In this document: positions 1-64,000 of the stretch, in pieces | How the letters are laid out: every line of letters begins with the position of its first letter | Numbering within the stretch: the stretch's first letter is position 1 | Assembly (NCBI RefSeq): GCF_020520425.1 | Contig: NC_079491.1 | Span: 40,786,027 to 40,850,026 of the forward strand | Direction: 5' to 3' | Source: Spinacia oleracea | Taxonomy: Eukaryota; Streptophyta; Magnoliopsida; Caryophyllales; Amaranthaceae | DNA length: 64,000 bases | Position numbers and translations under genes: made by a program | The notes under the pieces: generated by a model | Seen by the model: only the letters and a program-made list of their open reading frames with translations | What the model was told of the DNA's origin: nothing | Database searches by the model: none

Positions 1-350
1 CATGAGAGAAAGTTACGTTTTTGTAGATGAAAATGAGATCACAAGTGCAATTCCCAATATACACTTTTTTTTCTTAGAATTTGTGTTAATTATTAATACG
101 GAGTATGTAGGATTATTGGGATTTAATTAATTCTCAGCTAGTAAGCTAGACTTAACAAGTTTAAGATAACCAAAAACAAAAGGTTAAACAATGTAGCTAA
201 ATTTCGATGTATACGGAGTAATGTATTATATATATATATGCTTATATGAGTTCGGATAAGATTTAACCAGATCCAATAATTTTCAATCATACTACTATCT
301 AATAATTTTACTAATTTCAATCACGTTCAATAAGCATCAATATATTACTA
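1..350. other. AT-rich intergenic DNA
   Basis: I see no coding region, RNA gene or element end here. The short ORFs are of chance quality and low complexity. Confidence 0.5.
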
Positions 351-613
351 CTCCCTTAATCCCTAAAACATTGTCCCATTGCAATATTTTTTGTCAAATT
401 TTGTAAACATTGACCATGAATTCTCATTAGCCTATAAGAAATAATATAATGATGTGGGGACTTGTTAGATTCGTTTCAATATACGAAGTATATTTTTGGA
501 ATATCAACTATATATAATTTCTACGCTAGTAGAATTAAAAACATTACATTTTAAGTCGTGAATAAGAGACTGTGAAAAGTAAAATGAAGCGATCTTTTAG
601 AAACGGAGGGAAG
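351..613. mobile_element. Stowaway-like MITE (Tc1/mariner, non-autonomous)
   Basis: The left end begins CTCCCTTAATCCCT after a TA and the right end finishes ACGGAGGGAAG before a TA. This is the plant Stowaway arrangement: CTCCCTCCGT-type inverted ends with a TA target duplication. The interior is AT-rich and has no ORF. Confidence 0.75.
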
Positions 614-703
614 TATATTGAAATAGAAATAGAAATAGAAATTGAAATCAGGTTTCAATAAATTCAAAAATTAAAGATCAAACCACATTCTACAATTAGT
701 AAG

Positions 704-1069
704 TTCAAATAAGTTTGCGAAAATGATAAAGGTCGCAACATGCGACCTTTAAGCCGTGTCACAATGATGACATGACATGCTTATGTGTCATGATTTAAAT
801 TGGAATCTAAAATATTTAACTTATATATCCTATTATACATGTTTAAAATAAAAGTAGGAAAATCTTAATATTCTAATTTGTTTCTTTTTTTATATCGATT
901 ACCTTATTTACATATTTTCATAGTAAATTTTTTGCATTGATAGTAAAAATATTATGATGACTCATATCCTACGTGGCGCCTATATGTACCAATTAAACTC
1001 CGACATGTAAGATTGCGACAACTAAATGTTGTCGCAACTTGCGACCTTTATCATCACCCATAAGTTTGA
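704..1069. repeat. Inverted-repeat bounded segment, MITE-like
   Basis: ATGATAAAGGTCGCAA near 723 returns inverted as TTGCGACCTTTATCAT near 1037. The left arm is itself a hairpin: AAAGGTCGCA, three bases, then TGCGACCTTT at about 728-750. The interior is AT-rich and non-coding. I found no clear target-site duplication, so the superfamily is not assigned. Confidence 0.5.
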
Positions 1070-2630
1070 ATAGATCGAACAAATAATTTTTTTTAAAAAA
1101 AGTAATTCCAAAAAATTTGAGTGTTTTGAGGAAAGTAATAGGGATCAGTGTGTACTTAAAACTGTAGATGTCTCCTGCGGTCGTTGATGCGGAGTAATCG
1201 TAATAGAGTTAGTGTGAAGAGTGAAACTCAAGTTCAAAATATTAATCTTTTTTACTATACTGACTTCCTTCCCAAGGGAGGGACTGAGACTGAAACTGAT
1301 ACTTACACTCAGTTTTTTGCAGTCTCACTTTTTGTTTTCTTAAATTTATTTTTATTTTTATTTTTTCAGATTTATGAAAAGCTGACATAAGCATGACATA
1401 CTGTTATTTCCTTTGGTTCACCATTAAAGTGTAACTAACAAAAGCTTCATTTATTTATAATGTCTTACTTTGCACATTTATAATGTTTGATTGATGATGC
1501 ATGCATGCATGTGTGCCATGCATCATTCATGTCTTTATTATATATATATATATCCATGCATCCATGCATTAGTATGTAACATCATGCATTTATTCTCTCT
1601 TCTATTATTTTGTCTTGAATGTTTGCAGATGAGACCAGAGAGTCGTGAACTACAAACAATAACTTGCTTAAATATTTGTTTCTTTTGTTTTGACTGACTT
1701 AACAATAAACTCTTACTTCTGATTCACCAAAGAATCTTCTTATCCTCTTTCTACATCCCACCTTCACATGAGTTTACACATTAAAAATGGAAGGTAAAAA
1801 AATACAGAAAATATGGACCGGACAAGACTCAGAGCGGGTCGGACCAGCGGGGCCAAAATCAAGCGACTTAATAATCTTCCAATTATAAAATACTTCATAC
1901 AAAGTTGTTTGTCTTCGATATGGGTCGTACAAAATTGAGTTCTACTTCTAACCTTTTAGTCTTTTCAACGTTTAGGACCCTGATTATTTTTTGTACCTTT
2001 TGAGACCTCATCCCCATTTTTGGTCTAGGTTAACTCGCCGGTAACTATACCAATAATTAATTAAAAACCAAAAAAGATACAAAAAAGTAAACTTTAACAT
2101 TCGATTAATGACTTAAGTCAAAGTTGAGGTCCAACTTTTGGTTTTTTTACCTTTCAGGACTCGAACTTTTTATTTTTAACTTTTGGAACCTTATTCTCAT
2201 TTTCCCGCATACCAACATCATTTATAAAAATAATCATGGAAAATTAAATTTTAATAATCCAACCTTTGCCCGGTAATCTATTCACAGTCCCACCTATGAG
2301 GTATTCCTAGCTGATCCAACATTTGATACCCATTTTCTTTTAATGGACCTCATGATCAGTAACCGGAAAAACAAGTCAACAATTTGCGAATTGATTTGAT
2401 TTTGCTGATTTGGAGTTTTTGAATAAATATTTTAAAATCTTTTTGCTGATTTGGACAAGTCTTCATTTACAATTTTATTTTTTGTTCTTGTTTCAGTTCC
2501 TCCCTCTCTCTCCTATGTTATCTTTGTGTGTCTAATATACTACTCTACACTACTCTATACCACCATGGTCAAATGTTGGACCAAGGCGAAATTATCAACA
2601 AAGACTTTCGACGACGGCGAAGAATTCGAT
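1070..2630. other. Intergenic DNA with an ATGC-rich patch
   Basis: No gene is recognised. A patch at about 1494-1590 is made of overlapping ATGCATGC and CATCATGC words. The rest is AT-rich with only short low-complexity ORFs. Confidence 0.4.
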
Positions 2631-3208
2631 GGCCATCCCCCTCGCGGTCCCACTAGCGTACCCCAACAAACTAGCGTTCGACACGTGTCCCACGTACAAC
2701 GACAGTACTCGTTGTGTGGATCCCGTCACCGTAGGTGTCCCTAGGTGAAACGACGTCGTCGGTGCGAGAAGCTTCGTGCGCCGCCGAGTTTCTTATTGCA
2801 AGAGGAGAAAGGGAACTCGGGGCCTGACTCACACTCGCCCTTCCACCGAGTTGGCACCAGCGGCATGCCTGAATCGTCGAACGATTTCGACTCCGGTCAG
2901 ATCCTGGTGTCGATAACTCCCACAATTACATTGGCGGCGGTAAGCGTGGTGGCGAAATCAGAGTAAGCAGAGGAGTATGAATACAGAAGAGAAGGTGAAG
3001 AAGACAACGATTCAGAGAAAGAGAGAGGGTCAGAGTTAAAAGAGAGAGAATCGAGGTTGGAGGAGTACCATTCATGGTGGGTATTGAAGGTTGAAGGTTC
3101 GGAGGCGTCGGTGAGGAAAGTGTTGTTGTTTAGGGGTAGTTGGGGGTAGGCAGAGGGCGCTATTTGTGGTGGTTTTTGGTGGTGGTGGAGGAAGAGAAAG
3201 AGGGACAA
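2631..3208 (-). pseudogene. Subtilisin-like serine protease (subtilase, SBT) pseudogene fragment
   Basis: On the minus strand the first 103 codons contain an inhibitor I9 propeptide match (THHEWYSS, then SLLYSYSSAYSDFA) and run straight into VIVGVIDTRI, the segment around the catalytic Asp. The roughly 70-residue stretch that normally lies between them is deleted. The next codon is a stop. In other frames the family sequence continues ([28 protein letters not shown], then a degraded DG-HT block and LGYASGTARGMA). The His-loop reads GDGIHTTST instead of DGHGTHT, so the catalytic His appears lost. Substrate-binding and Ser regions are absent. Intact relatives are secreted proteases of about 750 residues. 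This is a 5' gene remnant with at least one stop, a deletion and frameshifts. Confidence 0.85.
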
Positions 3209-3727
3209 AGCTCCTTGTTTGGTGTTAATGCGTTTTTTTTAACAGATGAAGAACAAAGAGAGAGAATGGGGGAAACCTTTTTTAATAGGAAATCCAGAAG
3301 AAAAAAAAATTGGAAAAAAATTATATGATTCATTAGCTAGTAATTGAACAAAAATTAAGAAATTTTTTATCATAAATTGTTAATCAGATACATAAATTTG
3401 GCATTAAAGTTTTATACATTAATAAGATCGAATTTCTTATTTTTAAATTGTTTTAGAGTAATAAGTCATATTATATTGTTGCAGTAATGGATAAAAAATT
3501 ACATTAAAATATCAGAGGTCATGAGTTCATTGATTGAACAACATTTTAATATGAGGACGGAATAAAAAAAATGTGTGTGTATGACATCGCGACGACGCCA
3601 TATCACTGAATAAGGAAAAATTATATTTTAGATAAATACGGAGGGAGTATATATAGATATATAGAATGGAAATACATGGAAACATAAATGAAGTCTCAAA
3701 AGTGAAACAGGAAAGTTGGGGTCCTGA
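3209..3727. other. Intergenic, AT-rich
   Basis: No gene is seen. An ACGGAGGGAGTATA end near 3639 resembles one Stowaway terminus, but I could not find its partner. Confidence 0.4.
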
Positions 3728-3996
3728 CACTACAAGAAATTGTACTATTAACGACGGAAAATCCCGTCGCTAAAGGCCAATAATTGTTGATTAACGACGG
3801 GATTTTCCGTCGCGAACCCGTCATAAAAGGGGGCCGTCGTTAATGGGAAATCCCGTCGTTAACCTGTCGTAAAAGACATTTGTGACGGCTGTTCCCGTCT
3901 TTGTTGGGTTGTTATCCCCGTCGCAAAAACCCTTTTACGACGAGATTTTTACCCGTCGTTATTAGGTTGTCATAAAAGATATAAATTTTTGTAGTG
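3728..3996 (+). mobile_element. CACTA-type MITE, copy 1
   Basis: It starts CACTACAAGAAATTG and ends AAATTTTTGTAGTG, with a 3-bp target duplication TGA on both sides, as expected for CACTA transposons. The 269-bp interior is built from repeated ACGACGGG and CCCGTCGT words, so either strand can fold. There is no ORF. It belongs to the same family as the elements at 4091, 4451 and 49003. Confidence 0.85.
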
Positions 3997-4090
3997 TGAA
4001 AGGTGAAGAAACGAAAAGACTACTACTCAAACTTTGGATTTACTTTAACATTTTAATCTAAGGACCTAACCTTTCAAAATGTCACAAATT

Positions 4091-4366
4091 AACAAGAAGT
4101 TGTACTATTAACGACGGGAAATCCCGTCGCAAAAGGCCAATAATCGTTGATTAACGACGGGATTTCCTGTCGCGAACCCGTCATAAAAGGGGGCCGTCGT
4201 TAATAGAAATCCCGTCGTAAATCCGTCGTAAACCCGTCGTAAAAGACATTTGCGGCGGTTATTCCCGTCATTGTTTGGTTGTTAGCCCCGTCGCAAAAGG
4301 CTTTTGCGACGGGATTTTTGACCCGTCGTAATTAGGTTGTCGTTAAAGATACAAATTCTTGTAGTG
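4091..4366 (+). mobile_element. CACTA-type MITE, copy 2 (eroded left end)
   Basis: It is nearly identical inside to the copies at 3728 and 4451. The right end AAATTCTTGTAGTG is intact. The left end reads AACAAGAAGTTGTACTA, so the terminal CACTA is lost. It lies about 95 bp from copy 1 in the same orientation. Confidence 0.8.
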
Positions 4367-4450
4367 TGTTCTACATGATCGGTAAAGAAGAATGAGTTCC
4401 CAAACGGTGAAAAAAAGTCATAATTAAACGATTAAAAACTAAAGGTTAAA

Positions 4451-4729
4451 CACTACAAGAAATTGTACTATTAACGACGGGAAATCCCGTCGCGAAAGGC
4501 CAATAATCTTTGATTAACGACGGGATTTCCTGTCGCGAACCCGTCATAAAAGGTGGCCGTCGTTAATAGAAATCCCGTCGTAAATTCGTCGTAAACCCGT
4601 CGTAAAAGACATTTACGACGGTTATTCCCGTCATTGTTTGGTTGTTAACCCCGTCGCAAAAGGCTTTTGCGACGGGATTTTTGACCCGTCGTAATTAGGT
4701 TGTCGTTAAAGATACAAATTCTTGTAGTG
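4451..4729 (+). mobile_element. CACTA-type MITE, copy 3
   Basis: It starts CACTACAAGAAATTG, ends CTTGTAGTG, and is flanked by AAA on both sides (3-bp duplication). Its interior is closer to copy 2 than to copy 1, for example the shared TTAATAGAAATCCCGTCG. This suggests copies 2 and 3 are more recent sisters. Confidence 0.85.
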
Positions 4730-5652
4730 AAACCTTAAATATAAGCTAAAATGTTATAAAATTTGGTTTATATTAGGTCCGATTTTTGCAGTGGCGATGA
4801 CCAACCCTAGCTAGTGTAGTCACAAAAATATTAGTAAATCCGAAGTACATTTTTTTTTCCCCTAACAGTATCCCCTAGGTCCCAAAAAGTATTAAGCTGG
4901 GAAACTAAGACAAATCACGTTTAATTTTGATTTGGATAACATTACGAACTTTATCTGAAAAAACCAGGGATCGTATATTATATTTAAGTTTACTTTGAGA
5001 GATGGAATGTGCCAAAAGAATTTGTTTATAGGGCTCACCGTTCACCCTTTAATTATTTTCTCACTTCTCCTTTTCCTTGGTTCTCTTGGTTCGAATTATA
5101 AGATTGGAATGCCAAACTAAATAAGTATTGAGTCTTCTTTGTAAAATATAAATAAAAATAAAACAAAAGCACGTAGTAGGGTTCGCACACGTGCGAACGT
5201 CATTGTAGTGTGTAATTAAGGTGGTTATAAACGTCCAACTTTCCATGGCAATGATAGTAGGATACTACGTACTAGTCTGTTTGAAATTAGAATAGAGATT
5301 TGAGAGGGGGAAAGATGTAGCAAAATTATTCTATTATTTAATTTAATTTAATTAATTAAGTTATATTGAAAGGTCTTTTATAGGCTCGTAAAATATAATT
5401 CCTCTGTTTTGTTATTATTGCACCATTTAACGTTTTACGCTTGTCAATGAAAAACTTTAGCCATTAATATCTGTTACTATAAATTAGCTAAAATTATAAT
5501 ATATAGTTGATACTTTGAGAACATATATCGAGACAGATATAACAAGATCTCACATGACTATATAATTCGTTAAGTATAAATCACAAAATATTTGATAAAA
5601 GAGTGTGTGAATAATGTATATTTGCAAATGGTGCAATTATAAAATATTTCCT
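4730..5652. other. Intergenic, AT-rich
   Basis: No gene is recognised and only short ORFs are present. I could not delimit any element here. Confidence 0.4.
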
Positions 5653-5820
5653 CTTTTTTTTTTGGTATACCATCCGGTTCACCCTTAGGGTTGATCCGGA
5701 TTCGGGGCGAGTTCTGAGTGGATATGTTACAGTTCCCTCCCGATTGTTGTTGCGGGGGATCGAACACGGGTTCTCCCTACCAAGTTCAGCCTCAATCACC
5801 ACTGAACCAATAGACAATTG
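5653..5820 (-). mobile_element. tRNA-derived SINE
   Basis: Read on the minus strand, there is an RNA polymerase III box A (TGGTTCAGTGG, 5799-5809) and about 30 bp later a box B (GTGTTCGATCC, 5757-5767). A tRNA-unrelated body follows, ending in an A-run (T-run at 5654-5663 on the plus strand). This is the plan of a plant SINE mobilised by LINE machinery. I did not find an unambiguous target-site duplication, so the outer limits are approximate. Confidence 0.75.
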
Positions 5821-6054
5821 GTCCATTTTTATATAGTTGCAACATTTTCCTAAAATGGAAATGTCAATATAGTTGCAACACACTTAAAATGGAAATATTT
5901 TTTACCCAAAGTTACAATTTTACACCTAAGATGAAGTAAGTAATGTGATTAAAGTGGTTGTGGCCTCAGTCAAGTACACTTTCTTAAGTACCGTGTAGAG
6001 GGGTATGTTGCAACAATAAAGAATCGGATGAAGTACTAAACGGATGAAGTACTA

Positions 6055-6326
6055 CTCCCTCCATATTTTAAAAAGAGATATACTTTCCTTAAACGGTCGC
6101 ATTTTAAAAAGATATACATTTTCTTTTTTTTGACATGTTTTGGTCCCAACTCCAATTATATGAATATTTCTTTTTTTTTGTAGTTTCACACTTACTCACA
6201 TCATCTTTTTACTATAATAAATAATTCAACCACTACCCCACTTTCTTCTTATTTTAATAAATTTAACTCACTTTCCTAAAAATACATGCCGATTAAAGTG
6301 TATCTCTTTTTAAAATACAAATGGAG
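6055..6326. mobile_element. Stowaway MITE
   Basis: The left end CTCCCTCCATATTTTAAAAA and the right end TTTTTAAAATACAAATGGAG are inverted repeats of about 28 bp with few mismatches. TA precedes (6053-6054) and follows (6327-6328). No coding capacity. Confidence 0.85.
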
Positions 6327-6870
6327 TACTTTGCTAGAATTTGGAATAATGCACTAACACATTACTGTCCAATAATAATATTCATGTTCCTAGAATTAAT
6401 GACCACTAATACACTAATTTTGAGCATAATTTTTAACCTTATCGACATACATAGTCTTGTGCTTCGTATAATGGAGTATCAATTCATCACCCCATTAATT
6501 AAGGGGATTTTTAATCGACGTCCTATTTCGCTAAAAACGCCCGCGTATTAATGTTAAAAGGACAATTATACCCTTTACTTAAAAACTAATTAATAAATTT
6601 TCAATAAATACAATTTTTAAAAAATGACTAATTTGTTAACTAAATTTACAATTTTTATGAATCGAAAATGATAAATAATTTAAAAGTTTGTGACTTGTAT
6701 TTTTAAACAAAAAAATTCTTACAATTTTTTTTTCAATTACAATATTTATATTAATTAAGATTATAAACGAAATAATTAAGATTAAACTTCTTTTTTCTTT
6801 TTGGTTTGTACATTGGTGCAAAATTTGGAATTGAAAAGGATTTTTTTTAATATATATTATAAACAGTGCC

Positions 6871-7009
6871 CAATTGGTGGCTCTATGCCAATGGTGCCCG
6901 CCCAGAAATGGCGGCAACCACCATGGCTCAGCCACCCAAGATCAGCGGCTGAGCCATGGTGGCTGCCGCCATTTTAGGGCGGCACTCCATGGCTTAGAGC
7001 TTCCAATTA
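6871..7009. repeat. Long foldback (hairpin) 1
   Basis: The core arms of 28 nt (6906-6933 and 6947-6974) are complementary with one mismatch around a 13-nt loop. Pairing continues imperfectly outward to about 6871 and 7009. A transcript from either strand would form a stem of about 60 bp. Confidence 0.8.
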
Positions 7010-7084
7010 CGTGCGGCAACAGGGTACGAATTCCACGAGAAATCCCGCAGCCCAGAACGACCGGCCAGTCGACCGCTACTTCAG

Positions 7085-7215
7085 CCGCCGTACACCCAGA
7101 TCGACCGACCACCCAAGCCGCCGTACACCCAGATCGACTGACCACCCCTAACCCAAAACGACCGACCACCCCTAACCCTAACCCCCGCCGCCGTACACCC
7201 GTGTCTTGCTCTGTT
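7085..7215. repeat. GC-rich tandem repeats
   Basis: A unit of about 33 bp around GCCGCCGTACACCCAGATCG occurs at least twice. Shorter CCGACCACCCCTAACC units follow. This lies between the two foldbacks in the long-TIR element. Confidence 0.6.
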
Positions 7216-7243
7216 CCATTTTTTTGTCTACTCGATCCCTGCT

Positions 7244-7397
7244 GCCGCCCAAAGAAGGAGGCCAAAATCGTGGTACACCGGTCAGAAACAGCGGCTGCAA
7301 CCATGGCCCAGCCGCAGATCTTGCAAGGTTGAGCCATGGTCGCCACCGCTAGTTCTGAGCGGCTGTACCACGGTTCCGGCCTCCTTCTTTGGGCGGC
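7244..7397. repeat. Long foldback (hairpin) 2
   Basis: GCCGCCCAAAGAAGGAGGCC at 7244-7263 pairs perfectly with its complement at 7378-7397. Pairing continues inward, with mismatches, through the CCATGG core. The core resembles foldback 1, so the two probably derive from one inverted duplication. Confidence 0.8.
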
Positions 7398-7618
7398 ATT
7401 CTTATTTAAAAAAAAAATTGTTTGATTTAAATTAAGTATAAATGCTATTTTCCCCTAAATTAAAAAAAATACATTAATAATTTCGTAATATATTTTTTAA
7501 CATTTGTGAATTTCAATAATAATAATAATTATTATTATTGTGAATTTCGTAATATTATTATATTTTATTTATTTATTATTATTATTGTTGTTGTTACTAT
7601 TATTATGAAACTTTTTAC

Positions 7619-7657
<39 letters not shown>

Positions 7658-7801
7658 AATCAAATGCTAACAAAGTCAAATAATTTACAAATAGTTATTA
7701 TTATTATTATGGCATAGAATTTTATAAGGGCAAATTCGTCTTTTCATATAAAAAATGCGGACGATTTTAGCGTACGCGGACGTCGAATAGCGATACACTT
7801 T

Positions 7802-8492
7802 ATTAATAAGGACGCTAATTATATTTGGTATATTCTTCGTATGATTTTGAAAAAGGAAAAAAATATATAAAAATTGGTAGAATAGAATGACAGAACGACA
7901 AGGCTAGAAAAGCTAGAAGCAGAGGTTGGATTCATAGATAGGTGGGTTTGAGTATGTAGTGACGCAAGGGATGATTTGACAAGTAACTGAAGAAAATAAG
8001 TAGAAAGGATTGATTATATTATCGATAGACACATAAACTTAATTGGAGTGTTGAATATAGCCTTAATTAGAAAGTCTGTCTTCTTGTTGATCAGTCTCCT
8101 TCATCACTTACTACTGCTTATGTGTTATGAAAAAGAGAAGATACCTTGAAATCCCCCATTTCTATTTCTATTTCTCTATAATACATACCACTATTGCTCT
8201 TCCTTTTTTTGTATTTCTTTTTTCTGCAACCTGTTTTATTGTGCCCAAATTTTGAAGACCGTTTTCCGTATATATACAGTATGACGTCTGTCTTAGACTG
8301 ATAGTAGTCTGCTAGTAATGCATGTGTGTTTTCAAATTAATCTCAATAAGGTTACAACTCATCGCAATTCTTTATTACGACCACCTTTTCCAAATTAGGC
8401 CATACCATATGTCACATGAAGCCAACGGAACAAATGACTTCTCCCTAAGACTTGGGCCTCACCACTTTTAGAGTTTTAGCCCATTTTTTTAT
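7802..8492. other. Intergenic, AT-rich
   Basis: No gene is recognised. The right end contains the first copy of the LINE target-site duplication. Confidence 0.4.
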
Positions 8493-8511
8493 TTAACAAA
8501 CCCTATTCCTT
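8493..8511. repeat. LINE target-site duplication, left copy
   Basis: The 19-bp sequence beginning TTAACAAACCC is repeated exactly at 15945-15963, on the other side of the LINE. Confidence 0.9.
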
Positions 8512-8542
8512 TTTTTTTTTTTAAAAGGTAAGAAAAAGGAAC

Positions 8543-11500
8543 TTAGGTACCACTTCGCACAAGGGTGTAGCCTAAGTAGTCACTCTGTACAATTTCGTCT
8601 AACTTGGGGGTGGAGTTCGGGGAAATACACATAGGATTACAAATAAGATGACCTACATTAGCAATCCAATCTGCTGCTTTGTTTGCTTCTCTGTATATGT
8701 GACTGATGTGAGCTGAGTCAAACAGCTGAAGGAGAATCTTGCTGTCATGAATAATGTTTTGCAGTTTCCAAGGGGGCTTCCAAGTACCTTTTAAAGAGTT
8801 AATCACTAGTAGATTATCTCCTTCGATGTGAATATCCTTTATACCTAGTCTTATTGCTTCTTGGATTCCTTTGTGAAGGGCCAGGGCTTCGGCCATATAG
8901 ACTTGAGAGTTGCCGAAGTTGAAAGCCTTAGCCTCGATAGCAGTCCCGGTGCTGTTTCTGATAATGATTCCTCCTGCTGCTGACGAAGATTTGCGAGAAC
9001 CATCGAAATTTAGTTTGAAGGCGCCTGTGGGGGGTGGGAACCACCTCACAAGGATGGTGGTAGAAGTGGATGATTGGTTAGGAGAAGATGAATGAGTGGT
9101 GAAATGGGTACCTCTAAGTTGATGAGAGTCAATAAGGAGTCTGAGTTCCCATTCTTTAAAGGTATTGAGGGCTCTGAAGAAACAGCGGCAAGTAGAGACC
9201 TTCGTGTTGGAGAAAACTAAGGCATTACGTTCCTTCCAAATAATCCAGCATAGGTTAATGAATTTGCGAAGAGCAACCTGGTTTCGTCTGAGGTAGTCTA
9301 GGGTTTTGAAAAAATCGGTCATAGGGAAGGTGAATTCTAGCTAGTTTTTAGTGAGTCTGTGAGTCCAAACATTTTTTGAGTGTTCACAATGGAGGAATAG
9401 GTGATCTAAGTTTTCGCTAGCTTGATTACATCTTGGGCAGCAATTTGTAGGAATGATTTTCCTATGGAAAAGCGTTTCTTTGGTTGGGAGGCTTTTATGA
9501 CAGATTTGCCAAAGGAAAATTTTCAGTTTCGGAGCTATATTAAGCTTCCAGATCCATCTAAACTTCCATTTGTCGTCAGTTTTGGGGAGGTCGTGAGCAA
9601 GCCAGGTTGCAGATTTAACTGAAAAGTCCCCAGAATTTGTGCAGCCCCAGATGGGAATGTCCTGTAGGTTGTTGACAGGAATAGGAATTCCTCTAATCAA
9701 TTGGACCGCATCAGGAGGAAGAACTGAATATAACTTTGCAATATCCCAGTTTTTAGTCTCGTCAATGAAAAAGCTTACCGTCTTACTATTGTCAATAAGA
9801 TTCGTAGATATACCCGGAAACTCAGCCAAGGCGTATTGACCAATCCAATTGTCTTTCCAAAAATTAATGGTGTTTCCATTCCCTAATTTCCACCTTATAC
9901 CTTTTCTAAGAATTTCTCTTTGGTTCAGAATACTGGAACAGATAGGCGAGTCTCTAGATTTCTTTTTTGCTGAGAAAAAATTGTTATTTTGGAGATATTT
10001 CTTACGCATAATTTTAGCCCACATATTATCTTCGTCTGTTAGGACTTTCCAACCAAGTTTAGCTATGAAGGCTCTATTTAGCGGATAAGTTCTTCGTAGG
10101 CCGAGACCCCCTTGCTCCTTGGGTTGACAGACCTTTTTCCAGGCGATTAGAGGGAGTGCATTCCCTGTTCTGTTTTGGTTCCAAAAGAATTGACGGTGAG
10201 AAACATCCATTTGATGACATAGCTTTTGCGGAATCAGGAAGGAGGAGCAGATGTAGGCTGGAAGCGACTCGAGGTTACTCTGAATGAGAGTCATTCTTCC
10301 TGCTTTAGACAGAAAATTGGCCTGCCATGAGTTGATGCGGTTTTCATTTTTTTGCAGAATGCGTTGATAGTCTGCTCTGGTGGGGGTGAATCACGAGAAG
10401 TGGGCGCCCAGGTATCTACCCAGCGACATGGATTTTGTCATGTTGAAAATGCTAGAAAGAGAGTCTCTCTTTGAATGAGTGATATTCTTTGAGAAAATAA
10501 TAGCCGATTTATGGAAGTTGACGAGTTGTCCCGAGAGTTGACAGAAATCAGTAATGATTTTTAGAAGGTTATGGCAAGCAGAGTTTGTGGCTTTACAAAG
10601 GAGTAGACTATCGTTTGCGAACATCAGACATGGAATTTTAGCGGTCTGCGGAGCAATTTTAAACCCCAGTCCCTGGCTGGGCCTCGCACTAGCATTGTTA
10701 AGCATAATTATAAAGACTTCCATACAGATGATGAAGAGATACGGCGAAAGAGGGTCGCCTTGTCTTAAGCCCCTAGAGATGGGGTAAAAAACTTGGTCGT
10801 CTCGTTATTAACTTTAAGGGAGTAAGATACTGTTGTGACCGTTGCTTTAACCCAGTTGATCTAGGTTGCCGGGAATCCCAATTTGTCTAGAACTACCCAT
10901 AGGAAGTCCCATTCTATCCTATCGTAGGCTTTTTCCATATCTAGATTAAGCGCACACCAGCCAGTTTTCGATTTTGATTTTTTAAAAACATTCAGAATTT
11001 CTTGCACCAGCAGGAGGTTATCGTGAATTGATCTACCAGGGGTGAAGGCATTTTGAAAGGGGCTAATGTGTTTCTTAAGAAAAGGGCTTAGCCTAGTGAC
11101 TAGGAGTTTAGAGATAGCCTTATAGATCGTACTACAAAGACTGATTGGCCTAAAGTGGTTGGGATTCTCAGGATTGTCATTTTTAGGGATAAGGGCTATC
11201 AGTGTGTGATTAAGAAACGACGGTAGATGACCATGAGAGAAAAAACTCTTGATCGCTAAAGAGATCTCTGGCCCAATAGTTTTCCAGTAAGTTTGGAAGA
11301 ATTTCGGACCAAACCCGTCTGATCCTGGAGCCTTAAGTGGATTCATACTGAAGAAACTCTCCTTGATTTCATCATCAGAGAAGGGGGCAACTAGATTTTC
11401 ACTCTCTGCACTAGTAACTAATTGTGGCAGAAAATCTAGATTAAAAGTCCTACCATTTTGGACGGAGGACTTAAACCTGTTTTTAAAAGATTCGTAAAGA

Positions 11501-12690
11501 ATTTTTTGAACATTTTCCTGACCTTCTTCCCATGCATTGTCCTCATTTTTGAGTCTGTAGATATGATTTCTAGCCGCTCTATGCTTCATAATCTGATGGA
11601 AAAATCTGGTGTTCCTGTCGCCTTGGTTAAGCCAGGTTTTCTTTGCTGCGCTTTTCCAGGCATACTGTCTATGAATAAGAATTCTTTCTCGTTGCTTTAG
11701 CATTCTGAAAAGGTGATTTTTCCATATAGGGTTGAAAGGTTGTGAAATCAGTTTATCTTCCAATTCTTGGATTTTCTCTGCGTTTGCTTTAAGTTGCATG
11801 GTTTTATGGGAAAATCTTTCCTTGGCCCATAATTTTAGGTCATCTTTAATATTGGAGAGTTTGGTTCTTATTCTAAAGAATCTCGAACCTTGAATATTTG
11901 AGTTCCACTTTTGTTTAACAATTTTAGTTGGTTCTTCATACAGAGTCCACGAGTTCTGGAATCTGAAGATTCTGTTAGACGGTAACGCCTCTGAGTTTGT
12001 GTCGAAGAACATGGGGGCGTGGTCTGAGCTCGTGAAGGTACCATACTTTATAAAAGCATTCGGAAATTTGTGGGCGAAGCTAGTGCTAGCAATGGCTCGA
12101 TCTAGTCGTTGATATAATCCTGGGTGGGATTGGGATTTCCAGGAGAAAGACTGTTGCAGACAATCGATGTCTGTAGCATTGATCCTATTGATAAATCTGG
12201 GAAGTCTTTGACATTGGTTTTGAGTGACAGGGTTACCCCCGAGCTTGTCTGAAGGTTGTAAAAGTTCGTTGAAATCGCCGACTAGAATCCAAGGGGTGTG
12301 GATATTTTCGTAAAAAGTAGACATTGACTCCCAGAAAGGGTCTTTATCTGGGTTTTGAGCGGGGAAGTATGCCCCTGATACTAGAATCTGGTCGTTAGTT
12401 GGTTTATATAATACGTTAAGGTGAGCACACCGATCCACAAGCGTGTAGTTTTGAACCAGAATTGAGTCGTTATTCCAGCAGACCCAAAGTCCTCCACTAT
12501 GCCCCATAGGGTTGATAATTATATGCTTTTGGAAACGAAAACCTCTGATTACATTTCTACTAGTGGAATTAGTCGTCATAGTTTCAAGAATGAATAAAAT
12601 GTCTGGTTTAAAGGTGGTGATGTAGTGGTTGATATCACCAATTGCTTGGAGTTTTTTACCTCCTTGAATATTCCATGTGAGAATTTTCAT
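8543..12690 (-). pseudogene. LINE ORF2: endonuclease / reverse transcriptase / RNase H, disrupted
   Basis: The start codon at 12690 opens with MKILTWNIQG, an AP-endonuclease-like fold start. GDFN and SDHAP endonuclease motifs follow. RT blocks include LKAPGSDG, RPISLCSTIYKAISKLL and LNLDMEKAYDRIEW. The first 609 codons are open to a stop at 10861. A frameshift lies between 10724 and 10860. RT resumes at 10723 with FAND where FADD is expected, so the first catalytic Asp of that motif is Asn. In-frame stops occur at 10391 and 9341. The 9341-10294 part holds the zinc-binding domain (CPRCNQ with HLFLHC). The 8543-9322 part is RNase H with DGS, AEALAL, EGDN and ADWIAN blocks. The product would cut DNA and copy the LINE RNA at the nick. 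The breaks make it inactive. Confidence 0.92.
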
Positions 12691-12699
12691 AATTATGAA

Positions 12700-13611
12700 T
12701 TAGCACAAATAAGAGGCCTTTAGCCCATATGTTTCAAAGCGGAACAAAGTCCGGTTCCAGTTAGCCCAAGCAATGGAGGCTAAGATCAAACGAATTAAAG
12801 CAACAACTTTGTACTGAAAAGGAAAGCTTATTACATAAACAAAGTTTAGAGGACCATCATTGACATTCCAGGAGAAGGAGCAAAAAATGTTCGAAGTCCA
12901 GGAGTGGAAACGCCATACTTGAGCATTGAAGGTATGAGTAAAATACCAACTGAGAAGACAAAAAACAGAATTGAAAGTTAGCCAGAAGTTACTAAACAAC
13001 ATTTGAAAAGTTGACCAAGACACCAAGAAAAGGAACCAAATTGACATGTGGAGGTGATGGTTATTTAGATCAAAAAGGTCCTCAGGTAGGAAACATGCAA
13101 TGTTTCTTACTACATCATAGGAGATGAACCAATGGCTATCTTTGGACTCAACCAAAAGGCACCAAGCAAAGAGCTTCCTGAAACTTAGGTTCCTCCATTT
13201 GAAAGGGAACCAAGAGGTGGTCCAAAGTCTAACCTTGATTCTGATCAAGGCAAAAGAACTGTTCCACAGTTTAAAGTCCAAGATAACATGAAGCCAAGGC
13301 AAACAACAAAATAAAGATAGCCAACTCAGATCAAAAGCCATTAAAGTCAAAATATCATTAATATTACAATTAGGCACAATGCAAGATTGCTGAAGCTGAT
13401 TAACTACTGTAGTAGTATGCCTAGCTAAGAAGCTACCTACAGGTTTACAAAAGCAGAAAAAAAAGAACCTGTAGGAGAAAATAAACCAGCAGAACAAGCT
13501 AAGCATATCCCTACTAAACCCTAAAGGCATAACTACCAGTAAAAACTGGTCAAAAAGATGTGTTGAGATATTTAACATCCAAAAAGTAGTAGAAGGAGAC
13601 ACACAAGTCAA
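12700..13611 (-). other. 303-codon open frame in the LINE inter-ORF spacer
   Basis: An uninterrupted minus-strand frame fills the roughly 900-bp gap between ORF1 and ORF2 and stops ten bases before the ORF2 start. The deduced product is rich in Phe, Trp, Leu and Ser, and I recognise no family. The minus strand here is pyrimidine-rich, which lowers stop-codon frequency, so the frame may be fortuitous. Confidence 0.3.
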
Positions 13612-15026
13612 CCAGCAGAAGGAGAAGGAGAGAGATCACCATCACCTCTCTTCCTTCTCTTAGAGTTCTCAGCTTCCATGGGAGGAGCGCAGTCAGAAAA
13701 AATCGGGTCATTCTCATCAAAACCATCACCATCACAAATCTCCAAGTCCATATCAAGCTCATCATCCCCCTGAACATCCTTGACACCAAGTGGAGCAAGC
13801 TCCAGTGGGTCAAAATCCGGCAGAATATCCTTATAGGGTTGAACTGCAGGAGGATTGAGAGTAATGGTGTCTCCAGTAGACACTTGGAAATCCTGTAGAC
13901 CCTGAAAGCTGTTGGCAAGGGGAATGACAGGCAAACCAGCACCCAAACCATGAGAAGGGGAGTGTAAAGGTCTAGTCTGGACAGGAGGAGGATGATGATA
14001 ACGCTTGGCATGGGACTTCCTTGTATTACTCCTGGGCTTGGCTCTTCTTCTTGGCACCACAGCCAGCCAGTCAGAAGGAGTGGCTTGCCCTCCACTATCC
14101 CCAGGCATGCCCATGGACAGTTTAGCCTCGTCCAGTTGAGCCACAACCAGCTCAAGACAGGGAGGAGGTCTCTTAGGACAAGCATTCAGAAAGTGGTTTG
14201 GATCACCACCGAGAGGGCAAACCTCCCAAACACCTTCATAAGACAGAAAGTACTCCTGGATATCATAACCAAAGTTAAGAGTGATAGACCTAGGCACAGG
14301 CTTGGTTATATTAAGGTTGAGACAAACTCTAGCAAACTGTCCCTTTTCAGTGTTTTCAGAAGTGAATTTGTCAAGCTTGATGGGTTGACCTACACAACTG
14401 GCAATCTGGTTTAGGTAGTGCCAAGTCCAGTACTCAGTAGGGAGAAAGGGGATTTTCACCCATTGATCCACATGGGTAATGGAGCTAAACTGAGCTTTGA
14501 AGGAGGCTCTCCAAGGCAAGAGAACAAAATTAAGACCCTGCACAAACCAAGGTCTACCCTCCCAAACCTCATCCTTGTCAAGGGGGTTAGAAAATTTGAT
14601 GAGAAACCAACAATTCCCAATGAACCTAAGAGAAACCTCACCCCTCAAAAAAGACCAGTCTTTCTTCATCCTAGCTATAACAGCAGCTTGTGGCACAAAT
14701 TCCCCCCATACTTTCCCAAACAGACAGGATGCTTCCATAAGCTTGACTTGCTCATTGTCAAGTTTAGGGGCATCTAAGGTGGTGGTGGCACTATTCGAAC
14801 CAGGAACCTGTGGTGCATTACTGTGTGAACTGTCCTTAGGTGGGGGATTGGAATCATGATTAAGACTGCTACCTCCCAAGAGAAAGGAGCTATGGGTGGG
14901 GTGGCTGAAGAAGCTGGAAGAACCTGGATCACTAGGTAAGCTGGTAGGTTGAGATTCATTGGAAACTGGAGAAGGGTTCTTCTTAAGAAGTGAGGCATAG
15001 CTAGGCACTACAGGGTTGTTAGACAT
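13608..15026 (-). CDS. LINE ORF1 protein (DUF4283 plus degraded zinc knuckle)
   Basis: I chose the start at 15026 (MSNNPVVPSYASLLKKN) rather than the upstream Met at 15338. The extra 104 residues are hydrophobic and unlike the family, while Pro/Ser-rich heads of this type are usual. The 473-residue frame is intact. The DUF4283 core spans roughly residues 90-200 (LFGKVWGE, LRFIGNCWFLIKF, PWFVQGLNFVLLPW) and is followed by a VKIPFLPTEYW block. A zinc-knuckle position reads CPLGGDPNHFLNAC, missing the second Cys of the usual CX2C. The C-terminus is Pro-rich, then acidic, and ends basic. ORF1 proteins of plant L1s bind the element RNA in the ribonucleoprotein. It lies 5' of ORF2 with a spacer of about 0.9 kb. 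Confidence 0.85.
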   Translation of the reverse strand: MSNNPVVPSYASLLKKNPSPVSNESQPTSLPSDPGSSSFFSHPTHSSFLLGGSSLNHDSNPPPKDSSHSNAPQVPGSNSATTTLDAPKLDNEQVKLMEASCLFGKVWGEFVPQAAVIARMKKDWSFLRGEVSLRFIGNCWFLIKFSNPLDKDEVWEGRPWFVQGLNFVLLPWRASFKAQFSSITHVDQWVKIPFLPTEYWTWHYLNQIASCVGQPIKLDKFTSENTEKGQFARVCLNLNITKPVPRSITLNFGYDIQEYFLSYEGVWEVCPLGGDPNHFLNACPKRPPPCLELVVAQLDEAKLSMGMPGDSGGQATPSDWLAVVPRRRAKPRSNTRKSHAKRYHHPPPVQTRPLHSPSHGLGAGLPVIPLANSFQGLQDFQVSTGDTITLNPPAVQPYKDILPDFDPLELAPLGVKDVQGDDELDMDLEICDGDGFDENDPIFSDCAPPMEAENSKRRKRGDGDLSPSPSAG

Positions 15027-15944
15027 TAAAACCCAAAGACTAGGACTGAAACTGGGAATTTTCACTAAAATTGGGAAGTTTAACCTTGCAAACACACAGG
15101 AAGAAAAGACAGAGCTAATTTGACGAAGACTGAAAAACGTGGAGAAGGTGCTACTACTGAAGAAAAAAGACCAGTATTTATAGGCTTGAGTTAAAGACTT
15201 AAGAATACTAATGGTTGCAAGAAAAAACCACATAAGATTGAAAACAACCACAGAAGGATCTAGAAAGCCAGAAATAAATTGCAACAACTGAGTAATCATC
15301 ACACAGCTAAAACCGAAACACAACCCAACAAAATGCAAGCATTGAAAAAACGCGAACCCAAGTAATAAATGACAGAATTAGAGTGAAAAGGCAAAGAAGA
15401 GTATAGAGAAGGACTTCCCTGCGACATTTTTTGGAAATAGAAGAAATCTTATTGCTCCTGCAAATGGATAAGCACCTCCATTGGCCCAAACAGGACGGTA
15501 AAAATGCATTAGTGGAGTAAAACCTTTAATTAACCCCATTAAACCATCATTATTGTTGAAAAACCCAAGATCTAGTGACTCAGCATCGATCTCCACATTT
15601 GGATCAATCTTGCCTTGCTGATGAAGGCAATCTGAAGGACGAAAAAGAGGAAGATCACCTCGATACAAACGAGGCACCAATCTGCTGCCAAGGAAGCCAT
15701 AATTACCCCTATTAAGGCTTAGTCTAGAGATTTTTTGGGGAATCTCTTTCCGGTAAGAGGACAAGGAGGAAGACGAAGAGTTTTGCAAGGCAAAACTTAG
15801 ATATGTGAACAAATTGAGCTTGTGAAGGGGGCTAGACCAACTTAGGGTTTTCACTCTCTCTCTAGAAAACTTCGGCCTCTCATGTTTCTTTTTTTTTCTC
15901 TCTCTTTTCATTTTTTATCTCGGATCTGCTGGGGTGGCCTCCAA
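15027..15944 (-). other. LINE 5' leader
   Basis: This sequence lies between the right-hand target duplication and the ORF1 start. It includes a 177-codon minus-strand frame (15378-15911) with no recognised family, which may be untranslated leader. A pyrimidine-rich (minus strand) stretch near 15850-15910 lies close to the presumed transcription start. Confidence 0.5.
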
Positions 15945-15963
15945 TTAACAAACCCTATTCCTT
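15945..15963. repeat. LINE target-site duplication, right copy
   Basis: It is identical over 19 bp to 8493-8511. Confidence 0.9.
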
Positions 15964-15996
15964 AACTCTCATTCAACTATATTAGGAAGCTTATTA

Positions 15997-16323
15997 CTCC
16001 CTCTAATTTTTTTTTTAATATATCACTTGTATTTTATTATTGTTTTTTTTAAATGTATCACAATCGATTTTACATTTGGTAATTTTTTACCATATTTTGT
16101 TATCGTCCTCTCTTTTATGGTCCCCAGTTTAATTAATTTTTTTAAAAAAACCATCATCTCTCACATGTTATTACTATCATGGTTTTCATTGTTATTTTTC
16201 TTCAACAAATAAATTATCTACTCCCCTCACTTGTATTATTTAATAAGAGTTTTGCATGGCCGGGCTTCCTAAAACCATGTGCTTGTGCAAGTGATACATT
16301 TTTTTTTAAAAAGACGTAGTGAG
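15997..16323. mobile_element. Stowaway-like MITE
   Basis: Left end CTCCCTCTAATTTTTTTT and right end AAAAAGACGTAGTGAG are inverted repeats that also share the internal ATATCACTTG and CAAGTGATAC blocks. TA lies on both sides (15995-15996 and 16324-16325). Confidence 0.75.
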
Positions 16324-16576
16324 TAACATTACAAAAATAAAGAAATTAATAAAATCAACTTACATATCTCGACAAAGAAAACTTTAATAAAAAAATATGA
16401 ATAAAAATATCAACTTATATTCAAAAAAGTTTTTTTGAGCCACCCAAGTAGACATACAAGTCTTTAAATACCACCAAAGTCAAAGTTAGTATGTCCTGAA
16501 TACCAAAGCAAAAATATAAAGCAAAAAACCAAAGTGAATTAGGATGTTTATAATACACCAAACAAAAAAAGGAAGG

Positions 16577-16943
16577 TGTTGGGGCCTAAACTAGTACCAG
16601 GACTTTTAGGCCCATTTATCTCTTCGGCCCAGAAGAAGATTCCAAGCGACCTTGTGGATAAATGACGAATTCTAGTTCTTGAGTCCAAGGCCCAAAGACC
16701 ACCAGATAGACCAGGTCCAAGTTAACCAACGGCCCAATAGATTGTATTTATTATACCTATAAATACCAATTGTCTCCCATCTGTGGGAGGCAGGTCACAT
16801 TTATTACATTTTACTAATCACATTGCTCAAAAAGCTTAAGACATTCATCTATAATTAAGATAATCATCTGCTATTACTTAATCCATTGTGACTCTTTCCA
16901 ATCAGACAAATTACCTCATAAGGGATTGTTTACACCCGAAACA
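16577..16943 (+). repeat. Tat element 5' LTR
   Basis: Length is 367 bp, identical to the 3' LTR. By eye the two differ at about 12 positions (about 3%). A TATA-like CTATAAATA lies at about 16758-16766. Confidence 0.9.
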
Positions 16944-16977
16944 ATTTGGCACCGTATGTGGGGAAAAAACTTACCAA

Positions 16978-18784
16978 ATGGCCATATCCCGCACCTTACG
17001 TTGCTCATCCTCGGAGTCCACACGCTCCCAAAGCGCAGAACCGTTGACCCATCGAACCTCTGAAAGCAGGAGAACAAGAACCACCAGGTCGACTAGGAGA
17101 GGGGAGACCAGCTCGCGAGCAGACACCCTCCCGACCGAATCACAAATCGCAGCAGCCATGGAAGTCATGCAGCGATGCGTATCCCAGGCAAATAGAGTTA
17201 AGGGCACCACACCAACATTGTCTGCCAACCATCAGATAGTTCTAACCCCTTCCCGAAGTGGAAGAGATCGTTCCCGCGGTCGCTATACAACAGCGCAGCA
17301 ATCTTTGCGCCGACGGCTTATACACAAGCCGATCCGAAACACCCCCACCGATCACTCAAACACATACAACCCGGTCAGCAATGACCAGAGGATCAGTTCT
17401 GGACCGCCTGGGACACATAATCTCTGTCAGAGAAAGACCAGGACAACGTATTCCCCCGAATCAGCAGACCGATACTACCTGCTCTCCCGTTAGACAAAGA
17501 AGATCCCCACCAGAGGGGGTCGGCCAGACTGTCCAAGGAAGAAGGAGGACCAGAACTCCCCCCAGGAGACCTAGATCCCCTCCGCCCCGGAACCCTGTGA
17601 GAGTGCACGGTTCACCTCGATCCAGGAGAGAGAGAAGAGCCAGCCCGATCGAAGGATCAGACACACCATCAAATGAAATAATGACTCCAAAAGACTCTCC
17701 TTTCTCGAAGGACTTAGGTAGAAAAAGAGTATCATCCAGAGTAAAATTGCCGGCACATATCAAATACGATGGACCTGCAGACCCTCGGGAACACATAGCC
17801 GCATATGAAGGGAATATGTACCTTCAACCCTATTCAACAACCACCTGGTGCAAATATTTTCTGACCACCTTAACCGGTATCGCTCAGACCTGGTTCCTCA
17901 AGCAAAAACCTGGGTCAATAGGAGATACAAAGACCTTGTCACGAAATTCAGATTGCAGTTTATCAGCAACTACAGCAAAGAAAAAAGAACCCATGAGTTG
18001 ATGGCAGTCACTCAAAGACAGAGAAGAAAGTCTGAGGGATTACATGGCCCGCTTCACGAAAGAAGCCACGATGATCAGCTGTGTCAAAGCCGACGTAGCA
18101 CTCTTCGCTTTGCAAAGTGGTCTCCGCTCGGGTGAATACCGAAATAAGCTATTGATGAGGCAACCTACCACTCTGGAAGAGGCCTATCAGTTGTCCGAAA
18201 GCTATATCAGAACTGAAGAATGGAATTTCGGCAAGACAAGCAGGAAGACAACAAAGGGACGGTAGCAACGAAAAACAAAAAACCCCCAGCTAGAAATGAG
18301 TCCCCAATACGAACACAGACTGCCGACAGAAAGGATGCCCCCAGGTTACAACCAAAATATGAAACTACACACCCCTATCGGAAACAAGAAGTCGTATTTT
18401 CGCTCTAAACAGGGCAGACACCAGATGGGAGAAGCCCCCGAAGGATGATAACTGTCAAGAGAAACCCAAACAAGTGGTGCGACTTCCACGACGATCATGT
18501 ACATCTGATAGAGAAACAAGAAGTCGTATTTTCGCTCTAAACAGGGCAGACACCAGATGGGAGAAACCCCGAAGGATGATAACTGCCAAGAGAAACCCAA
18601 ACAAGTGGTGCGACTTCCACGACGATCATGGACATCTGACAGAGGAGTGTATCCAGCTAAAGGATAACATAGAAGATCTCATCCGACAGGGATATTTAGC
18701 CAAGTATCTTGCAGATCACAGGGAGGAGAAGAAAGCCAAAGAGATCCCCAAATCAACGCCTCAGATCCAAGCCAAAAGCAATTA
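16978..18784 (+). pseudogene. Tat gag, frameshifted
   Basis: The Met at 16978, just after the primer site, opens an Arg/Ser/Thr-rich head. The frame moves near 17270 and again near 17890, then returns by 18044. The retrotransposon gag core is recognisable (KYDGPADPREHIAAYE, TGIAQTWF, KFRLQFISNYS, ESLRDYMARFTKEA, LRSGEYRNKL). A zinc-binding motif [14 protein letters not shown] follows at about 18600-18645 and is followed by [11 protein letters not shown]. The protein would package element RNA. At least two frameshifts and a stop at 18263 mean it is not made intact. A tandem duplication lies just before the second zinc motif. Confidence 0.85.
18381..18643 (+). repeat. 131-132 bp tandem duplication in Tat gag
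   Basis: GAAACAAGAAGTCGTATTTT at 18381 recurs at 18513, and the two copies match closely through CGACGATCATG. The second copy restores an open frame with the CCHC-type motif. The first copy carries CDFHDDHV and then diverges. This looks like a replication-slippage duplication of the zinc-knuckle coding segment. Confidence 0.85.
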
Positions 18785-18932
18785 GAGGCAGTACTCAGAC
18801 GAGAAAGGTCCAGATGTCTTCTTCATTCATGGAGGGACAAGATCAACCCATCAGTGTAAAACACACCTCCGAACTTTAAGACACCAAGTCAACTTTAGCG
18901 CGATCGCAGACACCCTCCCGGCGGTTCCAACA

Positions 18933-21900
18933 ATGAGCTTTTCGACCGATGATTGCCGAGGAATAACATATGACCACGAAGACCCGCTCGTGGTATCAGT
19001 AGACATAGCCAATCACACTGTCCACAGGGTTCTGGTCGACGGAGGGAGCTCGGCCAGTATACTCTTCAGATGCGCATTCGACAAGCTTAAAATTGATCCC
19101 AGACAATTAGCCAAGGTCAACTTCCTTGCTATCAACTTCAATGGTTCATCTGTCGTCCCTGACGGAAAGATAACACTCCCCGCAACCATCGGAAGACGGC
19201 AGACCGCAAGAAATAACTTAACCGAATTCTTAGTAGTCGACATGCCGACAGTCTACTACGTCATAATGGAGAGACCATTGATCCACAAGGTCAAGGGCGT
19301 AGCATCAACCTACCACCAGATGATGTTATATGTATCCGACGCTGGCACACCTGAAAAACTACGGGGAAACCAAGAGTCAGCTCGCCAATGCGATTACAAC
19401 GCAGTCAAAACCCGAAACCGCCGAGATTTTGACACAGAGGAGGACTCTCCTGAAGAAGAGTCCGACCTTCAGGAAGCTTATGGAGGAACCAAAAGAAAAT
19501 CAGCCGACGTTGAATCAAACAGATCCACCCTGATGACGGATATTGAGGGCAGACCTGACAATGGGGAGACCCAGACAAACACCGAGATGGAGGACATCTC
19601 CCTTGAAGAAGGAGGAGACCCGCCGGGCATTAGAATAGGTACAGACCTGGGGTCAGATCTAAAAATCATGATTGTCAACCTACTGAGAGACTACAAAGAC
19701 ATCTTCGCGTTCTCGGCGGAAGACATGCCAGGGATCGATCCCAAAACAGTCACCCACAAGCTGAACGTCCTAAAGGGATCAAAACCCATCAAACAAAGGC
19801 TACGAAACTACTCGGCAGAGAAGAGTAATGCAGTGGCAGAGGAGGTCAAGAAGCTGAAAGATGCAGGTTTTATAGAGCCTTGCAAATACCCAGAATGGCT
19901 CGCAAACATAGTCATGGAAAAGAATCCCAACGGATCCTGGAGGATGTGTGTGGACTTCACTAACATCAATCAGGCATGCCCAAAAGACTGCTACCCTCTC
20001 CCTCGAATAGATCAACTCGTAGACTCCACTAGTGGTCACGCCCTTCTGAGCTTCATGGATGCTTTCTCTGGATACCACCAGATATTCATGGACAGCAATG
20101 ATAGAGCAAAAACAACATTCATAACCAGTGGAGGGGTATACAACTACATCATGATGCCGCTTGGTCTGAAAAATGCGGGAGCAACTTACCAAAGGCTAGT
20201 AGACCATGTCTTCGCAGATCAGAAAGGAAGGAATGTTGAGGTATACGTAGACGATTCGATCGTCAAGAGCAAAAAAAGATGAAGAACATGTTGCAGACCT
20301 CAGAGAAAAATTCGGCAACCTCCGAAAATACAAAATGAAATTGAACCCAAAGAAGTGTGTCTTTGGGGTTAGATCTGGAAAATTCTTAGGTTTTATGGTC
20401 AGCCAAAGGGGGATAGACGCAAACCCCGACAAAGTCAAAGCAGCCATGGATCTGCCAGAGCCTAAAACCAAGAGAGATATTCAGAGGTTAGCAGGGAGGA
20501 TGACCTCCCTCTCTCGTTTCATCTCAAAAGCGTCAGACAAAGGGATCCCGTTCTTCAAAGAATTAAAAACTAAATATATGGTATGGGGAGCAGAGCAGAA
20601 AGAAGCCTTTAGCCAACTGAAAACACACCTAGCCAGCTTGTCCACCCTAATCAGGCCTGCAGAAGGGGAAACACTATACCTCTATGTGGCTGTCAGCCCA
20701 GCGACTGTCAGCGCAGTATTGCTTCAAAAAATGACAGACAACAACAACCCATCTATTTCATCAGTCATACGTTGATCTCAGCAGAAACCAGATATCCAGT
20801 GATAGAGAAGGTAGCTTACGCAGTAATCATTGCGGCTCGTAAACTCAGACCATAATTTGACGCCCATCAAATAATCGTCCTGACAGACCAATTGCTGGGA
20901 AAAACGGTCGAAAAAATTGACAAGTCAGGAAGAACGGAAAGATGGGCCCTAGAGCTGACAGAATACGGGATAAAATTTCAACCCCGGGCTGCAATAAAAG
21001 CCCAAGCATTGGCAGACTTACTAGCAGCATGTTCCTACCAAGAAACACTTGATGAAACTCAGAAAACATGGGAGGTCTTCACAGATGGGTCATCTACTGT
21101 CAACGGGTCTGGAGCTGGCGTTGTCCTTCTCTCCCCGGAAAAGAAGATCATCGAATACGCAGACAATTTTTTTTTCAAGGCATCCAATAACGAGGCAGAG
21201 TATGAGGCAGCAATCGCAGGACTAGAGCTATGTCTGACCCTGGAAGCAGAACATGTCTTGCTAAAAACAGACTCGCAATTAGTGGCGAATCAGATCAGAG
21301 GGGAGTATGAAGCAATACATCCAAACATGTCCCTCTACTTGGCAAAAATCAAAGCCCTGAGTGCAAACCTACGTTCATTCGAAATACAACTAATCCTCAG
21401 AAGTCAAAACATCCAAGCAGATGCCCTATCCAAACTTACAAGTTCCAGTCTGGCAGACGTGAACAGATCAGTATTTGTCGAAGTCCGACAAACAAAATAC
21501 ATCGAAGAGCAAGCAGTTGAGTCGTTTCCAATCAATACTGACCCATCTTGGATGGATCCGATTATCGCCTTTAAAACAGAACAAAGCCTCCCAGAGGACA
21601 GAAACACCTTGAAAAGAATCAAACGCACAGCGGCGCACTTCTGCATAATCAATGAAGAGCTATACCGCAAGTCGTTCTCATCTCCATTTCTCAAATGTGT
21701 CGGCCCATCAGACGCCGACTACATACTAAGAGAAATTCATTTGGGTATTTGCGGAACCACATCGGAGGACGCAGCTTGGCACACAAAGCCCTCAGAGCAG
21801 GATATTGGTGGCCCACAATGGTGGCAGACTCAAAGGAGATGGTCCAGAAATGCGAGAAATGCCAAAAATACGCCCCTGTGATCAACATGCCAGCTAGAGA

Positions 21901-22783
21901 TCTGACCCCAATCCTTAATCCCTTACCCTTCGCCCAGTGGGGATTGGATTTGTTGGGACCCTTCCCTGTGGCCACATAGCAAAAGAAATATCTAATTGTC
22001 GGAGTAGATTACTTCACAAAATGGATTGAAGCTGAAGCATTGTAAAACATTTCCGAACATAATGTCAGAAAATTCATATGGCAAAATATTATCACCCGTT
22101 TTGGAATCCAAAAAGCCCTTGTAATGGACCATGGCAGACAATTTGACAACTTTCCGCTGACTGAATGGCTCGACCAGTTTGGGGTCAAAATAGCTAAGTC
22201 AGCTGTCTGCCACCCCCAGAGCAACGGCCTAGCCGAAGCATCCAACAAGCAGATATCGGGAGCCTTGAGGAAAAGAGTAGAAGAGAAAAAAAGCAAATGG
22301 CTTGAAGAGTTTCCAGGAACTCTATGGGCACTAAGAACAGCCGAAAAGGAGTCTACTGGGTACACCCCTTTCAGCCTGGTATATGGGTCGGAAGCTGTCC
22401 TCCTAGTGGAAATAGGGGATTAAAGCTTCAGGGTAAGGTGCTACTCTGAACAGGAAAACGAATTACGACTCAGAGAGGAATTAGATCTCTTTGACGAAAG
22501 GAGAGACGCCGCCAGACTTAAGATGCCAGCTTAAATGCAGCGTGTCAGTCGACATTACAACCGCAGAGTGAGGTTGCGACCTCTCAAGGTCGGAGATTTA
22601 GTTCTCAGGAAGTCAGCAGCCACGGGAAAAGCAAAAACACAAGGCAAGTTGAGTGCCAATTGGGAAGGACCTTATGAAATATACCAAGAGAAGAGGCCAG
22701 GTACCTATAAAATCCAACGCATGGATGGAAGAAAAGTCACCAGTCACTGGAACGCTGATGTACTTAAGAAATATTTTGTGTAG
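18933..22783 (+). pseudogene. Tat pol: protease, RT, RNase H, second RNase H, integrase, disrupted
   Basis: The frame 18933-20282 holds protease (VLVDGGSSASILF) and RT (RMCVDFTNINQACPKD, FMDAFSGYHQI, VYVDDSIVKSK). A frameshift at about 20282 leads to the connection and first RNase H region (20335-20775). Another leads to 20892-21881, with a second RNase H (VFTDGSS, NNEAEYEA, TDSQLV, QADALSKL). Integrase continues in shifted frames: zinc domain HIGGRSLAHKALRAGYWWP with CEKCQKYA (21695-21979), the core with its first Asp in GVDYFTKW (stop in between) and a second in MDHGRQFD, then the Glu in NGLAEASNKQ (22124-22423), and the C-terminal domain (22535-22783). Stops occur near 21978, 22043, 22421 and 22531. 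Catalytic residues remain visible but the reading frame does not. Confidence 0.93.
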
Positions 22784-22894
22784 GATATACTAGGTCTACG
22801 ATGTATGCTCCAAGGGAGCAGTAAGTCAGCTTGTAATATTCTACATCAAATGAAAATGGGCTCAGACCCTCCTTGCAAGAAAATTATAAAAAAA

Positions 22895-23505
22895 GGAAAG
22901 TCAGACCCACGAATGATCTAGGTCTGACAATATTTTCCACAGGATTCATAAATATCAAGGAAATAGGAAAGTCAGACTCTTGAACGATCTGGGTCTGACA
23001 AAAATTTTCCACAAAACTCATTTCTATTCCAAGGAAAAAATTAGGAAAGTCAGACTCATAATGATTTGGGTCTGACAATATTTTCCACACGATTCCTAAA
23101 TATCAAGGAAATAATTTTCCAAGCAAGGAAATAGGAAAGTCAAACTCTTGAACGATCTGGGTCTGACAAAATTTTTCCACAAAACTCATTTCTATTCCAA
23201 GGGAATAATATATATATATAAAAAAAATATTAGGGAAGTCAGACTCATAAATGATTTGGGTCTAACAATATTTTCCACACGATTCATAAATATCAAGGAA
23301 ATAATTTTCCAAGGGAAAAATTAGGAAAGTCAGACTCATGGATGGTCTGGGTCTGACAGTATTTTCCACAGTTCACAAAAGCCAAAGAAAATATATTCAA
23401 AGGCATACATCATCTGGGTCTGACAATATTTCTATTCTGAGGGAAGTTAGAAATGCAGAAGACTACTAATAAGAGTCTGACGATATTTCCCACAATACAA
23501 ACGAA
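22895..23505. repeat. Palindrome-bearing tandem repeats in Tat 3' region
   Basis: Six clear units and two degraded ones, about 70-95 bp each, begin with GGAAAGTCAGAC and contain GGTCTGACA about 15 bp later. Each unit can therefore fold a GTCAGAC/GTCTGAC stem. Two spacer types alternate, one with ATTTCTATTCCAAGG and one with ATAAATATCAAGGAAATA. Variable tandem repeats downstream of integrase are common in Tat elements. Confidence 0.85.
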
Positions 23506-25301
23506 AGATAAGTTTATAAACCCTTCATTAAGTCAGTCAGGATAACTGATGAAAAATTTACAAAAAAATAGATAACAATTAAAGTTCTCAAAATACGGAA
23601 AATAATGGATTGGCAGCTGTCCCCTGACAGACAATATAACCAACCATACAACAGCAACACAAAAAAAAAACGATTTAAACTGTTTGCAGATGGTAAGCTC
23701 AAAAGAAGCAAAATTAAGGGAGGACAAGGTCGTCAGATTTCACAAGACCCCATCGATTTGGGAGACAACTTCCCGAGTTCCTAGGGGACGGACGTCTTGT
23801 CTGCCACGTTTTCAGCCGACGAGGCCTTGTTGACTTTGATAGCCTGAGTACCAGAAGACTTGGTAGTAGCAACCTGAGCCTTGGTGCTATCAGCAGCATC
23901 CTTCTCTGTCTGACGCTCCTTGGCAGCAGCAACCTTCTTGGCAGACAACTCCGCCAACTCCCTTGATTCCTCAGCCGACGACTGCTTGTAGGCTCCCTCC
24001 CTAAAGGCTTTTAGAACGTCTGCCCACTTCAAGGAGGGATCGACTTTCTGAAAACTCTGCCTTGCATCACGACAACCATCCTTCCACCGAGATTTTCACT
24101 TCTCCTTGTGCACCTCTGGATCCACTCGGGAATTTCTCTCTATCTCAGCTTGTTTCAGTTTGCCTTCCAGAACAGTCAACTTGCCCTTCACAGAGTTGGC
24201 CCCAGTAACAACAACTGAAACCTGATCAACCTTCGCCTTAATCTCAAGATCCTTCTGAGCCAGCTCAACCGCCCTCTTAGCGAGCTCTGCATCTTTGGCG
24301 ATGATCTGATCTTTGAGAGACTTTATCTTAGTCTACATCTGCTCACCCGCTTTTTTGGTCTTTTCAATGGCCTGATCCAGCTCCCTCTGATCCTCTTCAA
24401 ACTGCCTTCGCCTCTCTGCAGCAGTTGACCTCTCATGATAAGCCATTACAGAATGAATAGCTAGATGCTCGTAGGTCTGACAGAAAGAAGCCAAATAAGT
24501 TAGAAATTAGGGTCAGAGAGAAGAAGATAAAAAAAGAAAAAAAAAAAAGAAAAAAAGAAGATAAGATACCTTCATGAAGTGGTACAAAGTCATGCCAAGA
24601 GGATCTGGCACAGGACCATGAGGAACATCAGCACGAAGAAAAGACCCACCAAACCAGCGGCGGGCCAAATCGATCATGGACACAAATTCCGTAGACTTTG
24701 TAGAGTCAGACTCAGACAGCTGAGAAGGTCCGGCTAGTTGCTGACACACCTCGTCCGAAACCGACATCCGAGGAACTTTGGCGATGGGCGACATGCTATC
24801 CATGAAGTCGTCAATATCTCCCATATATATTCCCCAGGCTGAAAGCAGACCCAGTAGGAACGGTGTCAGACACCATCAGAGAGGGCTCCTCCAATTTCTG
24901 GCGCTTTTGAGACTCTAATTCAGTCGGCATACCAGACATGGTACGTTTTAAGGGTGATTCCGACTCATACTCTGGCTCATCCAAGAGGATGGGCTGCGAA
25001 GGAGAAAACCCAACATCTTGCTGCGGAGACAAGGGAGGAGAGACGTCAAACATTTCCTCAGCGTCCACGGGAGATTGAGGAGGGCTAGGAGAATCCATTC
25101 TTCTTCTCCGGAGTCGGCGGGGTCGCAACACCTCAGACAATGGAACCCGATCGTCCAAATCGTCAGACACGCTAATGTCTGCCGCCTTACGTTTCCCCCT
25201 ATCTGCACCAGCAGTAGATGTCGGCCGAAACTGGGGGGGGTGGAGAGATAGGATCTGAATGACCTTGAAGAGGCTGCCAAAAGTCATAAATGATCCGTTT
25301 G

Positions 25302-26850
25302 TGTAACGCCCCGACCTCTAATTCAGTTATTAAAGCATAATTAGCAGCGGAATTAACCTAATTGGTCGGGACATTACCTGTCGTAACTTTATTTTTGGAA
25401 ATTACAAGGCAAACATCAATCATAAGCTATTAAATACTCCAAAATATATATAATAATCCTTTATATTACCAAAATAAAAGTACATAACTTACTAAAAGTC
25501 TTTAATTAAACTATTAAAACTTTAAGCATAAACTAGGTGAATATTATTAAAGTGAAAATTCCTCGCCATTACTCGTGTCCATCGTCTCCATCAGTACCTA
25601 AAACAGAAAACGAAACGGTGAGTCGAAGACTTAGTAACGAACTATTCTAGCAGCGTAAATTCATTTCAATTCATTTTATTTAATAACACAGGGAGAATAG
25701 AATAGGTAAAACATTTAATAAAACATCATATTTAATTCATTCATAAACTTTGCAATTTAACATGCTAGTTGTCGGCAAGTACGACCCGTGAAGGAATTCT
25801 CCACTGGGCCTGGACCCATAAGAGCCTGGGCTCATCATCGAACTGTAACATTGGGCCTGGGCCCCGAGCCTAGGCTTATAACCATGGGAGCATGGGCTCG
25901 TAATCCATGGGTGGACAGGTGTCCGTGGTGCATGCATGACCGGTAGATAGGAAGATAGTAGTTTATATAATGCTAGACAAACCAGGTCTTTCACTTTCAT
26001 TTATCATGTTGTATGTAATTTTACCAAGCCTTGGCTTGTATTTCAGTTGAAATAACATAACTCATTTAGCTCATAAAACATAATTTTGATCCTGGGATCA
26101 ATAAAAATATCATATCTTTCAAAGCATTGCATAAACATAATTTTATGAGAAAACTCAACCAAATCATATTATAAGAAACAATTCAAACAAATCATATTTC
26201 ATCCCATAATCCATAAAACACATCAAAACATTGGATTGAATCACAGAAAATCGTGGTTGAGTGGTGGTGAGAATGGTGGTGGTGGTCAGTGGTGGATGCG
26301 GTGGTGGTAGACGGTGGTTGATGGTGGTTGATTGGATTGAATCACAGAAAATCAAGGAGTGAGATTGAAATTGAAATTGTATTTGGTTTGTTATTGAAAT
26401 TCCATCTTAATTTCTGAATTTGTATATGTGAAGTGTGATGAACAAGGAGGTGTGCTTGGGGTCCAAGTATCTGCATTTGGACTGAATTGTGGGAAGGAAG
26501 GAAGTCTTGACTTCCTGTTTTATACGTGGAGAGCAAGGGAAGAAAAAAAAAAGTAATTTTTGGTTTCTTGAGGGTATTTTCGTAATTTTACAATATTTGG
26601 CCAAAATTCAGAAATTGTTGCTATTTTTGGAAGTTGCTAAAAATAAAAATTTTTAATTAAAATAATTTCTCATAAAAATTATCGTTAACGAAAAATAAAT
26701 AATTTTCGTTTATAAATTTATCGTTTAAAATAAATCGTAAAAACGATTAAAATAACGAAATTCGATTATTCGTAATTTATTTAAAACGAAATCAAGTTAA
26801 TAAATATTTTTAATTTTAATAAATCGAGTTTAAAATTTCGGGGTATTACA
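25302..26850 (-). repeat. Tekay element 3' LTR (internally deleted)
   Basis: Both ends match the 5' LTR, but this copy is 1549 bp against 2558 bp. The segment equivalent to about 32712-33755 is missing, replaced by a short duplicate of GGATTGAATCACAGAAAATC at about 26231-26250. Confidence 0.88.
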
Positions 26851-27027
26851 TCCTTACCCCCTTAGAAAAAGTTTCGTCCTCGAAACTGGAGCTCAGTCGA
26901 ACTATAGCCATTCATAGAAATCATACAATTCATACTTTATCGTTCTATTCGCTATACAAACATGGCGGGATAATATTATAATATAGTCATTCAAATAACA
27001 TATTAAAATTCATACATCTTATCGTTT

Positions 27028-30000
27028 CTAAACGAATAACTGGGGATATTTCGCTCTCATTTGCGCTTCGACTTCCCATGTAGCTTCAGATGTCAAGTGG
27101 TTAGCCCACAAGACATTAACCATTGGAATTACTTTGCTTCTAAGTCGTTTCTCTCTTCGTTCTAGAATTTCAATTGGTTTCTCCTCGTAAGTTAAGTTGT
27201 TTCGCAACATCAAGGGTTCGTGCGTAATCACATGGCTAGGATGAGGAACATATTTTCTTAACATCGACACATGGAACACATTATGCACATTTTCCAAGTC
27301 GGTTGGTAAAGCTAGTCGATATGCTACTGCACCTACTCTTTCTAATATCTCATATGGTCCGATGTATCTTGGGCTCAACTTTCCCGTTTGACCAAATCTC
27401 ATATTCCTTTCGTTGGCGAAATTTTCAAGAACATGTGATCTCCAACCTCAAACTCTAGTGGTCTTCTTCGTTGGTCTGCATAACTCTTTTGCCTACTTTG
27501 TGCTGCCATCATTCTTGATTGGATTAAACGAATCTTGTCAGTAGTTTCTTGAATCAATTCTGGTCCTATAACACGCGCCTCATCGATATCACTCCAACAT
27601 AATGGTGTTCGACATTTCCTTCCGTAAAGTGCTTCGTAAGGTGCCATACCAATGGTGGCCTGATAATTGTTGTTGTATGAAAATTCAACCATAGGTAGAA
27701 ACTTTTCCCACGTCCCTTGAAAATCCAAAACACATGCTCTCAACATATCCTCAACAATTTGGTTAGTGCGTTCTGTTTGTCCATCAGTCGTTGGATGAAA
27801 TGCGGTACTGAAGTTAAGTTTCGTCCCAAGAGCTTTCTGCAATTCTTTCCAATAGGTTGATTGATACCTCGTATCACGATCATAAATAATCGAGCTAGGC
27901 ACTCCATGCAATCGCACAATAGTGTTCACATATAGTTCAGCAAGTTGATCTAAACTCGAATTGCTCTTCATTGCTAAGAAATGCGCTGACTTTGTTAATC
28001 GATCAACAATGACCCAAATAGCATTCATTCCCTTGGTTGATCTTGGTAAACCTATGATAAAATCCATTGAAACTGAATCCCATTTCCATTCCGGCACATC
28101 CAGAGGTTGCAGCAAACCTGCTGGTCTTTGATGCTCAATCTTGATTCTCTAACATGTCAAACATTTAGCCACATATTCTGCCACTTCTTGCTTCATGTTG
28201 CTCCAACAATACACTTGCCTCAAATCCTTATACATCTTATTTCCTCCAGGGTGAATCGAGTATGGTGAACTATGAGCTTCTTCTAAAATTCTCTTTTTCA
28301 ACTTCTCATCATTAGGCACACATAATCTTCCCTGAAACCTTAACGTGCCATCCTCTTGAATGACAAAACCAGGCGACTTCCCATTTTCCACTTCACTCCT
28401 TATTCTTTCTAATTGTGAGTCCTTACATTGCGCTTCCTTAATCTCATCAATCAAAGTTGGCTTCATTACCAACACATTCAAACAAGAATTTCCTTTGATA
28501 AACTCAATTTCCATCTTTTGTAGATCATCTTGGTTGAATCGGGAGAAAGTTAGGATAGAATTTAGGTGAGACTTCCGACTTAATGCATCTGCAACAACGT
28601 TAGCCTTTCCGGGATGGTATTGAATATCAAGGTCATAATCTTTAAGAAGTTCTAACCACCTACGTTGTCTCATGTTGAGTTCTTTTTGGCTGAAAATGTA
28701 TTTAAGACTCTTATGGTCGGTGAAAATTTGACACAAAACTCCATACAAATAATGTCTCCAAATTTTAAGGGCAAAAACAACAGCTGCAAGTTCGAGGTCA
28801 TGGGTAGGGTAGTTTTGTTCATGAACTTTGAGTTGGCGTGAAGCATAAGCTATAACTTTTCCATTTTGCATTAAGATACATCCTAACCCATTCTTAGAAG
28901 CATCACTATAAATAACAAATCCGTCAGTTCCAGATGGAAGGGTAAGAATAGGGGCAGTGGTGAGACGTTTCTTAAGTTCTTGAAATGCATATTCACAATT
29001 ATCATTCCACACAAATTTGGTATTCTTTCTAACTAATCGGGTTATGGGTAAGGCAACCTTAGAAAAGTCTTGAACGAATCTTCGATAATATCCAGCTAAA
29101 CCCATAAAACTCCGTACTTCGGGTACATTAGTTGGTCTAGGCCATTCCACAATTGCTTTTATTTTCTCAGGATCAACAAATACACCTTTCTCAGAGATAA
29201 TATGACCTAAAAATGATATTTCCTTAAGCCAGAATTCACATTTCGACAACTTAGCATATAACTGGTTTTCAATCAACATATCTAACACTTTTCTCAGATG
29301 CTCCTCGTGTTCCTCATTACTCTTAGAATATACAAAACTATCATCAATGAAAACAACTACAAACTTATCAAGGTATGGTTTAAAAATACGGTTCATCAAA
29401 TCCATAAATACAGTTGGCGCATTGGTTAACCCAAAAGGCATCACAACAAACTCATAGTGACCATATCTAGTTCTAAAGGCTGTCTTTGGAATATCCTTAG
29501 GTTTAATTCGAAGTTGATGGTAACCTGACCTCAAATCAATCTTAGAAAACACTTTTGCACCTCGAAGTTGGTCAAATAAATCATCAATACGGGGTAAAGG
29601 ATACTTATTCTTAATAGTAATCTTGTTTAACTCTCAATAATCTATGCATAAACTCATAGTTCCGTCCTTTTTCTTCACAAACAAGACATGGGCTCCCCAA
29701 GGTGAAACACTAGGTCAAATATATCCTTTTTCAAGTAACTCATCTAATTGTTTCTTTAATTCTTGTAACTCAGTTGGTGCCATTCTATATGGTGCCTTAG
29801 AAATAGGGGTGGATCCCGGAATTAATTCAATGCTGAAATCTAATTCTCTTGGTGGGGGCATACTAGGTATTTCTCCTGGAAACACATGTGGGTATTCACA
29901 AACAACAGGTCTGTCAGTAATGGAAGGTCCAGAAGTGTTTAGGTCAACAACACTACATAGATAACCAGATAAACCACTCTCAATCATTTTACGTGCTCTC

Positions 30001-30340
30001 AAAGCATGGACAATTTGAATCGTTGGTTTTCTTACTAACTTATGGAACAAAACTCTATCTCCATCTAGCGTTCTAAGGGTCACACTTTGCCTCGAACAAT
30101 TAAGATTAGCTTCATACTTAGTCAACCAATTCATTCCCAAGATTACGTCAAATTCAGATAGGTCAAAAGCTATTAAGTCTGCTAGAAAATCCACTTTCTC
30201 TATTATGATAGGGCAATCTCTATACATGGTTCTACATTTCACAATTTCTCCACTAGGAAGGGAAACACTCATATATAGCATGAAAGTCACAACATGGTTT
30301 CAAATTTAAACATTTTGCAAACAATAGAGAAATAAAGGAA
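27028..30340 (-). pseudogene. Tekay pol: protease, RT, RNase H, integrase with chromodomain, disrupted
   Basis: Protease (LFDSGASHSFIS) is fused to the gag frame near 30340. After a frameshift the 30290-29715 frame continues through VILGMNWL to the RT head. Stops near 29715 and 29637 follow. The 29552-28149 frame has RT ([29 protein letters not shown]), RNase H ([28 protein letters not shown]) and the integrase zinc domain ([13 protein letters not shown]), and ends at a stop. The 28115-27399 frame carries the catalytic core ([26 protein letters not shown]) and stops in an ATGA overlap, a one-base frameshift. The 27402-27028 frame carries the GPY/F-like IGPYEIL, then a chromodomain (KPIEILERREKRLR, TWEVEAQMR). 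Chromodomains steer integration to heterochromatin in this branch. Confidence 0.93.
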
Positions 30341-31570
30341 TGTGAAGCTCCGGAATCAAAAAGAACATGAGCTGCTAAAGAATGGATAGAGAAGGTACCG
30401 GTGATAACATTATAATTCTCATCTGCCTCATCCTGTCTCATCACAAAAACTCTTCTAGCTGGCGATGGTCGGGGTGGGTTGCGGCTTGAACCTCCTGTGT
30501 TGTTGTTGTTCAGATCACGATCGTTGTTAGTTGAAACTGGTCCTCTCATGTTTGGGGTTACCTGCTTCGGACAATCTCTGATGTAATGATCATGGCTCCC
30601 ACATCGTAAACAAGTGTTTGATCCTGCACGACATTCACTCTCGATGTGGCCTCTTCTCCCACACTTGGCACATTCTTGTGCCCTATTATTCTGGTTTCCA
30701 AGATAACCTTGTCCTTTGTTTCCAACATTGTTCCTCCTTTGATTTCCCTGATAGAATTGCTTAGGCTTCTTTGCTCCTCCTTGACTTTGGTTTTCATTTC
30801 TCCTTTTATACCCAACATTCTTCGCTTCTCGAAGCAGTACCACTCGCTCTACATTAGCTGCAATATCAACCATATCCTGATATGAAGTAAACCTTTGAGT
30901 GGACAACATATCCTGATACTTAAGGTGCAGACCTCGCTCGAAACGGTTCATCCTGGACTGCTCTGTCGACACCAAGTCTGGTGCAAACCTTGACAACTCC
31001 ATGAATTTATTTGCGTATTCCAACACGCTCATTGTTTCTTGTTGCAAGTGTAGAAATTCATCTCCTTTTTGTTTCCTCAAGGATGGTGGATAAAACTTGT
31101 CTCTCATTAACTTCTGTAGATTCGTTCTAACCAAATCCAGGCCCATTCTTTCGTTCCTTGTTAACTTTCCACCATAATCCTGCTTGACCCGTCAAGTAAA
31201 ACACTGCGAAATCAACTCTCCATTTCTCAGGGCATTGCAGGGTTTCAAACAACTGATCAATGCGACTTATCTAATCCTCGAACTCAACTGGATCGGGCTT
31301 GCCATCATAGGATGGTGGGTTGAGTGACTAAAAGTTCTTGAACATCGTTGCGCTCTCGTTCCCACTTATATCTTTCTTTTTCCGAGAAACCCGGACTAAT
31401 TCAGCCAACATTGCACTCACATTTTCCAATCGTTCCATCCTTTCCTCATGGCCATTAACATGGACATACTCCTCGTGAATAATGTCGTTATCATCGAGAA
31501 CATGATGCTCGTTGCGAGCTCCGTTGGTAACATCGTTGATAGCATCAATGGTCGACATTCTGCATAACAT
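30253..31570 (-). pseudogene. Tekay gag, disrupted
   Basis: The Met near 31555-31570 (MSTIDAINDVTNG) opens a frame that stops at 31328. Another stop lies near 31275. The main gag frame runs 31146-30253 with the core (LRKQKGDEFLHLQQ, VLEYANKFMELSRFAP) and two zinc knuckles, CAKCGRRGHIESEC and CLRCGSHDHYIRDC. It then runs into the protease Asp motif. Gag would coat the RNA. The two early stops prevent a full product. Confidence 0.88.
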
Positions 31571-31769
31571 ATCTTATCAGATTGAAGTGATAATAATATA
31601 AAATGAACCCTTTGATCCCATTCCCACACTCACACTCATATTCATTTTAACTTAGCAAAATTTTAGAACATTCTCTTTAACTTATTCCCTAAAATTCTTT
31701 ACTTAAAGCCTGATGGATTCTATTCGTGCGAAAACCCGTAAGAATTAGCATTTATGCTCCAAAACCTTT

Positions 31770-31781
31770 GCTCTGATACCA
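31770..31781 (-). other. Tekay primer-binding site (tRNA-iMet)
   Basis: The minus strand reads TGGTATCAGAGC three bases after the LTR end, complementary to the 3' end of initiator methionine tRNA. Confidence 0.92.
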
Positions 31782-31784
31782 AAC

Positions 31785-34342
31785 TGTAACGCCCCGACCT
31801 CTAATTCAATTATTAAAGCATAATTAGTAGCGGAATTAACCTAATTGGCCGGGACATTACCTGTCGTAACTTCCTTTTTGGAAATTACAAGGCAAACATC
31901 AATCATAAGCTATTAAATACTCCAAAATATATATAATAATCCTTTATATTACCAAAATAAAAGTACATAACTTACTAAAAGTCTTTAATTAAACTATTAA
32001 AACTTTAATCATAAACTAGGTGAATATTATTAAAGTGAAAATTCCTCGCCATTACTCGTATCCATCGTCCCCATCAGTACGTAAAACAGAAAACGAAACG
32101 GTGAGCCGAAGACTCAGTAACGAACTATTCTAGAAGCGTAATTTCATTTCAATTCATTTTATTTAATAACACAGGGAGAATAGAATAGGTAAAACATTTA
32201 ATAAAATATCATATTTAATTCATTCATAAACTTTGCAATTTAACATGCTAGTTGTCGGCAAGTACGAACCGTGAAGAAATTCTCCACTGGGCCTCGGCCC
32301 ATAAAAGCCTGGGCTCATCATCGAACTGTAACATTGGGCTTGGGCCTTGAGCCTGGGCTCATAACCATGGGAGCCTGGGCTCGTAATCCATGGGTGGACA
32401 GGTGTCCGTGGTGCATGCATGACCGGTAGATAGGAAGATAGTAGTTTATATACTGCCAGACAAACCAGGTCTTTCACTTTCATTTATCATGTTGTATGTA
32501 ATTTTACCAAGCCTTGGCTTGTATTTCAGTTGAAATAACATAACTCATTTAGCTCATAAAACATCATTTTGATCCTGAGATCAATAAAAATATCATTTCT
32601 TTCAAAGCATTGCATAAACATAATTTTATGAGAAAACTCAATCAAATCATATTATAAGAAACAATTCAAACAAATCATATTTCATCCACAATCCATAAAA
32701 CACATCAAAACATTTAATTCATAAATTCAATCATAACGTCATAATTTCATAATACATTTATAAGGGGATTACGGGTACTAGCAATAGCCTTTACCTCACT
32801 TCCACGATTTTGCTAAGGATTTTCGTTGGTTCGTTCGTCCTGAGCTCCGTGTCCAATTTCTTTCAAAATATTAAATAATTGAATTAGTACTAAATCGATA
32901 AATAATTATAAAATCAATATTTGATAAAATCGTAAATTTTATAAGTAATAAATTTATAAATAACGAATTTTAATAAAAATATAATTTCGAAATTTAACGA
33001 AATATTATTATTAATCGGATTTTCAATCGAAATACATATAAATTTTGTAAATCAATTTTCATGAAAATATTATTTAAATTCCATTTTGATAAATAAAACT
33101 AGAATCCTATTCTCATAAAATCGATAATAAAACCTGAAAAATAATAAACAATTTTATTAGTAAATATGCATTTTATAAAAATTATTAAATCATAATTATT
33201 GATAAATTAGATTCTGAAAATTATAAATCAGGCTTAACTCACCCAAAAAGCCCAAATTGTAAAATGGCCCAATCTGAAATTGGGTTTGAGGGAGGATAAA
33301 AATCAAGTTTCAAATGAAACTGATTCCTCTTTTTGTTTGAATGAGGGCACGAACAGGGGAGCACGAAGGAAGGAAGAGAGGAAGGGAGCGTGGAGGCTGG
33401 GTTGGGCTGGGCTTCACCAGGGATTTTGACGGCGATGGTGACGGTGGTTGAACGACGGCGGAGAAGTTAAGGGGAGGTGGTGAGTGGCGCGAAGAAGGGG
33501 AAGAAACAGAGGAGATTGGTGGGTTTTTCGATCGGGATTTTGGAAGGGGAATGGTGGTTCGCCGGAGTTTTAGGGGCGGAGGTTGGTTGGAGAGATGATG
33601 AGGGTGGCTGGAGGTGGTGGTTGTTGTCGGAGGTGGTGCGACGAGAGAAAGAGAGAAAGAGGCAAAGGAGGCGAGAAGGGAGGAGGGAGCAGGGGAAGAT
33701 AGCTACGGTGGGGGTGGTGGTGTTTGGTGTTTTTGGGTGGTTGGGAGGTGCGGGGTGGTTGAGTGGTGGTGAGAATTGTGGTGGCGGTCAGTGGTGGCTG
33801 CGGTGGTGGCAGACGGTGGTTGGTTGGATTGAATCACAGAAAATTAAGGAGTGAGATTGAAATAGAAATTGTATTTGGTTTGTTATTAAAATTCCATCTT
33901 AATTTATGAATTTGTATATGTGAAGTGTGATGAACAAGGAGGTGTGCTTAGGGTCCAAGTATCTGTATTTGGACTGAATTGTGGGAAGGAAGGAAGTCTT
34001 GACTTCCTGGTTTATACGTGGAGAGCAAGGGAAGAAAAAAAAATGGAATTTTTGGTTCCTTGAGGGTATTTTTGTAATTTCACAATATTAGGCCAAAAGT
34101 CAGAAATTGTTGCTATTTTTGGAAGTTGCTAAAAATAAAAATGTTTAATTAAAATAATTCCTTATAAAAATTATCGTTAACGAAAAATAAATAATTTTCG
34201 TTTACAAATTTATCGTTTAAAATAAATCGTAAAAACGATTAAAATAACGAAATTCGATTATTCGTAATTTATTTAAAACGAAATCAAGTTAATAAATATT
34301 TATAATTTTAATAAATCGAGTTTAAAATTTTGGGGTAATACA
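31785..34342 (-). repeat. Tekay element 5' LTR
   Basis: It spans 2558 bp, with ends TGTATTACCCC and GGGGCGTTACA on the minus strand. It contains a G-rich stretch (33330-33830 on the plus strand) missing from the 3' LTR. The first 370 bp from the inner end differ from the 3' LTR at about 13 positions by eye. Confidence 0.9.
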
Positions 34343-35740
34343 GTTTGATTTAGCTATAAAGGAAAACCAACAAAAGAAACATTCAAAACCAAATTTTAGA
34401 ACACTTACGCTAGTGACAAAGGAAGTACTGACTTGCTGACCGACAGGTTGCAAATCGAAAGGATCTTCTTTAGCAGACTCAGTACGCTTAGCCAAATCAC
34501 GAGGCACAGCCGCCCAACCCCTAACTGTAGGGAAGTGCTTCCCAAGGTCGAGAGGAACTGAACGAATCACACGCCGAAGATACGACTCTATCCCAAGCTT
34601 CCTCCACTCAAAAGTTTCCTCAACGTCAGCTGATCAGACAAAATAAAGACAGTCAGATGCAACACGAAAAAAGAAAATCAGTACTTCCTAAGGGGTAAGC
34701 CAAAATAAAGTAGCAACAGAGAAGGCGGCTACCAGGGTCAGCCCTAGCCCAAATACTTACCAACAGTGAACCGATGGCTGAGACCCCCTAAGGCCAAAAC
34801 CTTCTCATGTTGTAAGAAATGATAGTGGGGAAGCCATAAGGCAGGAACAACGGCGTACTTATCGTTCCTCTTCGAAACGAAACACCTCAAAATCCTTCTG
34901 TCGTGAGGACCGGTCGGTATGATAGGAAGTCTGCCCATGTCGGGCTCCGGCTGCCGAAACCTCAAAGGAGCAGTAAAACGATAAGGATGCCAAAATGCTA
35001 TCGGCACTCTGACTAAATACCACGAATCCCTCCAATTCTTCAAAGTTTTGATAGGAGGGAACACAGTCAGGAAACCAGGACGGCTGATAATCGTCCACCA
35101 CCCCCTGGGTGTCTGATCGGCCCGCAGAGGCTTCAAAATGTGCATCTTATGAAAAGAACTCAAAGATGGACTCCAACCTTTAAAATGACAGACCCAGAGG
35201 TAGCAGATCACATGTCGGATTAAATTGGCCGATAATTGAGCCAGACAGATGTTATACGCCGACAAAAAACGCGTAATAAATGGATCCAAAGGAAAGCGGA
35301 GGCCATATTCAAACATATGTTGATAAACACCAATCTTCCCTGGAGGAGGAGAAAATGATCGAGAACCCTCTTCAGGCATGGACAACCAATAACCAGTCTC
35401 CTCTCTGACAACATAGAGATTCTCAGCAACGACGTTTTCCTTACCTCCATGCAATTCCAGCCACTTATCATAGGGTTCCTGGCTCATGGGACCAATGTTC
35501 TCAACCTTGTCTGTCCACTCAAGGTCAGCCGCGTCGATGGCCTTTTCAGCAAAGTCCAGATCTATATTTCTAGTCACCCTCGGCTGAGTTGGCGACCCTA
35601 GAGCATCCCCTTAAGGTTCCGACAGCCGACGACGGACCTCACCAAATTCTTTAAGGATCGAATCTGGAGTCTCTGAACCTTTCCGAATCTCTTCCTTGAG
35701 TTGAACCTCATCTTCCCTAGGAACAGACCTTAATGGTTGG

Positions 35741-36362
35741 CAGGGGCGGAATTAGGGGGGCTGGCGGGGGCCATGGCCCCCCATGATATGTTCAAGTATT
35801 AAATATGCACTATAAAAGCACATGTCTAGTATAGCTCAAGTGGTTATTTTTCCTTAAAAATTGGAGGTGTAAGGGAGGTACAAGGTTCGATTTGTTGCTC
35901 CCTCAATTTTATACTTAGTTTTCTTATTTTATATTTGTTTTTCAATGTTATAAAAACTACTCCCTCCGTCTCTTTTTGTTTTTTACGTTTGGTATTTTGC
36001 ACGCGTTTTAACGATTAATTAATGTGCATTGAGATTCTTCTAAATTTTTATGAAAACGAGAAAAATTACGTTTATTTATAATGTTTTCACTTTTATCAAA
36101 ATTCTTATATTGGAAAAATGAGAAAAAGTTAATGTCCTAATGGAAAAGTGTGAGACATTAAATGACCAATGGATTTAATTGGTTAAAATAATAATTGTAC
36201 ACAAATTTTAATAGAATATTAAATCATTTATGTATAATATAAAAGGAAATGTAAAGAACATTTTGGAACACCCAAAAAGGAAAACGTAAAGAACAAAAAG
36301 AGACGGAGGGAGTATTTGTTAAAATTTGGCCCCCCTATGTATAATTTCTGGTTCCGCCACTG
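35741..36362. mobile_element. hAT-type MITE
   Basis: It starts CAGGGGCGGAATTAG and ends TTCTGGTTCCGCCACTG. A perfect 8-bp duplication ATGGTTGG (35733-35740 and 36363-36370) flanks it, the hAT signature. It interrupts exon 1 of the antisense gene and contains a Stowaway. It belongs to the same family as 48185-48840. Confidence 0.9.
35960..36312. mobile_element. Stowaway MITE nested in the hAT MITE
   Basis: CTCCCTCCGTCTCTTTTTGT at the left and ACAAAAAGAGACGGAGGGAG at the right are perfect inverted ends. TA flanks both sides (35958-35959 and 36313-36314). There is no ORF. Confidence 0.92.
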
Positions 36363-36950
36363 ATGGTTGGACGTCAGATATTACAAAATCTGACTCTTCC
36401 GCATCAGGCCCCCCAGATCCTACTAAGTGTCGCCGGCGGTTGCGCAATCCAAAAATTTCCTCTCTCCCAGAAGAAGAAGCACCCGAAGGATCACCCCAAG
36501 GAGCACCATGCGGTCGACCCATTACTAAAACCCAGAAAACCCGCTTGCCGGAACAAAAATAAACAGAAAAGTTGAGGAAAAGTGGAAATTACCTTTTCCG
36601 GTGATGCTTCGAACAGCCGCCGTGAACAACCACAGAGAAAACCACGAGAGTTGCGCGAAATCGAAGAAGGAGACGAAAAGTCGAAGAGAAAATTAGCAAA
36701 AGAATTAAGAGAGTGAAAAATGATTTGAAATTGTTTTCTCACCTTATATAACGAGCGACCAAGTGGAGAATTCCAAAAGGCAAACTTAATCAACCAGCGG
36801 GAAGTGGGAGAATCAAGGAATCGAAACTGCCTCAAAAATATCAAAAGTTAGAACACCAACAAAATGACGTTAGCAACCAAGTTCACCCGAATTCAGGCAA
36901 ATTATGACCCGCTCCGTTTCCACAAACGATAACAGGTCTGGGGGGTAAGT

Positions 36951-37317
36951 TGTTGGGGCCTAAACTAGTACCAGGTCTTTTAGGCCCATTTATCTCTTCG
37001 GCCCAGAAGAAGATTCCAAGCGACCTTGTGGATAAATGACGAGTTCGAGTTCTTGAGTCCAAGGCCCAAAGACCACCAGATAGACCAGGCCCAAGTTAAT
37101 CAATGGCCCATTAGATTGTATTTATTATACCTATAAATACCAACTGTCTCCCATCTGTGGGAGGCAGGCCACATTTATTACATTTTACTAATCACATTGC
37201 TCAAAAAGCTTAAGACATTCATCTATAATTAAGATAATCATCCGCTATTACTTAATCCATTGTGACTCTTTTCAATCAGACAAATTACCTCCTAAGGGAT
37301 TGTTTACACCCGAAACA
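36951..37317 (+). repeat. Tat element 3' LTR
   Basis: It is 367 bp and preceded by the polypurine run ending at 36950. It matches the 5' LTR except for about 12 substitutions. A TATA-like CTATAAATA lies at about 37131-37139. Confidence 0.9.
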
Positions 37318-37536
37318 TAAGGGATTTAAAAACCACTTAATTCATTTTCTAGTTAAAATCTGAAATTTTAAATATAAAAAATAACGTTTTTATTTTCAAA
37401 GAACAAAAAGTTCATCTCAATAAACAATAAGCAATAATTATTCATACCCGTCAAGTCAAAAGTTCATCTTAATTATTAATAAGTTCATCTTTTTTCTTTT
37501 TCTTTTTTGATAAGGAAATAAAATAGGCGGACTACC

Positions 37537-39634
37537 TGTAGGGGGGTTTTTTCGTACGTTTCGTAGTGTGTTCCCCTACGAGGGCGGTTTTAGAAACCTT
37601 TGTATTTTTGGATCTTGAAGGAGTCGCCACCAAACATTTTTAAGGGTCCCGTTTGGAAAGACCAAAAAGTGACTCTATTAGGATAAGACATTGATTCTTA
37701 GAAACGGATGGGTGAGATCCGGGCAAGGGAAAGAGATGCTTATTCCGCGAGTTTAATTTAGAAATTATTCAAATGCATGGCACAAAACATATTCGAATAA
37801 CCCTAGTCATGACACTATGTGGGTTTGGATTTAGTACTTTGAACAAATAGAATTTCTACCTTGTATCGTGACCACTTTGCTTTAAAGTTAATTTAAGGAA
37901 ACCTAAGATCGGTTTGTCCAAGAAATTATCTTTGTTAAGCATGGTGTAACCTTGTATTTTGTATTTAGCATGTGAGGTGATGAAAGCAATAAACAAGTAA
38001 AGCAACATCACAATAGAAAATGAGTGCATAATTAGTAAAGTACATCACCACCTAGAAATGGACTAGGTGGAAAACCACATTGCCTAGAAGGACTAAGCAA
38101 GTAAAGTTGCATAATTGAAAGTGCGGAATTGAAAGGTGCAATATTGAAAAGCGTTATTGAAATTGCGATATTGAAGTGCATAATTGAAAGGTGCGATATT
38201 GAAATTGCAATATTGAAGTGCATAATTGAAAGGTGCGATATTGAACTTAAACATTAGCACATGAGATCCCAACGCCAAACGACTCCTTAAGAATAAGTGC
38301 GTCCGACACGGATTCAAAGCCAAAATCTCAACTTTAGGTCAAGTTGCTCAACCTAAAGTGTCTTGGATTTTGAACATAGAAATTGAACTTGAAATATTGG
38401 ACTTGAAATATTGAACTTGAAATATTGTACTTGAAATATTGAACTTAGGAGTCTTGAATCTCAAAGATTGGACCTTTAAATGTAAAAAGGCTTCATCTTT
38501 GATATGCTCCAAGTATTGAAATGATTCTAGTTTAAGGAAGTGATTACAAACAACCTTAAACATCATTGAATCTTGAAATTTGGAAACTTGAACTTGTATA
38601 TTGAGAAATGGAGTCTTGAATCTCAAAGATTAGACCTTTAAACATTAGAAAGGCCTCACCTGTGATTACTCCATATTTTGAAGATGATTCTAGTTTAAGG
38701 AAGTGATTACAAACAACCTTAAACATCATTGAATCTTGAAATTTTGTATTTGTATCACATAAAGTGTGGATTTTGCAAAAGTATATGATTGTTGTAAGTG
38801 ACACTTTTAAGAATAAAAGTGTCAAACTGCCAACTTTACTAATCATTTTGAAATAGAAATTATAGAAACATTGTAGATTAGGTTGGGATTCGAAAATACC
38901 TAGTTAGGTTTAGGCTAGAATTCCTTTTGGAGCTCCCAATTGCTTAGAACTTTGAGATTGTATAAGATTTTTGGAGAGTTTTTGTATTTTGATTTGAGTG
39001 GTAATTTTTGTATTACGACGTTCTGTTTTCGATTTGCCCTCCCTAAATTATCAGAATTAGGGGTTTAAATAGGAAAATTTGTAGCTAAACGCCAGCCCAC
39101 GCCAGCGTCCAGCGCAGCAGCTGCACCAGGCGCTGCTGACGTAGCTTAGAAGCTGCCAAACAAGGACGAAGATGCCGTCCTTGTATTTGGCTTGTAATGG
39201 GTGTACCTTTGTACGAATTGTACGAAGTTGGCACGTAGTGATTGCTTGGGGATTAAGGCTTCGTTTGCGTCTAAAAACAAGCCGTTTCGGGTTTTTTGAA
39301 TTCTGTTTTACGGGACGAGGCTCGGCTTGCTCGATTTTGTGGGTCGGCGCCCGAATTGGGATTGCTTAGTGTCATTTTGACTGGAAAAAGCCTTGTAAAA
39401 CCAATGGAGTGGTCCATTGGGTGAGATTGTACTTGGATTTTTAAATTGATTTTTGGAAATAGTATTTTGTACCGAGTTCCGGAATGGGAACGGTCTCGGG
39501 GATTGGACTTTGGCTCTTGGATTTTGGAATGTGTTCTAGCAATTGGTACTTCCGCACGGAGTTGTTCCAACCACCTAACAAGGATAATGGTATCGTCATC
39601 ATCCCAATGGGGAGACACGATTTAGGTGTCTACA
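37537..39634 (-). mobile_element. Solo LTR of a large Ty3-type element
   Basis: On the minus strand it runs from TGTAGACACCTAAATCG to AAAACCCCCCTACA, with flanks CTACC and GTACC (4 of 5 match). There is no internal domain beside it, so it looks like a solo LTR left by recombination. Around 38096-38250 it holds short tandem units of the GCGATATTGAA-TGCATAATTGAAAG type. A TATA-like CTATTTAAA (minus strand) lies near 39070. A truncated relative lies at about 41480-43255 in the opposite orientation. Confidence 0.78.
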
Positions 39635-40324
39635 GTACCTAGCTCACTATTTCGGATGACCCACCTTTTCGAATGAAATACAATGACTGCGGGATAAAGA
39701 AATGAAATTGAAAAAAAGATAGGAATTACACTCTAACCTCAAACTATCTAGTCCCCGTTCCAAGAAAAACTTGGTGAATAGATTATAATGGTAAATGATT
39801 AACTGAGTGATACAAATATTTCATTTTCACCGAGAAACCATAACTTAAAACCCATACTCGCTAATTACCTAAGCTAAATAAATAAATAAAACAACTAATT
39901 CTAAAATACAAAAAATTAAGAAAAAAAACAAAAAAATAAAGGAAACAAAAAAAATAAAGAAGTAATTACATCAGTTACAAGAAAAAGTAAAAACAAAAAA
40001 AGTTTCAACATATACATCCAATTTAAATAGTATCAGCATTACAAATCGACAACTAAACAAAAAAGCACACCACCATACTTGGCAAGAAACATTGCCGACA
40101 GAGAAGAGAACCAGTAGCTTGATCAGATCAATACTTAATATTCCACAAAGTATTTTAAAATAAATTGCAATCGACAATGCCAAAAAATCAAAAAGTACAA
40201 TGATAACGTTCACAGTGTTCATCATCTCGACCTTTGAGTACCTATCATCATCCATGATTTAGGGTATTATAATTTCATCTTGAATTGTACTATTTCGTGT
40301 GTATCCTTTGCTTCACGTGAATTT
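39635..40324. other. Interior of the outer inverted-arm element
   Basis: AT-rich and without a recognisable ORF. It continues the segment 37401-37536 across the solo LTR. Confidence 0.4.
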
Positions 40325-40548
40325 TACAATTTTTTTTTACTTTAAAACGTTTTTTTATTTAAAAATTCAGATTTTAATAAGAATATGATTATTTAAGTGG
40401 TTTTTAAACCCCCTTCATATTTGTTTGGTGTGTTATACCCTAATTCACTTTGGTATTTTTTAAATCTTTATATTTCTACTTTGGTGTTTAATAAATACTA
40501 ACTTTTACTTTGGTGTTTTTAAAGACTTATATATCTACTTTGGTGGCT

Positions 40549-41479
40549 AATTTTTTTTTTGACTTATATTAATGATTATCCATTTCCAAGCAAATCTTCA
40601 AAACTAGTAAAATAAGATAGAGAAAAATTTAAATCAATCTTATGAATCTAGAAAAATGCAACACTCAAGTTATTTAATTTTGCAATGAACTTAGATTATT
40701 TTCCCATCAATTATAAAAAAAAACATGCAACAATCAAATTATTTAATTTTGCAATGAACTTATATTATCTTCTTATGAATTTAATAAAAGTAGAACACTG
40801 CAGTCAAATGAATACACCATAAAAAATAACATAGAATAATAATTACTTTCAATCACCCCATACGTAATGTTGTACATATGTACATAACAAACTAATAATA
40901 TTAGGGGGCGTTAGGTTCACAGAGGGTAAAGGGAATGGAATCAACAAAGGGAAAGAAAAATAATGGGAATGAATCCCTTTGATTTAGAATATTGTTTGGT
41001 AGAACAAAGAGAATGAGAAGAAAGCAAAGGAGAAAACCCCTAAGCCGGAGAAGAAGGAAGAGAAATCAAAGAAATCGGCGACACCGGCACCACCTCTTCT
41101 CCCTCGCCGCCGCCGCCTTCCCCTTCCTTTTCTCACATTTTCATGGGAAAATTTGAGGTTTAAATGGTCTAATTCGACCATGAAAACACCATATCTGGAG
41201 GCTTTATGGTCGAATTTGACTATATAAATCCATGATTAAGAGGTTGCATAGATGAAGCTCGAAGTCGCCATTGATGGTGAAGCTCGAGCGGCGTTGGTGA
41301 AAAGATCAAGAGGTGACGGAGGTGGTGGAGCTCCCGGAGCAGGAAGCCGAAGCGGCGGTGGGCGGTCTGGCGGCGGCGTCAAAGATGGTAGTGGTCTTGT
41401 TGTGGGTTGAAGATCTAGGGTTAGAGGAGGGAGATACGGGGTGGAGAAGTGAAGGAGGGAAAGGAACTAGAAAGGACGG
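40549..41479. other. Intergenic DNA with a GC-rich patch
   Basis: Sequence from 40905 (GGGGGCGTTAGGTTCA) resembles one end of a hAT- or foldback-type MITE, but I could not find its other end. At 41060-41460 there is a GC-rich patch with GCC and GGT repeats. Its ORFs on both strands are low complexity and unrecognised. Confidence 0.4.
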
Positions 41480-43255
41480 AGAAGGTACGTATACAAAGAG
41501 CATCTTTTGCAAACCACCAAAACGCGCAAAAGGACAAAAGTGGCGCGCTGGCTTGTACCAGCTGTCCTGTGCCACGTGTACCTACACCTAGCGCAAGGCC
41601 AGCGCCTGGCGCTGGTGTTCCCTAATCCCAACAAGTTTTCCTATAAATAACCCCCCTTTTCCACAAACAAACGGGACAAGAATCTCTCAATTCCGAGTAG
41701 CGAAGCTCTGCCAACTTCAAAACTCTTCAAAATTCAATATTCAAATCCTTCAATGTTCAAGCTTCAAATCGTTTAATATTCAACATAAAATTTCTACAAA
41801 ACACACTCATACAAACACTTCAAGATATAAGTTCAATGTTCTAATGTCCTAAGCAATTTGGGAGTCCAAGCTTGGAAATTAATCAACACCTAAATCTAGG
41901 TAAGTTTCCAAGGACTCTCCAAATCAAAGTTTCTACGTACCTTTCTAATTTCAAGTTTACTAATCCTATGATGTTCTTGTGTTGATTCATACACAGTTGA
42001 ACTAGGATATGTCAAAAAAGAGTAATCTTTGAGGGGATTTCATACTTGAAACCCCCCCTCAAATGATAATCCAAACTCCTTCTACAAGTTCAAGGTTCAA
42101 TCTTTATGCTTTGTTTTCAAAAAACATGATTAGTAAGTTGAAGCTTTCATCCTTGAAAGTATTCCTTACAACAATCATCATCAAATCATCAAAAACCCCA
42201 ACTTTATACAAGTTCAAGGATTTTTGGAAAAGTGCAAACCCTTTTCCAAACTAGAACACATGAGCATTTCAATTTCTATCATCAATATTCAAGTTCTATA
42301 TTCAATATTCAATGATGTTTTAGTGATATCAACTTCTCCTTAAACTAGAATCAATTTCAAGTTATGGAGCATATTAAAGGTGAGGCCTTTAACATTAATA
42401 GCTCTAATCTTTAAGAACCAAGTCTCCTAATTTCAATATTCAAAGTTCAATATTCAAGTTCTATTTCAATAATCAAAATCATGAGCAACTCATCTAAAGT
42501 TGAGATTTTCTAGAGAATTGAATTCGTGTCGGGCACACTTATTATTAAGTAGTTGTTTGGCGTTCGTATGTCAAGTACAATAATGCAATTTCAATAATGT
42601 CATTTCAATATCATTATTTCAATATCGCACTTTCAATACCGCAATTTCGCACTTTCAATACCGCACTTTCAATATCGCATTTCAATAACGCACTTTCAAT
42701 ATCGCACCTTTATTTTTGCAATTTCAATTCCTCACTCTTTACTCACCTTTTTTAAGGTGATGTCATTTTGTACGCATTTCAGTAATTCCTTCCTTTCTTG
42801 TGATGATGCTTTATATGTTTATTGCTTTCATCACCTCACATGATAAATTCAATAATATACAAAAGGTTACATCACACTTAACAAAGATAATTTTTGGACA
42901 AACCGGCCTTAGGTTCCTTCAATTAACTTTAAAGCAAAGTGATCACATACAAATAGCAATTTCGATGTCCTAAAATGCATGATCCAACCGACTTAGTATC
43001 ATGATTAGGATTTCTCGAAAACAATCCTTGTCATGCATTCGAATGTACTTTTAAAGCTTGCCAAATAAGCGGTTTGTTCCCGTGCCCGAATCTCACCCAT
43101 TCGATTTCTAAGATTCAATGCCTTATCTACAAGAGTCAACTTTGGTCTTTCCAAACCAGACCCTTAAATATTGTTTGGTGGCGACTCCTTCGAAATTCAA
43201 AATCTCAAAACCCGTAGGGGGAAAAACCATGTGTGGGAAAATTACACCCACTACA
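41480..43255 (+). mobile_element. Truncated LTR, same family as the solo LTR
   Basis: The right end (GGCGACTCCTTCGAAATTC, then CCGTAGGGGGAAAAACC and CTACA) aligns with the inverted solo LTR at 37537-37690. It shares the CTATAAATAACCCCCC promoter region, the CCAGCGCC-type GC patch, and repeats of CAATTTCAATA/ATCGCACTTTCAATA at about 42580-42720. The U3 part before about 41480 is not recognisable. No gag or pol adjoins it. Confidence 0.65.
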
Positions 43256-43864
43256 ATGACCAACATGTATTTAAAGTACTTATTGGAATTCCATTATGTT
43301 TGTGATTATTGTCAAATTTTTCTGAATTTTTTCGTGAATTTTTCGAATTTTTCTGGATTATTGGATAAGTCATAGAAAGTATTCTGAATTCAAAAAATGT
43401 CGGAAATTCGAATTTTCTGACCCTAATCTGATTGAAAACGGCGTTTTAAGATCAACATATAGAAATAGAATCTCAAAAACAGGCCGCAAAGATTGAGTTT
43501 TGGGTGTTTTTGTTAATTAATGAATTAAATCGTTAGATTTGGAAACTTTTTCAATTAATTGCTCGACCTAATGAACTCGGAATTAATTGAAATTTTCTCC
43601 TACTATTCTTGGGTATATTACGGACTTATGGTAATTTTTTCGTCCATAAATATTAAGTATAAACCCTAATTTTATTTTTACCTAATTTAATGAATTTTAG
43701 ATCGTAAATCAATTTTGTTAGTTATTTAGATCTTAAAATTTATTTAGGTGAGAAGCGGAATATGATTTAATGTTTATATGGAAAATTAAAAAATTCATGT
43801 ATTAGAATTTTGATTGGATTCATTAATTTGAATCATCACCTAAACCAAATTTGATAAAAATCTA
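43256..43864. other. Unassigned AT-rich DNA
   Basis: Lies between the truncated LTR and the copia pol fragment. No primer site or gag is seen, so the 5' part of the copia element is lost here. Confidence 0.4.
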
Positions 43865-45429
43865 AGCAAGCTATGCCGAGCCCAAGCTCCTTATAATGGT
43901 TAGAAGCCATGAAATCTGGAATAGACTCCATGTCTGAAAATCAATTCTGGGATTTGGTTGAATTGCCGGATAGGTTTACACCTATCGGAAGAAAATACGT
44001 CTTCAAATTGAAGAAAGACAAGGATGGAATTGTATACATATACAAGGCTAGATTTGTAGCAAAAGGTTTCAGGCAAGTTCACAGCGTTGACTACGATGAA
44101 ACCTTTTCTCCAGTTGCTATGCTTAATTCTATTCGGATAATCCTTGCGATTGTCGCGTTTCATGACTATAAAATATGGCAAATGGATGTCAAAACTGCCT
44201 TCTTGAATGGTGTTCTTGAAGAGACTGTGTTCATGACACAGCCGGAAGGTTCTGTTGATCCAAAGAATCAAGGAAAGGTGTGCAAGCTTAAGAAATCCAT
44301 TTATGGATTAAAGAAAGCATCGAGGAGTTGGAATATACGATTTGATGAAGCAATCAATGAATTTGGCTTCATAAAGAATCAGGACGAATCTTGTGTATAC
44401 AAGAAAGTCAGTGGGAGTAAAATTCATTCCTAGCTAGTCTTGTATGTTGACGACATAATGCTTATTGGAAACGCCATTCCTATGATGGAGTCTGTAAAGG
44501 CTTTGCTTGGAAAGTGTTTCTCAATGAAAGACTTAGGAGAGGCACAATTAATATTGGGCATCAAGATCTATAGGGATATATTTAAGAAGATGATTGGACT
44601 AAGCCAGAGCACTTACATTGACAAAGTGCTAGCTAGGTTCAGTATGATGGAATCCAAGAGAGGCCATCTACCCATGTCACATGGCGTATATCTAAGCAAG
44701 ACTCAGTGTCCAAGGACATCTGATGAGCGTAGAAAGATGAGTGGAATTCTATACGCTTCGGCTATTGGATCCATCATGTATGCTATGATTTATACAAGGT
44801 CAGATGTTTCGCTCGCACTCAGTGAAACGAGCATGTACCAGTCAGACCCAGGTGAGGCGCATTAGATTGCTGCCAAGAATATCCTAAAGTACCTGAAAGG
44901 ACAATGGATCAGTTTCTTATCTATGGTGGTACAAATGAGTTGATTGTTAAAGGCTATACGGACGCAAGCTTCCAAACCGACATAGATGATTTCAGATCAC
45001 ACTCTAGTTTTGTGTTCTGCCTCAATGGCGGAGAAGTAAGCTGGAAAAGTGTTAAGCAAAGCACTATTGCGGATTCTACAACTGAAGCCGAGTACATTGC
45101 TGCCTCAGAAGCAGCAAAGGAAGTTGTTTGGATTCGGAAGCTCATCGAAGAACTTGGGGTTATCCCCTCCATAAAAGGACCAATGGCTTTGTATTGCCAC
45201 AATAGTGGAACCATTGCCTAGGAAAAGGAGCCTAGGAGCCACCAGAAGTCCAAGCACGTACTGCGGCGATTTCACATACTTCGAGAAATTGTTGAACAAA
45301 GAAATTGAGATTTTCAAGGTTGGAACTAACGACAACGTCGCGGAACCATTGACTAAACCGTTGCCACAAGTTAAACACAACGCACATGTAGCAACCATGG
45401 GAATCAAGCATGTTAGAGAATGGCTTTGA
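43865..45429 (+). pseudogene. Ty1/copia pol remnant: RT and RNase H
   Basis: From about 43871 the frame reads QAMPSPSS, a stop at 43891, then WLEAMKSGIDSMSENQFWDLV, the usual start of copia RT. RT motifs follow: KARFVAKGF, DYDETFSPV, QMDVKTAFLNG, KSIYGLKKASRSW. A stop at 44431 precedes LYVDDIMLIG. RNase H has TDASFQTDIDD, WKSVKQSTIADSTTEAEYIAASEAAKEVVW. Stops at 44863 and 45219 and a frameshift near 44900 break it. The end (VAEPLTKPL) is typical. Integrase, protease and gag are absent, so the element is 5'-truncated. It runs toward the LTR at 46275. Confidence 0.9.
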
Positions 45430-46260
45430 TTTTATAAGTTTTGTTTTAGAACATCAGTTAGATCCATGTTTAAAATAATTGGTTTAACCATTTCATATTT
45501 ATGAAATTCTTTATGTCATATTCATTTAGTTTTTGTTTAGTATTAAATAAAAAGTCCAAGTGATTCAAAACATTCAAATGGGATGTCAAGATGGATTCTT
45601 TGACAAAGAAACACCCATAAGTGAACTTGAATATTGAAGTCACAAAGGATCCCTAATCCAGGTCATTGAAAGGTTGGACGACCAATGACTAATGAAGATT
45701 AGATTGCAAGTAGATTTATAGTTCAGTTTCTTGAATTAGATGGACATGTTATGTCAGAAATCTTTTGCATAGATACTTAATGGATCTTGTATCGGATTGA
45801 CCATGAGAACACTTTAAGATATCAAAGTCATGTCATAAGTAGTTCTCATTAATGGTGATTAGAACCATTCCTCAAAACATGAGTAATTATGATTTCTCGT
45901 TTGAAGATTAGTTCGCTTTGATGCTCGCTTACCGTCGCACCGTAAAAGAAGACTATAAAAATAGTTATTGGGCGTACTATGAATCAAAGTCAGTGTTCAT
46001 AGATTGCAAGACTGGATTGTCCTCCTATCTTTGATAGGATATGGTGTTGTTGTGTTACAAGGCCTCTCGGAGAGTTAAAAACTGTGAAAATGCATGGGCG
46101 TGCTCAGAATGGTTAAGGCTTAACCTTCTGTAAAAGTTTAACAGTTGAACTCTGTAATCGAGAAACACTTCTGGACCTAATAAGGATGGCTTTGATCTTA
46201 CCTTATGTTCAGCAAGTAACACTAAGCGACAAAGGAATGTGAATGCACACTTGTCTGAAT
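45430..46260 (+). other. Copia 3' non-coding region
   Basis: About 830 bp between the RNase H stop and the polypurine tract with no recognisable ORF. Confidence 0.55.
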
Positions 46261-46274
46261 GACAAGTGGGAGAC
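46261..46274 (+). other. Copia polypurine tract
   Basis: GACAAGTGGGAGAC immediately precedes the LTR start TGAAGG, the usual plus-strand primer arrangement. Confidence 0.75.
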
Positions 46275-47286
46275 TGAAGGAAACATGTCCTTCACCAAAG
46301 GTGCATTAGTCTAATACCAAGGTAGGGATTAATTACGAACAATTAATTCAGTGAAATCAAGTGATCGGAACAGCTGGCTGGAGCAATGCTTTCGATGAGT
46401 GAGTTCTAATCTATATTAGGCTCACAGCTTACTCTTGACTGAACCTATAAGGTCACAACATTGGCATGTAACAGAGCACCGGATTAAATGAATCGGAAAT
46501 TCATTTAATATCTTTTCGGGAATTAGTTCGGAAAAACATAAATATACGATATGACGTTGGATCGGAATCGTATATTGTATTGCGTATATTCGTAAGCTAG
46601 GTGAAACAAATAATCTTATTTGCACGACATTGGATCGTCAAAGCACTATACGATAAATAATCGCCGGAAGGCATTAGACGCAAATACGAGAAGGCAACAC
46701 TTTCCGGCCCAACGGGCTAAGGGTGGAAGCACGCAAGGCCCGTCGAGACGCATCAGCGTGCAAGCGCCAAGCAAGGCCCATGAACTCGGCTGGGCGCGCG
46801 CAGGGACAAGCAACAACAACAACGCACACGGTAAGGCCCACGACCCAGCTCGTGTGGCTGTGTGCTCGTGGGTTTGTGCGAGTAAACGTTGGCCCGTTCT
46901 TGCCTTTGTGGCTTGGCCGGTTGGTGTTATAACCTAAGGGTTATAACACCAGTCCACCCTTATGTTTCTCCACACACCTTGCCTAATCAGTTTTAACCTA
47001 AACAAGAGAGAAAACCTAAAGTCTCTTTGTGCCTCCGTTACAAACTGTTCTTCCCAAAAGCAAATATCTTGAGTGATTTATAAGCCATCTATCTCAAGAC
47101 CGATATGAACGTGTCGGTGAACCAAGTAGAGGAACGACATCTGGAGTTCTTGTTCGTGTTCGTGATACGTTGAATCTAGGGAAAACACGCTACAAAAGTA
47201 AGTCTGCTTGATCTGTACTTCATACATGATTCCTGGCTTTGGGGTTGTTCCGCTATTATGTTATGTATTTAACTGTAACCCCTACA
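46275..47286 (+). repeat. Copia 3' LTR
   Basis: About 1.01 kb from TGAAGGAAACATG to AACCCCTACA, just after the polypurine tract and downstream of the copia pol remnant. No matching 5' LTR is in the window, so the right end is inferred from TG...CA only. ORFs inside (46620-46937) are low quality. Confidence 0.7.
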
Positions 47287-48184
47287 AATCAAACCTCTTT
47301 TATAAACAGCAAATGATAGCACTTACTATCCTTATCATCCCTTGACATCTCTTCATGCAAAATTTCCTTCACCTTCTTGAACTTTGAGCATCAAAACTTC
47401 ATCCTGAATCGAGCAATCGATATTTCTTATAAGTAATCTGCAAGCACTACAGCCAACAGCCCAAGTGAAAGCTTTAGAATCCGATATGTTTTAGTGTATG
47501 ATCCTAGGTGGATTTGGTTTGTTTTGAATAACTTGTTTACTTCCAAGTAAACTTTTATCCCTATTATATCCCTTAATTATACATCTCTCTAATGTAAACT
47601 GTTAATGTATCAACTTTCTAAACTAGATGTATCACACATAATTAAAAACAATGATAGAGAAACTTGTGACATTGAGAGAGGAAGAAGTATTATTTACTAC
47701 AATTACGACATAACTTTAAATTTAATACATATAATACCAGAAATCATAAAAAAAATTAAATATACTTGTGAATTGTGATTAAATTCACTTAGAAGTACGG
47801 AGTATTTGTAGAGACACCATTTCTAGCTTACATGGACTTGGTTCACACTAAATTTATTGTGGACCAAGCTTTAAAATAAAGGCAACAACTTGTACCAAAT
47901 ACCCTCATAGTTTCAGGTATTCACCATATATACCCCTTAGGTTTCATTTTCTTGTATTACATGGCCCTGCCGTTAGTGGTCGTTAAATGACTGTTATAAA
48001 CTTTCATTTTATCACCGTATGCCCATCTGTTAAGCAACGACTAGTTTTTCAAAAAAACTAACCCTTGGCCATTATTTCTATAATATTTCTGTAACTTTTG
48101 CCGGTCTTAAGCATGCATTGGATATACCACACGTCCACACCTGATCTCCGCCACTTACATTTTTCCTAATCTCTAAGTTACCAC
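47287..48184. other. Intergenic, AT-rich
   Basis: I recognise no gene or complete element. The last 8 bp (GTTACCAC) are the left duplication of the next hAT MITE. Confidence 0.4.
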
Positions 48185-48840
48185 CAGGGGCGGACCTATT
48201 ATGCCCTTGAGGGGTCTCCCATTATTTTCTAATAAAATTGTTAAATTAATTTTGAGAAAATTAATTGCACTTGAAATAGTTAACATATACGGAATATATA
48301 ATTAACTTTAATTTACAATAAATTTTAATGAAATATCTTTGTCATAATGGTTGCAGAACTAAATTCTACCTAAGTAATTTATTCATTTAAGAACGTTCAT
48401 TTTTTTTCCTCTCATTTTTTCTTCAAAAATGTTTTATATTTTTCATAAGATATACTTCACTAGTAGTATATACTTCTAGTAATGTATTTTGATACTCCAC
48501 TTTTATAGAATTGTAGTTGTATGTTACTTTTATCTTTTTAGAGGTCTAATTAATTAATTCGTATATAGATTTATAATGTCCCACAAACGTCGAGAATGAT
48601 GTTCCATTTTTTATTAGTGTCTTTGTGTGCTATTTGTTCAATGACAATTATATTTTGTAATAAAGTAATCTCATCCGATGTATGGAAAGCTCATTTTCTA
48701 TTTAATTGAAATCGCGCCAAGCTATTATTGCGGCATTTATAATATTTTGACTATTTATATTTCAACTTTAACCCACTAAAATGAAAACAAATCATAAATA
48801 TTTTTGGACCCTCATATATATATTTCTGGATCCGCCCCTG
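48185..48840. mobile_element. hAT-type MITE, second copy
   Basis: It starts CAGGGGCGGACCTA and ends TCTGGATCCGCCCCTG. Flanks are GTTACCAC and GCTACCAC, 7 of 8 matching, as for hAT. No transposase. Same terminal family as 35741-36362, with an AT-rich interior. Confidence 0.87.
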
Positions 48841-49002
48841 GCTACCACCCAATTTTTTACAATACTTTTGATTTCATTCACAACTGAATCTATACATTCT
48901 ACAATCTACAATGCCATTCCATAAAACAATCTCCTAATTCCCGACCAGCACATAATCTCTTTTTTGCATTGTTCTACATAAACAAATTCCCCTGACAAAT
49001 GC

Positions 49003-49274
49003 CACTACAAGAAGAATTTGTATCTTTAACGACAACCTCATTACGACGGGTTAAAAATCCCGTCACAAAAGCCTTTTGTGACGGGGCTAACAACCAAACA
49101 AAGACGGGAATAACCGTCGCAAATGTCTTTTATGACGGGTTAACTACGGGATTTTCCATTAACGACGACCTCTTTTTATGACGGGTTCGCGACATGAATT
49201 CCCGTCATTAATCAACCATTATTGGCATTTAGCGACGGGATTTCCCGTCGTTAATGGTACAACTTTTTGTAGTG
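49003..49274 (-). mobile_element. CACTA-type MITE, copy 4
   Basis: CACTACAAGAAGAATTTG begins it and ACTTTTTGTAGTG ends it, with TGC on both sides. The interior matches the 3728-4729 copies in inverse orientation. It lies about 390 bp beyond the stop codon of the ERF gene. Confidence 0.85.
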
Positions 49275-49662
49275 TGCCTATGAGTTTCTGGTTGTCATCT
49301 AATTAATATATTTAATTTGTAATGAAATTTATATAGCTAAAATGGTTAAAACTTAATTGTCAAATTGAGATCAAAGGTAACTAATGTGAAAGTGAAAACT
49401 ACTAGTGACCTAGCTGACAAACAGTTACGTATTACCAAAAATCACAAAACAAGATTTGATACATTTTATACAATAAGAACAAATTCATTGCATATAACTT
49501 GATCAGAAAATAACCATGACAAATGTAGTTTGAAACATGGGTTATTGCTATATATATATTCCTAAAAGATCGAGCAAAGAGAAAGTTAAATATTCCTTGG
49601 AGACTTGGAGTTTATGATAGTATATAGTTATAGGGATACTGCGTATATTGTTTACTTCTCTT
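49275..49662. other. 3' flank of the ERF gene
   Basis: AT-rich. It should hold the 3' untranslated region and polyadenylation signals, but none is distinctive. Confidence 0.35.
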
Positions 49663-50262
49663 CTAAGGTTGATTCCAAAAGTTGTGATTTCCTGAAAAGT
49701 TGCCATAATCTTCTTCTTCATTATCATAACCATGATCATAATCAACATAAGCAGGGACATCCAAGCGAGGAGGGCTAAGAAGCATTCCATGAGCCATATT
49801 TGTCAACACATTTGGCATATCAAATATCAAATCTTCATCCATAAAATATTCTTCAGTCCTTTTCCCCTTATCAGTATTTTCAGCATCATTTTCGTGGTTT
49901 TCCTTTCTTCCAAAATTCAATGCATCAGCAGCTGCCCCAGCAGCTGCAGCTGCAGAGGCAGCTGCTGCCTGAATATCCCTGGGAGAAGTGGAGTGTGGGA
50001 CTGGCAACGAAGGGGATGATTCTGGAAAGTTGAGTTGGGTATTGGGGCCCTTCAAAGCTAGGGATGCCACATCATATGCCACAGCAGCCATCTCTTGGGT
50101 AGGGTAAGAACCAAGCCAAATTCTAGTAGGTTTTTTAGGCTCTCGAATTTCCGATACCCATTTCCCGTTCTTCCTACGTCTTACACCTTTGTAGGAAGAC
50201 CGAGATGACTGACTGCTAGTGTAGTTGGAACCTTCTGGATTTTGTTGAGTGTGACGATGCAT
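49663..50262 (-). CDS. AP2/ERF transcription factor, DREB-type (ERF025/026/027-like)
   Basis: An intact, intronless 199-residue protein. One AP2 domain covers about residues 24-81 ([48 protein letters not shown]). Val14 and Glu19 of the domain (WVSEIRE) are the residues that mark DREB members, which bind DRE/CRT promoter elements. After [12 protein letters not shown] comes an Ala-rich segment (residues 99-113). An acidic C-terminus then includes [23 protein letters not shown] (residues 143-165, shown in parts), a motif of the A-4 (TINY-like) branch and a likely activation region. Single-exon structure and length fit the family. The start is the first Met after an upstream non-coding stretch. 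It would act in the nucleus, probably in stress or growth responses. It is the only host gene here that looks functional. Confidence 0.9.
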
Positions 50263-50968
50263 GGTTATGGTTATGGTTACGGATATGATTACTATGAGTA
50301 GGGTAAGTTACAAGGAAACTTCGTTGGAAGGAAGAAGCCATTTTATATGCGTAATACCCAGCTCAGTTTCCTAAACACTTGGATTAGAGATGAGGAAAGT
50401 GCAATCCAGATGAAGATGAACTTCACTCGTTTGCGGATAGCTGGTTAATGTAAGAGTTAATTTGGTAAGTTTGTTGCCAGACAGCTTTTCAAGTGTTGGA
50501 AATGCAGGCATATAGTAATTATTTCTTAGAGTTGCTGATCGATAAAAGGGCTTCCATCAGACCATCACTATAACAACAATAGTGGGATATTGTGAGTGAT
50601 GAGAGTGTGGGTTCTGAGGTTGATTAATGGAATAGAACAGTGTTTCCTGTCTTCCAAAAACGTGTGTGTTCGTGCGTGTCGATGATTTGACATAATTTGA
50701 ATTACTTTGATGTTGTATGATTGGTTTATTTCCGATATCTATGTTGGTACCAGGTAGAATATTTGTTCTTTTGAGATTTTTATGTATCTTTCTAATTATT
50801 TGTCTTTGTCTTTGTCTTGGTTTCAAAGTATAATACACCCATAATCAGCTCCCTCCGTGCATGACTTATTTACTCGTGTTTATGGATGAGTTGCGTGCTT
50901 GACATTCATTGAAAAGTTGTAATTTTAAAAATCGGTCATGTGGTTTTGAATATAATCTAATATATCTA
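50263..50968 (-). promoter_or_regulatory. Upstream region of the ERF gene
   Basis: A TATA-like CATATAAAA (minus strand, about 50341-50349) lies about 80 bp before the start codon, so transcription probably begins near 50315. The copia element 50969-55620 begins about 700 bp upstream, which limits the native promoter. Confidence 0.45.
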
Positions 50969-51274
50969 TGTTATAACATATGCAAAGAAAGAATTAATAA
51001 CGTAATAAAGAACGCAGAGAATTTAACGTGGTTCAGCAACAATGTGTTAGCTACGTCCACAGGATAGAAGGGAGAAAAGTTTTATTAATCTTGAGGATTA
51101 CAGATTACAGAATACAACTAGGTTATGATCTAAAGAGTTTATATAGTACTCTCTAGACAGATGCGGAAAAGCCCAGAAAATAGGCCCAAAACATATAACC
51201 CTAGTCTAGAATAACAGTCCCCGTGCTGGGGCGTTGCAGTATGGGGCTTGACCGATTCAAGGCATTATCTAACA
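50969..51274 (-). repeat. Copia 3' LTR (minus element)
   Basis: 306 bp, TGTTAGATAATG to TTATAACA on the minus strand. It matches 55317-55620 apart from about 23 differences. Confidence 0.9.
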
Positions 51275-51388
51275 AATCTCCACCTTGACTTGAATCCTCT
51301 CACAAATAACAGATGTACCAGATCCACCATTATAATGCCAGATGTACCAGAAACTCCTCTGCCTCAGATTTTGCTCTCAAAAGGGCAA

Positions 51389-53191
51389 TCAACAACTCCT
51401 AACATTTAGCAAGTTCATACAGTGTTGAAACTTGCTATGTGGAACCGGCTTGGTGAACATATCGGTTGGGTTATCAGCAGTACCCACTTTGTTCACCTTA
51501 ATTCTCTTCTCACTTCTCAGAAAATGATACCTTACATCGATGTGCTTATTCCTCTCATGATGTACTTGATCCTTAGCTAAACAGATTGTACTGTGACTGT
51601 CACAGTACACTATAGCTTGATCATGATGTAGACCCAAATCACTAACCAACCCTTTCAACCATATTCCCTCTTTTGCTGCTTCTGTCAATGCCATGTACTC
51701 TGATTCTGTAGTAGACAAAGTCACCGTAGGTTGCAAAGTATCTTTCCAACTGACAACTGAACCACCAAGAGTGAAAGCATAACCAGTCATAGATCTTCTA
51801 CTGTCAACATCTCCAGCATAATCAGAGTCTGAAAACCCTGTCACCAAACACTCTGTATCACCTCCATAAATGAGACCAACATCAGATGTACCTTTTAGGT
51901 ACCGAAAAATCCTCTTCACAGCTTGCCAATGCTCCTTTCCAGGTTCACCCATAAACCTACTAACAACACTAACAGACTGTGCCAAATCAGGTCTAGTGCA
52001 GACCATTGCATACATCAAGCTTCCTACTGCACTAGCATAGGGAACTCGAGACATGTACTCCTTCTCCTCGATCAACAGACTTAGGTGCAAAAGCAACCGA
52101 CATATGTGCATTTGCAGCACTAGGAGTATCTATTATCCCTTATGTGATAAGAAGGGCTTCTTTTTGCTTTTATCCCTATAAATCTCCATCCCCAGAATTT
52201 TCCGAGCCGCACCCAAATCTTTCATCTCAAACTCAGCACTAAGGAGATCCTTCAACTTCTGAACATCAGACTTGTTCTCTGCAGTTAACAACATATCATC
52301 TACATACAGGACCAGATAAATCAATGAACCATTTGCTGCCTTGCTATAGTAAACACAACAATCATACGGACTCCTGGTGTAGCCGATCTCTATCATATAG
52401 CTGTCGAATCTCTTATACCACTGCCTCGGAGACTGCTTTAGTCCATACAAGGACTTCTTCAACTTGCAAACATAATCTTCCTTACCAGGAACCTGAAAAT
52501 CATCTGGCTGAGTCATGTATATCTCATCTTCCAACTCTCCATGCAGAAAAGCTGTCTTCACATCTAGTTGTTCAAGCTCCAGATCCTGATGTGCAACTAT
52601 TGCTAGTAGCACCCTGATGGAAGTGTGTCTGACCACTGGTGAAAAAATCTCATTGTAGTCTACTCCCTCTCTCTAAGTGAACCCTCTAGCTACTACTCGA
52701 GCTTTATACTTGATACCCTCAACAGATGTTTCTCCTTCCTTTTTCTTGTAGACCCATTTACAAATGACGATCTTTCTTTCTCGAGGTCTCTTGGTTAATT
52801 CCCAAGTCTGATTCTTATGAAGTGACTCCATCTCATCTCCCATTGCAGCAAGCCATTGGGTAGACTCAGTACATGTGACTGCTTCTTTGTAGGTGGATGG
52901 CTCATCAGAGTCAGGATCCACCTCTTCAGTAACCTGTAGTGCATAGGCCACCATATCTTTAAAACCATATCTCTTGGGAGGCATCCCATAATTAGCTCTC
53001 TTTGATCGATCAAGAGCCAAATTGTGCTGAATCGCTACTGGTAATGAAGAAACTGATGGTTCTGATTCTGACTGTGGTTGTTGACCTTCATCTTGTGGTT
53101 CACTCTCATCTAGAGTGACTTGCTGCTGCACCTGTTTCTCAACACTACCACTTTCTGACACAACAATAAACTTCACAGTAGGGTTAAACAT
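51389..53191 (-). pseudogene. Copia RT and RNase H, disrupted
   Basis: The frame 53191-52673 carries the integrase-RT linker and start of RT (RSKRANYGMPPKRYG, WLAAMGDEMESLHKNQTWEL, CKWVYKKK). A stop at about 52673 follows KARVVARGFT. The 52636-52133 frame has RT (EQLDVKTAFLHGELED, KSLYGLKQSPRQWYKRFD, LYVDDMLLTA). The 52120-51389 frame holds RNase H (SDSDYAGDVDSRRS, WKDTLQPTVTLSTTESEYMALTEAAKE, VYCDSHSTICLAK) and the usual end TADNPTDMFTKPV. It would copy the RNA into DNA. The stops between the three frames disable it. Confidence 0.9.
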
Positions 53192-53398
53192 AGAATTTTC
53201 ATCAAAGACTACATTTCTACTTAATATAACCCTCTTTTCAGATGGGACCAGATTCTATACCCTTTAACCCCATCCCCATAGCATACAAATACTCCGTTTT
53301 TAGCTCGTGGCTCTAATTTACCCTCATTTACATGATAATAAAAAGTAAAAACAAAATCTCTTAAACTAGAGTAATCAGCAGGCTTACCAGACCACACC

Positions 53399-53788
53399 TC
53401 AATAGGGGTTTTGAGATGTATACCTGTGTGAGGTCCACGATTGATCAGATGTACTAACCGCTTCTGCCCAAAATCTTCTAGTTAGTCCAGCATTAGAAAA
53501 CATGCACCTAGCTCTCTCCAGAAGTGTCTGATTCATACGTTCTGCTACACCATTTTGCTGTGGTGTATCCCTGGCTGTATGATGCCTAGCATTCCCTTCA
53601 TTCTTGCAGAACTCATCGAACTCAGACCGACAAAATTCCAGACCATTATCAGTTCGCAGCCTTTTGATCTTCTTCCCTGCTTGATTCTCCACTAATGCCT
53701 TCCACTGTCTGAAAATCTTAAAAGCTTCACTTTTATGCTTCATAATGAACACCCAAGTCATCCTTGAGAAATCATCAATCATTGACAA
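53399..53788 (-). pseudogene. Copia integrase core fragment
   Basis: The catalytic triad is visible: SMIDDFSRMTWVF, RTDNGLEF, and DTPQQNGVAERMNQTLLERAR. A stop lies just upstream, where Tyr is expected after GHR, and the C-terminal end runs off frame near 53440. Confidence 0.88.
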
Positions 53789-53805
53789 AAATTATCTGTG
53801 ACCCC

Positions 53806-55263
53806 TTAAAGACTCCACCCGGGAAGGACCCCAACAATCAGAATGGATGTAATCAAGTGTGCCTTTTGTTCTGTGTATACCTTTAGGGAACTTGCTGCGA
53901 TGTAGTTTCCCAAAAACACAATGTTCAAGAATTCAAGATCCGTGACCTTGTGACCACAAAGAAGATCCGCTTTTGACAGAATTTGCATCCCTCTTGCACT
54001 CATGTGACCAAGCCTCATATGCCATAACTTGTTCATGTTCTCCTTATCAATCTCCAAGGATGCAACAGCAATAGAACCTGATAACGTAGATCCTTGAAGA
54101 ACATACAAGGTACCACGTTTTACACCTTTCAAAACCACATTCGAACCCTTGCAGACATGTAAAACTCCACCTTCACCCTGAAAACTGAAACCCTTGTTGT
54201 CTAACATACTCAAAGATATCAGATTCTTTGTCATAAGTGGAACATGCCTAACATCATTCAATGTGCAAAATTTACCATCATGTGTCCGAATTTTAATTGA
54301 GCCTACTCCAACCGCCTTACAAACAGAACTATTAGCCATAGAAATATTGTCACCGTCTACTTGCTCGTAGGTTGTAAACCACTCCCTGCACGGAGATATA
54401 TGGTAAGACGCTCCAGAATCAAGGATCCACACATCACTGTGATGCCTGTGCTCATCAGCAACTAGAGCAATATCCTCTTCAGAATTGGTATCAGCTACCG
54501 CAGCAAGACCTGGCGATTTATCCTGTTGCCTCTTCTTCTTGGAACAATCAGATTTCCAGTGTCCCTTCTCCTTACAATAATTACAGACATCATTATATTT
54601 AGGACCCTTAGAAACTGGTTTCTTGAATTTCTTCTTCCCCGAATTTCCATGCCCATAACTCCCACTGGCTACTAACCCAGCAGCCTGATTATCTGTACCT
54701 GTACCAGTCGCCCTATGGCGCAGCTCTCTAGTATGGAGGGACGATCTAACCTCCACTAGAGAAATAGTATCTCTACCAACAATAAACGATTGCACGAAAT
54801 TTTCATACGATATTGGTAAAGAAACTAACAAAATTAAAGCAGTATCCTCATCTTCAATTTTAACATCAATATTACGCAATTCTAATAAAATTGTGTTTAA
54901 TTGATCTAAGTGATCTCGGAGAGGCATACCTTCCTGCATTCGCAGACTGAACAGACGTTGCTTCAGAAGCAACTTATTGGTTAAGGACTTTTTCATATAC
55001 ATACTCTCGAGCTTAACCCACAGACCTTGTGCGGTTTCCTCCTCCGCGACCTCGGTGATGATATCGTCAGCAAGATACAACAAAATCGTCGAGTGTGCCT
55101 TCTTCTCCAGAACGGCCATCTCATCGGTGATTGGATCCGCCGACTTCCTAGCAAGCGACGACCATAACCCTTGTTGTTTCAACAAGGCTCGCATCTTGAT
55201 TCGCCATAAACTGAAACTATTACTCCCGGTAAATTTCTCGACCTTCACGTTAATACCAGACAT
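53806..55263 (-). pseudogene. Copia gag, protease and pre-integrase domain
   Basis: The start at 55263 (MSGINVKVEKFTGSN) is preferred over an upstream Met. Gag core: SFSLWRIKMRALLKQQGLW and LTNKLLLKQRLFSLRM. A zinc knuckle, CNYCKEKGHWKSDC, lies near 54540-54580. The aspartic protease has WILDSGASYHISP. The pre-integrase zinc domain has LWHMRLGHMSARGMQILSK but its Cys pair lies in the degraded tail. The frame is open to a shift near 53830. This is the Tork/Tnt1 style of copia. The product would be cut by its own protease. Confidence 0.9.
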
Positions 55264-55301
55264 CTTTCTCAAAAGAAATTTCAAACCCTAGAACAGATCT
55301 G

Positions 55302-55313
55302 GCTCTGATACCA
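55302..55313 (-). other. Copia primer-binding site (tRNA-iMet)
   Basis: The minus strand reads TGGTATCAGAGC four bases after the 5' LTR end. Confidence 0.9.
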
Positions 55314-55316
55314 GTT

Positions 55317-55620
55317 TGTTATAACAGATGCAAAGAAAGAATAAATAACGTAATAAAGAACGCAGATAATTTAAGTGGTTCACGAACAATGTGTTAGCTA
55401 CGCCCACAGGCAGAGGGGAGGAAATTTTTATTGATCTCGAGGATTACAGATTACAGAATACAACTAGGTTATGACCTAAACAGTTTATATAGTACTCTCT
55501 AGACAGATGAGAAAAAGCCCAGAAAATAGGCCCAAAACAGATAACCCTAGTCCAGAATAACAGTACCCGTGCTGGGGCGTTGCAGTAAGGGGCTTGACCG
55601 ATTCAAGACATTATCTAACA
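55317..55620 (-). repeat. Copia 5' LTR (minus element)
   Basis: 304 bp, bordered by the ATCTA target duplication at 55621-55625. Confidence 0.9.
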
Positions 55621-56143
55621 ATCTAATTAAAATGAACATATTTCTTAAGATATTAGAAGCTCCACATTGACAAGTGTATTATTCGACCAATGAAAAAAGA
55701 GGTATCCAATTTATTTAGAATTAAATATTTTAATTGGTAAATCAGTAAAAATAACGAATTACAGTAGTCAAAATAAATTAAATAAACTAAATTTGTAATT
55801 GTTTTATTAATCCTTTTAGCAAAATTATCTAAATCAATTCTATCTACATACATGAATAATTAGTACCCAGTAAATTAACCACATGTCAAATATATATTGG
55901 AACTAGATTTAAGCTCTTGCAATACACGAGTTAATTTATGTTGTGTTTTATTATTTAATTTTCCACTGTCTTTCTTTGTTCATCATCACACTATAACCGT
56001 CTACTTTTATAATCAAAACTGTCATTCAAATTTGACATTAAATTTTGTTAACGTATACGTAGCACGAAGTATCAGATTTTATCTTTTGAATATTGTTTCT
56101 TCGTAGCTCATTAGTCCAGTCAACCCTTTAGAGGGAAATAATA
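55621..56143. other. Intergenic, AT-rich
   Basis: No gene or element is recognised. It begins with the second copy of the ATCTA target duplication. Confidence 0.4.
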
Positions 56144-56190
56144 TTATTTTAACGTCTTGTTATTTGGAAGTCATGGGTAACTTAAAGATT

Positions 56191-56233
<43 letters not shown>

Positions 56234-56275
56234 TTAACGTCTTGTTATTTGGAAGTCATGGGTAACTTAAAGATT

Positions 56276-56352
<77 letters not shown>
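56144..56352. repeat. 85-bp tandem duplication with (TA)n tracts
   Basis: TTATTTTAACGTCTTGTTAT with its 60-bp context occurs at 56144 and again at 56229, each followed by a TA dinucleotide run. The second run is about 70 bp. Confidence 0.85.
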
Positions 56353-56353
<1 letters not shown>

Positions 56354-58184
56354 ATCATATATATATATCAAGGAAAATATAGAAGTAACATAAATTTTTG
56401 TGGAAATCTACAATCATTTTGTTTGGTGTGATCTTATTAAATATTTATCTTATAAGTACACGGAGTACAAAATAGGAAAATATAGAATATGATAATTTTG
56501 AAGCAATGTTTTGTTTACTTTTCAATTTTATTGTGAGTTGATAGTCAGTTTTGGTTCTGGAATTAGCTGATTTAGAAACTGTTTTAGAGAAAATTTGTGT
56601 GAAAAACTGGAATTAGCTGCATTTGAAGCTGTTGTAGAGAAAATTTGTTGGTGTTGTTCAATTGAGGTCAGTTGGTGGGAGTTATACTGCTATAACTTTG
56701 TTGCACTTGGTGATTATCTAACTCAAAAGTAAAGCAAAAACTGAAAAACGTAAATAGAAATGATCTAAAAGTAAACAAAATATGGCCAGGTTCTGGTTCG
56801 TATGTATTGTAGGTCACGTAAGAGTGGTGTCGGAGTTCCTGAGGATCCATCAGGAAATGGATGTGTGACTACTCCTTACCAAGGACTAGGGTTAAAATGT
56901 GTTGAAGTAAACGAAAACTGTGCTAAAGTAAACTTAATATCTCTAAAAGTAAACGAATTTATACGAGTTCAGCAAGTAGGATATTGACTGGGAAAAAATG
57001 TGGATTATGTGACTGAACTGTTGGGGTTGATCATTTGGTGTCTTCCTAGCTTCTCATATGGTGAAAACGTAAACTAAATTGAATTAAAAGTAGACTAAAT
57101 AACTTGGAAAATGTTGAAATATAGATGTTGTAACGATTTGTGATTGTTGCTCTGCCTGCTTGTGTTCTTTTCTGTTCTGAATTGTGTTGTTGTTTGCTGC
57201 TACTGTTTGGATCTTACTGCTATTTTTGATCTTCTTTACTGTTTTGTATCTCTGATCTGTGCTTTACCTGGTGGTCATGTTCCTGTGTTACTGTTATTTT
57301 GTTCATGTTTTGTTGTTTTGGTATGTGGTTCCATGCTTTAAGTTGTTTTGTCATGTTTAAGCCAAAATTGTGCCTGTTTGTTAGTTTTGGTCGTTTTATT
57401 CTTTTGCAATTGTGTTTTTCTTATTTGGTGTTCGTAAAGTGTTTTTTGTGCCATAACCTTGATTCTTATTTGGTGTTCTTAAAGTTTTTTTTCTCCAATT
57501 TTAAAAAGTAGATAGATGTTGGGTAAAAGTAAACAAATTACACTTAGAAGTAAATTAAACTGTTAAGTTCTTTGGTTCTGTAGCTGCTCCTGTTTGTTCG
57601 GTTCTTTTTTATTCTTCAAAGTAGAAGTAAATCAATTAGACTCCAAATTAAATCAATATAGGTTGATGGTTATTTGTATAACTTGTTTGCTTAGACTCCT
57701 GATATGCTTATTAGAATTCATGTCCTATCTTGTATTGAGCATGCACTATATTGCTTAGACTCCTGACATGAAGTAATTTTTTTTTGAAGGTACTTGACAA
57801 GAACTAATCATCTATTAAAAACTGTTGTCCTGTTGTTGATTGTCACAATTGATTGTTGTCGCCATTGCCGTATAGTGTTGTGTAGGAACCAACAATTTCT
57901 AGTGTTGCGTTAATTTAATTGGACGCTCTTTTAGGATGTAATGATGATGTGATGAACATGATTGGCGCGGAACACATTTTTGGAAAGGGCCCGTCTATTT
58001 ACAGTCTGCATAAGCGTCCTGTGACGACGTATATGAGAGCATTTAAGTTCTCATTTTGTACCATTTGGCTTATCATCTCTCAGGTTGATCCACAAGAGTG
58101 TATTTCTCGTGTTAATTCCACGTATATGAATGTCAAAACCAGTCACCCGGTTTGTAAATTGATCAACTCTACTAGACATGCTTA

Positions 58185-58256
58185 AACCTATTAGCTCAAA
58201 TGGTAGAGCACTATGAGAATGCATAGGTGATGTAGGTTCGATTCCTACATAGGTTG
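58185..58256 (+). tRNA. tRNA-like cloverleaf 1 (non-canonical anticodon loop)
   Basis: 72 nt fold with no mismatches. Acceptor AACCTAT/ATAGGTT, TA linker, D stem GCTC/GAGC, anticodon stem CTATG/CATAG, T stem GTAGG/CCTAC with loop TTCGATT, then G. The anticodon loop is six bases (AGAATG), one short, and lacks the U33 expected of a decoding tRNA. Internal box A- and box B-like sequences are present. It may be a tRNA pseudogene or a tRNA-derived element rather than a working tRNA. Confidence 0.45.
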
Positions 58257-58625
58257 TCTCTAAAAGTAATCTTTTAAAAAAATCTCAAAAGTAACTACAA
58301 GAAACTCCATAGTAAATAAAAGGAACTCAAAAGTAAATTAATAATAATAACTCAAAAGTAAATCAAAATATTTTTGATGTACATTTACAACTAGTATACA
58401 GTAAACCTGATTGTTGAATAGCTTCGAAATGTTTGCTATAATTTCTCATGCCTGAAGTATAATCTGTCAACAAACTTAACTTCTCATGTGTAGAGTATTT
58501 AGTAAGTAGAGTTGGTCGAAAAGTAAATGGAATTTTTCGAAAAGTAAACTATGAATATTGGAGTGTAGGGAGGTCAAAGTAAAGGTTTTAAAATTAAAAG
58601 TAAATAAAGGAAATTCAAAAGTAAA

Positions 58626-58681
58626 CGAACCCACATCGTTTGTGCATTTGCACAATGCTCTACCAATCGAGCTAGTAGGCT
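58626..58681 (-). pseudogene. tRNA-like structure 2, truncated
   Basis: Minus strand: acceptor half AGCCTAC, TA, D arm GCTC-GATTGGTA-GAGC, anticodon stem TTGTG/CACAA around the six-base loop CAAATG, then GTGGGTTCG. It then runs into a GTAAAC motif copy, losing the rest of the T arm. It is homologous to structure 3. Confidence 0.55.
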
Positions 58682-59270
58682 GGCGTTTTTAAATAAAATA
58701 AATAAAAGTAAAGCAAAAACCCAAACAAGTAAATCAAAATAATTCAAAAGTGAAGGCCGCCCTTGTTGTTGCTTCAATAATAAGCAGCACTTGGGAAAGC
58801 TAATCAATAAAAAAAAACTTACTGAATCCATCAGTCTTGGTGTCCACCTCTGTAGTTGAAGTATTTTTTTTCATTTGAAAGCGTCATGATGGGGACAATG
58901 TTCTTATGTCCTAAACACTAAAAGTCAGTATTACCATTGCAAGCTTCAAAATAAATTTCTGCATAAGACCTCAAGAACCATGAGACCAGAACGTGAATGC
59001 CTAGCTGACTAGAACAAATAAAGTTGCATCTGATCAATTGAAACTATGTCGGAAAACAAGATTGGTACAACAAGTCAACAACAAGAGGAATATAAAACAA
59101 TTCAAAAGTAAATAATATCATCTCAAAAGTAAATTAAAATTTCTCAAAAGTAAATAAAAAAAAATCAAAAATTTTATACAACATAGAAACTCCAAGTATT
59201 GGAGTATATGGAGGCCAAAGTAAACGTTTTCAAACTAAAAGTAAATAAGACAATAAAAAAAGTAAATATG

Positions 59271-59340
59271 AACCTACGTGGGATTCGAACCACATCTTTT
59301 GTGCATTAGCACAATGCTCTACCTATTGAGCTAGTCGGAT
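59271..59340 (-). pseudogene. tRNA-like structure 3
   Basis: Minus strand: acceptor ATCCGAC/GTAGGTT (5 of 7 pairs), D arm GCTC-AATAGGTA-GAGC, anticodon stem TTGTG/CACAA with six-base loop CTAATG, and a T arm of four pairs (GTGG/CCAC) with TTCGAAT. About 80 bp of sequence next to it is also shared with structure 2, so these two are a segmental duplicate pair. Confidence 0.55.
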
Positions 59341-59559
59341 AGTGTTACCTGACTATAAAGTACGAGTAATTAATTACAAAGTCAATAGATCAACTTTGGT
59401 AATGTAGCAAGTCAAACTACAAAGCTGGCTTCAAACCAGCACCAATGGAAAATAAGCATCACCAACTTAGCACAATTCTACAGTAACCTATTGCTTGCAC
59501 CCACCCCAAGTAACCAGGCCTTCATTGGCCACAATGTAATAGCAAAACAAAAAACATAT

Positions 59560-60176
59560 AATATCAGCCTGCTTGACCTGCCATCACTGGGCTCACGAGA
59601 AGAACTTGGCCTACTTCATGATGCAATTGCTGATCTCTTTGAAGTACTCTTGTTCCTTGAAATACAACTTCTTTCACGGTTTGCTTGCTGAACAAGTGAA
59701 CATATAACATATTGTTGTTATTACCATTGTTATTTTCCCTGTAATCAGTGCAATCTGCTAGACAATCAAATTAAAAAGACATACATGAAGCCAACTCATG
59801 CTCCCTTTACCTGCACGGCCCAATTGAATAAAGAAAATAAACCTTACTAAACCAATGAAACAGATCTACTTTGATGGCTGGGACTCCAAAAAGAGCTAGC
59901 ACTAAATGTACTTACCACATCCTTCGATGATGGATCATCTGATGATCTATGACGTGAATGATCACCTTGCGAACCCAAGCCTGGATGATTTCTTCTAGCA
60001 AACGCCTCAACTGCGCCAGAAATTTATCCCGAATTTCTTGTCCCCATGGAGCATAAACCCAACAGTCTGTAATACTTAAATAAAATAAAATAAATGTATA
60101 TGTACTACAAAATACCTGAAGTCCTCTCAGCTCTTTCAGCAGAAGGTCCAGGAGTTAAAGCTGGTTTTGCGGCTGG
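59560..60176 (-). pseudogene. Casein kinase 1-like (CKL) C-terminal gene fragment with introns
   Basis: Three exon pieces with splice borders read on the minus strand. 60176-60116: after TCTTGCAG, PAAKPALTPGPSAERAERTS, ending CAG/GTATTT. About 60070-59916: GQEIRDK, a one-base loss, then SGAVEAFARRNHPGLGS and GDHSRHRSSDDPSSKDV, ending GTG/GTAAGT. About 59688-59560: NRERSCISRNKSTSKRSAIAS, a TGA stop, then SRPSSSREPSDGRSSRL. This is the Ser/Arg-rich tail that follows the kinase domain in plant CKL proteins, cytosolic or nuclear Ser/Thr kinases. The kinase domain is absent. Retained introns show a DNA-level copy, not a retrocopy. Confidence 0.75.
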
Positions 60177-60659
60177 CTGCAAGATTAAGATCACAGACCA
60201 TATAAGACATGTGTTCAGTTCTGAAAAAATAACCAACTATATGCCATAATACTAACCCTTGGTCTGGAGCTAGAACCAATTATTTTGTGGATATTTCAAA
60301 ATTGTCCAATCAAATACATAGTCAAATTGGTAACCTGTGCCAAAAAACAACATTTAAGATTCTACGGAATCAATTGAATTTCAATACATAAACCTAATTT
60401 CACAAAATCAATTGAATTCTATACATAAACACCTAGCTAATTCCAGGAAAAAAAATTAAAAAACCCTAATTCAACGACTGAATCAAAGGAACTCAATTCA
60501 ACAAAACTACTAATTCAAAGAAATCAACTGAATTAACCTAATTCCACAAAATCAAAAGAAAACCACAAATTCGAGCAAAATCAACTCGAAAGATTGAATC
60601 AAATGCATAAATTTCAATCGAAAGATTAATTGAAGAAAACATACAATATTAAACGAGTA

Positions 60660-60860
60660 AAAATAACTTACAAATTATTGATTTTCAAGAAAGATGAAGG
60701 AATTGGATCTACAAATTTTGGCAGAAGACGCAAAGAACAGAGGAGAGAGGTCGAAAATGGCTGAGGAGGTTGAGAGAGAACGATCGCAGGAGAGGAGGGA
60801 GGAAGAGAGAGAAAGAGATTCTGAAAACTGGGGAAGTGGGAGAAGTCATTCAATGTGGGT
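60660..60860 (-). other. CT-rich, 5' UTR-like stretch
   Basis: The minus strand is rich in TCTCTC runs and reads like a plant 5' leader. It includes a 61-codon Ser/Pro/Leu-rich frame (60668-60853) with no family. Being upstream of the kinase fragment on the same strand, it could be the leader of that gene with the middle part deleted. This is inference only. Confidence 0.3.
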
Positions 60861-60986
60861 AAATTACTAATCTACCCTTAATATTTTCTTTTGGTCGGGT
60901 AGATCTTCGGTCATTGGGTTGCTTACATCGACGACTGAAATTGGTTCTCTGTTTTCATTTTAAGGGGTGGTTCTCACCAGATCCCA

Positions 60987-60989
<3 letters not shown>

Positions 60990-61049
<60 letters not shown>
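60990..61049. repeat. (TA)n microsatellite
   Basis: About 30 TA repeats in a row. Confidence 0.95.
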
Positions 61050-61050
<1 letters not shown>

Positions 61051-61653
61051 CTTTGTCTAATAAACACATTATCTAACACTACTTGAGAGATTGTACATAT
61101 ATTTTATTACATTTTATGTCAAGCAAGTGTCAAAAAGTAGGTTCAGCAAAACTAGTTGAAAACACGAAATGAAAGTGGATATCATATTTGAAAAATAGGA
61201 TATCCTAAACTAATATGTGCCATATTTTGTGTTGGTAAGTATAATGAGAAATATAAACTTGCATATAATTTTATACTGTGTACTTAATTTTTTACTATTC
61301 TGTTATTTTTTTTATATATAAACAAATTAATTCATTGATAAAAAGTCATACGACATCTACATAAAGATTTAAATCTAACAAATACATAACAATCGAATCA
61401 AATAAAAACTTCCTTTCACCATAGCTACGATCATAGTATATCAAACATTCTGTATACCCTCTTTTATATCGTTGTGATTTACAGCCTTCATTGACGAGGG
61501 GGTCTATAGATCTGTTGTAGCCGTGACAAATATGATTTTCGTCTGATTCGTCTGATTGTAGTCGAAAGATTGACATCCTCTTCAATCCCGCATAAATCTT
61601 TACCAAAGAAACAACCGAAACTAAACTAAACACACAAAACTTAACTTAAAAAC
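61050..61653. other. Intergenic DNA, no recognised gene
   Basis: A 95-codon minus-strand frame at 61346-61633 has no recognised family. The rest is AT-rich. Confidence 0.35.
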
Positions 61654-61767
61654 AAACCCACCATAGGGGTACTTACTACACCGAAACCATCAAACCCACC
61701 ATAGGGGTACTTACTACACCGAAACCATCAAACCCACCATAGGGGTACTTACCACACTGAAACTATG
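61654..61767. repeat. 38-bp tandem repeat, three copies
   Basis: AAACCCACCATAGGGGTACT recurs at 61654, 61692 and 61730. The first two copies are identical and the third has two changes near its end. Confidence 0.92.
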
Positions 61768-62004
61768 TAGTTTTTTTGAGATCTAACGCAAAAACACAAC
61801 AGAATTGAAAGAGAAGGGGCATAAATAACCAAATTTCCAAAAACAAATTAGCTATTTCCGCCCTAGAAAACCCTAATTTTTATAAACCCTAAAAAGAGAG
61901 AAAAAAGAGGGAGTACTATTCTGTTATTTATTCAATAACAAACGACAAAAAACTTGCTTTTATTCACACTTTATTATAAAAGCTCTTTAATAAAAGAAAA
62001 TTAA

Positions 62005-62644
62005 TCTAATATATATATATAAAGGAGGCATATTTGCTGAAATATTAGAGCGCCACCTAGGATTACTAATGGTTTCGGCAAATGAAAAATAAGATTTCTA
62101 ATTTATTTTTGAATTAAGAAAATCGACTGCCACGTAGATAATTAATTAGGTGCCACGTAGATATTTTAATTAATTAATTACTAATATATACAACTCCATC
62201 TAAAATCAAACTCTAATAATTAAAAAATAAAGTTAAAATAAAATTCATCCAAAATTAAACACTAATCTAAAATAAAATAAATAAAATTCAATTTAAAATC
62301 AAACATTAATCCAATATTAGAGCGCCACGTAGGAATTCTAACGGTATCGGCCAATGAAAAATAACATTTTAAAATAAATTTTGAATTAAAAAATTCGAGT
62401 GCCACGTAGATAAATAGTCAAGTGCCACGTAGGTATTTTTATTAATTAATTATTAATATTACGCATATATAATTTCATCCAAAAAACAAACACTCTCATA
62501 ATTTTTTTAAAAAAAATCTAAAATGAAATTCAATGCAAAATAAAAAAATAATATAATCTAATATATAAAATTGGTATATACATAGGAGTTTTATTTAAAC
62601 ATAACAATTTAATAGAATCGTGCATCGCACAGGCAAAAATCTAG
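62005..62644 (+). mobile_element. Small non-autonomous Helitron
   Basis: It begins TCTAATATATA and ends CTAG, sitting between A (62004) and T (62645). Near the end the sequence CGTGCATCGCACAGGC can fold a short hairpin about 10 bp before CTAG, as in plant Helitrons. It has no TIR, no duplication and no Rep/helicase ORF. Inside, two copies of about 270 bp begin ATATTAGAGCGCCACCTAGG (62043) and ATATTAGAGCGCCACGTAGG (62313), each with two TGCCACGTAG words. Confidence 0.75.
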
Positions 62645-62712
62645 TAATGAAAAAAAGTTAGTGACATTCTTGCAAACTCTTAAAGAATTTAACTCCTAAA
62701 TATGCTAGGATA

Positions 62713-63044
62713 TTCCCTCTGTCCCTTAATACTCATCTCAGTTTCCTTGATTATAAGGTCGTCTTTAATTTCGTCCCGTTTCTATAAATGACATACTTTT
62801 ATTTTATATTATATCATTTCTCTCAATAAACTATGACCCACATATAATTTTATTTCCTTAAAAGCATTAAAAAATTCAACCCACCCCCACCCCATCTCCT
62901 TTATTAGATACTTTTCCAACTAACTATATTAAAAAAAAAAAATACTCCACTATCAACTACCACCTAATAAATTAATAAGTCCAATGAAATTGCCTAAAAT
63001 TTCATGCTGGTCAAAGAGGGGCGAGTATTAAGGGACGGAGGGAG
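62713..63044. mobile_element. Stowaway MITE
   Basis: Left end TTCCCTCTGTCCCTTAATACTC and right end GAGTATTAAGGGACGGAGGGAG are inverted repeats with two mismatches, with TA on both sides. Confidence 0.9.
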
Positions 63045-64000
63045 TACAATATATTTTTGATTTATTCACAATTTGCAACCGAGGTATGTAATTATTAATC
63101 GAATTCGAAGACCATTAACAACGGTTAATCAAGGTTTAAGATTGTCCCATAAACACTTAGCATCCTTATATTTGGAGAGTGAAGATTTTACCTCCGAAGT
63201 AATAGTGTTCGTTATCAACGAAACTAGCATGACATGAAGTGCATTTCAATCTGATTGGGTGCAAGGCGAAGCTGATAATGTGATTGTTTTATCTAGAAAC
63301 TCAAATTAATTACGCATCGCTTTCAAAGCCGTTCGCAGATCGACAGACTAATCATCATAATTATAGTCACAAAAATGAGTCGGATTAATGAAATCTCCTA
63401 GTTTACCTTGCGAACGAAGGTAAAAAGAGAGTTAGATCCAATTTTTAATTAATGGTGGCAGTGGCGGCCCACGACGTTTCGTCGTCGACCGCCATAATTG
63501 TATTTATGTAGGTTTCTAGCATGATACCATGTAGAAGTAACTAGGAATGACATTTCTTGACTTTATTATTGGCCTCTTGGCTATACGTACTGGTGTTCAA
63601 TAAAAAGGTCACCCACTTGACCTGACCCAATAGAGGGCGTCAAAATCGCAGCCAGGCATGTATTATGAAATACATGCCATGGGCTTGTTTGTAATTTCCC
63701 ATCCATTTTGAAATTGTTGAATAGTCAACCCCGTTTGCCAACTTGAATCCCGTTTGTAATATGAATACCATTTTAAAATATTTAGCACCATTTTTGTGAT
63801 ATTAATACCACTTTATAAAATTTAGTACAAAACGAGTACCATTTAAGGAAAATGAATTTCATTTAAAAAAAGTTTAGTACCATTTTTGTAATACCAATAC
63901 CATTTTTGTAATACCAATACCAACTCAGCAATGCCAAGTCACCACCCCGTTTTACAAATTTACAATTCCGTTATACATTTCCCCCCAAAAATATTTAACA
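63045..64000. other. Intergenic with imperfect repeats
   Basis: No gene is seen. From about 63755 to 63930 there are loose repeats of ATACCATTTT and TTTAGTACCATTTTTGTAAT. Confidence 0.45.

Follow-up and report, generated by a model that had tools for sequence, protein, structure and literature searches.

A dispersed spinach transposon family with phased motif arrays and tRNA-like units

In the 64,000 nucleotides of Spinacia oleracea DNA analyzed here (NC_079491.1; the whole stretch is called the window), one region, 56717 to 59270, repeats a short motif on a single strand, and we asked what kind of DNA carries such a cluster and what could read it. The first-pass annotation had described a dense one-strand cluster here, and a count by strand against shuffled sequence bears this out. 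Exact AAAAGTAAA occurs 16 times on the forward strand and 0 times on the reverse strand, while 500 local dinucleotide shuffles averaged 0.35 copies and peaked at 4. The statement that the 64 kb hold no second cluster was also correct: of 20 exact forward matches and 1 reverse match in the whole window, 16 of the forward ones fall in this region, leaving 4 and 1 outside it. The figure of about 30 copies is true only of degenerate copies, which number 26 (AAGTAA) to 28 (PWM score of at least 8) against the 16 exact ones. The extended consensus is AAAAGTAAAY followed by a degenerate A-rich linker. The following pyrimidine is kept in 82% of the units, and A reaches 75% at offsets 12 and 13, about one helical turn past the first A-tract.

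Two other descriptions have to be corrected. The copies had been called irregularly spaced, but a distance of exactly 21 bp separates 11 of the 25 neighboring AAGTAA pairs, whereas 20000 random placements within 56717-59270 yield 0.21 such pairs on average and never more than 4; the preferred spacing equals two helical turns. The cluster had also been said to differ from a tandem repeat, but it consists of short degenerate period-21 arrays, which Tandem Repeats Finder calls as well. The arrays are as follows.

56725..56775, forward strand: AAAAGTAAA array 1, with one degenerate copy between 2 exact ones that are 42 bp apart
56903..56953, forward strand: array 2, 3 units at 21 bp
57504..57555, forward strand: array 3, 3 units at 21 bp
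58262..58362, forward strand: array 4, 5 units at 21 or 25 bp, immediately following a tRNA-like unit of type T1
58519..58625, forward strand: array 5, two runs at 21 bp
58704..58754, forward strand: array 6, 3 units at 21 bp
59104..59154, forward strand: array 7, 3 units at 21 bp
59217..59266, forward strand: array 8, 3 units at 21 bp, adjoining the 3' end of a tRNA-like unit of type T2

We scanned the 894-Mb assembly (242 contigs) for exact motif pairs. At 21 bp there are 2168 (1100 + 1068), against 64 (30 + 34) for the control; at 20 bp the counts are 102 (55 + 47) and 28 (16 + 12), and at 22 bp 332 (145 + 187) and 15 (8 + 7). Many of the 22-bp pairs among those listed belong to a distinct 43-bp array near the left ends described below. 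The first 100 of the 21-bp pairs listed fall into 21 clusters, all within the first 37.5 Mb of C1, and 20 of these clusters were fetched at 10 kb each. Among the 201 neighbor distances of up to 100 bp in these and the window, 103 equal 21 and 28 equal 22 (tandem copies at the locus L018 counted). Adjacent units (253 pairs, with L018, a tandem of one small copy, left out) are 92% identical in the core, a value partly ascertained because pairs were chosen for at least 8 of 9 core matches, and 48% identical in the linkers, while unrelated linkers are 40% identical. The 21-bp spacing has thus been kept while the linkers decayed. The plasmids searched gave no match; among viral contigs, 4 records match a triple-motif pattern, with 3 to 7 same-strand AAAAGTAA on the better strand per fetched piece.

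The first-pass annotation had proposed to align other clusters for shared ends, and common left (L) and right (R) ends were found. By BLAST against the fetched clusters, window positions 60951-61047 recur in both orientations at cluster ends. The two ends are related and form an imperfect terminal inverted repeat, L being (TA)n-GGACCAGGTTCTGGTGAGAACCTC... and R being (TA)n-GAATCGGGATCTGGTGAGAACCACC.... The motif clusters mark a dispersed transposon family with such ends, usually beside (TA)n, which flanks most ends and is absent at the R-type ends of L017, L024, and L029. The L-end 24-mer with at most 1 mismatch has 109 + 92 matches genome-wide (control, 0). The first 37.5 Mb of C1 contain 15 such L-ends, spread over 9 of the 21 clusters; every one of them has an exact 21-bp pair no farther than 4 kb away, which is true of 0.5% of random positions. 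Six copies, of 832 bp in one case and 4988 to 6471 bp in the other five, are complete with both ends, and 108 of their 121 8-mer motifs are on the forward strand when read from L to R. At L017, the sole R-type end found stands the other way round relative to its motifs. Four L-ends follow one another at intervals of about 2.5 kb in L018 (C1:22218000-22227999), which makes the 832-bp copy part of a larger tandem array. The window contains the following parts of a family copy.

56197..56368 (56197-56229 and 56282-56368), no strand: (TA)n-rich stretch left of the copy (Tandem Repeats Finder), part of an 85-bp duplication
56493..60990, forward strand: non-autonomous transposon copy, left to right, bounded by the first and last bases alignable to family copies (BLAST)
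60800..60929, reverse strand: conserved right subterminal region with a pyrimidine-rich box (alignment of 7 copies)
60930..60990, reverse strand: right terminal inverted repeat, GAATTGGGATCTGGTGAGAACCACC... read inward, 80 to 91% identical to other right ends (7-copy alignment)
60991..61047, no strand: (TA)28 microsatellite abutting the right end (Tandem Repeats Finder), with similar flanks at most other ends

The conserved L-end sequence is absent from the window, where its pattern with up to 3 mismatches hit only the related R-end. Left of the element, an 85-bp unit containing some of the (TA)n run is perfectly duplicated at 56141-56314. Insertion within (TA)n makes target-site duplications, which are 9 to 11 bp in the Mutator superfamily, unreadable. 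The conserved subterminal region 60800-60929 may be promoter- or 5' UTR-like. The earlier annotation was silent on the end at 60990 and on the tRNA-like sequences between the arrays.

Judged by sequence, the family appears to be a non-autonomous DNA transposon family most like Mutator-like or Pack-MULE elements in TA microsatellites. The accessible part of PMC4486113 describes MuTAnT of Medicago as TA-microsatellite-targeting MULEs, nearly all non-autonomous, with a putative autonomous copy of 4873 bp. The likeness lies in terminal inverted repeats flanked by (TA)n and in the length of that copy, which is close to our long copies; the terminal sequence differs, no mudrA-like frame was assigned to the spinach family, and that part of PMC4486113 mentions neither motif arrays nor tRNA-like units. 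The MuTAnT terminal repeat has one 2-mismatch match in the window, inside the gene fragment described below and at chance level. Pack-MULEs and Pack-TYPE elements carry host gene fragments inside terminal inverted repeats. The spinach copies have reading-frame fragments between such repeats and, beyond these, arrays and tRNA-like units as a conserved set. Spinach repeats are the subject of PMC6337768, as far as its accessible part goes.

Family copies appear to carry host-gene fragments, and the family seems to have captured them. The window holds one candidate.

59850..60023, reverse strand: probable host-gene exon fragment, a 58-amino-acid frame present at 9 genomic places

The 9 places, the window included, are 75 to 100% identical. 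We take the frame to resemble a casein kinase 1-like C-terminal region; Pfam and PDB searches with it returned no family. Its match at C5:43970373 (93% identical) has a tRNA-like match of type T3 at a distance of 2.6 kb and may belong to another family copy with the same cargo. Of the open fragments tested, 9 of 11 match their own locus only. Two RNase H-like (RVT_3) frames, at L023 and L026, match each other, and a fragment at L021 has a weak SLC35F match (E value of 0.003, below the Pfam cutoff).

The annotation had further inferred that the family is marked by a protein of its own and had proposed to look for a linked autonomous copy encoding it. A family with shared ends does exist, but the 20 fetched clusters showed no reading frame common to the family (Pfam on selected frames only), and no autonomous copy, transposase, or DNA-binding protein was assigned to it in these clusters or among the scored transposase matches. 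For PF10551, 150 of 1960 candidates were scored, and for PF03108, 150 of 655; none was assigned to a family copy when placed by eye against the L-end, tRNA, and motif places among the matches listed. Two of the transposase matches listed are near family places. The one at C4:111005802 was rejected as a partner, being outside the right end of the neighboring copy. The other, C1:48699539, is in L039 (C1:48693600-48703599), which with its left end, arrays, tRNA-like units, and MuDR-type transposase was considered as an autonomous copy and rejected as containing a nested MULE. There, the transposase and a GRF-finger-like frame sit between inverted repeats at 3828-4037 and 9911-10119 (98.6% over 211 bp) that are unlike the family ends, and a second copy of the nested MULE is 96.6% identical over 1 kb; these repeats and the second copy assign the transposase to the nested MULE, not to the family. 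This separate MULE (L039:3828-10119, or C1:48697427-48703718) has a MuDR-type transposase (PF03108, PF10551, and SWIM) and, on the opposite strand, the 156-amino-acid GRF-finger-like frame, which is 96 to 100% identical at 7 full-length places including its own, one with a stop, suggesting recent activity. Four other MULE regions have no family ends (only E values of at least 0.34), array, or tRNA-like unit. At L014, a CACTA-type tnp2 frame (2-1351; PF02992 and PF13963) shares 10 kb with a short motif array, but it was left out of the family because a (TA)n run lies between it and the L-end (5222) and that 10 kb yielded no R-end. Gag, DUF4283, and PMD-like frames are present in L024, L022, and L030, and frames common to most loci were taken by eye as other repeats.

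What might read the arrays? The first-pass annotation had pointed to the VANDAL MULEs of Arabidopsis and their VANC proteins. In the accessible part of PMC5735166, Hosaka et al. present the VANC targets as high-density, same-orientation motifs in noncoding DNA, often in rapidly diverging tandem repeats. The parallel holds for the dense, one-orientation array of a short motif in noncoding transposon DNA (PMC5735166 and PMC10398659, as far as accessible) and fails for the motif itself, which is AAAAGTAAAY in spinach and not YAGTATTAY. The latter, the VANC21 motif, shows no enrichment in the window, with 2 matches against an expectation of 2.26. YAGTATTAY holds for VANDAL21, and other VANDALs have other motifs. 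The 21-bp phasing is a feature of the spinach family, as are the tRNA-like units, the word "tRNA" occurring 0 times in the accessible text of PMC5735166, and no VANA/B/C-like gene was found in the spinach family. By this analogy, the most likely reading, to which we give about even chances, is that the phased arrays form a cooperative protein platform acting like VANC targets. AAAAGTAAAY arrays at two-helical-turn spacing would dock one sequence-specific protein cooperatively, encoded by the element or by the host, and the bound protein would counter silencing, as VANC does at its targets. If this is true, VANDAL-like motif arrays exist in another plant genome with another motif, and a natural phased array is at hand as bait for the reading protein.

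Subterminal repeats can also serve transposition itself; TnpA of En/Spm binds such repeats, which are needed for end synapsis. The spinach arrays could be transposase-binding sites of this kind rather than an anti-silencing platform, and several copies do have a separate 43-bp array (21- and 22-bp units) about 90 to 660 bp from the left end, the 832-bp copy consisting of both ends and an array of that type. We nevertheless consider this role unlikely for the motif arrays, as 95 of 105 8-mer motifs in the five long complete copies keep a distance of over 700 bp from either end and no motif lies within 390 bp of the right end in any of the six complete copies. That the phased A-tracts act through DNA shape, by curvature or nucleosome exclusion with no specific protein, would fit the two-turn period and the A-rich offsets 12 and 13, but bending alone would need neither the G-T step, nor the conserved pyrimidine, nor the single strand orientation, all of which are kept, and we hold this to be improbable. 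An equally small probability attaches to arrays born by slippage as a functionless minisatellite by-product: the slightly greater likeness of adjacent over unrelated linkers indicates that some local duplication occurred, and a module is duplicated within the window (58546-58687 and 59187-59346), but the spacing has outlasted the linkers and the neighboring cores, whose matches were part of the selection, are far more alike than the linkers between them.

Besides the arrays, most clusters contain tRNA-like units; a BLAST search that used a single sequence each of T1, T2, and T3 found 37 in the window and 24 regions, 3 of them in the window.

58185..58256, forward strand: tRNA-like unit of type T1 (ARAGORN; Rfam tRNA, 50.7 bits), with a hairpin replacing the anticodon loop
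58626..58681, reverse strand: truncated tRNA-like unit of type T2 (BLAST, 94.6% identical to T2 over 56 nucleotides)
59270..59340, reverse strand: tRNA-like unit of type T2 (ARAGORN; Rfam tRNA, 32.4 bits)

ARAGORN calls such units in 15 of the 20 clusters; BLAST finds them in 16 of 20 and in none of the 4 unrelated MULE regions. The fold is conserved. In 28 aligned ARAGORN units (27 distinct), 96.6% of cloverleaf cells pair, compared with 91.1% in shuffled sequence and no more than 52% after sliding of the cloverleaf. Double-change cells number 45 against 15.9 in shuffles and doubly changed pairs 7 against 4.8, while further pair types show no excess in this set (17 against 16.6); the sequence changes mainly separate the three types, so these are few independent events. 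The anticodon arm is an identical 16 nucleotides in 25 of the 28 units, which have no 7-nucleotide loop there and are best drawn with a 6-bp stem and a 4-nucleotide loop. Such units should not decode, and ARAGORN assigns no amino acid to 27 of the 28, calling the remaining one tRNA-Asn. An A box is present in 31 of 36 units and a B box in 29 of 36 (the truncated window unit omitted). A T4 run follows within 13 nucleotides in all 17 T2 units and within 40 nucleotides in only 4 of 9 T1 and 2 of 10 T3 units, but T4 is common in this DNA (10 of 17 T2, 9 of 9 T1, and 7 of 10 T3 reverse-complemented flanks), and in most T2 flanks printed, the T run is the other strand of a motif array. Patterns for these units had no match in the viral contigs searched.

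That the units are merely tRNA pseudogenes or SINE heads carried along is a thought suggested by the capture of host DNA by plant elements, by the tRNA origin of SINEs, by the missing standard anticodon loop, and by some unit matches that have no exact motif pair nearby (in the first 37.5 Mb of C1, an exact 21-bp pair lies within 4 kb of just 3 of the 6 exact T2 matches and 3 of the 4 strict T1/T3 matches), but we give it little credence in view of the compensatory changes in the cloverleaf; the identity within T1, T2, and T3 of 0.94, 0.87, and 0.89 (8, 11, and 8 units, gaps counted) against 0.29 to 0.58 in their 120-nucleotide flanks, a contrast partly owed to selection by tRNA finder hits; the genome-wide abundance of 384 matches to a T2 35-mer with up to 2 mismatches (179 + 205) and 121 to a strict T1/T3 pattern (59 + 62), with controls of 0; and a layout common to all five long complete copies, with a single sense T1/T3 and either one or two antisense T2, against which stand L015 and L017 with two opposed T3 each. 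No shared SINE body was seen after the tRNA head, the downstream 120 nucleotides being 34 to 58% identical within types. Seven T3-type matches about 3.1 kb apart at C1:66718510-66737243 form a tandem array near an L-end at 66739781.

Instead of decoding, the units beside the arrays might provide internal promoters for Pol III or barrier sites for TFIIIC. In yeast and animals, tRNA genes and TFIIIC are cited as chromatin barriers in the accessible part of PMC9540200. The spinach units resemble these in their mostly intact A and B boxes, while seemingly unable to decode, and differ in riding on a plant DNA transposon, where a barrier role is putative. A few-term search of open-licence literature found no description of tRNA-shaped units in DNA transposons. 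The best explanation of the family, which we would neither bet on nor against, joins both parts: phased arrays serving as a platform for a VANC-like protein, together with tRNA-like Pol III/TFIIIC units. On this reading, the element may supply protein-docking and chromatin-control signals of its own. It is a more doubtful step to a portable chromatin cassette, in which non-decoding tRNA genes for Pol III/TFIIIC and phased arrays read by a family-specific protein would set up an open or bounded domain at each landing site. If true, the recruitment of Pol III factors as boundaries by transposons becomes testable. Gene finders may count the units as tRNA genes or pseudogenes, as ARAGORN called 28 here.

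The window also contains other features. Left of the element, 50969-55624 is a Copia-type LTR retrotransposon (type assigned by eye) with direct repeats at 50969-51279 and 55317-55624 that are 92% identical, and 49663-50307 has a frame that by eye we take to resemble an AP2/ERF transcription factor. A Gypsy-type coding region (by eye) at 25302-34342 has 931-bp repeats at 25302-26232 and 31785-32714 (96.5% identical) and a further repeat pair at 26253-26850 and 33755-34342. At 61653-61766, there are three copies of a 38-bp tandem repeat that are 92 to 100% identical.
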